Below, one piece after another: positions 1-49,722 of a DNA stretch of 49,722 nucleotides. The position numbers were made by a program, and so were the translations under genes. The first letter of the stretch is position 1, and the number at the start of each line of letters is the position of its first letter. The stretch comes from Kiritimatiellia bacterium (GTDB lineage: Bacteria > Verrucomicrobiota > Kiritimatiellia > RFP12 > UBA1067). Below the pieces are notes generated by a model. That model had not been told where the DNA came from. It saw nothing but the letters and a program-made list of their open reading frames with translations, and did no database searches. Location: assembly GCA_028700415.1 (NCBI GenBank), contig JAQVSS010000006.1, positions 1 to 49,722 on the forward strand, given 5' to 3'.

Positions 1-1
1 T

Positions 2-973
2 CTGGCGGCGATCGCTGGCTACTACGGCGAGGGCAACTTCCGCCGTCTGCGCCAGGAGGCATGCCGGCTCTACTACGGCGCGGGCTGGGCGGGCAAGGAT
101 TCGATGGCGTCGTATCTCTGGTATCTTGAGGACTCGTTCATGAAGACGCCCGACTGCCTGGGCTGGGGCATCGGTTCGCAGATCGGCAAGTGTCTGGCGA
201 ATTTCCCGGAGTACGGGGAAAAGCTGACGAACTGCCTTGCGAACGCGGAGGCAGCCGCGGCGGCCGCCGGCGACGCGCGGGGCCTCGCGCACGTCCGCCG
301 CGAACGCGAGATGTTTGGAATGACGTGGCTGGACGGATATCGTTCCTACGTCGAGAACTACCGCGAGCACGATGTCTTCGCGAAGAAGGGCGAGATCACG
401 GTCGACGGCGTCCTCGATGAGCAGGACTGGGCCGCCGCGAAGCCGCTCGACGGATTCAAGCGCCCGCCGTGGAATGGTCGCGTGCCGGCCGAGGTGCAGA
501 CGGTCGCGAAAATCGTCCGCTCGAAGGAGACGCTCTACTTCGCGGTCGAGTGCCTCGAGCCGACGATGGACAAGCGCGTCGCGAAAGCGAAGATCGACCC
601 GGCGCACCCTTGGAAGGGCTTCGGCGACCACATCGAGCTCTTCTACCAGTATCCCGACATGGCCGAGAAGTGCTATCACCTGATGATCAACTCTGAGGGA
701 CAGTCGTTCTGCGGCATCCAGGTGACGCCGGCGAACTTCGACGGGAACTTCACGACGCGCGCGCAGGTCGCGGTCCGGCGTCTCGCCGACCGCTGGATCG
801 CCGAAGTGGCGATTCCGACGAGCGAGATCGGCATGCAGTGCTTCGACGGCGCGTCATGGCGCGCCAACGTCGCGCGACAGCGCGTGACGACGGATGCCCC
901 CCCCGAGGGCTCCAGCGCCGCGAACGGCGTCTTCAACGGTACGAGCAATCACGTCAACCTGAAGTTCAGGTAA
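2..973 (+). CDS. DUF4838 / CBM9-like secreted glycan protein, 5'-truncated by window edge
   Basis: The reading frame is open from base 2 to the TAA at 971-973, so the gene begins outside the window; 323 codons are visible. The first ~125 residues match the helical end of the DUF4838 domain of the next gene, with the shared run G-W-G-x-G and a similar lysine-rich spacing. From about residue 130 a CBM9-like/DOMON-like beta-sandwich follows, starting at a T-V-D-G-V-L-D-E motif and ending H-V-N-L-K-F-R at the stop. The same block occurs at residues 618-811 of the neighbour at 1148, so the two are tandem paralogues. Unlike the neighbour, this copy stops at the end of the CBM9-like block and lacks the extra C-terminal domain. 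DUF4838 proteins are related to alpha-glucuronidase/GH20-type barrels; the substrate is not known. Confidence 0.8.
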   Translation: MAAIAGYYGEGNFRRLRQEACRLYYGAGWAGKDSMASYLWYLEDSFMKTPDCLGWGIGSQIGKCLANFPEYGEKLTNCLANAEAAAAAAGDARGLAHVRREREMFGMTWLDGYRSYVENYREHDVFAKKGEITVDGVLDEQDWAAAKPLDGFKRPPWNGRVPAEVQTVAKIVRSKETLYFAVECLEPTMDKRVAKAKIDPAHPWKGFGDHIELFYQYPDMAEKCYHLMINSEGQSFCGIQVTPANFDGNFTTRAQVAVRRLADRWIAEVAIPTSEIGMQCFDGASWRANVARQRVTTDAPPEGSSAANGVFNGTSNHVNLKFR

Positions 974-1011
974 TACTGAGTACTGCCACGAGTCAGGGTG
1001 ACGTCAAATAA

Positions 1012-1033
1012 GGGCGGGATCGACGACCCGCCC
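1012..1033 (+). terminator. GC-rich hairpin after the first DUF4838 gene
   Basis: A perfect 7-bp stem, GGGCGGG (1012-1018) with CCCGCCC (1027-1033), encloses an 8-nt loop 38 bp after the stop codon. There is no T-tract, so it may be a rho-dependent pause or an RNA-stability hairpin, not a canonical intrinsic terminator. Confidence 0.4.
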
Positions 1034-1147
1034 GTTCAACTGCCGCGCTTAGGCTGACTGTGCGCGCAGGAGAAACGAAGAAGAAGCCGCAGAAGAGCGC
1101 ATTGTCCTCGCTTGTTCATTTGAAAAAGGACAAAGGAGAAAGTGAAT

Positions 1148-4126
1148 ATGCAAAGACAAGTCATGGGTGCGCTGGCGTTGGCCGGCCTGGTGTTCGGCGG
1201 GTGCTGTCCGTTGTGCGAGAAGGGACCGGCGCGGGTTGCGTTGGTCGACAACGGCGTGGCGATGTGCCGCGTCGTCGTGGCCGAGAACGCGTCCCAACCC
1301 GAGAAGTTCGGCGCGAAGGAGCTGGCGAAGTACCTCGCGAAGTCGACGGGCTGCGGCGAGCTGGACGGAGCGTATCCGATCGTGCTCGATTGCCGGCAGC
1401 GAAAGGACGGACTTGATCCGTGGAAAGAGGACGAGTTCGAGATCGAGGTTTCCGAGACGGGCATGAAGATCACGGGCTACGGTCCGCGCGGGACGCTTTA
1501 CGGCGTCTATGAGATCCTGAAGGCGTATGCGGGGATGCGCTGGCTCGTGCCGGGCGAGGACGGCGAATACTGCGTCCATCAGGGCAATTCGGTCTCCCTG
1601 CCCGTCGGCAAGACGGAGAAGAAGCCGTACCTCAAGATCCGCGAGACGCGGACGACGGGTGAGGAGGGCATGCTTTGGACGGCCCGCAACAACATGCAGT
1701 GGGGTGGGGCGGGGCTTCAGGGCTTCACCGACGGCAAGGGCAATCGGACAAAGGAATGCGACCGCCTCGAGGAGCTGTGCGTCAAGGGCGTCGGCCCGTG
1801 CGGCCACATCCAGTCGACGCTGCTCCTGGCGGACCTGGACAACAACACGTACAACGGTACGGAGGAGAAGGCGGAGGCCGCGTTCAAGCGTCATCCCGAG
1901 TGGTTTCCGCTGATCGACGGCAAGCGCAAGATCATCTGGAGCGCGGGCGACCCGAATCCGTGCGTCTCCAACGAGGCGTTTCTCGACCATGCGGCGGAAG
2001 TCGTCTGCCGATGGATCGACCGTCCGCACGGCCGTGACTCGTACATGACCCTCGGCAACAACGACACGACGCTCTGGTGCCAGTGCTCGGCATGCCAGGC
2101 GCTTGACGCGCCCGAGGCGAAAGGAACGAAGGGCGAGATCTCCGACCGCTACTGGCATATGGTCAACGGCATCGCCAGGCGCGTGTGGAAGCGCTTCCCC
2201 GACGCGAAGTTCGCGGGCTGGGCGTACCAGAACTACTGGTATCCGCCGGTGCGCGAGAAGATCGATCCGCGCCTCAAGGTGTTCGTCAGCTTCAATAACC
2301 AGTGCTGGCGCCACCACTGCCTCGATCCGAAGTGCACGATCAACGCCGAGATGAAGAAGATCTACTCGCTCTGGGCGAAGACGGGCCTGCCGCTCGTCGT
2401 CAACCGCGACGAGATCGGTTGCGGCGGCACGCCGGGCAGCGAGTTCATGCCGGTCGAGCGCATTCTCCGGCAGAATTTTCTCGACTATCGCGAGATGGGG
2501 TGCAGCGGCTCGCACTTCTGCTGCGGCGGGCCGTATCCGCGTTTCCTCAACTACGCGAAGAAGTGGGCGCCGTTCTACGGCCACAACGACGCGTGGTATG
2601 CGATGTGGCAGACGTGCTACCTCTCCTCGCGCCTTGAGTGGGATGTCACCCGCGACTTCGAGAAGGAGTGGGAGGAGGCGAATTCGCTCTACTACGGCAA
2701 GAAGGCGTGGCAGGGCGCGATGCGCGACTTCCGCCAGACGCTTGAGAAGGCGTTCTTCGAGACGCCCGGCTGCATCGGCTGGGGCAGCGGTGCGCCGATG
2801 GGGCGTTGCCTGGACCAGGCGGGCATGGAGCAGAAGCTGAAGGGTCTCCTGGACAAGGCGGTCGCGCTCGCGAAGGAAGATCCCGACGCCCGCGCGCTGA
2901 AGCACGTCGAGATGGAGAAGAGCATCTTCGAGCGCACGTGGCTCAAGGCGCGCCAGGTCTATCTCGACAACTTCAAGGAACTGAACGTCTACCGCCGTAC
3001 GGGCACGATCGCGGTCGACGGCGTCCTCGACGAGGCGGACTGGAAGAACGCGGACGTCCTCGGCAACTTCAAGGCGGCGGACCACTCGCTCGTCAAGACG
3101 GCCGACATCCAGCAGACGTATGCGCGCGTCGTCTACGACCGCGACCACCTGTATATCGCGGTCGAGGCGATGGAACCTCAGATCGCAAAGATGAAGGCTG
3201 GCAAGTCCGTCGACCGCCAGCACGGCTACGGTGAGCTCGGCAACCACATCGAGCTCTTCTACAACTTCCCGGACATGTTCGAGCGGTGCTTCCAGATCCA
3301 CGTCAACTCGGAGGGCCAGATTCTCGAACTGCGGCGCAACACGGTTTCCGACTGCGACACGTCCTTCATGACGCGTGCGAAGTGGGCCGTGAAGAGGGGG
3401 GCGGACCGCTGGACGGTCGAGATCGCGATTCCCTGCACGGAGATCGGGCAGAACTGCTTCGACGGATCGACATGGCGGCTCAACGTCGCCCGTCAGCGCG
3501 AGGTCGAGGGTGCGAAGCGCGAGACGTCCAGCGTCTGCAACGGACTCTTCTACGCGCCGGCGATGTTCATCAACATGAAGTTCACGCCCGGCCGTGTGCA
3601 GGGCATCAGCCAGGGGCACGATGTCGCGCCGTGGAAGAACGCCGGCTTCGAGTCGGTCAAGCCCAATCCGACTGACCGGCGCTTCACGTGGAAAAAGTGG
3701 ACCAGTCCGAACGTGCCGAAGGAATGGGGCGACACCGAGACTCCCGGCGAACTCGTCGAAGAGGGCGGCAACCACTATCTCCGCATCCACGGTGCGCCGG
3801 GGACGGACATCTCGCAGTATTTCCTCGGCGACGGCAGGGGCCGGCTCCACACGACGTTCCGCGCGCGCGGCAAGGGCAAGCTCACGCTGTGGACGGCCAG
3901 CTACACGAATCACCCGCCGCAGACGAAGCTCGGCGGCTACTGCATCGTCGGCGGCACGTCGAAGAACAACACGTTCGACCTGACGCCGGAGTGGAAGGTC
4001 TATTCCTTCGATACGCCGAAGCTCGGCTATCCGACCGAGCGCGTCGCGCACCGCTTCCGGATGCATGGCGACGACAGCACAGCCGACATCGACGACGTCT
4101 ATGTCACGCCGCAGTTCGAGGACTGA
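1148..4126 (+). CDS. DUF4838 multidomain secreted protein, putative glycan hydrolase, 992 aa
   Basis: The ATG at 1148 is preferred over the in-frame GTG at 1142 because AAAGGAG (1132-1138) lies 9 nt upstream of it and only 3 nt from the GTG. Residues 1-19 form a signal peptide ending in G-G-C-C, probably a lipoprotein with Cys19, though the lipobox is atypical. Residues ~30-165 resemble the N-terminal domain of alpha-glucuronidase/GH20-like enzymes. Residues ~170-615 are DUF4838 with a C-S-A-C motif. Residues 618-811 are a CBM9-like sandwich, and 812-992 a second jelly-roll-like domain. The protein should be anchored in an outer or periplasmic membrane and act on a polysaccharide or glycan. 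The family fold is recognisable, but no experimentally defined reaction can be assigned. It lies directly downstream of a shorter paralogue. Confidence 0.82.
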   Translation: MQRQVMGALALAGLVFGGCCPLCEKGPARVALVDNGVAMCRVVVAENASQPEKFGAKELAKYLAKSTGCGELDGAYPIVLDCRQRKDGLDPWKEDEFEIEVSETGMKITGYGPRGTLYGVYEILKAYAGMRWLVPGEDGEYCVHQGNSVSLPVGKTEKKPYLKIRETRTTGEEGMLWTARNNMQWGGAGLQGFTDGKGNRTKECDRLEELCVKGVGPCGHIQSTLLLADLDNNTYNGTEEKAEAAFKRHPEWFPLIDGKRKIIWSAGDPNPCVSNEAFLDHAAEVVCRWIDRPHGRDSYMTLGNNDTTLWCQCSACQALDAPEAKGTKGEISDRYWHMVNGIARRVWKRFPDAKFAGWAYQNYWYPPVREKIDPRLKVFVSFNNQCWRHHCLDPKCTINAEMKKIYSLWAKTGLPLVVNRDEIGCGGTPGSEFMPVERILRQNFLDYREMGCSGSHFCCGGPYPRFLNYAKKWAPFYGHNDAWYAMWQTCYLSSRLEWDVTRDFEKEWEEANSLYYGKKAWQGAMRDFRQTLEKAFFETPGCIGWGSGAPMGRCLDQAGMEQKLKGLLDKAVALAKEDPDARALKHVEMEKSIFERTWLKARQVYLDNFKELNVYRRTGTIAVDGVLDEADWKNADVLGNFKAADHSLVKTADIQQTYARVVYDRDHLYIAVEAMEPQIAKMKAGKSVDRQHGYGELGNHIELFYNFPDMFERCFQIHVNSEGQILELRRNTVSDCDTSFMTRAKWAVKRGADRWTVEIAIPCTEIGQNCFDGSTWRLNVARQREVEGAKRETSSVCNGLFYAPAMFINMKFTPGRVQGISQGHDVAPWKNAGFESVKPNPTDRRFTWKKWTSPNVPKEWGDTETPGELVEEGGNHYLRIHGAPGTDISQYFLGDGRGRLHTTFRARGKGKLTLWTASYTNHPPQTKLGGYCIVGGTSKNNTFDLTPEWKVYSFDTPKLGYPTERVAHRFRMHGDDSTADIDDVYVTPQFED

Positions 4127-4130
4127 CAAG

Positions 4131-4229
4131 ATGAGAAGCGCACTGATGGCGGCGGCGCTGCTGGCGGCCGCAGTGGCGAACGGCGCCGTGCACTGTCCCG
4201 TCAATTTCGTCAACATCCACATGAAATGA
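4131..4229 (+). pseudogene. Remnant of a third DUF4838 paralogue: signal peptide fused to the CBM9-like tail
   Basis: A 32-codon ORF starts 4 nt after the preceding stop. It encodes an alanine-rich signal peptide (about residues 1-19) followed at once by N-G-x-x-x-C-P-x-N-F-V-N and a stop. The last 15 or so residues align with the final residues of the CBM9-like domain of the two neighbours (N-G-x-F-x-x-x-x-x-x-V-N and N-G-L-F-Y-A-P-A-M-F-I-N). The simplest reading is a paralogue that has lost nearly all of its coding sequence in one internal deletion, leaving start and end. Its TGA overlaps the next ATG (ATGA at 4226-4229). A genuine small secreted peptide cannot be excluded. Confidence 0.55.
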
Positions 4230-5113
4230 GATCCATTATGAACAAGCTGCTGTCGATTGTTCTTCTGTTTTCGGCGTTTTCCGCGCTCGCCATTTCCCCG
4301 GAGGCGGTGCTTCACGGCGTGTGCGACCGCGACCGGGCGCTGTATGCGTGCGGCGAGGAGATGTCCTTTACCATCGCGCTCGAGGGCTGCGGCGCGGACT
4401 ATACCGGCGAAGGGCACTTCGTCAGCTGGAAGCGTACCGGCGACGACGGGAAGACCGAGTCCGGCAAGATTCCCGCGGCGGAGCTGCTCGCAAAACCGTT
4501 CGTCTACAAGACCTCGCTCGATCGCCCCGGGTTCGTGTGGTTCTATTCGATTCTCCAGAACGAGAAGGGCCAGCGCGTCGAGGCGACGCTCGAGAACGGA
4601 CGGAAGCGCAGCTTCGAGTTCTCCGGCAGCGCGGGTGTCGAGATCGAGACGCTTGAGTCCGTTCCCGAGCCGGACGATTTCGATGCGTTCTGGACGAAGC
4701 GTCGGGCGCGGCTCGCGAAGACGCCGATGACGGCGAAGCTCACGGAAGGCGAGTGCGAGACCGAGGGGATGAAGGCGTATGTCGTCGAAGTCGCCTGCGC
4801 GGGGCCGCGTCCGGTGACCGGTTATCTCACGGTGCCTACGGACGTGTCGAAGAAGTATCCGGTCTTGGTGCAGTTTGAGGGCTACGGCGTCACCCGTCCC
4901 TATGCTCCGAAGTGTCCGCCGTCCGGCCGGATCAGCTTCTATGTGACGAGCCATGGTTTTGAATTCGGCCGCGAACCGGAGTACTATCAGGAATTCTGGA
5001 AGTCGATCATGTCCGCCAATCACACCTTTGCGATGGATCCGCAGGAGAATTCCGATCCCGAGCGGGCGTATTTCAGTGGCATGACCTACCGGATCATGAG
5101 GGCGCTCGAATAA
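4226..5113 (+). pseudogene. Truncated CE7-type acetyl xylan esterase (AXE1 family), catalytic half missing
   Basis: The ORF starts with a signal peptide (best start M-N-K at 4238; the ATG at 4226 overlaps the preceding stop). A ~110-aa N-terminal beta domain is followed by the start of an AXE1/CE7 alpha/beta-hydrolase fold, with D-F-D-A-F-W, P-V-T-G-Y-L-T-V-P and Y-P-V-L-V-Q-F-E-G-Y-G. Family members continue past the R-A-L-E helix to the G-x-S-x-G nucleophile elbow and then Asp and His. Here the frame stops at R-A-L-E, about residue 290, so the whole catalytic triad is missing. CE7 enzymes deacetylate xylo-oligosaccharides and similar esters; this copy should be inactive. The next codon in frame begins a fragment of a different family. 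Confidence 0.75.
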
Positions 5114-5257
5114 CGAAGCATTGACTATGACGGCATCTTCGAGGCCTTGAGGGAAATTGGCTACGATGGCTGTCTCGGGCTTGAACTGGCCAATGCGTTC
5201 CCGGATAATCCGCAGTGGATTTCCGAATCTTATGACTATTTCAAAGGACTCATGTAA
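5114..5257 (+). pseudogene. C-terminal fragment of a sugar-phosphate isomerase/epimerase (xylose-isomerase-like TIM barrel)
   Basis: Directly after the TAA of the truncated esterase, the same reading frame encodes 47 codons ending at TAA 5255-5257. The pattern I-D-Y-D-G-I-F-E-A-L-R-E-I-G-Y-D-G followed by L-E-L is typical of the last strand and helix of AP-endonuclease-2-type sugar isomerases. There is no start codon or ribosome site. Such isomerases are commonly paired with Gfo/Idh/MocA oxidoreductases, and one follows 12 nt later. The fragment is therefore probably the surviving end of the original upstream operon partner, joined by deletion to the esterase. Confidence 0.65.
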
Positions 5258-5269
5258 GGGGATGTCGTT

Positions 5270-6604
5270 ATGAACAGAAGAGATTTCATCAAGACGAGTG
5301 CAGGGACGTTTTTTATCGCAGCCGGAGGCAATGCCTTTGGTCAGCACGCGGCATCAAACCGTGTGCGCTTGGCGGTTATCGGCTGTCACGAGAAAGGCCG
5401 CGGTTTCGGGGTGATGCAGAATGCGGTCAAAGTGCCGGGCGTTGAGATTGCCGTCGTCTGTGACGTCGATTCGCGTGCTCTGATTGCTGCCGCGGCGAAG
5501 ATCAAGGCCCTGACGGGCGTCGAACCGCGCAAGGAGAAGGACGTGCGTCGCGTGCTTGCGATGAAGGATGTCGACGGCATCCTGTGCGAAACGCCTGACC
5601 ACTGGCATGCCTGGTGTGCGTGGGAGGCAATGAAGGCGGGAAAGGCCGTCTATGTGGAAAAGCCCTGTTCGTTCTGTCAGCGGGAGAGCGAGATTCTGCT
5701 CACCACGCAGCGTGCGACGAACGGCATCTTCCAGATGGGCAACCAGCGGCGGAGCGACAGCAATGCGCTTGCGGCCATTAAGGCGATTCGCGAGGGTGCC
5801 ATCGGAGAGCCTCGCTGGGGGAAAGCGTGGTACATGGCGGCGCGTCCGCCGATCGGACGCGGCAAACCGGTTGCCGTGCCGGAGTGGCTGGACTGGGACC
5901 TCTGGCAGGGGCCGGCGCCGCGCACGGGGTTCCATGACAATTACGTGCATTACAACTGGCACTGGTTCCTTCGCTGGGGAACGGGGGAAAACGGCAATAA
6001 TGCGCCGCATTTCACGGACCTCGTGCGCTTGGCTCTTGGCGAAGACGGGTATCCCCGGAGGACGACAGCCGGCGGCGGCCGCTTTTTCTATGACAATGAC
6101 GACTGGGAATGGCCGGACAGCGTCAATGCCACTTGGGAATTCGCGGACCGCAAGTTCATCACGTGGGAATGCCTCTCCTGCGTGAGGAACAATCCGTATA
6201 TGAACTGCGGAACGGGCGGCATGGTCTATGGCCTTGAAGGTGCGGTATTGTTCCGTCCGAATTGCACGAGTGCCCTGTACGATGCGAAGGGAGCCCTGGT
6301 CAGAGAGTGGAAAGGTGTTTCCGTCGACGCGGGGTCGGATCTTTCGAAGACGATGTCGTTCGGAAGCATGGACGTGGCGCATCTCGCCCGCTTCGCCGAG
6401 TGCATCCGCGCAAGGGATACGCGAACGGCGTCTCCGGTCGAGGAGGCCGTCAAGAGCGTGTCGATGACGCATTTTGCGAACATGGCGCAACTTGGCGGCG
6501 GTGATGTGATTGCCGATGCCAAGACGGGCGCGCTTGTCTCGGCATCGCCCGAGGCTGCCAGATTCTGGAACCGGGAATACGCCCCCGGTTGGGAGGTGTC
6601 GTGA
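5270..6604 (+). CDS. Tat-exported Gfo/Idh/MocA family oxidoreductase, 444 aa
   Basis: The protein starts with a twin-arginine signal, N-R-R-D-F-I-K, followed by a hydrophobic stretch, so it should be exported folded with its nucleotide cofactor. The N-terminal Rossmann domain (R-L-A-V-I-G-C-x-x-K-G) binds NAD(P). The conserved E-K-P of the family is at residues 130-132. The W-x-D-W-D-L-W-x-G-P stretch in the C-terminal half is common in planctomycete and verrucomicrobial members. Family members oxidise or reduce sugars and cyclitols or act as cofactor-dependent glycosidases; the substrate here is unknown. A G-rich stretch precedes the ATG. The stop overlaps the next start by 4 nt (ATGA at 6604), so the two genes are translationally coupled. 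Confidence 0.88.
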   Translation: MNRRDFIKTSAGTFFIAAGGNAFGQHAASNRVRLAVIGCHEKGRGFGVMQNAVKVPGVEIAVVCDVDSRALIAAAAKIKALTGVEPRKEKDVRRVLAMKDVDGILCETPDHWHAWCAWEAMKAGKAVYVEKPCSFCQRESEILLTTQRATNGIFQMGNQRRSDSNALAAIKAIREGAIGEPRWGKAWYMAARPPIGRGKPVAVPEWLDWDLWQGPAPRTGFHDNYVHYNWHWFLRWGTGENGNNAPHFTDLVRLALGEDGYPRRTTAGGGRFFYDNDDWEWPDSVNATWEFADRKFITWECLSCVRNNPYMNCGTGGMVYGLEGAVLFRPNCTSALYDAKGALVREWKGVSVDAGSDLSKTMSFGSMDVAHLARFAECIRARDTRTASPVEEAVKSVSMTHFANMAQLGGGDVIADAKTGALVSASPEAARFWNREYAPGWEVS

Positions 6605-8871
6605 TGATTCACACGCTTTGTCTGATAGTTGGCGCTCTGGCGGTCTTCTCCGCGTGTGCCGAGACGATGCCCCCCGAAGACCTTTTCGACGGCAAGACGC
6701 TTGTTGTCGTCGAGACGAAGACATTCAAGCTGACGATTAATCCCGACGCCACGGCCAAGTCGCTGATTGCCAAGGCCACTGGCGAGGAATGCCTCCTAAC
6801 TGATGAGAAGATCCCCGTCTTCGCGTCGACCCAGATCCGGCCGTTTAACAACGAGATCCGCCTTGTTCAGCAGGCCAAGCGCACGACCTATCCTGCCAAC
6901 CGCATCCGTCGCGAGGGGGATCTCCTCTACATGGGCTTCGAGACTGCGCCGTATCAGGTCACAGTGCGCGTGACCGAGACGCCCGAGGGTTATGCGACGT
7001 TCAAGATCGACCGTCTCATCTCCAACCATGAGGACGAGCACCAGTACTATCACTGGAATCTAGACGTCCCGCCGGTGGAGTCCTTCCGCCTGCTGCAGCT
7101 TCCGGTGAAGGAGCGCAAGAACTTCGGCGACTGGTTGAATGTGATGTGGGACGACAAGGCACTTGTCGGCGTTATCGGTGGCACACCGTACATGGACGTC
7201 GACAACGAGCGTCGCCACGGCTTTCGCAAGCTGACGGTCGAATCACTCAAGAACTACGGCGTCACCAACGGCATCGCTGTTCTGGCCGTTGCGACGAAGG
7301 AACAGGAGTTCCTCGACCAGATCGATGCCGTCGAGCGCGACCTCGGGCTTCCGCGCGGCGTGAAGAGCCGCCGCGACAGCCGCCTCAACGCGTCCCTCTT
7401 CTGGGTCGGCAGAGCCTTCCGCCCGGAGAATGTCGACGCCATCCTCAAGTACATGAAACAGGGCGGCTTCCGCATGCTGCTCATCTACCACCCCTGCCTG
7501 ATCAAGGCCAAGAGCTACAGGACGCTGCCGGACTACACCCTCGACAACGGCTGGACCGAGGAGAACCTGACGGCCGCGTTCGACCGCCTGCACAAGGAAG
7601 GCATTTCGATCGGCTTCCACACGCTACAGACCTTCATCGGACTTGACAGTTCGTATGTGACTCCCGAAGCCGACCACCGCCTCGCCCTCATCAAGCACTT
7701 TACGCTTTCGCAGCCGCTGCCGATTTCGGAGAAGCCCAGCGAGCTCTTCGTCGAGGAGAATCCCGTCTCCGCCCCGATGCACCCGAAGATCCGCGTGCTG
7801 AAGTTCGGCTCTGAGCTTTTCACCTACGAGGGCTATACTACGGAACGCCCCTACAAGTTCCTCGGCGTCAAACGCCGCCACCTCGGTACCCACGCGAAGG
7901 ATCATCCGCGTGGCGAGATCGGCGGCGTCCTGGGCATCAGCGAGTGCGCTGCCATCTCCACGTATATCGATCAGGATTCCTCCCTGCAGGACGAGATAGC
8001 CGAGAAGATCGCCAATATCTACAAGTGCGGCATCGACTTCTTCTACTTCGACGGTTCCGAAGACGCCAACGTGCCGTGTACGGTCAATATCTCGCTTTCT
8101 CAGTACCGCTGTGTGCAGGTCTGCACGGCGAAGACGGGCTGCGCGCCGCTCTTTACCGAGGGCTGCGCCAAGAGCCACTTCGGCTGGCACATCCAGTCGG
8201 GTGCGAACGCGTTCGATGTCTTCGGCTCGGAGATCTTCAAGGGCAAGATCATCGAGTATCCCTATGCCGCAGCAAAGCGCCTGGCGATGGACTTTACTCG
8301 TGTGGACTTCGGCTGGTGGGGCTTCTGGCTGCCGAACCTAGACGGCGAGCCCGCACTCAAAAAGGGCCTCTTCCGTGGCGGCCGCCGCACGGTCGGCACG
8401 CAGGCCGACATCTGGGAATACGGCACGTCCAAGGCGGCCGCGTTCGACTGTCCCTCGACAATGCAGTTCGACCTCAATACTCTTGCCCAGCACAAGCGGA
8501 CGGCCGACATCCTCGAGACGGTGCGCCGCTGGGAGGACGTTCGCCTGAAAAAGTGGCTCACGCCCGCCCAGAAGGAGATGCTCAAGGATCCTGCTAAGGA
8601 GTTCCATCTCTTCCTGAACGAGAAGGGAGAGTACGAACTCCTCGAGTGGAAGCAGTTGGACGTCGCCGGGGACAAGTGGTCGCGCGTGCGCGCCTTCGTC
8701 TTCGAGCGCAACGGCCAGCGCGTTGTCGCCTACTGGGATATCGCCGACAAGTCCGAACTCGTGCTGGCCAACGGCGTCGGCACGCTGAAGGCGGAGAACC
8801 GTGCCTACTGGACTACGCAGAAGAGCGAGGCGGACGTGCGTGCCGCCTTAGCGGGCGCGACGATCCGCTGA
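6604..8871 (+). CDS. Secreted protein of unknown function, probable TIM-barrel glycoside hydrolase, 755 aa
   Basis: The start is the ATG at 6604, which has GGGAGG (6591-6596) 7 nt upstream and overlaps the TGA of the oxidoreductase gene. An in-frame TTG further upstream is less likely. Residues 1-20 are a signal peptide with a possible S-A-C lipobox. Residues ~25-260 look like a beta-sandwich domain. A barrel-like region follows, with R-M-L-L-I-Y, G-I-S-I-G-F-H-T and C-G-I-D-F-F-Y-F-D-G-S-E-D; acidic residues at strand ends are typical of retaining glycosidases. A small beta domain closes the protein. I do not recognise a numbered GH family. Coupling to a sugar oxidoreductase suggests joint processing of one glycan. 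Confidence 0.7.
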   Translation: MIHTLCLIVGALAVFSACAETMPPEDLFDGKTLVVVETKTFKLTINPDATAKSLIAKATGEECLLTDEKIPVFASTQIRPFNNEIRLVQQAKRTTYPANRIRREGDLLYMGFETAPYQVTVRVTETPEGYATFKIDRLISNHEDEHQYYHWNLDVPPVESFRLLQLPVKERKNFGDWLNVMWDDKALVGVIGGTPYMDVDNERRHGFRKLTVESLKNYGVTNGIAVLAVATKEQEFLDQIDAVERDLGLPRGVKSRRDSRLNASLFWVGRAFRPENVDAILKYMKQGGFRMLLIYHPCLIKAKSYRTLPDYTLDNGWTEENLTAAFDRLHKEGISIGFHTLQTFIGLDSSYVTPEADHRLALIKHFTLSQPLPISEKPSELFVEENPVSAPMHPKIRVLKFGSELFTYEGYTTERPYKFLGVKRRHLGTHAKDHPRGEIGGVLGISECAAISTYIDQDSSLQDEIAEKIANIYKCGIDFFYFDGSEDANVPCTVNISLSQYRCVQVCTAKTGCAPLFTEGCAKSHFGWHIQSGANAFDVFGSEIFKGKIIEYPYAAAKRLAMDFTRVDFGWWGFWLPNLDGEPALKKGLFRGGRRTVGTQADIWEYGTSKAAAFDCPSTMQFDLNTLAQHKRTADILETVRRWEDVRLKKWLTPAQKEMLKDPAKEFHLFLNEKGEYELLEWKQLDVAGDKWSRVRAFVFERNGQRVVAYWDIADKSELVLANGVGTLKAENRAYWTTQKSEADVRAALAGATIR

Positions 8872-8990
8872 ATCGGTGCCGCGGGCCAGGACGGGCCGCA
8901 CAGCGGCAACCCGGTCGTGCGTTCACGGAAGGGCGCGCTCGAGCATGTCGCCTGGGCTTCGGAATGTTCCGACGGCGCGCGCGTCCCCTT
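8872..8990 (+). other. Remnant stretch between two convergent genes, possible coding scar
   Basis: This 119-bp stretch lies between the stop of the 755-aa gene and the stop of the truncated minus-strand GH gene. Read in the frame that continues past the TGA at 8869-8871, it is open and protein-like (H-S-G-N-P-V-V-R, then G-A-L-E-H-V-A-W, then D-G-A-R-V-P-F-H) until TAA at 9043-9045. It has no start. It may be the end of a lost gene, or chance coding in GC-rich DNA. Confidence 0.25.
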
Positions 8991-9656
8991 TCATTCACAA
9001 GCTTCGATGAGCAGCGCCTCGCCGGAGTTGGTGCTGAAGGAGTAAGGATAGAAGTCGAAGCAGATGTAATCGGACTTCACGTTCTTCAAGAATGCGGCGA
9101 TGTGTTCGGTATACGCGCGCGTTCCCAACTGATTGACCGTCTGCTCCGGGCTGTTCTTCGCGATCGAAGCGTAGTTCGGATACAGGTTGATGTAGGGGAA
9201 CTGGTTCGGGAATAGCCGCTTGACCTCCTCATAGACCTTGCCGTAATGGGGGAAATCGAGCGCGGACGGCTCGTCGCCGATGTCGATGCCCCAGATGGCG
9301 GGATGATCGACGAACTTCTTGGCGGAGGAGGCGTAGCTTGCAATCGGATTCTTCGCCGACATCGTTCCCGCGTTCTCGCCGTTACCGCCCCACCAACCGG
9401 GAACCGCTCCGGAAACGATGAGGCCGATGTTGTATTTCTTGAACAACTCTAGCGATTCCGCGCTGCCGCGTTGGTCGAAGAAGAAGTCGATTCCGCATTC
9501 GGCGGCCTCCTTGATGTTGGTTTCGGTACGCGCGAAGGGTTTGAGATAATACGCGCCGACATTGAGCCGGCTGCGGTCCATGCGGGACTCGGCGGCTCCA
9601 GCGGAAGATACGGCGGCAACGAGGGCCGCGAGGATCGGGAACAGAATGGTTTTCAT
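8991..9656 (-). pseudogene. Truncated secreted glycoside hydrolase-like protein (N-terminal half only), 221 aa
   Basis: A signal peptide (residues 1-21) is followed by the first half of a TIM barrel: G-I-D-F-F-F-D, then P-A-I-W-G-I-D-I-G-D-E-P-S, which resembles the strand-4 acid motif of GH-A-like enzymes, then Y-I-N-L-Y-P-N-Y and F-D-F-Y-P-Y-S. Relatives of this type run to roughly 400-500 residues and continue with an N-L helix and the second half of the barrel. Here the sequence stops soon after F-D-F-Y-P-Y, so at least half of the barrel is missing. It lies 61 bp downstream of the beta-propeller gene on the same strand and was probably its operon partner. It could be a degraded gene, though expression as a short protein is possible. 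Confidence 0.6.
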
Positions 9657-9717
9657 AGATTTTTGGGTTTTCAGTTGTTGTTCAGCAGAAGCCGTTCAGG
9701 CGCGAAAGCGGATACCT

Positions 9718-11001
9718 TCACTTCACATCCATCACATATACTTGGCGTGAACCTTCGTGGACGGAATTAAAGCCGATCTGCTTGCCGTCCGGCCGCCATC
9801 TCGGATGCAGGTCGCAGCGGCAGTAGATGTCACGGTAGAGCTCGGGCGTCCAGAAATCACCGATGTCCTTGACGGCATTGTCCGCAAGCCGCACCATCTT
9901 CCAGTGGCGATAGCCTTTTTTGTCGAAGTAGCCGTCGCCGGAAATGAATGTGCCGTCCGGGGTGTAGATGCAGTGCCCGTCGAAGTGCATGGCATCCCCG
10001 CCGACCTGATGAGCCTTATCCTCGTCGCCGACGGTGAATTCGACATGGGTATAGACCTTGTTCTGCCATTTGCAGGTGACGATCATCGTGGCGGCGTCAT
10101 GTTCGGAAAGATTCGGTTTCCAGTTAAAATGCGACGAACCCCATCCGTCCGGGAAGCAGCGGCGGATGTTCGATCCGTCCGCGTTGCAGGTGAAAGCGGT
10201 CGTGAACCAGTTCACGCCTTTGAACTTTTTCACGCCCTCCATCGATTCCTCGACACTGCGGGAAAGGAAGTAGATGCGCTTGGAATCCTTGGAAATGACC
10301 GTATGGCAGAGGTAGCTCATGCCCGTTGGGCCGACCTTCGGCACCTGGTCCCGCACCGCGGCAGTGGCGACAATCAGTTGCGCCTCGCCGGTGCGCAAAT
10401 TGACGCGCCAGAGTCCGTCGTCCGCGGGGAACACCACGCCCTTGCGCGGGTCCTGCCCGTTGCCGGAGTAACCGTAATCCGGCCGCGTGATGAACAGCCG
10501 CGCATAGTTGATGGAAATCGCCCACTCCCCATCCTCGGACACCGCGCTCACCGGATACGGCATCACGCGCTCCGCCTTCGTCTTCCAGTTCATCACCACC
10601 GCGCAGAACTTGCCGTCCCGCAGATCGTTGAAGACGAACGTGTCCTCAGCCCAGGGCAGCCAATGCGCCATTGCCGCCTCCTGGAAGTTCCAGCACCGCG
10701 TAGTCGTTACCGGGATGAACGTGTTCCCGTCCGCCGTGTCGGTCAACCCGAGCGTGCACGGTCTCCCGTCCGGCAACTTGTCCTTTAAGTCGGTCTCCAG
10801 CACCAGCAGATAACGGTTGTCTCCGCTCCATGCGTTGATGCCGAAGTAATTCGCGAGCAAGTGGTCATGCGGTCCCGCGGTGAGCGCGCGCGGCTTCGAA
10901 AATTCCGGGAAGGGCGTTAGCTCCGCGGCCTTCGTAATCTGCATACAGCCGACCAGTAATGCCGCGGCAATGGCGCGGCGCGGGGTGATTTCCAGTTTCA
11001 T
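9718..11001 (-). CDS. Secreted six-bladed beta-propeller protein, TolB / oligogalacturonate-lyase (PL22)-like, 427 aa
   Basis: The N-terminus carries a basic region and hydrophobic core ending near A-A, a Sec signal. The rest is made of WD40-like/PD40 propeller blades: W-S-G-D-N-R-Y-L, V-S-E-D-G-E-W-A, V-I-S-K-D-S-K-R-I-Y-F, Y-T-P-D-G-T-F-I, and W-R-P-D-G-K-Q-I-G-F-N. This matches TolB-like propellers and the oligogalacturonate lyase (PL22) superfamily, including a conserved H-P-R-W-R-P-D-G. PL22 enzymes cleave unsaturated digalacturonate in pectin breakdown. Whether this protein is a lyase or only a binding propeller cannot be decided without aligning the catalytic His and metal ligands. It precedes a truncated GH gene in the same direction. 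Confidence 0.72.
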   Translation of the reverse strand: MKLEITPRRAIAAALLVGCMQITKAAELTPFPEFSKPRALTAGPHDHLLANYFGINAWSGDNRYLLVLETDLKDKLPDGRPCTLGLTDTADGNTFIPVTTTRCWNFQEAAMAHWLPWAEDTFVFNDLRDGKFCAVVMNWKTKAERVMPYPVSAVSEDGEWAISINYARLFITRPDYGYSGNGQDPRKGVVFPADDGLWRVNLRTGEAQLIVATAAVRDQVPKVGPTGMSYLCHTVISKDSKRIYFLSRSVEESMEGVKKFKGVNWFTTAFTCNADGSNIRRCFPDGWGSSHFNWKPNLSEHDAATMIVTCKWQNKVYTHVEFTVGDEDKAHQVGGDAMHFDGHCIYTPDGTFISGDGYFDKKGYRHWKMVRLADNAVKDIGDFWTPELYRDIYCRCDLHPRWRPDGKQIGFNSVHEGSRQVYVMDVK

Positions 11002-11144
11002 TTGACAACTCCTCTAAACCCCTTACCCCCTCTTTTTCAGCGCCAGATCGAAAAGCTCGATCCCGTACCGTACACATCCGACCTGTTTTCCCTTCCCGAC
11101 CGGAAAACGGTCACACCATACTTCTTTTGGGCTCCGCCGTCAAC

Positions 11145-11180
11145 GCCGGGCACCAAAAGACGCCCGAGCCCGGCTTTTTT
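11145..11180 (+). terminator. Rho-independent terminator with no upstream gene
   Basis: A perfect 7-bp stem, GCCGGGC (11145-11151) with GCCCGGC (11168-11174), is followed by six T (11175-11180). It is oriented for plus-strand transcription, yet the only gene to its left (9718-11001) is on the minus strand and starts at 11001. It is either the end of a lost plus-strand gene or part of a leader. Confidence 0.65.
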
Positions 11181-11193
11181 CGGGTTTTCGGGG

Positions 11194-11221
11194 TTGACTG
11201 TTTTCGCCCCCCCCGCATAAT
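11194..11221 (+). promoter_or_regulatory. Sigma-70-type promoter
   Basis: TTGACT (11194-11199) and CATAAT (11216-11221) are separated by 16 nt. Transcription would start near 11228, about 77 nt before the ATG at 11305. The 11002-11304 gap holds this promoter, the terminator just upstream, and nothing else recognised. Confidence 0.5.
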
Positions 11222-11304
11222 AGGTGTCAACCATAGGAGCCGATGCCTCGGTCACGTCTATGGAATGCTAGTGAATTTAAATCCATATTGGGGAAAAAGT
11301 ATTT

Positions 11305-11702
11305 ATGAGGAATCACGTTCGTTTCCTCGTGGCTGTGGCTACGTGCATGGTCTCTAGTCAGGTTTTCGGCATCCACGCCTACTGGATCGGCGGAACGAGC
11401 GGAAGCTGGAGTGAGAAGGCGAATTGGTCGGGAAATGCGGTTCCGAATACGGCGAACTACTTCGTCCATATCACGAATGAGGTTCCGGTCACGATCTCGG
11501 CCGATAGCGCCACGGTCGGGCGAATCGCGTTTTCCGGTGCGAATCACACGATTCCCAGCGGCACGATCTCCTTCGGCGCGGCGGAGTCTCCGGGGCGTTC
11601 GCTTCGACGGACCTCCCCGATTTCTCGTACTGGAACGTGAACTGCGGGGCGAAAGTCGTCCAACTCGTATGCTCCAACGGAATGATCATAATCTTCAAAT
11701 GA
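11305..11702 (+). pseudogene. Remnant of an autotransporter-type / G-W-S-x-x-x-N-W repeat surface protein, frameshifted N+C fusion
   Basis: The first frame (stop at 11638-11640) starts with a signal peptide ending near V-F-G. It is followed by Y-W-I-G-G-T-S-G-S-W-S and A-N-W-S-G-N-A-V-P, the pattern that opens large passenger-type surface proteins, then V-G-R-I-A-F-S-G-A-N. At about 11589 the protein-like signal moves to the +1 frame, where S-G-A-F-A-S-T-D-L-P-D-F-S-Y-W-N-V runs on to a TGA at 11700-11702. Full proteins of this kind are far longer, so the centre seems to be missing and the join is out of frame. The final TGA overlaps the next ATG (11699). Confidence 0.55.
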
Positions 11703-14170
11703 GTCCGTTCGCCGGTTGCGTCGGAGTCATGCTCGCCGCGGCGTTTTCTGCCGCGGCGACGCCTGTGCCGCCCGCGCCATCTCCTGAAGAGTGGACGTTC
11801 AAGGCGGAACTCGCCGAACCGGACGCATCTGCCGCCAGAAACCTGCGCGTGTGCGGACGGACTCCCTGGCTCAGACACCGGATTTCGCGCTGCTACTTCT
11901 CGCCGATCAAGCGCCCCCCGTTCAACCGGGACGAGCTGACGGATGACGTCGACTACTATCCAGACGCCTATCTCGAGCGTCTGGCGTGCGAAGGGGTGAA
12001 CGGACTCTGGCTCTCCATCGAACTCCGCGACCTTTCGGAGAAGCATTACGCGAAGCTGCGCCGTACGGTCGAGAAGTGCGGTCGCCATGGCATCCGCGTT
12101 TGGCCGTTCTGCATCGAGCCGCGGTTCTTCTCGAAGGACGATCCGCTCGTCAAGACGCATCCGGAGATGTTCTCGACGTGGCCGGATTTCCCGGATCACC
12201 GCCTCCTGTGTCCGTCAACCGCGGAGGGGCGCCGCCACATCGAGGAATCGGTCGCCGAGCTCTTCCGCAAAGTGCCGGGACTTCCCGGCATCCTCAACCT
12301 CTCGCACGGGGAGCGTCCGACGACCTGCCTGAGCGCCGTCGATCCCGTGACAGGACATGCCGCGACCTGTCCGCGCTGCCGTTCGCTCAGGCCCTGGGAG
12401 CTCCATGCCCGGACGGCAGAGGCGTTCGTGAAGGGGATGCGGAGCGTCAATCCCGATGCCGAATTCCTGAGCTGGTTCTACCAGCCGCACGTCGCGTCCG
12501 GACGCGCGCCGTGGGTTTTCGAGATTCCGCAACATTTGCCCGACGGCGTGACGATGCTCTACAACTTCGAGTCCGGCGCGGTGAAGAACCAGCTCGGGCG
12601 CTACCGTTCCGGAGGTGACTATTGGCTTTCCTATGTCGGTCCGTCCCCGGCCTTCGAGCGCGTGGCGGAGTCCGCCCGTCGTGCCGGCAGCCGCCTCGGC
12701 GCGAAAATCCAGGTCGCCTGTTCGCACGAATGCGCAACGGTCCCGTATGTTCCCGTTCCGGGACTTCTCTACCGCAAATACCGGGCGATGAGGGCGGCCG
12801 GCTGCACGAGCGTGATGCAGTGCTGGTACTTCGGGAACTATCCGGGTCTCATGAACCGCGCGGCGGGAGAGCTCGCGTTCTCCGATTTCACGGAGAGCGA
12901 GGACGAGTTCCTCCTGCGGCTTGCGAAACCGGGTTGGGACGTTGACGCCGCGGCGATGGCGAAGCTCTGGAAGGATTTTTCGGACGCCTACGCGGAGTAT
13001 CCTCTCTCGAACGACATGCAGTACTACGGCCCGTTCCACGCCGGCGTCGCCTGGCCGCTCGAACCGTTCGTCCGCATGAAGCCGCTCGCCCGCACATGGA
13101 AGCCGCATGATCCGCCGAGCGGGGATGCGATCGGCGAGTGTCTCGAGAACCACACGCTCGACGAGGCGTCGATTCTCGCTTCGCTGATGAAGACAATCGT
13201 CGTCGCGGCGGCTCCGGAAATCGCGCGGCTTGAGGCGAAATACGCCGGGAACGCCGCGCGGACGAAGGATCTCGGTGTCCTGAAGGCGTTTGCGCTTCTC
13301 CTCGAGTCGGCTTCAGACGTCTTCGACTTCTACCGGCACCGTGCGTGCGCAGTGGCCGCGAGCCGGTTGCGCGGTGACAGCCGGATGGCACTTTCCGAGC
13401 TTGCGGCGATGAAGGATTGCGTTCTGAACGAGAAACGCGTCACTGCCGAAATGCTTCCGCTCGCCCGCGCCGATTCGCGTCTCGGCTTTCATTCCGAAGC
13501 CGAGGTTCACCAGTTCTATCCCGCGAAACTCGTCTGGCGGCAGGGAGAACTCGACCGCGCTCTCTCCGAACTCGCGGAAATCGAGACGGTTCTGAAGCGC
13601 GGCGAGACCTATCCGCTTTCGGAACATGAACAAACCGCCGCGCGGTTTCCGTGTGGCGAATGGACCGACGTCCGAAGCGAGTTCAAGGCGGTCCGCGAAC
13701 TGAACCGCGAACTCGACGAGGTCCTGACCGGCGAATGGAAACCGTCAAACCTTCGGTACCGTTTCCGTCCGTCATTCGCCGCGAACGGTGACTTCGTGCT
13801 CGAAGGCGAAGTCCAGGTTGGAGATTCCGTCGAGGTCTTGACGTTTGATGCCTGCGCCGCGTCCTGGCCGCGTCACGTCACGCTCCGCCGCGACGGCACG
13901 GCCGACACGAGCGCCTTCAACGTCATCACGCCGAATCACGTGGTTCGCACATACTCTGTAGAAGAGAAGAACGACGGCTGGACGTTCCGACTTGTCCTCA
14001 ACGCCTGCGGTTGGGACGCGGAACCGGCGCGGCGTCCTGCCTGGATCTGCTTCCGTCGCGACGGCGTACCCGTCTGGCCCGAGGCGGTACCTTCGGAAGA
14101 AAGCCGTCTCAATATCGGCAATCTCGTTCCCGGAATGTACGGGAGGATAATATCTGAAAGGAAAGACTGA
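11699..14170 (+). CDS. Secreted GH20/DUF4838-like barrel protein of unknown specificity, 823 aa
   Basis: The start at 11699 overlaps the stop of the preceding remnant (ATGA) and gives a clear signal peptide ending A-A-A-T-P; the upstream part of the open frame is not gene-like. Residues ~60-450 look like a TIM barrel with W-L-S-I-E, R-V-W-P-F-C-I-E, L-N-L-S-H-G-E-R-P and a C-P-R-C pair at 224-227, as in DUF4838-type proteins. A long helical region follows, with A-D-S-R-L-G-F, and a C-terminal ~130-residue beta domain resembling a CBM9/DOMON sandwich. Its barrel and helical segment resemble the second half of the 1288-aa protein next door, so the two may share a fold and act on related bonds. 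The stop is 1 nt before the next ATG. Confidence 0.72.
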   Translation: MSPFAGCVGVMLAAAFSAAATPVPPAPSPEEWTFKAELAEPDASAARNLRVCGRTPWLRHRISRCYFSPIKRPPFNRDELTDDVDYYPDAYLERLACEGVNGLWLSIELRDLSEKHYAKLRRTVEKCGRHGIRVWPFCIEPRFFSKDDPLVKTHPEMFSTWPDFPDHRLLCPSTAEGRRHIEESVAELFRKVPGLPGILNLSHGERPTTCLSAVDPVTGHAATCPRCRSLRPWELHARTAEAFVKGMRSVNPDAEFLSWFYQPHVASGRAPWVFEIPQHLPDGVTMLYNFESGAVKNQLGRYRSGGDYWLSYVGPSPAFERVAESARRAGSRLGAKIQVACSHECATVPYVPVPGLLYRKYRAMRAAGCTSVMQCWYFGNYPGLMNRAAGELAFSDFTESEDEFLLRLAKPGWDVDAAAMAKLWKDFSDAYAEYPLSNDMQYYGPFHAGVAWPLEPFVRMKPLARTWKPHDPPSGDAIGECLENHTLDEASILASLMKTIVVAAAPEIARLEAKYAGNAARTKDLGVLKAFALLLESASDVFDFYRHRACAVAASRLRGDSRMALSELAAMKDCVLNEKRVTAEMLPLARADSRLGFHSEAEVHQFYPAKLVWRQGELDRALSELAEIETVLKRGETYPLSEHEQTAARFPCGEWTDVRSEFKAVRELNRELDEVLTGEWKPSNLRYRFRPSFAANGDFVLEGEVQVGDSVEVLTFDACAASWPRHVTLRRDGTADTSAFNVITPNHVVRTYSVEEKNDGWTFRLVLNACGWDAEPARRPAWICFRRDGVPVWPEAVPSEESRLNIGNLVPGMYGRIISERKD

Positions 14171-14171
14171 C

Positions 14172-17100
14172 ATGATGAAGTCCGTTGCAATGTTTGCGCT
14201 GGCGTGCACGTTCGCGCTTTCGGATGCGTGCGGGGCCTGGAAGATGGATACGGTTCTCGTCCGGGAGGACTTCGAGACGGAAAAAACGCGCGAGGGCTCG
14301 CCGGAAATCTTTTCGGGGCTTATCGCGCCTGGACTCCTCGTCGAGACGCGCCAGGCCGCCTTCCGCACGAAAGCGAAAGAAACAGTCGAGTCGACGACTG
14401 CGGACCTCCGTATTCCGGCGGACGACCAAAAGGCGTTCGCCCGTTCCTTCCGCATCTATTCGTTCGGACGCAGGGAGCACGTCGCGTCGAAACTGGTCAC
14501 CGAATTCCTTTTTGCAAAAAAAGAGACTTTTGATTTTTCCGTCGAGCACGACCCGAAGTCGGAGAATTTTGTCTGCGTCTGTTCGGGCAAGCGGCTCGAG
14601 GTTCCGTGCGCGTCACTGCCGGCGGAGTTCCTGTTCACGGCCAATCGGCGCGGTGAGGCGGAACTCGCCGTCAAGGGCCTCGGCGATTCGAGGCTTTATC
14701 ACCTCAAGTTCCCCGCGCCGCGATTTGAGTGGAGCGTCAGCCGTCCAGTCAAGGTGCTGACGACGTTCCGCTCCCAGGAGCCGGACAACGAGGCGGAGAT
14801 CGTTCTCGACGAGCTCCTGACGGGAACCGCCGTGCAGGCGGAGCGCAGCGCGTTTTCGGCGAAGATCACGCCGATGAAGACGTTCGATCCGGACAAGGCC
14901 GGATGGAAAAAGGTCTTCGAAGACGATTTCAACGGTACGGAGCTCGACATGACAAAATGGACGCTCCGCCATCCCAATCCCGAGGGGTTGCTCAAGATCG
15001 CCGACGGGGAGCTCAGGATCGGCTGCGATTTCACGCCCGGCTGCACGAACCGGGTCTCGAAGAACCTCCGCACGGCCGAGGTGATGACGCGCGAGAATTA
15101 CCGCTTCGGCTATTTCGAGGCACGTGTCAGGTTCACGCGGCAGAACGGATGGTGGGCGGCGTTCTGGCTGTATGGAACGAAGAACGCGAATCCGTTCACC
15201 GAGGGTTTCGAGATCGACATCTTCGAGGACTTCTACACGCGGCGCCGGGACAAGTCCGGGAAGCTCTTCAACATGATCGACCACAACCTCCACCTCTACT
15301 GCGGCTCGATGAAGGCGCTCAAGAGCTGGAACTACAACTCCGAGATTCCTGGCGGCCCCGACGAGTGGTATGACGTCGGCTGCAAGTGGACGCCGTTTGA
15401 GATATCCTGTTACATCAACGGCAAGCTCATCTCCTCTCGCGCGTGGCACAGTCCCTGGGAGTCCGTGACCTTCGACGCGTTCAACCATGGTTGCGGCACG
15501 GTGCCGCTCCATGCGATCCTCTCCGGCGAGATCATGAAGAGCCAGTGGAACTCCGACACGCAGGACGTGACCGGCTGCACGTTCCCGGACTGGTACCGTA
15601 TCGATCGCGTGCGCATCTACGAGTATCCCGAAACCGGCACCCGTGCGCCGCGCGTGAGCTGGAAGGAGCGTCCTGTCTCCGGCAGCGAGGGCGAGGTCGG
15701 AATCGGTGCTGATCTCATCTTCCGGGCGAACGCCAATCCGGCGTCCTCGAAGGGTCTGCCCCTGAAGGCGGTTTATCTTTTCGACTCGGGGTATCCGCTC
15801 CAGTGCTGCACGAACCCGCCCTACGAGTTCCGCGTGCCGTTCGACGAGGCCTATTACCGGACGACGCGCTACATGGAGCCGGGTCGTCAGAACCAGGTGC
15901 CGTCCTTCGACGTGCCGCATGCGTTTCAGCTCTTCGCCCAAGATTCCGCCGGCAACGTCGGCTTTTCAGAGCCGCTCGTCATCAAGCCCGTGCCGAAGAC
16001 CGACGTTGAACCGCCCTATGCGTTCCGGACGCGGCTTCTCGAGATCCATCAAAAAAACCGCCGCGATCCGACGCTCAAGCCGGAGGCGGACGAATTCGAG
16101 TTCAAGGATGGCTGCACCGTGCCGAACGAAGATTTCGCCGGCTATCTGAAGACCTCGATGGGCGTTAGGGCGACGGTCTCGAAGAAGGGGTCCGCGGGCG
16201 GCGTGGCTGTTCGGCTCTCCGAGTCGCTCGCCGAGCGAGAGTACGTGATCAACGTGGCGAAGAAGGGGGTGGCCATCCTCGCGCGCGACGGGCGCGCGGC
16301 GGCGCAGGCGCTCTATCACCTTGAAGATCTCATGAACCTGCGGCGCGCGCCGTTCCTCAAGGTCGGCAAGGAGAAGCGCCGGATGAAGTTCTCGCCGCGC
16401 ATGACGCACACGGGCTACGCGCTAGACGAGTTCCCCGACGAGCATCTCGCCACGATCGCCCACGCGGGTTTCGACGCGATCCTCTTCTACGTCATGGGTC
16501 CTGACCGGACGGAGGGCGGCAAGGACGATCTCGCCGATCTCATCGACCGTGCCGCGAAGTGGGGACTCGACGCGTATCTCTACAGCTCGCTTTCCGCGAA
16601 GAGGCACCCGGACGATCCCGAAAGCGACGCGGAGATGGCGCGCGTCTACGGCTCGGTCGTCAAGCGCTGCAAGAATGCGAAGGGCGTGCTGATCGTTCCC
16701 GAGTCATGCTACTTCGAGTCGCGCGATCCGCGCGTCCGTTCGAAGACGCGCCAGACCGACGAGAAGGGCAAGCAACTGCCGGACCCGAGCCGCTATCCCT
16801 GCAGCGACTATCCGCAGTGGCTCGCAAAAATCGAGAAGACCGTACGGGCGGAGATTCCGGACGCGGACGTCATCTTCTGGACGTACAATTTCTACTGGAC
16901 GCCGGAGAAGGAGCGATTCGCGTTCATCGACGGCGTCAGTCCGGCGACGACGCTCAACGTGAGCTTCGCCCTCGGCGACTGGCACGAGCATCCGACGCGA
17001 CTCGGTCACCACTTCCCGGTGAACGACTACTCGATCTGCGAGCCCGGCCCCTCGGCCCTCTTCCGCACCGAGGCGAAGCATGCCCACGAGCGCGGCCTCA

Positions 17101-18038
17101 AGCTCTTCACGACGTGCAATACCGGCGGACGCACCTGGGACTTCGGCTGCGCGCCGTACGAACCCGTGCCGCAGCAGTGGAAGCGGCGCTTCGACGCGCT
17201 CGTGAAGGCGCAGGACGATTTCGGTCTTTCGGGACTCATCGAGTCGCACCACTACGGGTTCGTGCCGAACTTCGTCGCCGAACTCGCAAAGGAATCGTTC
17301 ACGGAAGGCGGCCTTCCGTTCGAGGAGCACCTGATGAAAATCGCCGCGCGCGATTTCGGCAAGCGCCATGCGGACGAGACCGTCGCGATCTGGGCAGACC
17401 TGAGCGAGGCGATCAAGGACTACGTTCCGACTTCGCAGAACCAGTGGGGGCCGTTCCGTGTCGGCCCCGCGTATCCGTTCAACGTGTTCGGGCCGTTCCT
17501 CAAGTACAAGGATCCGGACGGCTGGCCGAACTTCAACAGCTGGATCTGTAACCCGAACTACGGCTGGAGCATCCCCTGGGGAGGCGGCACGCAGACGCGG
17601 GTAGCTCTCAATGAGAAGGCACACCGGATTGAAATCGAGCTCTTCAACTCCGCCGGGGAGCGGTTCGTCGCCGCCGGGAGGAAGCTCCGCGCGTTTGCGG
17701 ACGAGCTTGACGGCGAACGGCGCGCGCGTGCGCGTCGCGAGGCCGGCGTTGTCGAATACATCGGACGCTCGTTCTTTACTTGCGCGAACGTGAAGGCCGC
17801 CGCACTCGCGGAGCGTGCGGTGCTCGACGAGAAGTCGTCCGAGGCGGACAGGGCCGAGGCGAAGGCGGAGGTCCAACGGCTTGCCGAGAAGGAATACGCC
17901 AATACCGCTGCCGCGTTGCCGCTCGTCGAGGCCGACTCGCTTCTCGGCTGGGAGTGCAAAAACCTCTACATGGGCGGACGCGAGCGTCTCGTCTGGAAGC
18001 TCCTGCAGATGGAGAAGCTCTACAACATAGGAAAGTGA
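14172..18038 (+). CDS. Two-enzyme fusion: GH16 endo-glycanase plus GH20/alpha-glucuronidase-like module, 1288 aa
   Basis: After a signal peptide and a ~200-residue beta-rich N-terminal domain, residues ~245-480 form a GH16 domain. The catalytic signature E-I-D-I-F-E is at 347-352, with both catalytic Glu and the middle Asp present, and W-W-A-A-F-W-L precedes it. GH16 members cut beta-1,3/1,4-glucans or galactans endo-wise. Residues ~490-620 look like an Ig-like linker. From ~650 a domain like the N-domain of GH20/GH67 enzymes follows (A-R-D-G-R-A-A-A-Q-A-L-Y-H-L-E-D), then a TIM barrel at ~744-1130 and a helical tail with A-D-S-L-L-G-W-E. The second module resembles the upstream protein. AAGGAAAG precedes the ATG. 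The fusion suggests an endo-cut followed by exo-trimming of the same glycan. Confidence 0.83.
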   Translation: MMKSVAMFALACTFALSDACGAWKMDTVLVREDFETEKTREGSPEIFSGLIAPGLLVETRQAAFRTKAKETVESTTADLRIPADDQKAFARSFRIYSFGRREHVASKLVTEFLFAKKETFDFSVEHDPKSENFVCVCSGKRLEVPCASLPAEFLFTANRRGEAELAVKGLGDSRLYHLKFPAPRFEWSVSRPVKVLTTFRSQEPDNEAEIVLDELLTGTAVQAERSAFSAKITPMKTFDPDKAGWKKVFEDDFNGTELDMTKWTLRHPNPEGLLKIADGELRIGCDFTPGCTNRVSKNLRTAEVMTRENYRFGYFEARVRFTRQNGWWAAFWLYGTKNANPFTEGFEIDIFEDFYTRRRDKSGKLFNMIDHNLHLYCGSMKALKSWNYNSEIPGGPDEWYDVGCKWTPFEISCYINGKLISSRAWHSPWESVTFDAFNHGCGTVPLHAILSGEIMKSQWNSDTQDVTGCTFPDWYRIDRVRIYEYPETGTRAPRVSWKERPVSGSEGEVGIGADLIFRANANPASSKGLPLKAVYLFDSGYPLQCCTNPPYEFRVPFDEAYYRTTRYMEPGRQNQVPSFDVPHAFQLFAQDSAGNVGFSEPLVIKPVPKTDVEPPYAFRTRLLEIHQKNRRDPTLKPEADEFEFKDGCTVPNEDFAGYLKTSMGVRATVSKKGSAGGVAVRLSESLAEREYVINVAKKGVAILARDGRAAAQALYHLEDLMNLRRAPFLKVGKEKRRMKFSPRMTHTGYALDEFPDEHLATIAHAGFDAILFYVMGPDRTEGGKDDLADLIDRAAKWGLDAYLYSSLSAKRHPDDPESDAEMARVYGSVVKRCKNAKGVLIVPESCYFESRDPRVRSKTRQTDEKGKQLPDPSRYPCSDYPQWLAKIEKTVRAEIPDADVIFWTYNFYWTPEKERFAFIDGVSPATTLNVSFALGDWHEHPTRLGHHFPVNDYSICEPGPSALFRTEAKHAHERGLKLFTTCNTGGRTWDFGCAPYEPVPQQWKRRFDALVKAQDDFGLSGLIESHHYGFVPNFVAELAKESFTEGGLPFEEHLMKIAARDFGKRHADETVAIWADLSEAIKDYVPTSQNQWGPFRVGPAYPFNVFGPFLKYKDPDGWPNFNSWICNPNYGWSIPWGGGTQTRVALNEKAHRIEIELFNSAGERFVAAGRKLRAFADELDGERRARARREAGVVEYIGRSFFTCANVKAAALAERAVLDEKSSEADRAEAKAEVQRLAEKEYANTAAALPLVEADSLLGWECKNLYMGGRERLVWKLLQMEKLYNIGK

Positions 18039-18047
18039 AACCTTTCT

Positions 18048-18068
18048 GGTCAGCATAACATGCTGGCC
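18048..18068 (+). terminator. Hairpin after the GH16 fusion gene
   Basis: GGTCAGCAT (18048-18056) and ATGCTGGCC (18060-18068) form a 9-bp stem with one G-U pair and a 3-nt loop, 9 nt after the stop codon. No T-tract follows directly, so intrinsic termination is uncertain. Confidence 0.45.
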
Positions 18069-18095
18069 CCATGTTACTTTCATTCTATTTAAAGA

Positions 18096-18129
18096 CGTTT
18101 CAACAAACCACTAGACAACTATTGAAACG
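18096..18129. repeat. 8-bp inverted repeat beside the tRNA-Pro fragment
   Basis: CGTTTCAA (18096-18103) and TTGAAACG (18122-18129) are perfect inverted repeats 18 nt apart, ending 3 nt before the tRNA-derived sequence. The position and size suit recombinase core-arm sites; a hairpin in a transcript is the alternative. Confidence 0.5.
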
Positions 18130-18132
18130 CGA

Positions 18133-18177
18133 TTGGGGTGCAAAAGGTCTCGGGTTCAACTCCCGACGCCCCGACCA
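18133..18177 (+). other. 3' half of tRNA-Pro(GGG) starting at the anticodon loop; probable att site
   Basis: The segment reads as a canonical tRNA 3' half. The anticodon loop TTGGGGT (18133-18139) has U33 and anticodon GGG at 18135-18137. It is followed by the 3' anticodon stem GCAAA, a 5-nt variable region AGGTC, a perfect 5-bp T-stem with loop TTCAACT (18150-18166), the acceptor strand CGCCCCG, discriminator A and encoded CCA (18175-18177). The acceptor strand and discriminator fit bacterial tRNA-Pro. Nothing upstream pairs with it: no TTTGC for the anticodon stem, no D-arm, no CGGGGCG. The tRNA identity therefore starts abruptly at the anticodon loop, the usual crossover region of tyrosine integrases. 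The intact gene should lie to the left, outside the window. Confidence 0.8.
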
Positions 18178-18183
18178 TTTTAG

Positions 18184-18226
18184 CCCCTGTTTTTATTGAA
18201 AAACATCAATAAAACCGGGGTTTTTG
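18184..18226 (+). terminator. Strong rho-independent terminator following the tRNA-Pro fragment
   Basis: A long imperfect stem (CCCC at 18184-18187 pairing with GGGG at 18217-18220, continued by complementary T/A-rich arms around TATTGA and TCAATA) is followed by TTTTTGTTT. It lies 7 nt after the CCA and fits the original terminator of the tRNA-Pro gene. Confidence 0.75.
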
Positions 18227-18340
18227 TTTATCTGGCCTGTTTTCCCTTTTGCCGGGAACACCCTGAAACAAGCGGAAATATAGGGGTCAAAAACCAAACA
18301 AACGCCAAAACCCGACAATATGCAAGTCCGCAATAAAACC

Positions 18341-18369
18341 TTGCCGATTATTCGCGGTTCAGATATCAT
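18341..18369 (+). promoter_or_regulatory. Candidate promoter of the cyclic glucan synthase gene
   Basis: TTGCCG (18341-18346) and TATCAT (18364-18369) are spaced by 17 nt. The predicted transcription start falls at or next to the ATG at 18376, so the transcript would be nearly leaderless; no Shine-Dalgarno is visible. The rest of 18227-18340 shows no feature I can name. Confidence 0.4.
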
Positions 18370-18375
18370 CCGGTC

Positions 18376-21300
18376 ATGTCTTTTCGTGTGTTTTCTTTAC
18401 TGCGTGGCTCCGTGTTCGGGCGGGGCGTCAAATCCAAGACCGCAGTTGTCGAGGGGCCGTTACGCGCCGAATTGTTGAGCGTGGAACAGCTTAAACAGGT
18501 CGCACGCAAGCATGCGCACGAGCATAAGATCGTCTCCGGCTCCGGGTACAACCGCCTGCTGCCGCGCTTGGACGACAATGCGCGCGCCTTGCATGAGGCG
18601 CACAAGGTTCTGCTGGCCGCCGACGCCGCGGGCCGCCGTATGTCGCCGCCGGACGAGTGGCTGCTCGATAACTTTTACCTGATCGAACAGCAGATCGAGC
18701 TGGCCCGCATCCACCTGCCGCGGCGCTACAGCCACCGGCTGCCGCGGCTGACGGCCGGCCCGTACGCCGGCCTGCCGCGGGTCTACGGCATGGCTGCCGC
18801 GCTGATCGCGCACCTGGACGGTGCGCTGGACACCGAGGCCATCAATGCTTACGTGAGCGCGTACCAGACCGCCGAGACGCTTAAACTGAGCGAGCTGTGG
18901 GCGATTCCCATCTCCTTGCGCCTGGGTATAATCGAAAACCTGCGCCGTGTCGCCGTGCGCATCGCCAACCGCCGCCGCGAATTGGAAAACGGTATTGTTT
19001 GGGCCGAACGCGTTTTAACGGCAGCCGATACGGAACCCGCGCGCCTGATCAACCTGTTGGCCCGGTTCGCCGACACGCAGCCCAAGCTCAGCGCGCCCTT
19101 TCTTTCGGAGTTTGTCAGCCGCCTGCAGGGCCGCGGACCCGCAGTGGGCATTATCCTCAACTGGATCGACCAGGCACTTTCGGAAGAGGCCACCACCGTC
19201 ACGCAGCGGTTGCAGCGCGACAGCCATGAGCAAGCCGCCGAGCATCTTTCCGTCACCAACAGCATCGGCAGCCTCCGCTTTCTGGACAGCGTTGACTGGA
19301 AGACGTTTGTGGAGGAGCAGAGCCGTGTCGAGCAGATTCTGCGCCGCGACCCGGTCGACGCGTATGCCGCGCAGGACTTTGCCACGCGCGACCACTACCG
19401 GCATGTTGTGGAACGGCTGGCTAGCCGCTCGGGACGCAGCGAGACGGATGTCGCGCAGATGGCGCTGGAACAGGCCTCGGGCGCTTCGCCCAAGCCGGAC
19501 TGCACCCGCGCGCGGCATGTCGGGTCGTATCTCATCGGAGGCGACCGTTTCGCGTTTCGCCGTCTGGTGGGGTGTCCGTTATCGCTACGCTATCTGCTCG
19601 GGCTGTTGCTGCGGGGGTACAGGCTTTTTTTCTATCTGGGCGGGGTGCTGTTCATCACCGCGCTGGTCGCCGCGTTTCCGGCATGGAGCTGTGGCCTGTC
19701 GCCTTTCGGCTGGCGTTTCTGGCTGTTGGCCGTGGCAGCCTTCATCCCCGCCTCCACCTTGGCGCTATCGCTGGTCAATTTCATGGTGACGGCGCGTGTC
19801 GCGCCGCACCCGCTGCCGCGGCTTGATTTCTCCAAGGGGATCCCTGACGAGCACCGCACCCTGGTGGCGGTGCCGACTTTGCTGAGCGGCCAGCGCACGC
19901 TTAACGCCTTGCTGGAAACGCTGGAAATACGCTACCTCGGCAACCGCGACCCCAACCTCCGTTTTGCCCTTTTGACCGACTTTCCCGACGCCGACGCCGA
20001 AACCCTGCCGACCGACGGGGATCTGCTGCAACGGGCGCTGCAGGGGATCGCACTGCTGAACGAGCGTTATCCGCGCGCGGACGGCAGCACCGCATTCTAT
20101 CTCTTTCACCGCCCTCGGGTATGGAACCCGCATGAGCGCTGCTGGATGGGTTACGAACGCAAGCGCGGCAAACTGGGCCAGTTCAACGCGCGGCTGCGCG
20201 GCGAGTGCCGGGAGGCCTTCACGCTTCAAGTCGGCGATCTGACGGTACTGCCCTCCATCCGTTACGTGATCACCCTTGACAGCGACACCGATCTGCCGCG
20301 CGGCGCTGCCCAGGCCATGGCGGGCGCCATGGCACACCCCCTCAACCGCCCGCGTTTTGACCCGGACTGCGGGCGCGTTGTGGAGGGATATGCCATCTTG
20401 CAGCCGCGTGTCTCCATCCGCCTGGCCGCCGCCAACCGCAGCCTGTTCGCGCACGTTTCGTGCGGCGAAACCGGGCTGGACCCCTATTCGAGGGAAGTCT
20501 CCGATGTCTATCAGGACCTTTTCAGCGAAGGTTCGTTTGTCGGCAAAGGCATTTACGATGTGGACGCTTTCCGTAAGGCGCTGGACGGACGTTTCCCCGA
20601 CAACCTGATCCTCAGCCATGACCTGATCGAGAGCGCCTATGCGCGCTCCGGACTGCTCGGGTGCGTCGAGGTGTATGAAGACGCACCGTCCTCCTACCTG
20701 GGCGAAGTTTGCCGTCAGCACCGCTGGATGCGGGGCGATTGGCAGATCGCGCCGTGGTTACGCCGCCGCCCGCCGTCGCACGGCAATCATCCCGCCCGCC
20801 GCCAGCCGGTGTCCAACCTGTTGCAATGGAAGGTCGTCGACAATCTGCGCCGCTGTCTGGCCGCCCCGTCCATGCTGCTTCTGCTGCTTGTGGGGTGGAA
20901 TGCCGGCCCGGTGGCGCCGTGGTGCTGGACGCTCTTTATCCTGGCGGTCCTGGGGCTGGCCGATGTGGTGCGTTCCATCACGCTGCTGCTGCGCAAACCA
21001 CATGAACGCGGGATGCGCCTGCATCTGCGCACATGGGGCAGCGCGCTGCTGCGCCACTGCGCACAACCGCTGTTTGCGGTCAGTGTGCTGCCTTATGAGG
21101 CCTGGGTCGCGCTCGGCGCCTTCGCGCGTTCGGCCCTTCGCGCGCCGTTCACGCGCCGCGGCTTGCTGATCTGGCATCTGCCGCATTACCGGCGGCTCGC
21201 CACGCGAACGAAAGCGATCGGATTTTACAGCGCGATGTGGCCCGCGCCGGCGCTGGCGTTTGGGGCGGCGGCGCTGATGGTTGCCCGCCGCCCGGAAGCC

Positions 21301-24300
21301 TGGCCAGCGGTTTTGCCTGTGGCGGTTCTGTGGCTGGCCGCGCCGCTGACCGCATGGGCAGTCAGCCGGCCGCTGCGGCAACGAGCGCCGAAACTCACGC
21401 CCGCGCAATGGCGGCTACTGCATCAGCTCGCCTGCCGCACCTGGCGCTATTTCGACACGTTTGCCACGGAACGCGAGAACGGGCTGCCGCCGGACAATTT
21501 CCAGGAAACGCCGGAGCCGATGATCGCGTCGCGCACGTCGCCCACCAATATCGGCTTCGGGCTGGCCGCCTGCCTGACGGCCTGGGACTTCGGCTACATC
21601 TCTACGACGCGGCTGATCGAACGCCTTACGCGGACATTCGACACCCTCGAGAAACTGGAGCGCTACCGCGGCCACTTTTTCAACTGGTACGACACCCGTT
21701 CGCTCAAGCCACTGCCGCCGCGCTACGTCTCCAGCGTCGACAGCGGCAACCTGGCCGCCGCGTTGGTGGCGCTGCGCTCCGGGTTGCAGGGCTTGGACGC
21801 GCAACCCGCCTTGCCGGCGCAAATCTGGCGCGGCCTGCGCGACGCCCTCGAGGCGCTCGGTGCCGCGGCCCGGCGCGAGGGGTCCGCCGATTTCATGGCG
21901 CTGCTGAACGAGGCCGGGCTGATGCTGGTCGCTCCGCCCGAGGACGGCCAGGGGCGTCTCGAACGTCTGCAGAGTCTGCTGGCCGTGGCCGAGCGCATGA
22001 CCGGCGCGGCCGCAACGGAACGCTTTGCCGATGCCGAGGGCGGGTGCGCCTTTTTCGAGAGACTCTGCCGCGACCATGCCGACAGCACCGCCCTGTTGCT
22101 CAGCGATGCGCCGCCCGGCACGGCGTTGCGCCAGTTGGCGCGGGGTGCGGCCGATGAAACGGCGCACGGCGAAGCGCATGCGAATGCCGCCCGCCTTGTG
22201 AAAGCCTTCGGGCAACTGGCCGAGCGCTGCCGTCAACTGCAGATGGTCATGGACTTCCGCTTCCTGTACAACCGCGAGCGCGAACTGCTGAGCGTGGGCT
22301 TCAATGTCGACATGCGTCGCCTGGACCCCTCCTGCTACGATCTGCTGGCTTCCGAGGCGCGCGTCGCCAGCCTGCTGATGATCGCCGATGAGCAGGCTCC
22401 GACCGACCACTGGTTCGCGCTCGGGCGCCTGCTGGCCGGACACGGCGGCGCGACCGCGCTGGTGTCATGGAGCGGCTCCATGTTTGAATACCTCATGCCT
22501 GCGCTGTTGCTGGCTTCTTATCCGGACACGCTGCTGGACCGGACCTGCCGCTCCGTGATTCAGCGGCAGATCCGTTACGGGCGTCAGCGCAATGTGCCAT
22601 GGGGCGTCTCGGAGTCCTGCTATCACGCCACGGACGCGCAACACGTTTATCAGTACCGCGCCTTCGGTGTGCCGGGGCTCGGATTGAAACGCGGCCTGGC
22701 CGACGATCTGGTCATCGCCCCCTACGCCACCCTGTTGGCGTTGCCCTTTGCGCCGACTGCGGCGTGCGCGAACATCGAGCGCCTCCTGGCGATCGAAGGC
22801 GTGCTCGGGCCTTACGGGCTGATCGAGGCCATTGATTATACGCCATCCCGCACGCCGCGCGGCAAGCCGCATGCCTTGGTCCGCTGCTACATGTCGCATC
22901 ATCAGGGCATGGGGCTTCTGGCGCTCTCGCATCTGCTGCTGGACGCTCCCATGGTGCGGCGCTTCATGTCTGAACCCGCCGTGCGCGCCACGGAGGTGCT
23001 GCTCCAGGAGCGCATTCCGGAAGTTTCGCCCAAAATCCATCCTCACCGGTTCGAGGCCGCATCCGCCGGCGTGCCGGAGAGCGCCGATGCCGGCGACGCC
23101 GTGCGCCGCTTCAACAACCCCGCCATCCCGGTGCCCGAGGTGCATCTGCTTTCGAACGGCCGCTATCATGTCATGGTCAATCAGGCGGGCGGCGGTTCAA
23201 GCCGCTGGCACGGGCTATCCCTGACCCGCTGGCGCGAGGATATCACCTGCGACAACTGGGGGATCATCCTTTACCTGCGCGATGTGGAGACCAATGCGGT
23301 CTGGGCCAACACCTCCTTCCCGTTTCACAAAGCGGGCCGGCAGTACGAGGCGCTCTTCACCCAGGGGCGGGCCGAGTACCGGCGGCTGGACTTCGATATT
23401 GAAACCCGGACCGAAATCTGTGTTTCGCCCGAGGACGATGTCGAGGTGCGCCGTGTCACGCTGACCAATCGCGGGGCGCGCGGCCGGCGTCTCGAGTTGA
23501 CCAGTTTCGCCGAAATCGTGCTGGCCGCTCCTGAGGGCGATCTGGCGCATCGCGCGTTCAGCAATCTGTTTGTCCAGACCGAAATCCTGCCCTGCGGCGA
23601 AACCATCCTCTGCACACGCCTGAAACGTGAAGAGCATGAGCAGGAGGTCTGGTATTTCCAGAAGCTGTGCGTGATGACGCCCAGCGGAACCGCCAGTTGC
23701 GAGACCAACCGCGAAACCTTCATCGGTCGCGGGCGCACCCCCGCGAACGCGATCGCGCTTGAGGCGCCGGCCGGTTCGTTGGCGCCGCTTGCCAACACCG
23801 CCGGCGCGGTGCTGGATCCGATCGCTGCCGTGCGCCAACCGGTTGAGCTGGCCGACGAGCCGCTGCACGCGCACTTGATTTGCGGTGTCGCCGCCACCCG
23901 CGAAGCCGCGCTGGCGCTGGCGGAAAAGTACCGCGACCGGCATTTTGTGGAGCGTGCCTTCGACATGGCCTGGTCGCACAGCCAGATCATCCTGCGCCTG
24001 CTTAATGTCAGCGAGGCCGAGGCACAGGTTTTCGGACGCCTGGCCAGCTCCATGCTCTATGCCAATCCGCGCAACCGCGCGCCCTGGACGGTCGTGGCAC
24101 GCAACCGTACTGGCCAGCAGGCGCTCTGGCGCTTCGGCATCTCCGGCGATCGCCCCGTCATGCTGCTGCGCATCGCCGATTTGCGAAGCATGGACTTGGT
24201 CACCGACGCGTTGCGCGCGCACGCCTATTGGCGCCTGAAGGGGTTCGAGAGCGACCTGGTGATCCTGAACGAGGATTTTTCCGGTTATCGCGCCACACTC

Positions 24301-27027
24301 AACGACCGCATCGTGGCCGCCATCAACACCGGCCCCCGCCCGGATCTGATTGACCAGCCGGGCGGCATCTTCCTGCGGCGCATCGAGAATCTCTCCGAAG
24401 AGGACCAGATCCTCTTTCAGAGCGTGGCGCGCGTGGTCCTCACCGACGGCGCCGAAACCCTGCGTGAGCAGGCCGAACGCCGCTATGTGCCGCACCGCCC
24501 GCCCGCGCCGCTTAAACCCGAATCCGATGCGGTGGATCAGGCGCCCGAACCCCTGGCCGCGCGCGAGCGCATCCTGATCAGCGGCCCAGGCGGATTCACG
24601 CCGGACGGGCGCGAATACATCATCATGCTGGAACCCGGCACCGTCACGCCCGCGCCCTGGGTCAATGTGATCGCGGGACGGCGTATCGGCATGGTGGTCT
24701 CCGAAAGCGGCGGCGGCTACACCTGGATTGACAACGCCCATGAGTACCGCCTGACAACCTGGCACAATGATCCGGTCAGCGACCCCAACAGCGAGGCCTT
24801 CTATCTGCGCGACGAGGAAACCGGACAGTTCTGGTCGCTCACGCCGCGTCCCGCGCCTGGCCGCAACGGCTATGTCTGCCGCCACGGCTTCGGTTACACG
24901 GTTTTCGAACATGCGGAGGCCGGCCTCGCCAGCGAGCTGTGGCTCTATGCCGCGCCGGACGCGCCACTGCGATGCGCCACCGTCAAGATCACCAACACCG
25001 CCGACGTCCCGCGCCGGATCTCGCTGACCGCCTTTCACGAGCTGGTGCTGGGCGAGTGGCGCCATGACAACGTGATGCATATCCACACCGAGGCAGACAG
25101 CCAGAACGGCCTGCTGCTGGCGCGTAACCCGTACAGCCGCATCTTTCCGCAGCGTGTGGCGTTCGCCTCGTGCAGCGAGCCCGAGGTGGTCATGAGCGGC
25201 GACCGCACCGAGTTCATCGGGCGCAACGGCACGCTGGCCAGGCCCGCGGCCCTGTTCCGCCAGAGCCTTTCTGGCAGAACCGGCGCGCGCTACGATCCGG
25301 CGGCAGTGCTGCAAACCTTTTGCGACCTGGCGCCGGGCGAGACCCGCGAAGTCATTTTCACGCTCGGGGCCGCCGAAACCGTTCAAGAGGCCCGGCAACT
25401 GCAGCGCCAGTTCGGCGGTTCGGCCGGCGCGCATGCCGCGCTGGATGCGGTCTGGGAATATTGGAACCGTGTGCTGGGCGCGGTGCGGGTCGAGATCCCG
25501 GGCGTGCCGGCTGTGAATGCGCTGGTCAATGGCTGGCTTCTCTACCAGACCCTCTCCTGCCGTATCCGGGGGCGCAGCGGCTTTTATCAGTCAGGCGGCG
25601 CCTACGGTTTCCGCGACCAGTTGCAGGACGCCATGGCGCTGCTGCATGCCGCGCCGGATGTGTTGCGCCAACAGATACTGATGGGCGCTTCGCGGCAGTT
25701 CCGCGAGGGCGACGTGCAGCACTGGTGGCACCCGCCCGTCGGCGCCGGCGTGCGCACGCGCATCACGGACGACCGGCTCTGGCTGCCACAGGCCGTGGCC
25801 CGCTATGTGCTGGCCACCGGCGACACCGGCATCTTGGATGAAGAGGTGCCGTTCCTGGACGGGCGGTCGTTGGCGGAAGGCGAAGAGAGCCGGTACGACC
25901 AGCACAACCACGCCTCCGAGACCGCTTCGCTGTATGAGCACTGCGTCCGTGCCATCAGGATCTCGCTCCGTTATGGCGCGCACGGCCTCCCCCTGATCGG
26001 CGGCGGTGATTGGAACGACGGGCTGAACCGCGTGGGGCTGGGCGGCCGGGGCGAAAGCGTCTGGATGGCCTGGTTTTTGGGCGACACCCTCCGGCGCTTC
26101 GGAGCCGTGGCGCGGCTGCGCGGGGACCAGGCCTTCGACGAGTTTTGCCAAGAGGAGCGCAAAACCCTCGGCGTGCGTGTGGAGGAGTCGGCCTGGGATG
26201 GCGAGTGGTATCGCCGCGCCTACTTCGACGACGGTACCCCTCTGGGGTCGAAAAGCAATTCTGAGTGCCGCATCGACGCCATCAGCCAGAGCTGGGCTGT
26301 GCTCAGCGGCATGGGACGAGCGTCGCGCGCGTGCCGCGCCATGCAGGCGGTGCGCGAACACCTGGTGCGGTCTGACGACGGGTTGATCCTGCTCCTGACG
26401 CCGCCGTTTGCCCAAACGCCGCAGGATCCCGGCTACATCAAATGTTACCCGCCGGGCGTGCGCGAGAACGGCGGCCAATACACGCACGCGGCCGTTTGGA
26501 CCGTCATGGCCTTTGCCGAAATCGGCGACCTCGACACCGCGTGGGCGCTGTTCAACCGGCTCAACCCTGTCAACCACTGCCTTTCGCCCGAGGCGCTTAA
26601 ACGGTACAGGGTGGAACCCTACGTCATGGCCGCCGACATCTATGGCGCGCCGCCCTTCATCGGGCGCGGCGGCTGGAGCTGGTACACCGGCGCCGCCGGC
26701 TGGATGTATCGACTAGCCGTGGAAACCCTGCTGGGACTGGAGCGTTACCCGGATTATTTGCTGTTAAAGCCGCGCCTGCCCCAAGACGGGCCACCAAAAT
26801 TCCGCATCCTCTACCGGCATCAGGAACAGACCTATACCATCGAGGCCATCCGCGTCCCCGCGGAAGAGACGCCCCAAGTGACGGTTGACGGTGCGGTGCA
26901 GCCTGACGGCCGCATCCCTCTGCAATCAGACCGCCGCGACCACTGCGTCACCGTGACGTATTGTCCAACCTTGAACCCAACGCGGGCGGAGCCCGCAACC
27001 CAACAGGATCATGAGAAAATAAGCTGA
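18376..27027 (+). CDS. ndvB: Cyclic beta-glucan synthase, NdvB/Cgs type (GT84 + GH94-like), 2883 aa
   Basis: The order of domains matches cyclic beta-1,2-glucan synthases. An N-terminal cytosolic helical region (1-360) is followed by membrane segments near 405-470. The processive glycosyltransferase has L-D-S-D-T-D (D635, D637) and the acceptor motif Q-H-R-W-M-R-G-D-W. More membrane segments and a glycoamylase-like domain follow (T-S-P-T-N-I-G, then Y-M-S-H-H-Q-G-M-G). Two carbohydrate-binding GH94 N-domains come next. The C-terminal GH94 phosphorylase-like module has G-G-G-D-W-N-D-G-L-N (D2545, D2548), which sets chain length. The enzyme polymerises UDP-glucose on itself and cyclises the product in the inner membrane; cyclic glucans accumulate in the periplasm. 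Length agrees with known synthases (~2,800-2,900). No NdvA-type exporter lies beside it. The codon choice differs visibly from region 1, which fits its place outside the island. Confidence 0.95.
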   Translation: MSFRVFSLLRGSVFGRGVKSKTAVVEGPLRAELLSVEQLKQVARKHAHEHKIVSGSGYNRLLPRLDDNARALHEAHKVLLAADAAGRRMSPPDEWLLDNFYLIEQQIELARIHLPRRYSHRLPRLTAGPYAGLPRVYGMAAALIAHLDGALDTEAINAYVSAYQTAETLKLSELWAIPISLRLGIIENLRRVAVRIANRRRELENGIVWAERVLTAADTEPARLINLLARFADTQPKLSAPFLSEFVSRLQGRGPAVGIILNWIDQALSEEATTVTQRLQRDSHEQAAEHLSVTNSIGSLRFLDSVDWKTFVEEQSRVEQILRRDPVDAYAAQDFATRDHYRHVVERLASRSGRSETDVAQMALEQASGASPKPDCTRARHVGSYLIGGDRFAFRRLVGCPLSLRYLLGLLLRGYRLFFYLGGVLFITALVAAFPAWSCGLSPFGWRFWLLAVAAFIPASTLALSLVNFMVTARVAPHPLPRLDFSKGIPDEHRTLVAVPTLLSGQRTLNALLETLEIRYLGNRDPNLRFALLTDFPDADAETLPTDGDLLQRALQGIALLNERYPRADGSTAFYLFHRPRVWNPHERCWMGYERKRGKLGQFNARLRGECREAFTLQVGDLTVLPSIRYVITLDSDTDLPRGAAQAMAGAMAHPLNRPRFDPDCGRVVEGYAILQPRVSIRLAAANRSLFAHVSCGETGLDPYSREVSDVYQDLFSEGSFVGKGIYDVDAFRKALDGRFPDNLILSHDLIESAYARSGLLGCVEVYEDAPSSYLGEVCRQHRWMRGDWQIAPWLRRRPPSHGNHPARRQPVSNLLQWKVVDNLRRCLAAPSMLLLLLVGWNAGPVAPWCWTLFILAVLGLADVVRSITLLLRKPHERGMRLHLRTWGSALLRHCAQPLFAVSVLPYEAWVALGAFARSALRAPFTRRGLLIWHLPHYRRLATRTKAIGFYSAMWPAPALAFGAAALMVARRPEAWPAVLPVAVLWLAAPLTAWAVSRPLRQRAPKLTPAQWRLLHQLACRTWRYFDTFATERENGLPPDNFQETPEPMIASRTSPTNIGFGLAACLTAWDFGYISTTRLIERLTRTFDTLEKLERYRGHFFNWYDTRSLKPLPPRYVSSVDSGNLAAALVALRSGLQGLDAQPALPAQIWRGLRDALEALGAAARREGSADFMALLNEAGLMLVAPPEDGQGRLERLQSLLAVAERMTGAAATERFADAEGGCAFFERLCRDHADSTALLLSDAPPGTALRQLARGAADETAHGEAHANAARLVKAFGQLAERCRQLQMVMDFRFLYNRERELLSVGFNVDMRRLDPSCYDLLASEARVASLLMIADEQAPTDHWFALGRLLAGHGGATALVSWSGSMFEYLMPALLLASYPDTLLDRTCRSVIQRQIRYGRQRNVPWGVSESCYHATDAQHVYQYRAFGVPGLGLKRGLADDLVIAPYATLLALPFAPTAACANIERLLAIEGVLGPYGLIEAIDYTPSRTPRGKPHALVRCYMSHHQGMGLLALSHLLLDAPMVRRFMSEPAVRATEVLLQERIPEVSPKIHPHRFEAASAGVPESADAGDAVRRFNNPAIPVPEVHLLSNGRYHVMVNQAGGGSSRWHGLSLTRWREDITCDNWGIILYLRDVETNAVWANTSFPFHKAGRQYEALFTQGRAEYRRLDFDIETRTEICVSPEDDVEVRRVTLTNRGARGRRLELTSFAEIVLAAPEGDLAHRAFSNLFVQTEILPCGETILCTRLKREEHEQEVWYFQKLCVMTPSGTASCETNRETFIGRGRTPANAIALEAPAGSLAPLANTAGAVLDPIAAVRQPVELADEPLHAHLICGVAATREAALALAEKYRDRHFVERAFDMAWSHSQIILRLLNVSEAEAQVFGRLASSMLYANPRNRAPWTVVARNRTGQQALWRFGISGDRPVMLLRIADLRSMDLVTDALRAHAYWRLKGFESDLVILNEDFSGYRATLNDRIVAAINTGPRPDLIDQPGGIFLRRIENLSEEDQILFQSVARVVLTDGAETLREQAERRYVPHRPPAPLKPESDAVDQAPEPLAARERILISGPGGFTPDGREYIIMLEPGTVTPAPWVNVIAGRRIGMVVSESGGGYTWIDNAHEYRLTTWHNDPVSDPNSEAFYLRDEETGQFWSLTPRPAPGRNGYVCRHGFGYTVFEHAEAGLASELWLYAAPDAPLRCATVKITNTADVPRRISLTAFHELVLGEWRHDNVMHIHTEADSQNGLLLARNPYSRIFPQRVAFASCSEPEVVMSGDRTEFIGRNGTLARPAALFRQSLSGRTGARYDPAAVLQTFCDLAPGETREVIFTLGAAETVQEARQLQRQFGGSAGAHAALDAVWEYWNRVLGAVRVEIPGVPAVNALVNGWLLYQTLSCRIRGRSGFYQSGGAYGFRDQLQDAMALLHAAPDVLRQQILMGASRQFREGDVQHWWHPPVGAGVRTRITDDRLWLPQAVARYVLATGDTGILDEEVPFLDGRSLAEGEESRYDQHNHASETASLYEHCVRAIRISLRYGAHGLPLIGGGDWNDGLNRVGLGGRGESVWMAWFLGDTLRRFGAVARLRGDQAFDEFCQEERKTLGVRVEESAWDGEWYRRAYFDDGTPLGSKSNSECRIDAISQSWAVLSGMGRASRACRAMQAVREHLVRSDDGLILLLTPPFAQTPQDPGYIKCYPPGVRENGGQYTHAAVWTVMAFAEIGDLDTAWALFNRLNPVNHCLSPEALKRYRVEPYVMAADIYGAPPFIGRGGWSWYTGAAGWMYRLAVETLLGLERYPDYLLLKPRLPQDGPPKFRILYRHQEQTYTIEAIRVPAEETPQVTVDGAVQPDGRIPLQSDRRDHCVTVTYCPTLNPTRAEPATQQDHEKIS

Positions 27028-27095
27028 ATGCCTAACGCCCAAAAAGAAACATTTTGCGCGGATTCCCGCGACAAGATATCACTAACATTCACTAA

Positions 27096-27124
27096 TTGAC
27101 AGGTATTTAAGGTGCTGTTAATGT
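27096..27124 (+). promoter_or_regulatory. Candidate promoter in the convergent intergenic region
   Basis: A perfect TTGACA (27096-27101) is followed after 17 nt by TAATGT (27119-27124), a weak -10. It points toward the small ORF and hexamer arrays at 27208-27339. Transcription from it would run antisense into the minus-strand gene ending at 27384. Confidence 0.35.
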
Positions 27125-27207
27125 TTATAGTCTATCACCGAGGATAGAGGAGCGCGAGGGAAAAATGGGGAGCATCCGTTTCCTTGACGGAATCCCACAC
27201 GTCGTCG

Positions 27208-27339
27208 ATGAATCTCACCCAAATCGCTATCGGTATCGGAATCGGCGTCTTCGTGCCATGCGCCGCAGTTTTCTTGCGATTCTCATACCCGTTCGATTCC
27301 GATAGCGATCCCGATCCCGATTTTGATGAATCGCCGTGA
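27208..27339 (+). CDS. Small ORF encoded by inverted hexamer repeats, 43 aa, doubtful gene
   Basis: The ORF runs from ATG 27208 to TGA 27337-27339. Its first half reads I-A-I-G-I-G-I-G, then a short hydrophobic stretch, and its end reads D-S-D-S-D-P-D-P-D-F-D. Both patterns are direct products of the flanking hexamer arrays (27223-27246 and 27292-27327). No ribosome site stands out except a loose purine run ~60 nt upstream. It lies in the gap between two convergent genes. It may be no more than a by-product of the repeat, but a candidate promoter sits upstream. Confidence 0.2.
   Translation: MNLTQIAIGIGIGVFVPCAAVFLRFSYPFDSDSDPDPDFDESP
27223..27327. repeat. Inverted arrays of hexamers (ATCGGN versus NNCGAT)
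   Basis: Four ATCG-NN hexamers (27223-27246: ATCGCT, ATCGGT, ATCGGA, ATCGGC) face six N-N-(C/T)-GAT hexamers (27292-27327), roughly the reverse complement of the first set, across a 45-nt spacer. The element lies between the convergent ends of the cyclic glucan synthase gene and the GH123-like gene and could fold into a long hairpin on either strand. Confidence 0.75.
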
Positions 27340-27383
27340 ACAAGTTGCTCGAATTTTCATCGGTTCCGCTCCGGCAGGGGAAT

Positions 27384-29687
27384 CTATTCGAGCGCTTTCT
27401 GAAGCGCCAGGATCTGCTCGGCAATGGCCCAGCGCCATGCGTCGAAGGCCTCGGGGGACCAGAGCCCTTCGTTCTTGTATTTCGGCTGAACGTCGATCGC
27501 GGCGTTGATCTGGGCCAGAACGGCGCGGGCTTTGCCGGCCGCCTCTTTCTGGCCGGCCTCTTCGGCGCGGGCGATGGTGTTCTCCAGCGTGAACAGGTAG
27601 CGGTGGTCGTCGATGCCTTCGCGGTACGCTTCCCACAGGGTGACGGGAATGGGGGTGCCGTCGTCGCCGGTGCGGTTGAAGAAATCCGACGTGGAGGCGT
27701 CGAGGTAGTTCCAGGAATCCCCGCCGGTCGACTGATAAATCCACGGGATCAGGCACCGGTACCCCGACTGCCAGAAGCCGAACCCGTAGGTCATGCGGGC
27801 GCCGACCGTGGGCGTGTGGTCGTTTTCGCCGGAGATATGGTTGGGGTAGCACCAGTATTCCACGCCGCGGGCCTTCATGTCGGCCAGAATCGCCTCGCGC
27901 CCGAGTGAGAAGGGCTGGCAACACCAGACGTCGACATGCGGGCGGAGCGGGGCAAACTGCTCGTGTTCGGGGTCGGCGGTGATATAGGTGTGGGCCTTCG
28001 GGACTTTCTTGATGGCGGCCATGACGCGGGTCATGAAGGCCACCGACTCCGGGCTGGTGGAGGGTTCATCCACGGGGTAGTAGAGCAGCTCGGGCCACTG
28101 GCGGCGACGGGCTTCGTTCCCGATGGTCTGGACCATGGCCGTCAGTTCCTCGAAGAAGGCGTCGGGTGGCATCTTGATCTGGCGGAGATGGGAGCCCATG
28201 CCGGCTTTCATATGTTTGCTGTAGAGCGCGCCGCACGGGAACGAGCAGACGAGGGGCTTGTCGAACCCGACGCTGCGGGCGAGGTCGATGTCGCGCTGGA
28301 GCGCGTCGAACTGGAAGCGCCACTGCCCGTTACGGAACCCGCCGCGCAAGTTCAGCACAACCGTGTTCTGGCCGTGCTCGCGCATGTCGATGTGCTCGGC
28401 CTCGGCTTTGCGCTGACACCAGGCGCGCGAAAACTCGTCGGGTGCGCTGTCGATGTTGCGGAGCGGGTGGTGGTAGTACTGCCCGTAAATCAGCGACGGG
28501 TCCTTCTGCAAGGTGATCGGCAGGACGCGGAGGGTGAGCGGCACGCTGAGCGTGACGCCGTCGGCAATGACCGCGGCGTTGCCCGAGTAAAGCCCTTCGG
28601 GCTGGCTGAGACCGACACGCACCGTCAGCCAGAGCCGCAGGTTCTCGCCCTTGACGAGCGGCTGAGGCCTCCACGGCATCAGCACGTCCGGCGCGCGGTA
28701 AAAGATGTTGAAGGTGCTGTAGTTGGGGCGCACGTTCATGTAGCGGACGAAGCGCACGTCGATGGCCTCCGCGGGGATGCTGGCGCGGCGGGTTCCGGCG
28801 GTGTTGACGAGCCCGCCGCTGACCTGGACGTGGACGTTGGAGAAGGCCGCGAGCGGATAGAGGGTGAAGGTGAGCGGCTCATACTCGCCCTGTGTGGCAA
28901 AGGCGCGGACGGGCGCGTCGAGTTCGTGCTGACCGGGGAAGTGGTCCGGCCAGACCGGTTCGGCCCAGGGGCGCGTGTAAACGGCTAGCCCGTCCCGTTT
29001 CTGTTTTTCGGTCCACTGCGGTTCGGGCGTAGTGTTGGGGCGGGGCGTGTATTTCCACTTGGCCAGCTCGTCCGGCGGGAGCGTGAAGCACTCGGTGAGC
29101 AGCGGTTCGATCACGGTTTTCTGTGCCGCCTCCCATTCGGCGGCGGGCACGGCGACCAGCGCGTTGACCAGCCAGCGGCTGCGCGTGGTGAAGGCGATGG
29201 ACAACCCCCGCGTGCCGGTGACCGCGCTGAGGGTCAGCGACCGCAATTCGCAGTTGCCGGCGAAGGTGGCGCTTGCGGAGGCGCCGTCGGCGGTTGTCGC
29301 GCGGACGTCCCAGACGGCTTCCGCGCGCCCGCCGGCGCAGCCGCACAGGAGCAGGAGCTTGTACGCGCCCGGCGGGACGTCCAGCGTCAGGGTGTCGGAA
29401 TGATCGGCGGACACGTGGTCGCAGGTGAGTTCGTTCAGGAAAACAGCGGGCGGTTTTTTTCTGCCGGAGTGGCTGTCCACGGTCCACTCGCGCGTGATGG
29501 CGCCTGCGCCGGCGCGGCGCCAGGCATCAGGCCCCCATGTCGCGCGTTCGCCGCCGGACTCCGTGACGCGGAGCGAGCCTTTGCGCAGCGGCGAGTTCTT
29601 GGTGCCGAAGTCGAAAACGAAGGTTTCGGCCTGGGCGGTGAGTGAGAGGAGGATGAGGGCGGTCGGCAAAAATGAGCGAGTTTTCAT
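27384..29687 (-). CDS. Secreted GH123/DUF4091-like glycoside hydrolase with N-terminal malectin-like domain, 767 aa
   Basis: The ATG at 29687 follows the stop of the upstream gene by 2 nt; an in-frame TTG at 29693 is less likely. Residues 1-21 are a signal peptide. Residues ~22-190 resemble a malectin/CBM-like domain (F-V-F-D-F-G, with P-G-A-Y-K-L-L-L). The C-terminal half matches DUF4091/GH123-type barrels: Y-Y-P-V-D-E-P carries adjacent acids as in the catalytic pair of GH123, W-C-Y-P-N follows, and the hallmark G-I-D-D-H-R-Y-L-F-T-L-E closes the barrel. GH123 members are N-acetyl-beta-galactosaminidases acting on glycosphingolipids and similar glycans. DUF4091 relatives are broader, so the substrate is open. 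Coupled to the BNR-repeat gene. Confidence 0.82.
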   Translation of the reverse strand: MKTRSFLPTALILLSLTAQAETFVFDFGTKNSPLRKGSLRVTESGGERATWGPDAWRRAGAGAITREWTVDSHSGRKKPPAVFLNELTCDHVSADHSDTLTLDVPPGAYKLLLLCGCAGGRAEAVWDVRATTADGASASATFAGNCELRSLTLSAVTGTRGLSIAFTTRSRWLVNALVAVPAAEWEAAQKTVIEPLLTECFTLPPDELAKWKYTPRPNTTPEPQWTEKQKRDGLAVYTRPWAEPVWPDHFPGQHELDAPVRAFATQGEYEPLTFTLYPLAAFSNVHVQVSGGLVNTAGTRRASIPAEAIDVRFVRYMNVRPNYSTFNIFYRAPDVLMPWRPQPLVKGENLRLWLTVRVGLSQPEGLYSGNAAVIADGVTLSVPLTLRVLPITLQKDPSLIYGQYYHHPLRNIDSAPDEFSRAWCQRKAEAEHIDMREHGQNTVVLNLRGGFRNGQWRFQFDALQRDIDLARSVGFDKPLVCSFPCGALYSKHMKAGMGSHLRQIKMPPDAFFEELTAMVQTIGNEARRRQWPELLYYPVDEPSTSPESVAFMTRVMAAIKKVPKAHTYITADPEHEQFAPLRPHVDVWCCQPFSLGREAILADMKARGVEYWCYPNHISGENDHTPTVGARMTYGFGFWQSGYRCLIPWIYQSTGGDSWNYLDASTSDFFNRTGDDGTPIPVTLWEAYREGIDDHRYLFTLENTIARAEEAGQKEAAGKARAVLAQINAAIDVQPKYKNEGLWSPEAFDAWRWAIAEQILALQKALE

Positions 29688-29689
29688 GG

Positions 29690-31702
29690 TCAATCGCGGA
29701 CGGGAACGCCCGCGCTCCTGTAGGGTGAAGAGAGAAGGGTGACGGTGATTTCTTTGCGCAGCCCCGGCGTGTCGGGACAGACGGCGAGGGTGTGCGCGCC
29801 GGGCTCGAGTTCCGCTCCCGTCAGAGGGAGGTAGAGCGTCTGGCGTCCGCGGGACACGGGCACGGTTTTCGCGAGCACGGTACGGTCGCCTTTCCTGAGC
29901 TGGACCGGGAGCCCCGCCGCCACTTTTTCGGCAGGGCCTTCAACGACCATTTCGACGGGCAGCACGCGGCTGTCGCAGAAGAGCGCGGGGCAGGCGGCTT
30001 TGAGCTGGGTCACCAGCGCAGCGGTGGCACGCGCGAGGCGGAAGCCTCCGAGGTGAAAGTCGACCACGTCTTTGTCGCAGTAGGCTGACTCGCTGATGTT
30101 GAAGCCGAGGCGTTCGATGCCGCCGGTCATGCCGAGGTCGGAGAGGTTCATCGTGAAGGTCTTCGCGGCGCCGATCGTGGCGAGGTCGAGTATGACATTT
30201 TTCTTTTGGCCGCCGGCACCGTGGATTTGGAGGTTCAGCGGGTGCTTCGGCAGGCTGGCGCGCGGGGTTTCAGTGAAAAGCTGAAACTCGAAGCGGTCGT
30301 ATTCCAGCCACCCTTGTTCGCCGGGTTTGAGCGCCAGGTACATGCGCGGCCACCCGATGGGGTAGTTCTTTTCGCCGGCGCTGAAATCGACCGGGATATG
30401 CATCCGGACACAGGGCCGTCCCTCGGCGCTGCGGGAGGAGACGGAGGTTTCGCATTCTGCGGGCGACCACCGTTTCGGGTCGGCCAAGCCGTCGAGGTAA
30501 CGGTATTCGGTGCCGGGGAGTGCAGGAGGCGTGGCGCCGGTCTGGGCAGGGGCCGCGGGGCTGGGTTTTTTAAGTCCTCCCGACGCCTGACTCACGGTCT
30601 GGCGCAGGCGCACAGTGCCGGAAACGTCTTTCCCGGCCGTCGCATCCTCTTCGCGAAAGGCCGCGAAGAGAATCTGGCGGTCGCTGGTGCGGTTGTAGTC
30701 ATACGTGAGATAGATTGTCCCGTCGGGCGCCTGCTGCCCGTCCGGGTAGGAAACGCCGCCGCGCCCGTCGATCAGCAGGCCGCCGCCCCAGGTCTTGCCG
30801 TCGTCGGCGGATACGAAGGCGGTCAGGTGCGAGCGTCCGGTCTTTTCTCCCACGGGGCCGTGTTTGACGAGCAGCAGGTTGCCGGATTTCAGACGCGTGA
30901 TGAAGAAGCGTGCCGAAGGGTGCCGGATCGCCGACGGCTCGAGCGGCGTCCAGGTTTTGCCGCGGTCGGTCGAGACCGCCTCGCGGATGCCGGACTTGGT
31001 GCGCGCCAGACACCAGACCCAACCGTTCTTGCGTTCCACGAACAGGTGCTCGTCAAAGCACCGGTCCTCCTTGGGCATGCCCGCGCCGCCGCGTACGGAC
31101 CACGTTTTGCCGCCGTCTGCGGAAATCACCATCTTTGAGCTGTTCTCAGCATACCACGTGGAGACCGGCAGCGCCCATTCGCCGGAGGAGAGTACAATCG
31201 GCTTGCACATCATCACGCCCTGCGCGACGTACACGGGCGGATGCCAGGCGGTGCGCTCCGACGCGGGATCGTCGAGCACGATCATCCAGAGCGCGTCCGA
31301 CGCCACGTTGTCGAAGGGCATGGTGCGGTCGGTCCACGTCCAGCGCAGCTTGCCGTCCGGTGCGAGCCACACCTCGGGGTCGAAGGCGCGGCGCGGGCCT
31401 TCGCCGTCGGGGTCCACGGTGAGCAACTCCTTCCACGTCACGCCGCCGTCGCCGCTGGTGGAGAGCACCGCGTAATTGTTGTGGTCCTCCCCGGGCGTGA
31501 AGCCAGCGTACCAGGTGACCCAGAGCCGGCCGTTGGGAGCCACCGCGAGGCTCGAGATGCCTTGGAAGGCCCGGTTGGAGACCGCGTGCGGCGGCAGGGG
31601 CGGCCCGGCGTGTTTGGGCGGTGAGGGCGGTTGCGCGAACGCGCCGAGCGCCAGAAGGGCAACAGGCAGGACGGATACGGCTGAGACGGGAATACGGATC
31701 AT
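29690..31702 (-). CDS. Secreted BNR/Asp-box (sialidase-like) beta-propeller protein with C-terminal beta domain, 670 aa
   Basis: The start is the ATG at 31702, which gives a clean signal peptide (residues 1-23) and has AGGA about 10 nt upstream; the longer open frame lacks a signal. Four Asp-box motifs (S-x-D-x-G-x-x-W) lie at residues 83-90, 194-201, 244-251 and 298-305, giving a six-bladed sialidase-type propeller. I could not find the F/Y-R-I-P motif of GH33 sialidases, so sialidase activity is not proven; glycan binding or another exo-glycosidase activity is possible. After a proline-rich linker (~390-415), a C-terminal jelly-roll-like domain follows. The stop is 2 nt from the next ATG, so it forms a two-gene unit with the GH123-like gene. 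Confidence 0.75.
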   Translation of the reverse strand: MIRIPVSAVSVLPVALLALGAFAQPPSPPKHAGPPLPPHAVSNRAFQGISSLAVAPNGRLWVTWYAGFTPGEDHNNYAVLSTSGDGGVTWKELLTVDPDGEGPRRAFDPEVWLAPDGKLRWTWTDRTMPFDNVASDALWMIVLDDPASERTAWHPPVYVAQGVMMCKPIVLSSGEWALPVSTWYAENSSKMVISADGGKTWSVRGGAGMPKEDRCFDEHLFVERKNGWVWCLARTKSGIREAVSTDRGKTWTPLEPSAIRHPSARFFITRLKSGNLLLVKHGPVGEKTGRSHLTAFVSADDGKTWGGGLLIDGRGGVSYPDGQQAPDGTIYLTYDYNRTSDRQILFAAFREEDATAGKDVSGTVRLRQTVSQASGGLKKPSPAAPAQTGATPPALPGTEYRYLDGLADPKRWSPAECETSVSSRSAEGRPCVRMHIPVDFSAGEKNYPIGWPRMYLALKPGEQGWLEYDRFEFQLFTETPRASLPKHPLNLQIHGAGGQKKNVILDLATIGAAKTFTMNLSDLGMTGGIERLGFNISESAYCDKDVVDFHLGGFRLARATAALVTQLKAACPALFCDSRVLPVEMVVEGPAEKVAAGLPVQLRKGDRTVLAKTVPVSRGRQTLYLPLTGAELEPGAHTLAVCPDTPGLRKEITVTLLSSPYRSAGVPVRD

Positions 31703-31732
31703 GTGTGTAGTCCTATTCGCGAAGTCATGGCG

Positions 31733-31752
31733 GGCCGGGCGCGGTCCCGGCC
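31733..31752. promoter_or_regulatory. 7-bp hairpin in the leader of the BNR gene
   Basis: GGCCGGG (31733-31739) and CCCGGCC (31746-31752) form a perfect stem with a 6-nt loop, 31 nt upstream of the minus-strand ATG at 31702. It could affect translation or be a relic; no riboswitch class is recognised. Confidence 0.3.
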
Positions 31753-31870
31753 AGACAGGACAGGACCTTTTCAACTCGACCCTAATTTAGAATTAAAATA
31801 CCACATCCGGGTAACGGTGTCATCTGACGATAAAGCAAAACCTTGAAACCTTTGAAAGTCCGGTTTGTGT

Positions 31871-31899
31871 TTGGAGAGGGGATAATCGCATGGTATACT
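31871..31899 (+). promoter_or_regulatory. Promoter of lemA and the M48 protease gene
   Basis: TTGGAG (31871-31876) and TATACT (31894-31899) are 17 nt apart. The expected start near 31906 lies just ahead of the ribosome site GGGAGG (31911-31916), giving a ~20-nt leader. Confidence 0.6.
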
Positions 31900-31925
31900 T
31901 TTGGCCCAAAGGGAGGAACGTGAAC

Positions 31926-32522
31926 ATGAGCATGATGATTGTGCTGGGTCTGCTGGTGGGCGTGCCGCTGGTTTTGTTTGCTTGGGCGGTCAGCGTTTAT
32001 AACGGGCTCGTCCGGCTGCGCAACCGGTTTAAAAACGCATTCGCGCAGATTGATGTGCAACTGAAGCGGCGGTATGACTTGATTCCCAATCTGGTGGAGA
32101 CGGCCAAGGGATATCTCAAACATGAGCGCGAGACGCTGGAGGCGGTCGTCATGGCGCGCAATCAGGCGGCTGCGGCGGCGAAGGCGGCGGCTGCGGCGCC
32201 GGGCGACGGTTCGGCCGTCCGCGCGCTTTCGGGGGCGGAGGGCGTGCTGCGCGGTTCGCTGGACCGGCTGATGCTGGTGGTGGAGCAGTACCCCGACTTG
32301 AAGGCCAACCAGAATATGATGCAGCTTCAGGAGGAGATCGCGTCAACGGAAAACCGCATCTCGTTCGCGCGCCAAGCCTACAATGACGAGGTGATGGCCT
32401 ACAACACCAAGCGCGAGGTTTTCCCCGACACGCTGATCGCCTCCGTGTTTAATTTCGGGCCCGCACAACTGTTGGAACTTGAGTCGGCGGCTGAGCGGCA
32501 AGTTCCTCAGGTCCGTTTCTGA
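31926..32522 (+). CDS. lemA: LemA family membrane protein, 198 aa
   Basis: The ATG at 31926 has GGGAGG (31911-31916) 9 nt upstream; earlier in-frame starts lie within or before the ribosome site. One N-terminal membrane helix (about residues 3-25) is followed by the LemA helical bundle: Y-N-x-L-V-R-L-R-N-R-F-K-N-A-F-A-Q-I-D-V-Q-L-K-R-R-Y-D-like pattern, D-L-I-P-N-L-V-E, and Y-P-D-L-K-A-N. An alanine-rich stretch lies between helices. The end Y-N-x-x-x-E-x-F-P-x-x-x-I-A fits the family. LemA proteins have no settled biochemical function; they are often next to M48 or TPM-domain proteins, as here (11 nt upstream of an M48 protease gene), which suggests a shared membrane-protein quality-control role. 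Confidence 0.93.
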   Translation: MSMMIVLGLLVGVPLVLFAWAVSVYNGLVRLRNRFKNAFAQIDVQLKRRYDLIPNLVETAKGYLKHERETLEAVVMARNQAAAAAKAAAAAPGDGSAVRALSGAEGVLRGSLDRLMLVVEQYPDLKANQNMMQLQEEIASTENRISFARQAYNDEVMAYNTKREVFPDTLIASVFNFGPAQLLELESAAERQVPQVRF

Positions 32523-32533
32523 GACGGCAGGCC

Positions 32534-34459
32534 ATGAACTTCTTTGCCCGTCAAGAGGCGGCCCGCCGCAAGACGCGCGTTTTGCTGGCCTACTATGTGC
32601 TTGCGGTGTTTTTCATCGTGTGCGCGTTCTATCTCGCCTCGCGCACCATCGCCTTTGTCGCATTCGGCGCGTTGGCGTCTGACGTTCAGACGGCCGGTGA
32701 CGCTGACCGGTTCGGCACGTTCAGGGTGTTCGCGTTGGATCCGCTCTGGATGCTTCTCACGGCGGGTGTCAGCCTGGCGGTAATCGCCTGCGGCACGCTC
32801 TATCGGCGGGTCTCGCTGGCCGGCGGGGGGGCTTCGGTGGCGCTCTCGGCGGGAGGGCGCGAGATCCTGCCCGCCACGCGGGAGCTGAACGAGCGGCGGT
32901 TGCTCAACATTGTCGAGGAGATTGCGCTGGCTTCCGGGGTCCCCGTTCCGCGCGTGTTTGTTTTAGAGGGCGAATCAGGCATTAATGCGTTCGCGGCGGG
33001 GTTTTCCTTGCGGGACGCTGCCGTCGCGGTGACGCGGGGCGCGATGGAGCGGCTTGAACGGGATGAACTGCAGGGCGTTATCGCCCACGAATTCAGTCAC
33101 ATCCTGAACGGCGACATGCGGTTGAACAGTTGGCTGATCGGGGTGCTTTTCGGCATTCTGGTGACGTCGGTTGCGGGACGTGGTCTGATGATGATTGTCA
33201 GGCATGTCCGGTTTTCGGGTAATAATAAAAAAGGGGGAGGGGGCGGCATTGTCCTTTTGGTGTTCCTCTCGGGTTTGGCGCTCTGGGTGATCGGGAGTGT
33301 GGGCGTCTTTTTTGCCCGGATCATCCAGTCATCCGTTTCCCGCCAGCGGGAATTCCTCGCCGACGCTTCGGCCGTGCAGTTCACCCGGAATCCCATGGGC
33401 TTGGCGGGAGCGTTGAAACGGATCGGCGCTTCACATTTCGGGGACGCGCTGCGTTGTGCGAACAGGGCCGAGTTGTCCCACCTGCTGTTCGCGTCGGCTT
33501 CCGCGTCAGGTTTTCACGGGATGTTCGCGTCGCATCCCCCGCTGGTGCAGCGGATCAGGAATCTGGATTCCTCGTTCAACGGCGACTTCAGCCCTTGGGC
33601 GCGACGCGCGCCTCCGGCCAATCGCGGACAGCCGGGGGCTCCGGCTGGCCCGGCGAGTGCGTCGGGTGATGTGGCCCCCGTTGTGGCGGCCGTGGCAGAG
33701 AAGGCGGCACCGCTCGCTTTTCTGATGCGGTTTGCGCCGGAGTTGCGGGAGACCGTGACACAACCCGCCGGTGCGGCAAGTGCCCTTTACGCGCTGCTGC
33801 TTAGTGAAGACAGCGGCATTCGGCAGCGGCAACTGGAGCGCGTCACGGTTTTGGAGGGGGCGCCGATGGCGGCCTCGGCAGAACGGTGGCGGGAGCTGTT
33901 GCGGCACGAGGACCGGGCGGCACGGCGCATGTTTGCGGAACTGGCGGTTGAAGGTGCCCGGCACCGCGACCCCGAATCGCGTGCCGTCTGTGTCGGCCTC
34001 GTGCGCGAGCTGGTTGAGGCGGACGACGCCATTTCGCTGTTCGAATATATGCTGCAAGGCCGTGTGGTGAGGGGGTTCACCGCGTGTGCCGGGGCGGACG
34101 CTTCCAGAAAACCGCTTCCTCCGGGGCACGTGAAGGCAGAGGTGGCGGTCGTCTTGGGCATGTTGTCGTATGCGGGACATCCGCAGGACGATGCGGCGGC
34201 CGGTGCGGCATGGCAGGCAGGGGTGAGGCGGGCCTCCTCTTTCGGCGTCGGGGGCATGCAGCCTGCCCGCGAATCGTGTACGCTCGCCGCGTTGGATCGC
34301 GCGTTGACCCGCCTGAACGGGCTCATCCCGCTTCTGAAGGGGGAGCTGATCACCGCGTGTTCGGCGGTTGTGCGTGCGGACGGGGCGCTGACGCCGGACG
34401 AGACCGAGTTGATCCGGGCTGTCGCTGACAGGCTGGATATGCCTCTCCCGCCGCTGTGA
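32534..34459 (+). CDS. M48 family membrane zinc metalloprotease with long C-terminal extension, 641 aa
   Basis: Two N-terminal membrane segments (~20-45 and ~75-95) precede the protease domain. The zinc-binding H-E-F-S-H is at 185-189, and the third ligand is probably the Glu in R-E-F-L-A-D-A-S-A further on. Two more membrane segments (~200-215 and ~235-260) lie between, as in HtpX-like proteases. The ~280-residue C-terminal part is not in HtpX. Its last ~45 residues (C-S-A-V-V-R-A-D-G-x-L-T-P-D-E) resemble a TerB-like helical motif. The gene follows lemA by 11 nt and ends 9 bp from the convergent radical SAM gene. It likely degrades damaged or misassembled membrane proteins. Confidence 0.9.
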   Translation: MNFFARQEAARRKTRVLLAYYVLAVFFIVCAFYLASRTIAFVAFGALASDVQTAGDADRFGTFRVFALDPLWMLLTAGVSLAVIACGTLYRRVSLAGGGASVALSAGGREILPATRELNERRLLNIVEEIALASGVPVPRVFVLEGESGINAFAAGFSLRDAAVAVTRGAMERLERDELQGVIAHEFSHILNGDMRLNSWLIGVLFGILVTSVAGRGLMMIVRHVRFSGNNKKGGGGGIVLLVFLSGLALWVIGSVGVFFARIIQSSVSRQREFLADASAVQFTRNPMGLAGALKRIGASHFGDALRCANRAELSHLLFASASASGFHGMFASHPPLVQRIRNLDSSFNGDFSPWARRAPPANRGQPGAPAGPASASGDVAPVVAAVAEKAAPLAFLMRFAPELRETVTQPAGAASALYALLLSEDSGIRQRQLERVTVLEGAPMAASAERWRELLRHEDRAARRMFAELAVEGARHRDPESRAVCVGLVRELVEADDAISLFEYMLQGRVVRGFTACAGADASRKPLPPGHVKAEVAVVLGMLSYAGHPQDDAAAGAAWQAGVRRASSFGVGGMQPARESCTLAALDRALTRLNGLIPLLKGELITACSAVVRADGALTPDETELIRAVADRLDMPLPPL

Positions 34460-34468
34460 GGCCGGCGG

Positions 34469-36250
34469 TCAGTGGAAGCGGGCGGACAAGAGCGACTCGA
34501 CGGCCTCAATCCAGCCCGGATCAAATTTCTTTCCGCGCGGTACCTTGACGAAGAGCCGGCGGGCACAGAGTCGTTTCTGGCCGGGCGGCGAGACGAGCCG
34601 GTCAAGCCAGTGACCGGGAAGCTTCGCGAAAGCGGCGATCAGAAGGTCGAAAAGGTCGAGCGGTTCTTCTTCCGCCGGCTCCAAGACGAACTGCCAGAGG
34701 ATATGGGGCTCAGCCAGGATCCGCTTGCGGATGAGCGCGGAGAGGGTTTCCCTGTGAGAGAAAAGATCCGCGCCGGAGAGGATGAGTGCCTGGCGGTTGG
34801 AAAAGGCGGATGGTAGGGACGACTCCCCGAGGCGTCCGCTGGTCAACGGTACACCTGCGTTGCGGACGCCTCGGGGAGGCGTCCCTACCGGGTAACGAAC
34901 CCAGTTGGGGAAGAGGTCGGGAAGCCGCGTGCCGACAAAACGCCGAGTTGGGGAGTCGAAGCCCCCGAGGCGTTTGTTGGCCCACGACTCGATGCGTGCG
35001 ATCTGGCGTGCGGAAAGTGTGCCGGTGGCCTGCACGCGATAGGGGGGCAGGCGTTGCGCGCGGATGCCGAGTTCGTCGGCGCGGTCGCGTAATTCCGTTC
35101 CGGGCAACAGCAGGGTCGGCAGAAACTGCGGATGGATGGCGTCGCCGAAACGTGTCAGCCAGTCGAGCGAGCGCTGGATGTCCTGCCCGTCCTGCGCGGG
35201 CAGCGCGTACATGAAATCCAGGGTGGGCTTGATGCCGTGGCGCAGGAGCGCTTCGATGCCGCGCAGCACGCGGCCGGCATGGAGCGGGCGGTGGAGGATT
35301 TTCAGGACGTTCGGGTCGGTGCTCTGGATGCCGACCTCGGCTTCGGCGACTCCGGCTTGGGCGAGGCGGCGTGCCTGGTCGTCCGTGAGCGTGTCCGCGC
35401 GGAGTTCGACGAAGAAGGCGATCGAACGGTCACGGTTCTCAGCCGTCATCACGCGGAGGATCTCATCGAAACGCGGGTGCGCGTTAAAGGTGGGGTCGAC
35501 CAGCCGGATTTCTTTCGCGCCGCGTTCGCGCAGGATGCGGATGCGGGACGCGGCTTCTTCCGGCGGGAGGCAGGTGGTGGTGCTTCGGCGAAGGTTGTAA
35601 CAGCAGAACGCGCAGCGCATCGGACAACCGCGGTTGGTTTCCAGATAGGCCATGCCGAAAGCGTCCGGCCGGTTGATGGGGTGGTCGGGCGCGGGCAGGA
35701 GTTCTTGGAGCGGTTGGACCGGGCGTTTGCGTGTGCCCTCTGTGAAGGCGGAGAGGCGGGAGCGCCACGAGACGCCTTGAAAATCGGGGACAAGCCCTGT
35801 GCGGAAATAACGGAGCACGGCGGGAAAGACCGTTTCGCCTTCGCCGACGACCATCGTGTCGGCGGGAAACCGGGCGTCGATCGTCGCGTGTCGAGCGTCG
35901 CTCACCTCCGGCAGCAGCGGGTGGTTCAGGGCGATGTCGGGTCCGCCAATGACGACCTTGAGGCCGGGTAGGCGGTTTTTCAGCAACTTGAGCAGATGCA
36001 GTGTGCGCTCGATGTTCCAGAGGTAGCAAGTGGCGGAGAGCGCGTCGGGCCGCAGTGCGGTGATCTGCTCCGCGAGCGCCGCATCGGCGTCCGTATCTTG
36101 GCGGACGGGCGTCTCGAGCGTTTCCCAATGCTTCGCCTCGGGCGAGCGCTCCAGCGCGGCGCGCAGGCACGCGGCGGCGGGCATCAGGTTTTCGCCGGGC
36201 GAGGTCACGTCCGGATCGAGGCGGGGCAGTTGGATGAAGAGCAGGCGCAT
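34469..36250 (-). CDS. B12-binding-type radical SAM protein with in-frame palindromic insertion, 593 aa
   Basis: The ATG at 36250 is chosen because the protein then starts M-R-L-L-F-I-Q-L-P, typical of this class; the upstream open frame runs through a 7-nt repeat. Residues 1-170 form a Rossmann-like domain of the cobalamin-binding type, but I see no D-x-H-x-x-G cobalamin ligand. The radical SAM cluster motif C-x3-C-x2-C is at C209, C213, C216, followed by a barrel with G-I-Q-S-T and F-M-Y-A-L-P. Residues ~454-480 are encoded by a 78-bp palindrome (34812-34889) and interrupt an otherwise normal C-terminal region (DUF4080-like). Substrate unknown. It is the last gene of a minus-strand run from 39704. 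Confidence 0.85.
   Translation of the reverse strand: MRLLFIQLPRLDPDVTSPGENLMPAAACLRAALERSPEAKHWETLETPVRQDTDADAALAEQITALRPDALSATCYLWNIERTLHLLKLLKNRLPGLKVVIGGPDIALNHPLLPEVSDARHATIDARFPADTMVVGEGETVFPAVLRYFRTGLVPDFQGVSWRSRLSAFTEGTRKRPVQPLQELLPAPDHPINRPDAFGMAYLETNRGCPMRCAFCCYNLRRSTTTCLPPEEAASRIRILRERGAKEIRLVDPTFNAHPRFDEILRVMTAENRDRSIAFFVELRADTLTDDQARRLAQAGVAEAEVGIQSTDPNVLKILHRPLHAGRVLRGIEALLRHGIKPTLDFMYALPAQDGQDIQRSLDWLTRFGDAIHPQFLPTLLLPGTELRDRADELGIRAQRLPPYRVQATGTLSARQIARIESWANKRLGGFDSPTRRFVGTRLPDLFPNWVRYPVGTPPRGVRNAGVPLTSGRLGESSLPSAFSNRQALILSGADLFSHRETLSALIRKRILAEPHILWQFVLEPAEEEPLDLFDLLIAAFAKLPGHWLDRLVSPPGQKRLCARRLFVKVPRGKKFDPGWIEAVESLLSARFH
34812..34889. repeat. 78-bp palindromic element inserted in frame in a coding sequence
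   Basis: The arms 34812-34839 and 34862-34889 are 28 nt each and match as inverted repeats at 27 of 28 positions (both start from GGTAGGGACG on their own strand), with a 22-nt loop. Total length 78 nt is exactly 26 codons, so the radical SAM frame stays open. The shape is that of a REP/MITE-like or Rickettsia-palindromic-element-like insertion. Confidence 0.85.
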
Positions 36251-36264
36251 GGGGAAATTAAGAT

Positions 36265-36333
36265 AAACGCTCAACGCTGAACGTTCAACGCTCAACTTAC
36301 AAGTTGGGAAAAGTTACCTTGAGTTGAGCGTTT
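36265..36333. repeat. Heptamer tandem array with inverted arm
   Basis: Four 7-nt units with consensus GCTCAAC lie at 36269-36296. The outer sequence AAACGCTCAAC (36265-36275) is a perfect 11-bp inverted repeat of GTTGAGCGTTT (36323-36333). The element fills the gap between rsmI and the radical SAM gene and may act as transcript-stabilising or terminating hairpin. Confidence 0.75.
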
Positions 36334-36335
36334 GC

Positions 36336-37052
36336 CTATTCGCTTTCATCATCGTCGGGTTCTTCGGCATCCCGCGCGAATTTCGGGTTTGCGCCGGCGA
36401 TGACGAAGGCGACCTCGCCTTTCACGGGTTTACCGTCGAAGTGAGGGATAAGCTCGGAGAGAAAACCGCGCGCGACGCGTTCGTGCGCCTTGGTGAGCTC
36501 AATGCAGACGGCGGCTTCGCGGTCGCCCAAGACTTCGAGCGCGGCTTTGAGTGAGGGCGCGATGCGGAAGGGGGATTCGAAGCAGATCAGCGTGTGCGGC
36601 AGCGTTTTCTCCTCTTCGAAGAAGCGCCGCAGCGCGCCGGGCTTGCGGGGCGGGAAGCCCTTGAAGGTGTAGCTGGAGGTGGAGAGACCCGAGGAGAGCA
36701 GGGCGATGTCGACGGCCGAGGCGCCGGGGATGATGTCGAAGGCGACATTCTCCTTGGCGGCGCGGCGTATGAGGCGGTAGCCGGGATCGCTGATGCCGGG
36801 GTAGCCGCCGTCCGAACAGAGCGCGACAGTGCGTCCCGCCTGCAGTGCCCGGATCACGGCGTCTCCGGCGTGTTCCTCGTTGCCTTGCCGGTAGGAGATC
36901 ATTTCGGGGCGCGGAATGTTGAAGGCGCTCAGGAGGCCCCAGGTGCGTCGCGTGTCTTCGCACGCGATCACATCTGCGCTCTTCAGCGCGTCCAGCGCGC
37001 GCGGGCTCAGGTCCGCGAGGTTGCCGATGGGAGTCGCCACAACGTGCAGCAT
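36336..37052 (-). CDS. rsmI: 16S rRNA (cytidine1402-2'-O)-methyltransferase RsmI, 238 aa
   Basis: The ATG at 37052 gives the usual start L-H-V-V-A-T-P-I-G-N-L, and GAGGA lies about 9 nt upstream. Family motifs are present: S-P-R-A-L-x-x-L, A-C-E-D-T-R-R-T, S-D-G-G-Y-P-G-I-S-D-P-G, and I-P-G-A-S-A. RsmI uses S-adenosylmethionine to methylate C1402 in the decoding centre of 16S rRNA. The first 46 nt overlap the end of hflX in another frame, so translation is probably coupled. The length is slightly under the E. coli enzyme (286 aa) because the C-terminal domain is shorter. Confidence 0.93.
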   Translation of the reverse strand: MLHVVATPIGNLADLSPRALDALKSADVIACEDTRRTWGLLSAFNIPRPEMISYRQGNEEHAGDAVIRALQAGRTVALCSDGGYPGISDPGYRLIRRAAKENVAFDIIPGASAVDIALLSSGLSTSSYTFKGFPPRKPGALRRFFEEEKTLPHTLICFESPFRIAPSLKAALEVLGDREAAVCIELTKAHERVARGFLSELIPHFDGKPVKGEVAFVIAGANPKFARDAEEPDDDESE

Positions 37053-38140
37053 TTCTGGAGTTCCTCGGTGATGGCCTGTTTGAGCAGGTCGAGGCCGTAG
37101 CCGGTCTTGGCCGAGACCGGGATCGCCTGCGGGTGTTTTTCCGTGAGGTGGAGGACGGCGTTGTCGGCGTTTCCGTGGTCGCATTTGTTCAGGACGAGCA
37201 GGAAAGGCACGTTCTGTGCGCCGATTTCGGCGAGTGTGGCGGTGCAGACCGCGATATGGTCGTCCACGCGCGGATAGGTGGCATCGACCACGATGAGCAG
37301 CAGGTCGGCCTGCACGGCGACATTGAGGGTGGACTTGAACGAGGCGACGAGGTTGTGCGGCAGGTTGCGGATGAACCCCACGGTGTCCGTCAGCAGGATT
37401 TGCCGCGACGGGGTCAGCCAGACTTTGCGCGTTTTCGTGTCGAGTGTGGCGAAGAGGCGGTCGTCCACATATGCGTCCGCGTCGGAGAGCGTGTTGAGCA
37501 GGGTTGATTTGCCGGCGTTCGTGTACCCGACAAGGGACACCACGGGCCAGGTGCGTTTGGCTTTGCTCTGGGAAGTCTGCCGGGCTTGTATCTCGGCCAG
37601 TTTCCTTTTCAGCTCGGCGATCCGGCGGCGCAAGGGCTCGTTGCGGAGTTGGAGGTGGCTCTCGCCAGGGCCTCTCATGCTGGTGCCGCCTTTGAAACGC
37701 TGCTGGGCTTCGGTGACGGGGATGCGCGAAAGCTGGAACTGGAGACGGGCCAGTTCGACTTGCACCTGCGCTTCGGATGAGCGGGCGCGGCGCGCGAAGA
37801 TCTCGAGGATGATCTCGGTCCGGTCCATGATGCGCACGCCCAGGGCTTTCGCGAGATTATAGGATTGGATGGCGCTGAGCGCGTTGTCGAAGATGACGGT
37901 GTTCGCGGAGGTTTCGGCGACGAGCGACTTGAGATCTTCGACCTTCCCTTTGCCGAACAGGGTTCCGCCGTCGGGTTTTTCGCGGTTCTGCGTGATCTGC
38001 CCGGCGACTTCTAACCCCGCGGTATCGGCAAGCCGTCCCAATTCGAGCAGGGAATCAGCCGCTTCGGGCGGATCCATACGGGAGTGGACCACTTGTGCGA
38101 GGAGGGCGCGCTCGACGTGTTGTGTGTCGTGGAGACGCAT
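37007..38140 (-). CDS. hflX: Ribosome-associated GTPase HflX, 377 aa
   Basis: The HflX N-terminal domain (F-G-K-G-K-V-E-D-L, D-N-A-L-S) is followed by the glycine-rich R-G-P-G-E at 156-160, a coiled region, and the G-domain. The P-loop G-Y-T-N-A-G-K-S-T is at 205-213, D-T-V-G-F is the G3 motif, and N-K-C-D is G4. HflX splits stalled or heat-damaged 70S ribosomes using GTP. It starts 12 nt after the LptE-like stop, and its 3' end overlaps rsmI by 46 nt. Confidence 0.93.
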   Translation of the reverse strand: MRLHDTQHVERALLAQVVHSRMDPPEAADSLLELGRLADTAGLEVAGQITQNREKPDGGTLFGKGKVEDLKSLVAETSANTVIFDNALSAIQSYNLAKALGVRIMDRTEIILEIFARRARSSEAQVQVELARLQFQLSRIPVTEAQQRFKGGTSMRGPGESHLQLRNEPLRRRIAELKRKLAEIQARQTSQSKAKRTWPVVSLVGYTNAGKSTLLNTLSDADAYVDDRLFATLDTKTRKVWLTPSRQILLTDTVGFIRNLPHNLVASFKSTLNVAVQADLLLIVVDATYPRVDDHIAVCTATLAEIGAQNVPFLLVLNKCDHGNADNAVLHLTEKHPQAIPVSAKTGYGLDLLKQAITEELQKCCTLWRLPSATSRT

Positions 38141-38152
38141 GCTAACAGGGGG

Positions 38153-38665
38153 TTACCACTGTGCCAGTACGGCATCGGTGATGGCGCGGGCCAATTCTTT
38201 CGCGATGCGGGGGTAGGCGTCCTGCATGCCGGTCAGCATGTCGCCGTGCGTGAGGAACGTCGTGTTGGCCTTGACGGGCATGGCGTCGATGAGCAGCTTG
38301 CCGGTGCCGCGCTCGACGAGGGTGATTTCGGCCACCAGCGTATAGCGGTACTCCGACGTGCGTGAGCCGTAGTTGCGGTCGTAGTTGAGCGATTGCGTTT
38401 CGGTTTTGACAAGCTTGCCGAGGAGCTTCAGGGAAGCGTTGTCTAACGAGCGGATCTTGAAGGTGCCCTCGCGCTGGAATTCGCGCAGGACGTATTGTGT
38501 GACGACGGCGTCGATTTCAGGGTACCCCGACGCGTTCTCGAAGACCGGCACGGCGATGGTGCGCAATTCCTCCGGGACGGCGGAACCGAATTTATAAGTG
38601 GCGCAGCCTGCCGCGGCGAGCAGGGCGGTTGCGAGGAACAGGGGCGCGAGGCGGGACATTTGCAT
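38153..38665 (-). CDS. lptE: LptE-like LPS-assembly lipoprotein, 170 aa
   Basis: The ATG at 38665 has AGGAG 8 nt upstream (on the minus strand), which decides the start against a long unsupported upstream frame. A lipoprotein signal ends in A-A-G-C with Cys21. The rest fits the LptE fold: T-I-A-V-P-V-F-E-N, then V-x-x-Y-V-L-R-E-F-Q, then Y-x-L-V-A-E-I-T-L-V, and a C-terminal helix (I-A-K-E-L-A-R-A-I). LptE plugs the LptD barrel that inserts LPS into the outer membrane. Sequence similarity across this family is low, so the name rests on pattern and position. It follows the BamD-like gene by 13 nt. Confidence 0.68.
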   Translation of the reverse strand: MQMSRLAPLFLATALLAAAGCATYKFGSAVPEELRTIAVPVFENASGYPEIDAVVTQYVLREFQREGTFKIRSLDNASLKLLGKLVKTETQSLNYDRNYGSRTSEYRYTLVAEITLVERGTGKLLIDAMPVKANTTFLTHGDMLTGMQDAYPRIAKELARAITDAVLAQW

Positions 38666-38678
38666 GGGATGGTCTCCT

Positions 38679-39704
38679 TTATTTGGCGGGTGCGGCGGCT
38701 TTTTCGAGCTCTGTGAGGCGGCCGCGGACCTGCTGGGCATATTTCGAATCGGCAAACTCGGTGAGGAAACGGCGGTAGGCGGCCTTGGCCGCTTCGACGT
38801 TCCGCTGTTTGGTGTCATAGAAAACCGCTTGCTGATAATTCTGCTCAATCAGCAAGCCGGTCAGTTCGTTGAGCCAAATGGTCATCTGCTCTTTCTGGGG
38901 GTGCCTGGGGAGCCGTGCGAGCACAGCTTTGGAAAAAGCGATCGCTTCGCGGCAACGGGGCTCGTTGTAGCTGTGCTTGACCGCGAGTTCGTACCGGCAT
39001 CGGGCGGTGAGGAAAGCCGCGGAGACCGCTTGGGGTGTGGTGGGAAAACGGTTAAGGATGCCGTCGTAGACCGAGATGGCCTCTTGCCGTTCCCCTTGGG
39101 AGACGCGGATGCTGCCGATGATGAGCATCACCTCCGGCGCGATGGCCGAGCGTGGCGCGTTGCGGACGATCTGCTCGAAACGTTCGCGGATGGCGTCGGT
39201 GCCGCTCAGGAGCCAGCCGAACATGCTGCGGTTGTTGTGGAGCAGGTAATTCGCGACGCGGAACTGGCGGTCGAGCACGTCATTGTACGGGCAATGGCCG
39301 GCGAAGTAGGTGAGGAGGTACTGGTATTCGTCGAACGCCTTCTCGAATTTCTGCAAGCGTTCATACAGGTTGGCCAGGGCGAACTGGGCTTCGGCGGCTT
39401 GCGGCGCGGTGGGCCATTCGCGGATGAGCGCCTCGTAGGCTTTCCGGGCCGCTTTGTCGCGCCCGAGCGCCTCCAGTTTCACGCAGTATTCGAGCTGCGC
39501 GGCCGGGGTCTTCTCGCGGACCGAATACCAGAACGACTTCTCTTTTTGCGCGACCCGCGTATCCTGATCGACCGCCTCGAATCCCTCGAACGTGTCGGTC
39601 GCATAACCCCGGTTGAAACCCGAGCGCCCGGTTTGCGCATGAACCGTGAAAAAGGCGGCAACAACCATGAGTGCCGCAAGACCCGTTTTACTGCTTAGCG
39701 TCAT
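38679..39704 (-). CDS. BamD-like / tetratricopeptide outer-membrane assembly protein, 341 aa
   Basis: A signal peptide (residues 1-23, no lipobox Cys seen) is followed by repeated TPR-like helical pairs: A-R-K-A-Y-E-A-L-I-R-E-W-P, A-F-D-E-Y-Q-Y-L-L-T-Y-F, A-I-S-V-Y-D-G-I-L-N-R-F-P, and A-A-Y-R-R-F-L-T-E-F. These have the spacing of BamD/YbgF-type tol-pal or Bam accessory proteins. A true BamD would be a lipoprotein; the missing Cys makes a general periplasmic TPR protein equally possible. First gene of the minus-strand run BamD-like, LptE-like, hflX, rsmI, radical SAM, which links outer-membrane assembly with translation quality control. Confidence 0.7.
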   Translation of the reverse strand: MTLSSKTGLAALMVVAAFFTVHAQTGRSGFNRGYATDTFEGFEAVDQDTRVAQKEKSFWYSVREKTPAAQLEYCVKLEALGRDKAARKAYEALIREWPTAPQAAEAQFALANLYERLQKFEKAFDEYQYLLTYFAGHCPYNDVLDRQFRVANYLLHNNRSMFGWLLSGTDAIRERFEQIVRNAPRSAIAPEVMLIIGSIRVSQGERQEAISVYDGILNRFPTTPQAVSAAFLTARCRYELAVKHSYNEPRCREAIAFSKAVLARLPRHPQKEQMTIWLNELTGLLIEQNYQQAVFYDTKQRNVEAAKAAYRRFLTEFADSKYAQQVRGRLTELEKAAAPAK

Positions 39705-39893
39705 TATCTGCCGTTCCGATCCGTAACCGACTTCCGGTTGAAAATTCCCAGTCGATCAACTGAGCTTGATTCCCGTTCTCCACAAGATTAAAGTATAACC
39801 CTGTTTCAAGCGGGCAGCGGAAGTGCCGTTGCCGTGTTGTGGTCTGTTTGCAAGATGTGTTGAGAGTACCAAACCCTGGGGAACTGTAGAAGC

Positions 39894-41471
39894 ATGAAAA
39901 AAGTTCTGATTCCAACCAAGCTGGATTCCGTGGCGGCAGAGCTTCTGAAGGCGCATGGAGGTTACGAGGTCGCGCAAGACGCCAAGACGCCTTTGGAGGA
40001 GCAGGTCAAGGCCCATCCGGACACCTATGCGCTGATTGTCCGGAGCGAGAAGGTCCCCGCCGGCATCATCGATGCGTTGCCTCAGCTCAAGGTGGTGATC
40101 CGCGCGGGTGCGGGTTATGACACGATCGACATCAAGTACGCGCGGAAAAGGGGCGTGGACGTGATGAACACGCCGGGCGCGAACGCCAACGGGGTGGCGG
40201 AAGAGGTGATCGCCATGATGCTTGCCGACGCGCGGCACATCGTGAAGGCCGACACCACCACCCGCGCCGGTGGATGGGAGAAGAAGGATTACATGGGCCG
40301 CGAAGTCACGGGCAAGACCGTGGGCATCGTGGGCCTCGGCAACATCGGGCGGCTGGTCGCCAAACGGCTCAAGGGGTTCGAATGCCGGCTTTTGGGGTAT
40401 GACCCGCTGGTGAACAGCGACCGCCTGCGCGATCTCGGCATCGAGTCGGCCACGCTGGAGGAGATCTTCGGGCAGTGCGATTACGTGACGCTGCATATTC
40501 CGGGCGGCGACAGCACGCGCGGGTTGGTCGGCGCCAAGTTGCTCGGGCTGATGAAGAAGGGCGCGACGATCATCAACTGCGCGCGTTTCGGCATTGTGGA
40601 CGAGGAGGCCCTGCGCGCGGTCAAGGCAGAAAAGAAACTGCGCTATCTCAACGACGTGTATCCCAAGGACGAGGCGGGCACCAAGAGCATGGCCGACATT
40701 GCGGATCTCATGCTGCCGCATCTGGGCGCCAACACCCATGAGGCCAATTATGTGGCTGCGCAGCGTGCCGCTCAGGAGCTGATCGATCTGGACGAGAAGG
40801 GCGACATGAGCTGCATCGTCAACCGCGATATCCCTGAAGGCCTTGAGCGCGCCTATTGCGAACTGGCCTACAACCTGGCGAGTCTGGTGCGGCAGCTCTC
40901 GGGCACGCAGACGCCGATCAAGATGCTGGAGACCAGTTTCTATGGCGCGCTCGCGCCTTTCGGCAAATGGCTGACGGTCTCGCTCCTGTCGGGCATCTGG
41001 CACGACTTTGACCGGTATAATGACTACAAGGCCGCGGTGAAGTTCCTGAAAGAGATGGGCATCGAGCTGGTGAACCGCGAGGCCGACACCGAAAAAGGCT
41101 ACGGCAACGCGATCACGATCGACATCAAGGTCGAGCAGCCCGACAAGGGCCTCAAGAGCTTCAGCGTCCGCGGCACCGTGACCGAAGGCGTGCAGACCGT
41201 GTCGCGCATCGACGAGTTCGACCGCCTCTATTTCGAGCCGAGCGGCGCGACTCTCTTCTGCCTCTACGACGACCGTCCGGGCGTGATCGCCTCCATCAGC
41301 CGCAAGCTGGCCGACGCGGGCATCAACATCGAGGACATGCGCAACCCGCATAACGCCAAGACGCGGCGCTCGCTGGCCATCATCAAGCTCAACCAGCCGG
41401 TGTCGCCGGAGTTGCTCGGGGAGATCAAGGCTGAGATCAAGGCCCACTCCGCGGTCTGCACGGTGGTGTGA
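39894..41471 (+). CDS. serA: D-3-phosphoglycerate dehydrogenase with C-terminal ACT domain, 525 aa
   Basis: The protein has the hydroxyacid dehydrogenase fold with NAD motif G-L-G-N-I-G at 147-152, I-N-C-A-R-x-G-I-V-D-E carrying the substrate Arg, and H-L-G-A-N-T-H-E-A with the catalytic His. An intervening domain (~320-450) and an ACT domain (R-P-G-V-I-A-S-I-S-R-K-L) follow, which usually senses serine. It converts 3-phosphoglycerate to 3-phosphohydroxypyruvate in serine synthesis. Length fits the long type-I enzyme. One small variation: a Phe replaces the Gly usual before G-I-V-D-E. Its upstream gap to the divergent TPR gene is 189 bp, room for promoters on both strands, none of them convincing. 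Confidence 0.93.
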   Translation: MKKVLIPTKLDSVAAELLKAHGGYEVAQDAKTPLEEQVKAHPDTYALIVRSEKVPAGIIDALPQLKVVIRAGAGYDTIDIKYARKRGVDVMNTPGANANGVAEEVIAMMLADARHIVKADTTTRAGGWEKKDYMGREVTGKTVGIVGLGNIGRLVAKRLKGFECRLLGYDPLVNSDRLRDLGIESATLEEIFGQCDYVTLHIPGGDSTRGLVGAKLLGLMKKGATIINCARFGIVDEEALRAVKAEKKLRYLNDVYPKDEAGTKSMADIADLMLPHLGANTHEANYVAAQRAAQELIDLDEKGDMSCIVNRDIPEGLERAYCELAYNLASLVRQLSGTQTPIKMLETSFYGALAPFGKWLTVSLLSGIWHDFDRYNDYKAAVKFLKEMGIELVNREADTEKGYGNAITIDIKVEQPDKGLKSFSVRGTVTEGVQTVSRIDEFDRLYFEPSGATLFCLYDDRPGVIASISRKLADAGINIEDMRNPHNAKTRRSLAIIKLNQPVSPELLGEIKAEIKAHSAVCTVV

Positions 41472-41485
41472 AGGAGACGTGCGCC

Positions 41486-41589
41486 AGTGCATTAGTGCGT
41501 TCGTGCATTAGTGCGGAGAGCGGGTGCGGACTGAAATCCCGCACGTCCAAACTAATGAACGAGCGAACTAACGAACGAATGAACGATTC
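41486..41589. repeat. Inverted arrays of octamers between serA and prmA
   Basis: The left arm is AGTGCATT-AGTGCGTT-CGTGCATT-AGTGCG (41486-41515). The right arm is AACTAATG-AACGAGCG-AACTAACG-AACGAATG-AACGA (41550-41586). The units of one arm are close to the reverse complement of the other (CATTAGTG against CATTAGTT). A small stem, GTGCGG/CCGCAC (41524-41529, 41539-41544), sits in the middle. The right arm contains the likely prmA start codon. Confidence 0.8.
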
Positions 41590-42439
41590 TTTGGCAGTGG
41601 TGAGCTGCGCGGTGCCGGAAGCGGCAGTGGACGGGCTGTTCGAGGTCATCGATGCGGAGCGCTTTACGCCAACCGCGTGGTTTGATGTCGAAAAGCAGGC
41701 GTGCCGCGTCGATGTCTTTTTGGAGGACGCCTCACTGGCCGAGTCCGTCAAGGGCGCGTTGGTTGAAGCCGGCGCGCTCTTGGGGCTAAGCCTGTCGCCG
41801 ACGTTTGGCACGCTGGCGCGCAGCGACTGGTCCGAGAGCTGGAAGCGTTTTTTCCATGTGGAGAAAATTTCGCCCCGCGTTGTGGTGCGCCCGTCGTGGG
41901 AGGCCTACGACGCCCAGCCCGGCGAACGCGTGATCACGCTCGATCCCGGCCTGAGCTTCGGCACCGGAAAGCACGCCACGACGCAGGCGTGCCTCAAATT
42001 TTTGGATGCGCTGGCTGCGGAAGATCCGCAACGTTCGGTGCTCGACATGGGGTGCGGTTCCGGTATCCTCGCGATCGGCGCGAAGCTGTTGGGGTTTGTG
42101 GCGGTGCGGGGGTTCGACAACGACACCGACTGCATCCAGGTCTCCAACGAGAACGCCGCGATCAACGGCGTCGAGGTTCCCTTTTTTCTGGACGACCTCT
42201 CGCACCCGCACGAGGCGGCGGACGTGGTGGTCGCGAACATCCTTGCGCCGGTCCTGATCCAGTTCGCGGCGCAGGTCGCGGGGTCGGCCGCACCCGGACC
42301 GCAGGCACGCCTGGTCGTCTCGGGCATACTGGACGAGCAGTACGCGGCGGTGCGTGCTGCCTATGAGGCGCAGGGGCTTGTTGAGGTCGAGAGCCTGCTG
42401 ATCGAGAACTGGCGCAGCGGGCTATTCCGGCGCGGATGA
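41579..42439 (+). CDS. prmA: Ribosomal protein L11 methyltransferase PrmA, 286 aa
   Basis: The start at 41579 gives a length close to the E. coli enzyme (293); further in-frame ATG (41555) and upstream codons lie inside the octamer repeat and look untranslated. No Shine-Dalgarno is visible, so the start is not certain. The N-terminal domain has W-S-E-S-W-K-R-F-F. The SAM domain shows L-D-P-G-L-S-F-G-T-G-K-H-A-T-T (FGTGKHATT at 127-135), L-D-M-G-C-G-S-G-I-L-A-I, and the acceptor-side N-I-L-A-P-V-L. PrmA trimethylates L11 lysines and its N-terminus. It ends 29 bp from convergent ruvB. Confidence 0.92.
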   Translation: MNDSLAVVSCAVPEAAVDGLFEVIDAERFTPTAWFDVEKQACRVDVFLEDASLAESVKGALVEAGALLGLSLSPTFGTLARSDWSESWKRFFHVEKISPRVVVRPSWEAYDAQPGERVITLDPGLSFGTGKHATTQACLKFLDALAAEDPQRSVLDMGCGSGILAIGAKLLGFVAVRGFDNDTDCIQVSNENAAINGVEVPFFLDDLSHPHEAADVVVANILAPVLIQFAAQVAGSAAPGPQARLVVSGILDEQYAAVRAAYEAQGLVEVESLLIENWRSGLFRRG

Positions 42440-42468
42440 GAAGCGCACGCATGAGCGGGCGAAGTTCT

Positions 42469-43485
42469 TTATAGCGGCAGCTCGTTCTGGCGGGTGGGGG
42501 AGATGAGCCCCAAGCGCGTGTAACAGGCCGGGGTGGCGAGGCGGCCTTTTGGGGTGCGCTCCAGGTAGCCCTCCTGAATCAGGAACGGCTCGTAGACCTC
42601 TTCGATCGTGTCCGGCTCCTCGCCCACCGAGACCGCGATGGTGTTGAGTCCTACGGGGCCGCCGCTGAATTTGTGAACGAGCGTCTCAAGGATGCGGAGA
42701 TCCATCTCGTCCAGCCCGCGCGGGTCGATCTCCAGGAGCGAAAGCGCCTCGTCGGCGACGTCGCGCGTGATGCGGTTGCCGGCGCGGACTTGGGCGAAGT
42801 CGCGCACGCGGCGCAGCAGGTTGTTCGCGATGCGCGGCGTGCCGCGCGCGCGGGCGGCGATTTCCCGGGCGCCTCCGGCCTCCACACGGATCTCCAATTT
42901 GGCGGCGGAGCGTTCGATGATCAGGCTGAGGTCGTCGGTGCTGTAGTAGTCGAGCCGGTTGGTGATGCCGAAACGCGAACGCAAGGGCGAGGAAATCAGG
43001 CCGCTGCGCGTGGTCGCGCCGATGAGGGTGAAGCGGGGCAACTCCAGCCGCACGGAACGCGCGTTGGGACCCTGGTCGATCATGATGTCGAGCACGAAAT
43101 CCTCCATGGCGGAGTAGAGGTACTCCTCAACGGTCCGCTGCATGCGGTGGATCTCGTCGATGAAGACGATGTCGCCGGGCTCGAGGCTGGTGAGCAGTCC
43201 CGCGAGGTCGCCGGGTTTGTCGATGACCGGGCCCGAGGTGGTTTTCACATGCACGCCCATGGCCTCGCCGAGGATGAAGGCGAGCGTGGTTTTGCCGAGT
43301 CCCGGGGGGCCGGAGAGCAGCACGTGGTCGAGCGCCTCTTTGCGCTGCCGGGCGGCCTCCACCGCGAGCAAGAGGCGGTCGCGGACTTTCTGCTGCCCGA
43401 CGAAATCGTCGAAGCGGGTGGGGCGCAACCGGTTGTCGAACGAGGCGTTGCGCTGGTTGAACTCTTCTGCCGGGCGTGTGTGCAT
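42469..43485 (-). CDS. ruvB: Holliday junction branch-migration helicase RuvB, 338 aa
   Basis: All hallmarks are present: R-P-x-R-F-D-D-F-V-G-Q near the start, Walker [10 protein letters not shown] at 59-67, Walker B F-I-D-E-I-H with D110-E111, sensor G-A-T-T-R, arginine finger region L-R-S-R-F-G-I, and the C-terminal winged helix. RuvB forms hexameric rings that pull DNA through RuvA-bound Holliday junctions. RuvA and RuvC are not in the window, so the gene stands alone here. It is divergent from the second radical SAM gene across 128 bp. Confidence 0.97.
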
Positions 43486-43613
43486 ATCGACGTATGATGG
43501 CAGAAATCGGCCCGGAAAACAATCTTGCCAAGAAATTTCTGTGTTCCTCTGCCGGCGTCTATGGTTAAATAACTCCCTCTCATCCGGGCAGGAAAAGAAC
43601 CGCCCGCAGAGGT

Positions 43614-45095
43614 ATGGAGGTCATTTTGCGCGTAGCCATCGCCTATCCGCCGCTCCCTTCCGAAAAGGGCGTGCCGCTGTTGTCCCAGAACCGCCAGTTC
43701 CAGTGGTTTACGCGGCCCACGTACATCTATCCGGTTGTGCCGGCGCTGGCGGCGACGCAGGCCAAGCAGGCCGGGCACGAGGTGGCCTGGCTCGACGGGA
43801 TCGCTTCGGGATGGAGCGTGGCGGAGTTCGAAGAGCGTCTGGCCGGGTTCAAGCCCGACGTGGTGCTGCTGGAGACCAAGACTCCGGTGGTGAGCCGGCA
43901 TTGGGCCTACATCCGGCAGCTCAAGGAGCGTCATCCGGGCGCGGCCGCGGTGCTGGTGGGCGACCATGTGACGGCTTTGCCGGAGGAGAGCTTTGCCCAA
44001 TGTCCGGTCGATTTCGTGCTGACGGGCGGGGATTACGATTTTCTGCTGCTGAATCTGCTGGCGTGCCTGCCGGGCTCCCAAGGCGGGGGGCTGGATTGCG
44101 CAAAGCTCGAGCCGGGCATCTACTGGCGCGAGGCCGGCGAGGTCAAGAACAGCGGGGCGTTCAAGCTTGACCACGATCTTCATGCGTTGCCGCGCATCGA
44201 CCGTGAACTGACGCAGTGGCGGCTTTACGCCGAAAAGAACGGCAACTACCGGCGAACGCCCGGCACGTACATCATGTCGGGACGCGACTGTTGGCACGGC
44301 AGGTGCACCTTCTGTTCTTGGACGACGCTGTATCCCACCTATCGCGCGCGCGACCCGAAAGAGGTGGTGGACGAGATCGGCGAGCTCATCGGGAAGTATG
44401 GCGTGCGGGAGATCATGGATGACACGGGCAGCCTGCCCGCAGGCGCGTGGCTAAAAACCTTTTGTGAAGAGATGATCGCGCGCGGGTACAACAAGAAAGT
44501 CAAGATCGACTGCAACATGCGGTTCGGCTGTCTGGACGCCGCCGCCTACCGGCTGATGAAGCGGGCCGGGTTCCGGCTGGTGCTGTTCGGGCTGGAGTCC
44601 GCGAACCAGGAGACGCTCGACCGGTTGGTGAAGGGCGTGACGGTGGCGCAGATCGAGGCGGGGGCTCAGGCGGCGGCGAGGGCGGGGCTGAATGTTCATG
44701 TGACGGTGATGTTCGGGTATCCGTGGGAGGGCGAGCGGGAGATCGCCCGTACGGTGGATCTGGCACGCAGGCTGTTGCGCAAGGGGTATGCGTACACGTT
44801 GCAGGTGACGATGGTGGTCCCTTATCCGGGAACACCCCTTTTCCGGGAATTGGATCAGGCGGGGCTGCTGCTGACCAAGGACTGGGACGACTATGATATG
44901 CGGCGGCAGGTGATGAAGTCTGGGGTGCCTGAAGAGGTGATCAAGGGGGCGGTGCGTCAGGTGTACCGCGCGTTCCTTCATCCCGAAACCGTCGTGAGGC
45001 GGTTGCTGGCGACGCGCGATCCGGTGGCGGATATGAAGTTCTATTGGCGCGGATTTCTGTCACTGGCGGGTCATTTGCGCGATTTTAAGGTCTGA
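43614..45095 (+). CDS. B12-binding-type radical SAM protein with C-x4-C-x2-C motif, 493 aa
   Basis: The ATG at 43614 is annotated, but GGAGG (43616-43620) lies inside the first codons and would suit a TTG at 43626, which gives the family-like start R-V-A-I-A-Y-P-P-L; the true start is open. Residues ~5-170 are a Rossmann-like domain without a clear D-x-H-x-x-G. The cluster motif is C226-W-H-G-R-C231-T-F-C234, spaced C-x4-C-x2-C instead of the classical C-x3-C-x2-C. A TIM-barrel radical SAM domain follows with G-L-E-S-A and V-P-Y-P-G-T-P-L. This resembles BchE/methylthiotransferase-like enzymes, though the substrate cannot be inferred. Confidence 0.87.
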
Positions 45096-45133
45096 CCGGG
45101 TAAGGAGTGTCGGCTGAGGACGGTGTGTGGAAA

Positions 45134-45214
45134 ATGATGAAAAAGACAGAACTGTGGTTAAAAAAAGTTTATTTTCACGGTTTTTTCCTGCTTGCGGCTA
45201 TCGTTTATAAGTGA
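45134..45214 (+). CDS. Possible 26-aa membrane or leader peptide, weak support
   Basis: An ORF starts with two ATG codons in a row, has four Lys in its first ten codons and then F-F-L-L-A-A-I-V, so it would be a basic-hydrophobic peptide. It lies in the AT-rich leader ahead of the Wza-like gene, with A7 and T6 tracts. There is no good ribosome site, and a chance ORF is likely. Confidence 0.15.
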   Translation: MMKKTELWLKKVYFHGFFLLAAIVYK

Positions 45215-45275
45215 TACCGTACTCTTAATTCTTGGAGAAAAAGGTTGTTCAGTATCCTGTAGAGAGAGTTTTTTT

Positions 45276-45938
45276 TTGAAAAGACAGACGAAAAAGCTTT
45301 TGGCCAGTGTGTTTTTCTGTGTAGGGGGTTGTTTTTTTTGCGGATGTTGGACGACTCCGAAAGACGGTTCCGGTTTCGACGATCAGGCGCAGTATGTTGA
45401 GGAGGGCGAACCGACGATCAAGCCCGGGTTGACCTTGCGCGTTGCCGTGACGGCCTCTGGAGCGGAGGCGGTTCAAGAGGGGCTGAAGGAGGTTAATGCC
45501 AACGGTGAGATCCTGATGCCGCTGATCGGTTCGGTGAAGTGCGAAGGGATGACCGTTGTCGACTTGCAGGAGAAGATCAGGACGGCATATAAAGATTATT
45601 ACATCGAGCCGCAGGTGACGGTGGGTTTCGTTTACGCTGAAAACGCCGGAATGAAATCGCCGTGGGGTTCGGTGTTGCTGATGGGTGAAATCGGCCGGCC
45701 CGGACCAGTGAACATGTCGTCCACCCGGGATTTGACTGTGACGAGGGCGTTGATGTTGGCGGGCGGGGTGACCGCGTTGGCGGATAAGCGCAATGTCAGG
45801 GTGACGCGCCGAGAGAAAGACGGATCGCTGAAGAAGTTTTTTGTGGATATCGACAAGATCGGTAAAGAGGGGCGTTCCGATTTGGATATTGCGCTGAAGC
45901 CAGGCGATGTGGTTTGGGTGCCGGAATCGTGGTACTGA
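45276..45938 (+). CDS. Wza-like polysaccharide export lipoprotein (Poly_export/SLBB), 220 aa
   Basis: No ATG fits the N-terminus. The TTG at 45276 follows a GAGAGAG purine run by a T tract and gives K-R-Q-T-K-K plus a hydrophobic stretch and Cys, a lipoprotein signal (lipobox V-G-G-C or F-C-G-C). The Poly_export domain (about 50-120) has the pattern G-E-I-L-M-P-L-I-G-S-V and G-M-T-V-V-D-L-Q-E-K-I, then an SLBB domain with V-L-L-M-G-E-I-G-R-P-G-P-V and a terminal P-G-D-V-V-W-V-P. Wza forms the outer-membrane channel for capsule or exopolysaccharide. It is the first gene of the polysaccharide cluster that continues to the window end. Confidence 0.83.
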   Translation: MKRQTKKLLASVFFCVGGCFFCGCWTTPKDGSGFDDQAQYVEEGEPTIKPGLTLRVAVTASGAEAVQEGLKEVNANGEILMPLIGSVKCEGMTVVDLQEKIRTAYKDYYIEPQVTVGFVYAENAGMKSPWGSVLLMGEIGRPGPVNMSSTRDLTVTRALMLAGGVTALADKRNVRVTRREKDGSLKKFFVDIDKIGKEGRSDLDIALKPGDVVWVPESWY

Positions 45939-45954
45939 GTTGCGGAGGAGAGGT

Positions 45955-46848
45955 ATGATGAAACAGGTAAAAATGAACGTGTGCGTTTCTCTGGCGATGT
46001 TTCTTGCCTTGGGAACGGTTCTGCTGGGTGCCCAAGAGACGGCGTTCCTGACGCGTGCGCAGTGGCTGAAAAAGATTGGTGCTTCGGTGACGGATGTGAG
46101 CGTTTTGCGCGAGACGTTTGCACAGGTTGCGCCGGAAGATCGCGTGGAATTTACGCAGAGGGGGTTAAAGGCCGTTACCCGCATGCCTGTTAATCCGGAT
46201 GAGAAGGCGGCCGTTTTCGTCCGTACGGCGGTGGCCTGTATTGCGGGCGTTAGCAATGCGGTGAAGTACGCCGTGATCGCCGAGGTGTTTGCCGGGGTGC
46301 CCGTCGAGTATTTGCCGGTTGTAACCGATGAACTGGCCAAGCGGTTTGATCAGGAATATAACCATCTTTCGGATCAGGTGTACGAGCAGATCGCCAGCGC
46401 TGCGATTAAGGCTGCGGTCGAGCGGAACGCGAAAACCGATGAACCGTCGGTGCGCAACACGTTTGCGGTGTTGGCGTTTCTCAGGGGAGCCAAGTCTCCG
46501 CAGTTGCAGGATAACCTGTTGGCGCTGCTTCCGGATGACCGGATGCGTAAGTTGGTCGCGTCTTGGCTCCCTTCCGCTTTGAAGGAAAGGAAATATGACG
46601 CGCTTTTGGCGGCGGCGGATGTGGATGCGGCTACTGTTTCCTACGACAGGATGCTGCATCTGCTCGGCGTAGGCACCTTGGACCAATTGCTTTATGATTT
46701 GGGCACGGGCATCCCGTTATCGCGTGTAACGGGCAGCGGGGTGTTTGCCCACGCCTCATCGAGGTTCACCCAACCCATCGATTTTGGGATCAACCGGGTG
46801 CCTACGGGATACCAGAACCAGGGTACGGATATCAGGAAGGGCCGGTAG
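45955..46848 (+). CDS. Secreted protein of unknown function in the exopolysaccharide cluster, 297 aa
   Basis: GGAGGAG (45944-45950) precedes the ATG at 45955 (a second ATG follows at 45958). Residues 1-26 are a signal peptide ending A-Q. The mature part is mostly helical with repeated Ala/Val-rich segments such as A-V-K-Y-A-V-I-A-E-V-F and S-V-R-N-T-F-A-V-L-A-F-L, a pattern compatible with HEAT/TPR-like solenoids. The last ~60 residues are Gly/Ser/Pro-rich and likely disordered. I recognise no family. It sits 16 bp after the Wza-like gene and before a beta-barrel gene, so it is probably a periplasmic accessory of polysaccharide export. Confidence 0.75.
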   Translation: MMKQVKMNVCVSLAMFLALGTVLLGAQETAFLTRAQWLKKIGASVTDVSVLRETFAQVAPEDRVEFTQRGLKAVTRMPVNPDEKAAVFVRTAVACIAGVSNAVKYAVIAEVFAGVPVEYLPVVTDELAKRFDQEYNHLSDQVYEQIASAAIKAAVERNAKTDEPSVRNTFAVLAFLRGAKSPQLQDNLLALLPDDRMRKLVASWLPSALKERKYDALLAAADVDAATVSYDRMLHLLGVGTLDQLLYDLGTGIPLSRVTGSGVFAHASSRFTQPIDFGINRVPTGYQNQGTDIRKGR

Positions 46849-46969
46849 TGACGGGTCTGGTGACAGTGGGGTCAATTGTAAGTTTGCGCCCCCGCCATTT
46901 ACCACATTGATAAGCGTATTAACCGGACGAATCGGTTGGGTGGAGTTATTTGAAAGAAGGAGTGCTGAT

Positions 46970-48166
46970 ATGGTCACACGAACGATCTCGCATGCGTTAG
47001 TGAGCATCTTTTGCCTGTTCACTGTGGTATGGGGGAGTGTTTCTCTCGCACAAGAAACGCGCGGTTTCAAGTACAATAACCTGACGGTTTCCCCGTATGT
47101 CAATCTCGACTACACCTATGACTCGAATGTGGACTATGGAGAGGGGGACGAGGAGAATGCCGATCAAATCCTCAATATCACGCCGGGTGTTGATCTGACA
47201 TATACGGGGAACGAATGGGGGTTGTCCGGCAACGCGTGGTATGGATATGACAAATACATCGACTACGATGAACTCGATGCGGACCGGTACGGCGAGTCGC
47301 TCCAGTTTTACCGCGAGTCGGCCAAAGGGTGGCGCCTGCTTTTGGGTCAGAGTTACATCAAAAGCAGCCAGAACGATTCGATTCTTGACGGGGGGCGCGG
47401 GATTTGGCGGGACCGTGATCAGTTTGATTTCAACGGCGCGTTGTCCTATCAGCTGAGCGAGCGGACGGGAATCACCCTGAGCGGCCTGTATTCCCAACTC
47501 TCGTATGCGAATGACAGCAAAGAATACGCCCCGCTGTATGGGACCGAGAACTGGACGGCGGGCCTTGAATTTTCCCGTAAACTGACGGAAAAGAGCAACC
47601 TGCTCCTTTCCGGAACATATAAGCAGTATGTCAGTGACGGGGCGACGAAGGTCGACGATGGGAGCACGGGGTATTCGCTGATGGCCGGTTTCGGCTCCCG
47701 CGCGACGCGCCGGATCACGTATCGGGTGATGACGGGCGTGGAATGGTTTGATTATGGGGACGAGGACCTTCTGATGGGCTGGACATACAGCTTGGGCGCG
47801 AACTGGATGATCAACAGGAAACTTTCGTTGTCTGTCTCCGGTTCTAGCCATTATCAGCCGAGTGAGGATCAGGCCAATCAGGCCATGCAGGTTTACACGT
47901 TGTCGTCGGGGTTAACCTACCATCCGATGGAGAAACTCACGACCCGTTTCGACGTGGCGATCCGCCGCGAAGAGAACGAGTATGATTTCGGCAAGGTGGC
48001 GGCTTCGACAGATGACGAGGTCTCGGCGCGTTTCCGGGCAGACTACCGGCTGATGCGGTATGTCACGATGTATGGCGGGTTGGAGTATGAGACTCAGATG
48101 TCGGATAATGACGATTATGAGTTTGACCGGTACCGGGCCATGCTGGGGGTGCAGTTCCGTTACTGA
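46970..48166 (+). CDS. Outer-membrane beta-barrel protein of the exopolysaccharide cluster (BBP2-like), 398 aa
   Basis: The ATG at 46970 has AAGGAG (46957-46962) 7 nt upstream, which decides the start. A signal peptide ends A-Q-E. The rest consists of alternating amphipathic strands rich in Tyr, Gly and Asp (L-D-Y-T-Y-D-S-N-V-D, V-Q-F-R-Y at the end), and the C-terminus is an aromatic residue as in barrels folded by BamA. It resembles the putative outer-membrane porin families found next to exopolysaccharide genes. It may let the polymer cross the outer membrane. It is 121 bp downstream of the previous gene, in which gap I see only a weak AACCG/CGGTT dyad. Confidence 0.8.
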   Translation: MVTRTISHALVSIFCLFTVVWGSVSLAQETRGFKYNNLTVSPYVNLDYTYDSNVDYGEGDEENADQILNITPGVDLTYTGNEWGLSGNAWYGYDKYIDYDELDADRYGESLQFYRESAKGWRLLLGQSYIKSSQNDSILDGGRGIWRDRDQFDFNGALSYQLSERTGITLSGLYSQLSYANDSKEYAPLYGTENWTAGLEFSRKLTEKSNLLLSGTYKQYVSDGATKVDDGSTGYSLMAGFGSRATRRITYRVMTGVEWFDYGDEDLLMGWTYSLGANWMINRKLSLSVSGSSHYQPSEDQANQAMQVYTLSSGLTYHPMEKLTTRFDVAIRREENEYDFGKVAASTDDEVSARFRADYRLMRYVTMYGGLEYETQMSDNDDYEFDRYRAMLGVQFRY

Positions 48167-48199
48167 GTCTCCCCCAGGCGCGTTGATCGCTGATGTTTT

Positions 48200-48236
48200 C
48201 CGCCTACGCGACGAGAGCAGTGTGGGCGGTTTTTTT
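48200..48236 (+). terminator. Rho-independent terminator after the beta-barrel gene
   Basis: CCGCCTAC (48200-48207) and GTGGGCGG (with one G-U pair, ending at 48229) form an 8-bp stem with a 14-nt loop, followed by T7 (48230-48236). It lies 34 bp after the stop and 26 bp before the next start, so it may attenuate transcription of the next gene. Confidence 0.78.
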
Positions 48237-48262
48237 ATGCGAGCGGATGTGGTGCCTCGGTT

Positions 48263-49687
48263 ATGATACAGAAGCTGCTGACAAAATACGGTCTGGCATT
48301 CCATGTGGCGTGTGTGTGTGTCTTTCCGTTGGCGTATCTCGGACAGCCGCGGGTGTTTGCCCTTGTCCCCTTGTTGTGGCTCTCGCTCGCGGCCTGCGAA
48401 ATGATGTTTCTGCTCCCCTCTGTCCGCAGGTTTGAAACGTTGATGAATGCCCGCCAACGGGTATGGCGGGCTCTCGTTTGGGATCCGTTCTTTTACATCG
48501 GGTTGGCTCTAACCGGTGTCGTCACTGTTCAGTGGCTGAATAGCGGGTGCAATTTGATCTATTTGCCGGATGCGGACGTCTGGAAATTGAGCACGCCGCT
48601 GGTTTCGTGGGCGCCTTTCAGCGTCGAGGCGCGGGCGGCATTCGCGCACGTTTCCCTGTTTTCCGCCTGTGTGGCGGTGGCATTGATCCTGCGGACCGCC
48701 TTGAGTAAAGCGTCAAAACGTCTGTTGCTTCAGGGGCTCGCGATTATCAGTGGCTGTCTGGCGATCGCGTATGCCGTTACGGTTTGCTTTAACATCCGCC
48801 CTAACGATGCGCTCACCTCTGGAGCGGATGTGTCCGCCATGGGTACTTTTTTCGGTTTCTGGCTGATCATGGGGATGGGACTTTTTGCCGATGCGATGAC
48901 GCATTTTCAACGGCGGAGTGTTCTGCTCATTCTGTTGGGCGTTGCCGGAAATCTGATGGGCATGCTTTTTTTCGCGAGTGCCTTGGCGGTCTGTGTTTAC
49001 ATCCTCCTGGCCGTTTTCATGTTTTTTTATTGGATGGTCTATCTTTCGCCGCATGTGCCCAAGCACATGCAGATCAAGTTGTTCGTGGTATCCCTTCTGT
49101 TTGCAGTCAGTGTGGGTGTTGTGTTGATCTATCTGTATCCAAAGAACCCGGTGGTTGCGAAAATCGAGGCCGCCTTGCCCGCGTCAGACCATTGGCACAT
49201 GCTGTTCGCGACAAAAAAGATACGGACGGCGGCTGCTATGGAAATCTGGCAGGACCACCCGTGGGTGGGGGTTGGTTCGGATGGCTTTTATCATGTTGTT
49301 GGCCTGTCAGTGAAGGCCAAGGACTGGGTTTTGTTGAAAACCGACCAGGCATATGTGTATAACGATTGCCTTCAATTTCTGTGTGAGTACGGCGTGTTGG
49401 GGGCGGGGCTTTTTCTGGCAATGGTCGTCACCTTGATGGCCCCTGTCTGTTATCGGGCGCGGATCGCATGGCAATATGGTTCAAAAGACGAGAATGCCGG
49501 ACGGGGCTTTCTGTTGCGCCTTTCGCCGATTGTCGTGTCCGGGGTGCTCGCGACGGGCGTGTGTTTTCTTGAGAGCTGGATCGCCAGCCCTTTCCGTTCC
49601 CCCGGTGTGCTGCTGGCCTGGACGTGTGTGATGGCGGCGATGCCAGCCTTCCTGCCCACACTTGCACATGCCGTCACGCAAAGGTAG
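48263..49687 (+). CDS. O-antigen ligase / Wzy-type polymerase-like membrane protein, 474 aa
   Basis: About ten to twelve hydrophobic segments span the protein, with a large periplasmic loop near 330-390. There the Wzy_C-type signature A-M-E-I-W-Q-D-H-P-W-V-G-V-G-S-D-G-F appears, followed by Y-V-Y-N-D-C-L-Q-F-L-C-E-Y-G-V-L-G-A-G-like spacing. These enzymes join or ligate lipid-linked sugar repeats at the periplasmic face. The start ATG has no clear Shine-Dalgarno and lies after a terminator, so expression may be partly read-through. The stop TAG is at 49685-49687; the remaining 35 bp to the window end show no feature. Confidence 0.82.
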   Translation: MIQKLLTKYGLAFHVACVCVFPLAYLGQPRVFALVPLLWLSLAACEMMFLLPSVRRFETLMNARQRVWRALVWDPFFYIGLALTGVVTVQWLNSGCNLIYLPDADVWKLSTPLVSWAPFSVEARAAFAHVSLFSACVAVALILRTALSKASKRLLLQGLAIISGCLAIAYAVTVCFNIRPNDALTSGADVSAMGTFFGFWLIMGMGLFADAMTHFQRRSVLLILLGVAGNLMGMLFFASALAVCVYILLAVFMFFYWMVYLSPHVPKHMQIKLFVVSLLFAVSVGVVLIYLYPKNPVVAKIEAALPASDHWHMLFATKKIRTAAAMEIWQDHPWVGVGSDGFYHVVGLSVKAKDWVLLKTDQAYVYNDCLQFLCEYGVLGAGLFLAMVVTLMAPVCYRARIAWQYGSKDENAGRGFLLRLSPIVVSGVLATGVCFLESWIASPFRSPGVLLAWTCVMAAMPAFLPTLAHAVTQR

Positions 49688-49722
49688 CCCAAAAGAAAGC
49701 GTTTTTGGCGGCTGGCGGGTAA

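Follow-up and report, generated by a model that had tools for sequence, protein, structure and literature searches.

A tRNA-Pro(GGG) 3' half beside a glycan-degradation gene cluster as the likely end of a genomic island in a Kiritimatiellia draft genome

The stretch of DNA analysed here, referred to as the window, is 49,722 nucleotides long and represents the entire contig C70 of a Kiritimatiellia draft genome (4.9 Mb, 548 contigs, 87% complete). Its left part holds genes related to glycan degradation. These are followed by the 3' half of a tRNA gene with a terminator, and then by a very large cyclic glucan synthase-type gene. The features are as follows, with attachment-site and cargo assignments being putative.

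2..973, + strand: C-terminal portion, truncated at the contig end, of another protein from the DUF4838 subfamily of the 1142-4126 gene (identified by paralogue comparison)
1142..4126, + strand: DUF4838 and CBM9-like protein; its nearest paralogue in the genome (49.7%) lies behind the presumably restored tRNA on contig C125
5270..6604, + strand: presumed cargo; GFO/IDH/MocA oxidoreductase with the glycoside 3-dehydrogenases as its nearest family
6589..8871, + strand: 760-aa reading frame without a Pfam or NCBIfam match; presumed cargo
11411..14170, + strand: 919-aa reading frame, presumed cargo; no Pfam match, weak similarity to the C-terminal family of the 14172-18038 protein
14172..18038, + strand: 1288-aa protein with a GH16-like/3-keto-disaccharide-hydrolase-like N-terminal part and a second family of ~675 aa
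18073..18132, + strand: putative element-side arm of attR, AT-rich, from the hairpin behind the GH16 gene to the crossover
18133..18177, + strand: tRNA-Pro(GGG) 3' half, assigned by sequence pattern and by comparison with an intact gene as a displaced, host-derived half (attR)
18178..18235, + strand: native tRNA terminator behind the half, with hairpin arms at 18185-18199 and 18206-18220 and a match to the downstream region of relative G060
18376..27027, + strand: 2883-aa GH94/glycoamylase cyclic glucan synthase-type protein, on the backbone side according to the model

The left part is rich in carbohydrate-related families. A Pfam scan of the main reading frames of positions 1-18 kb returned no SusC/SusD-type domain, so we speak of a glycan-degradation gene cluster and not of a polysaccharide utilisation locus (PUL) of the Bacteroidota type. 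The initial annotation had pictured a mobile polysaccharide-utilisation unit; that name does not apply in the Bacteroidota sense, as no susC or susD was seen among the scanned reading frames, and no sign of present mobility was found. The frame at 14172-18038 fuses two families (residues ~1-605 and ~613-1286) that are encoded separately in relatives. To the right of the half, genes for a GH123-like and a BNR-repeat protein (27387-31774) separate the cyclic glucan synthase from the housekeeping genes, which places further glycan genes on the presumed backbone side. The housekeeping genes continue rightward with an RsmI-type methylase, an HflX-type GTPase, a SerA-type dehydrogenase, PrmA, and RuvB. 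In relative G020, the orthologue of the cyclic glucan synthase is preceded by tRNA-Asn.

The 45 nt at 18133-18177 (TTGGGGTGCAAAAGGTCTCGGGTTCAACTCCCGACGCCCCGACCA) are an exact tRNA-Pro(GGG) 3' half, reaching from the anticodon loop to the CCA end. In order, they comprise the anticodon loop TTGGGGT, the 3' strand of the anticodon stem (GCAAA), the variable loop (AGGTC), a perfect T-stem (TCGGG/CCCGA), the 3' strand of the acceptor stem (CGCCCCG), and A-CCA. The first base of the half is the first base of the anticodon loop, a known crossover subsite. The pattern occurs once in the window, and it was absent from 100 shuffled versions of the window even with up to 3 mismatches allowed. ARAGORN predicts no tRNA in the window, and a search of both its strands for a tRNA-Pro 5' half was negative. 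The 5 nt ahead of the loop (CGCGA) pair with GCAAA at only 1 of 5 positions, and the acceptor 3' strand has no pairing partner. Behind the half, the terminator hairpin is followed by T-runs and is of the type found behind other tRNAs of this genome. The pattern, ARAGORN, and strand searches thus bear out the initial description of a 3' half that runs from the anticodon loop to CCA, carries a terminator, and lacks its 5' half. Two other origins of a lone half were considered and rejected: a group I intron, given that no Rfam intron family lies near the half, and a split or permuted tRNA, given that no 5' half is present in the window. The only notable Rfam match nearby is a sub-threshold tmRNA hit on the T-arm.

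A candidate partner is found elsewhere in the genome. The sole intact tRNA-Pro(GGG) in the rest of the draft lies on contig C125 (5581-5657) and has the same anticodon. Its identity with the window half begins at the first position of the anticodon loop and continues for 17 nt; the loop itself (18133-18139) would be the crossover segment, and the shared core runs through 18149. Past this core the T-stem of the C125 gene is AGGAG/CTCCT versus TCGGG/CCCGA in the window, a difference of 3 pairs that is fully compensated, and the two sequences agree again in the T loop, the acceptor strand, and CCATTTTA. The initial annotation had expected an intact gene with the same last 45 nt. The gene exists, but its T-stem differs, and C125 in part presents the situation named there as counterevidence, in which the 3' half of an intact gene fails to match. 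Comparison with relatives turns this mismatch from counterevidence into evidence for integration.

A relative with an intact gene is G003, a genome of the same family and a different genus. When the 5' half of the C125 gene is joined to the 3' half in the window, the product is identical to the intact gene of G003 at 82/82 nt; the C125 gene unjoined reaches 93%. TCGGG is the common T-stem among the tRNA-Pro(GGG) genes read in the order, and the only genes seen with AGGAG were those of C125 and G011. The flanks follow the same pattern as the gene body. For the upstream regions of G003 and G011, that of C125 is a better match than those of the other tRNAs of the genome compared (54 vs 33 and 47 vs 29), and the downstream region of the intact gene in G060 finds its best match in the window (76 vs 58). 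For the downstream region of G003, the window ranks third, behind two tRNAs with the same terminator type. In alignments of ~200 nt, the joined flanks score 128 against G003, compared with 99 for C125, 63 for the window, and 34 for the reciprocal junction. This support for an empty site reaches ~100 nt beyond the gene in both directions; further out, no gene synteny with relatives was detected on either side. Around the tRNA-Pro genes of relatives, none of the genes left on C125 or right in the window were present, save for RsmI in G006, on the opposite side. From the matches of body and flanks to G003 and G060 we infer that the ancestral locus is the left side of C125 joined to the right side of the window. 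The empty site anticipated by the initial annotation has thereby been located in a relative. In G011, a tRNA-Pro(GGG) at C62:5036-5112 (L082) is identical to that of C125 at 77/77 nt and has a different downstream region. This gene may be the trace of another integration; a search for a displaced half in G011 was negative.

We consider it likely that a tyrosine recombinase placed a genomic island in the anticodon loop of tRNA-Pro(GGG), and that the half is the attR of this island. Since the 5' half on C125 and the 3' half in the window together make up the gene of a relative, the window half would be the displaced 3' end of the host gene (attR), and the C125 gene would be attL. The recombinase would have crossed over in the anticodon loop of the ancestral gene. 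Recombination of attP with attB would have brought in an element-borne 3' half with a different T-stem, restoring the gene on C125, and would have moved the host 3' half, together with its terminator, to 18133 at the opposite end of the insert. The C125 gene and the C70 half fit the configuration and orientation of an island if C125 lies upstream of C70, and the orientation at the half is correct, with the element to its left. The insert would begin at C125:5613, continue to the right across an unassembled gap, and end at window position 18132. Its recovered part comes to 6,409 + 18,132 = 24,541 nt, a lower bound, as the middle is unassembled. A search for an overlap between the ends of C125 and C70 that would join the contigs found none. 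Contig C195 was tried as the island middle and rejected, as its end genes (an M19 peptidase and a DUF5009-like gene) do not continue those of C125 or C70.

The insert would carry the DUF4838, GH16, and MocA genes. The glycan genes are placed inside the element because the same DUF4838 subfamily also lies beyond the presumably restored tRNA on C125. There, the tRNA is followed on the right by a gene for a 986-aa protein and then by a DUF4838 gene (9431-12019) cut by the contig end. Of the 33 DUF4838 matches in the genome, the window gene at 1142-4126 is the closest to this C125 gene (49.7%). This subfamily was found only on C70, C125, and C195. It stands on the island side of both ends, with all copies in one orientation. 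Given its copy number and the size of the genome, we estimate a chance of ~1% for its occurrence in the 6.4 kb behind the tRNA. On these gene positions, the glycan cluster to the left of the half is probably element DNA. For the stronger statement of the initial annotation, that the whole GH/DUF4838 cluster is inserted, the evidence points both ways: the DUF4838 subfamily at both ends speaks for it, and the scatter of DUF4838 genes (33 matches on about 27 contigs), the similar composition, and the location of the ends on two contigs speak against it. Contig C195 carries a similar glycan cluster with no tRNA mark. Composition to the left and right of the half shows no contrast at the junction; composition-based recognition of an island was accordingly set aside.

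The initial annotation had also expected an integrase beside the intact tRNA-Pro(GGG). No integrase was identified on C125 or in window 1-18 kb, which together cover 24.5 kb of a putative island whose middle is missing, and other mobility genes were likewise not identified at either end. On C125, positions 6143-6395 (L035) hold a short reading frame enclosed by 36-nt inverted repeats, which may resemble the start of a four-helix-bundle protein. The draft genome has 6 PF00589 genes, all on contigs other than C70 and C125. The one on C486 is Xer-like and adjoins a topoisomerase gene. On C25 (L250), a tyrosine integrase (626-1816, - strand, within 626-1938) starts ~100 nt from a 3' fragment of a tRNA-Gly T-arm. 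Further along that contig to the right is a DUF4838 gene that belongs to a different subfamily. A closely related integrase on C428 (L251; 7909-9084) has a T-arm tRNA fragment just upstream, and the fragments on C25 and C428 share an upstream stretch, TTCAAAAAA.CCCAATAAAATCGC.

Across the order, tRNA halves of the same kind accompany a family of tyrosine integrases. Other tRNA-Pro halves that begin in or close to the anticodon loop occur in two relatives: a CGG half in G046:C22 and a TGG half in G025:C325. The latter adjoins a tyrosine integrase (PF00589, 1.7e-18) and an AAA_25/DnaB-like gene and retains a native-type terminator. The former (L244, ~1501-1547) has no adjacent integrase, and the bases preceding it end in ACGCG, as in the window. 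Searched against 162 genomes of the order, the G025 integrase has matches in 88; members of the family are ~540-600 aa in size (for example, L249:3875-5524). We fetched 30 loci of this family (L259-L288). In 23 of them, the integrase match is 143-342 nt away from a tRNA 3' half that begins at or near the anticodon loop and has no acceptor partner. The tRNAs used are Pro (TGG, CGG, and GGG), fMet, Val, Ala, Asn, and Gly, and short motifs recur upstream of several halves. In G056 (C265), the integrase starts ~200 nt behind an intact tRNA-Pro(GGG). No tRNA halves were found in viral contigs. Gene neighbourhoods of this sort support the proposed mechanism of insertion. The window itself differs: where the family of G025:C325 has an integrase at 140-350 nt from the displaced half, the GH16-like gene ends 95 nt away, and the arm motif of the family was absent from 18073-18132. 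With neither integrase nor arm motif, the recombinase of the window would be another one, or would lie in the gap or have been lost; the island may now be fixed. The central proposal of the initial annotation, that the half stems from integration into the anticodon loop of tRNA-Pro(GGG), is nonetheless supported by the C125 gene, the empty site, the orientation, and the integrases of the order.

Other histories could have produced parts of this picture. The integration into tRNA-Pro may be real but concern an element that has since decayed or been partly excised, with the glycan genes being host DNA moved in by later rearrangement, deletion, or att-site recombination. Such a history would account for the lack of mobility genes near either end, in a setting where the integrase of relatives adjoins the half. 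It also agrees with the endemic occurrence of DUF4838 and GH genes, including the C195 cluster without a tRNA mark, and with the uniform composition. We regard it as unlikely, as a rare DUF4838 subfamily occupies the island side of both ends in matching orientation. The restored gene could also be no restoration at all. In that case, the genome would have had two tRNA-Pro(GGG) genes, with that on C125 inherited vertically, as in G011, and the half derived from the other, whose restored tRNA would fall in the unassembled 13%. The 77/77 identity and similar upstream regions of the C125 and G011 genes, together with the 87% completeness, leave room for this scenario. It is rendered quite improbable by the upstream region of C125, which is the best match of the single G003 gene whose body equals the joined halves, and by the pattern search, which gave one tRNA-Pro(GGG) per relative searched. 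Moreover, 3 T-stem pairs have changed at once in an otherwise identical sequence, which is easier to explain by replacement than by drift.

A join of unrelated sequence to a tRNA half by misassembly would be conceivable in a draft of 548 contigs, and we judge it very improbable here. The break falls exactly at the anticodon loop, similar breaks occur in 23 other loci of the order, and the base-word profiles of C125 and C70 are within the range of the genome. In addition, the two contigs share only 17 nt and the acceptor end, too little to drive a false join. Integration of an island at the anticodon loop remains our preferred reading.

Several implications follow from this reading. In a fragmented draft, a displaced half matched to a partner contig and an empty site can give an exact island end. 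The end described here would escape composition methods, given the similar composition to its left and right. Should the glycan cluster truly be cargo, the carbohydrate-degrading capacity of these gut bacteria can move in one block. The integrases found beside anticodon-loop halves across the order amount to a ready list of candidate islands. More tentatively, and possible rather than probable in our estimate, glycan clusters (DUF4838, GH16, glycoside 3-dehydrogenase-like) may travel as anticodon-loop tRNA islands in this largely uncultured gut order of the Verrucomicrobiota type, with tRNA fragments marking a mobile pool of carbohydrate genes.

Islands that target tRNA genes at the anticodon and leave a 3' fragment form a large known class (Islander, PMC4383910). 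Within the library searched, the literature on genomic islands and integrases in Kiritimatiellia yielded no report of such an island. Like polysaccharide utilisation loci, the cluster groups carbohydrate-active genes; unlike them, the reading frames scanned in window 1-18 kb are without SusC/SusD-type domains. With the integrase elements of the order (G025:C325, G056:C265, and L259-L288), the locus shares a tRNA 3' half from or near the anticodon loop and differs in having a GH16 gene, and no arm motif, at the position of their integrase. Islands whose parts are spread over separate contigs of a fragmented genome have been described (TIGER2 "Cross" mode, PMC9580842). The present case resembles them in that its ends lie on separate contigs, its middle is missing, and it was found via a reference empty site; it differs in that the reference, G003, belongs to a different genus and covers ~100 nt per side. 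A restored tRNA and a displaced 3' fragment in the right orientation, with a break in the anticodon loop, are among the commonest configurations in Islander (PMC4383910). Here, no integrase was recovered, the ends lie on two contigs, and the T-stem of the restored gene differs, in contrast to those islands; as in them, the restored tRNA marks one end (C125), the 3' fragment marks the other (the window), and the break is in the anticodon loop. The event is a further case of this known class of tRNA islands, in a poorly studied group of gut bacteria.
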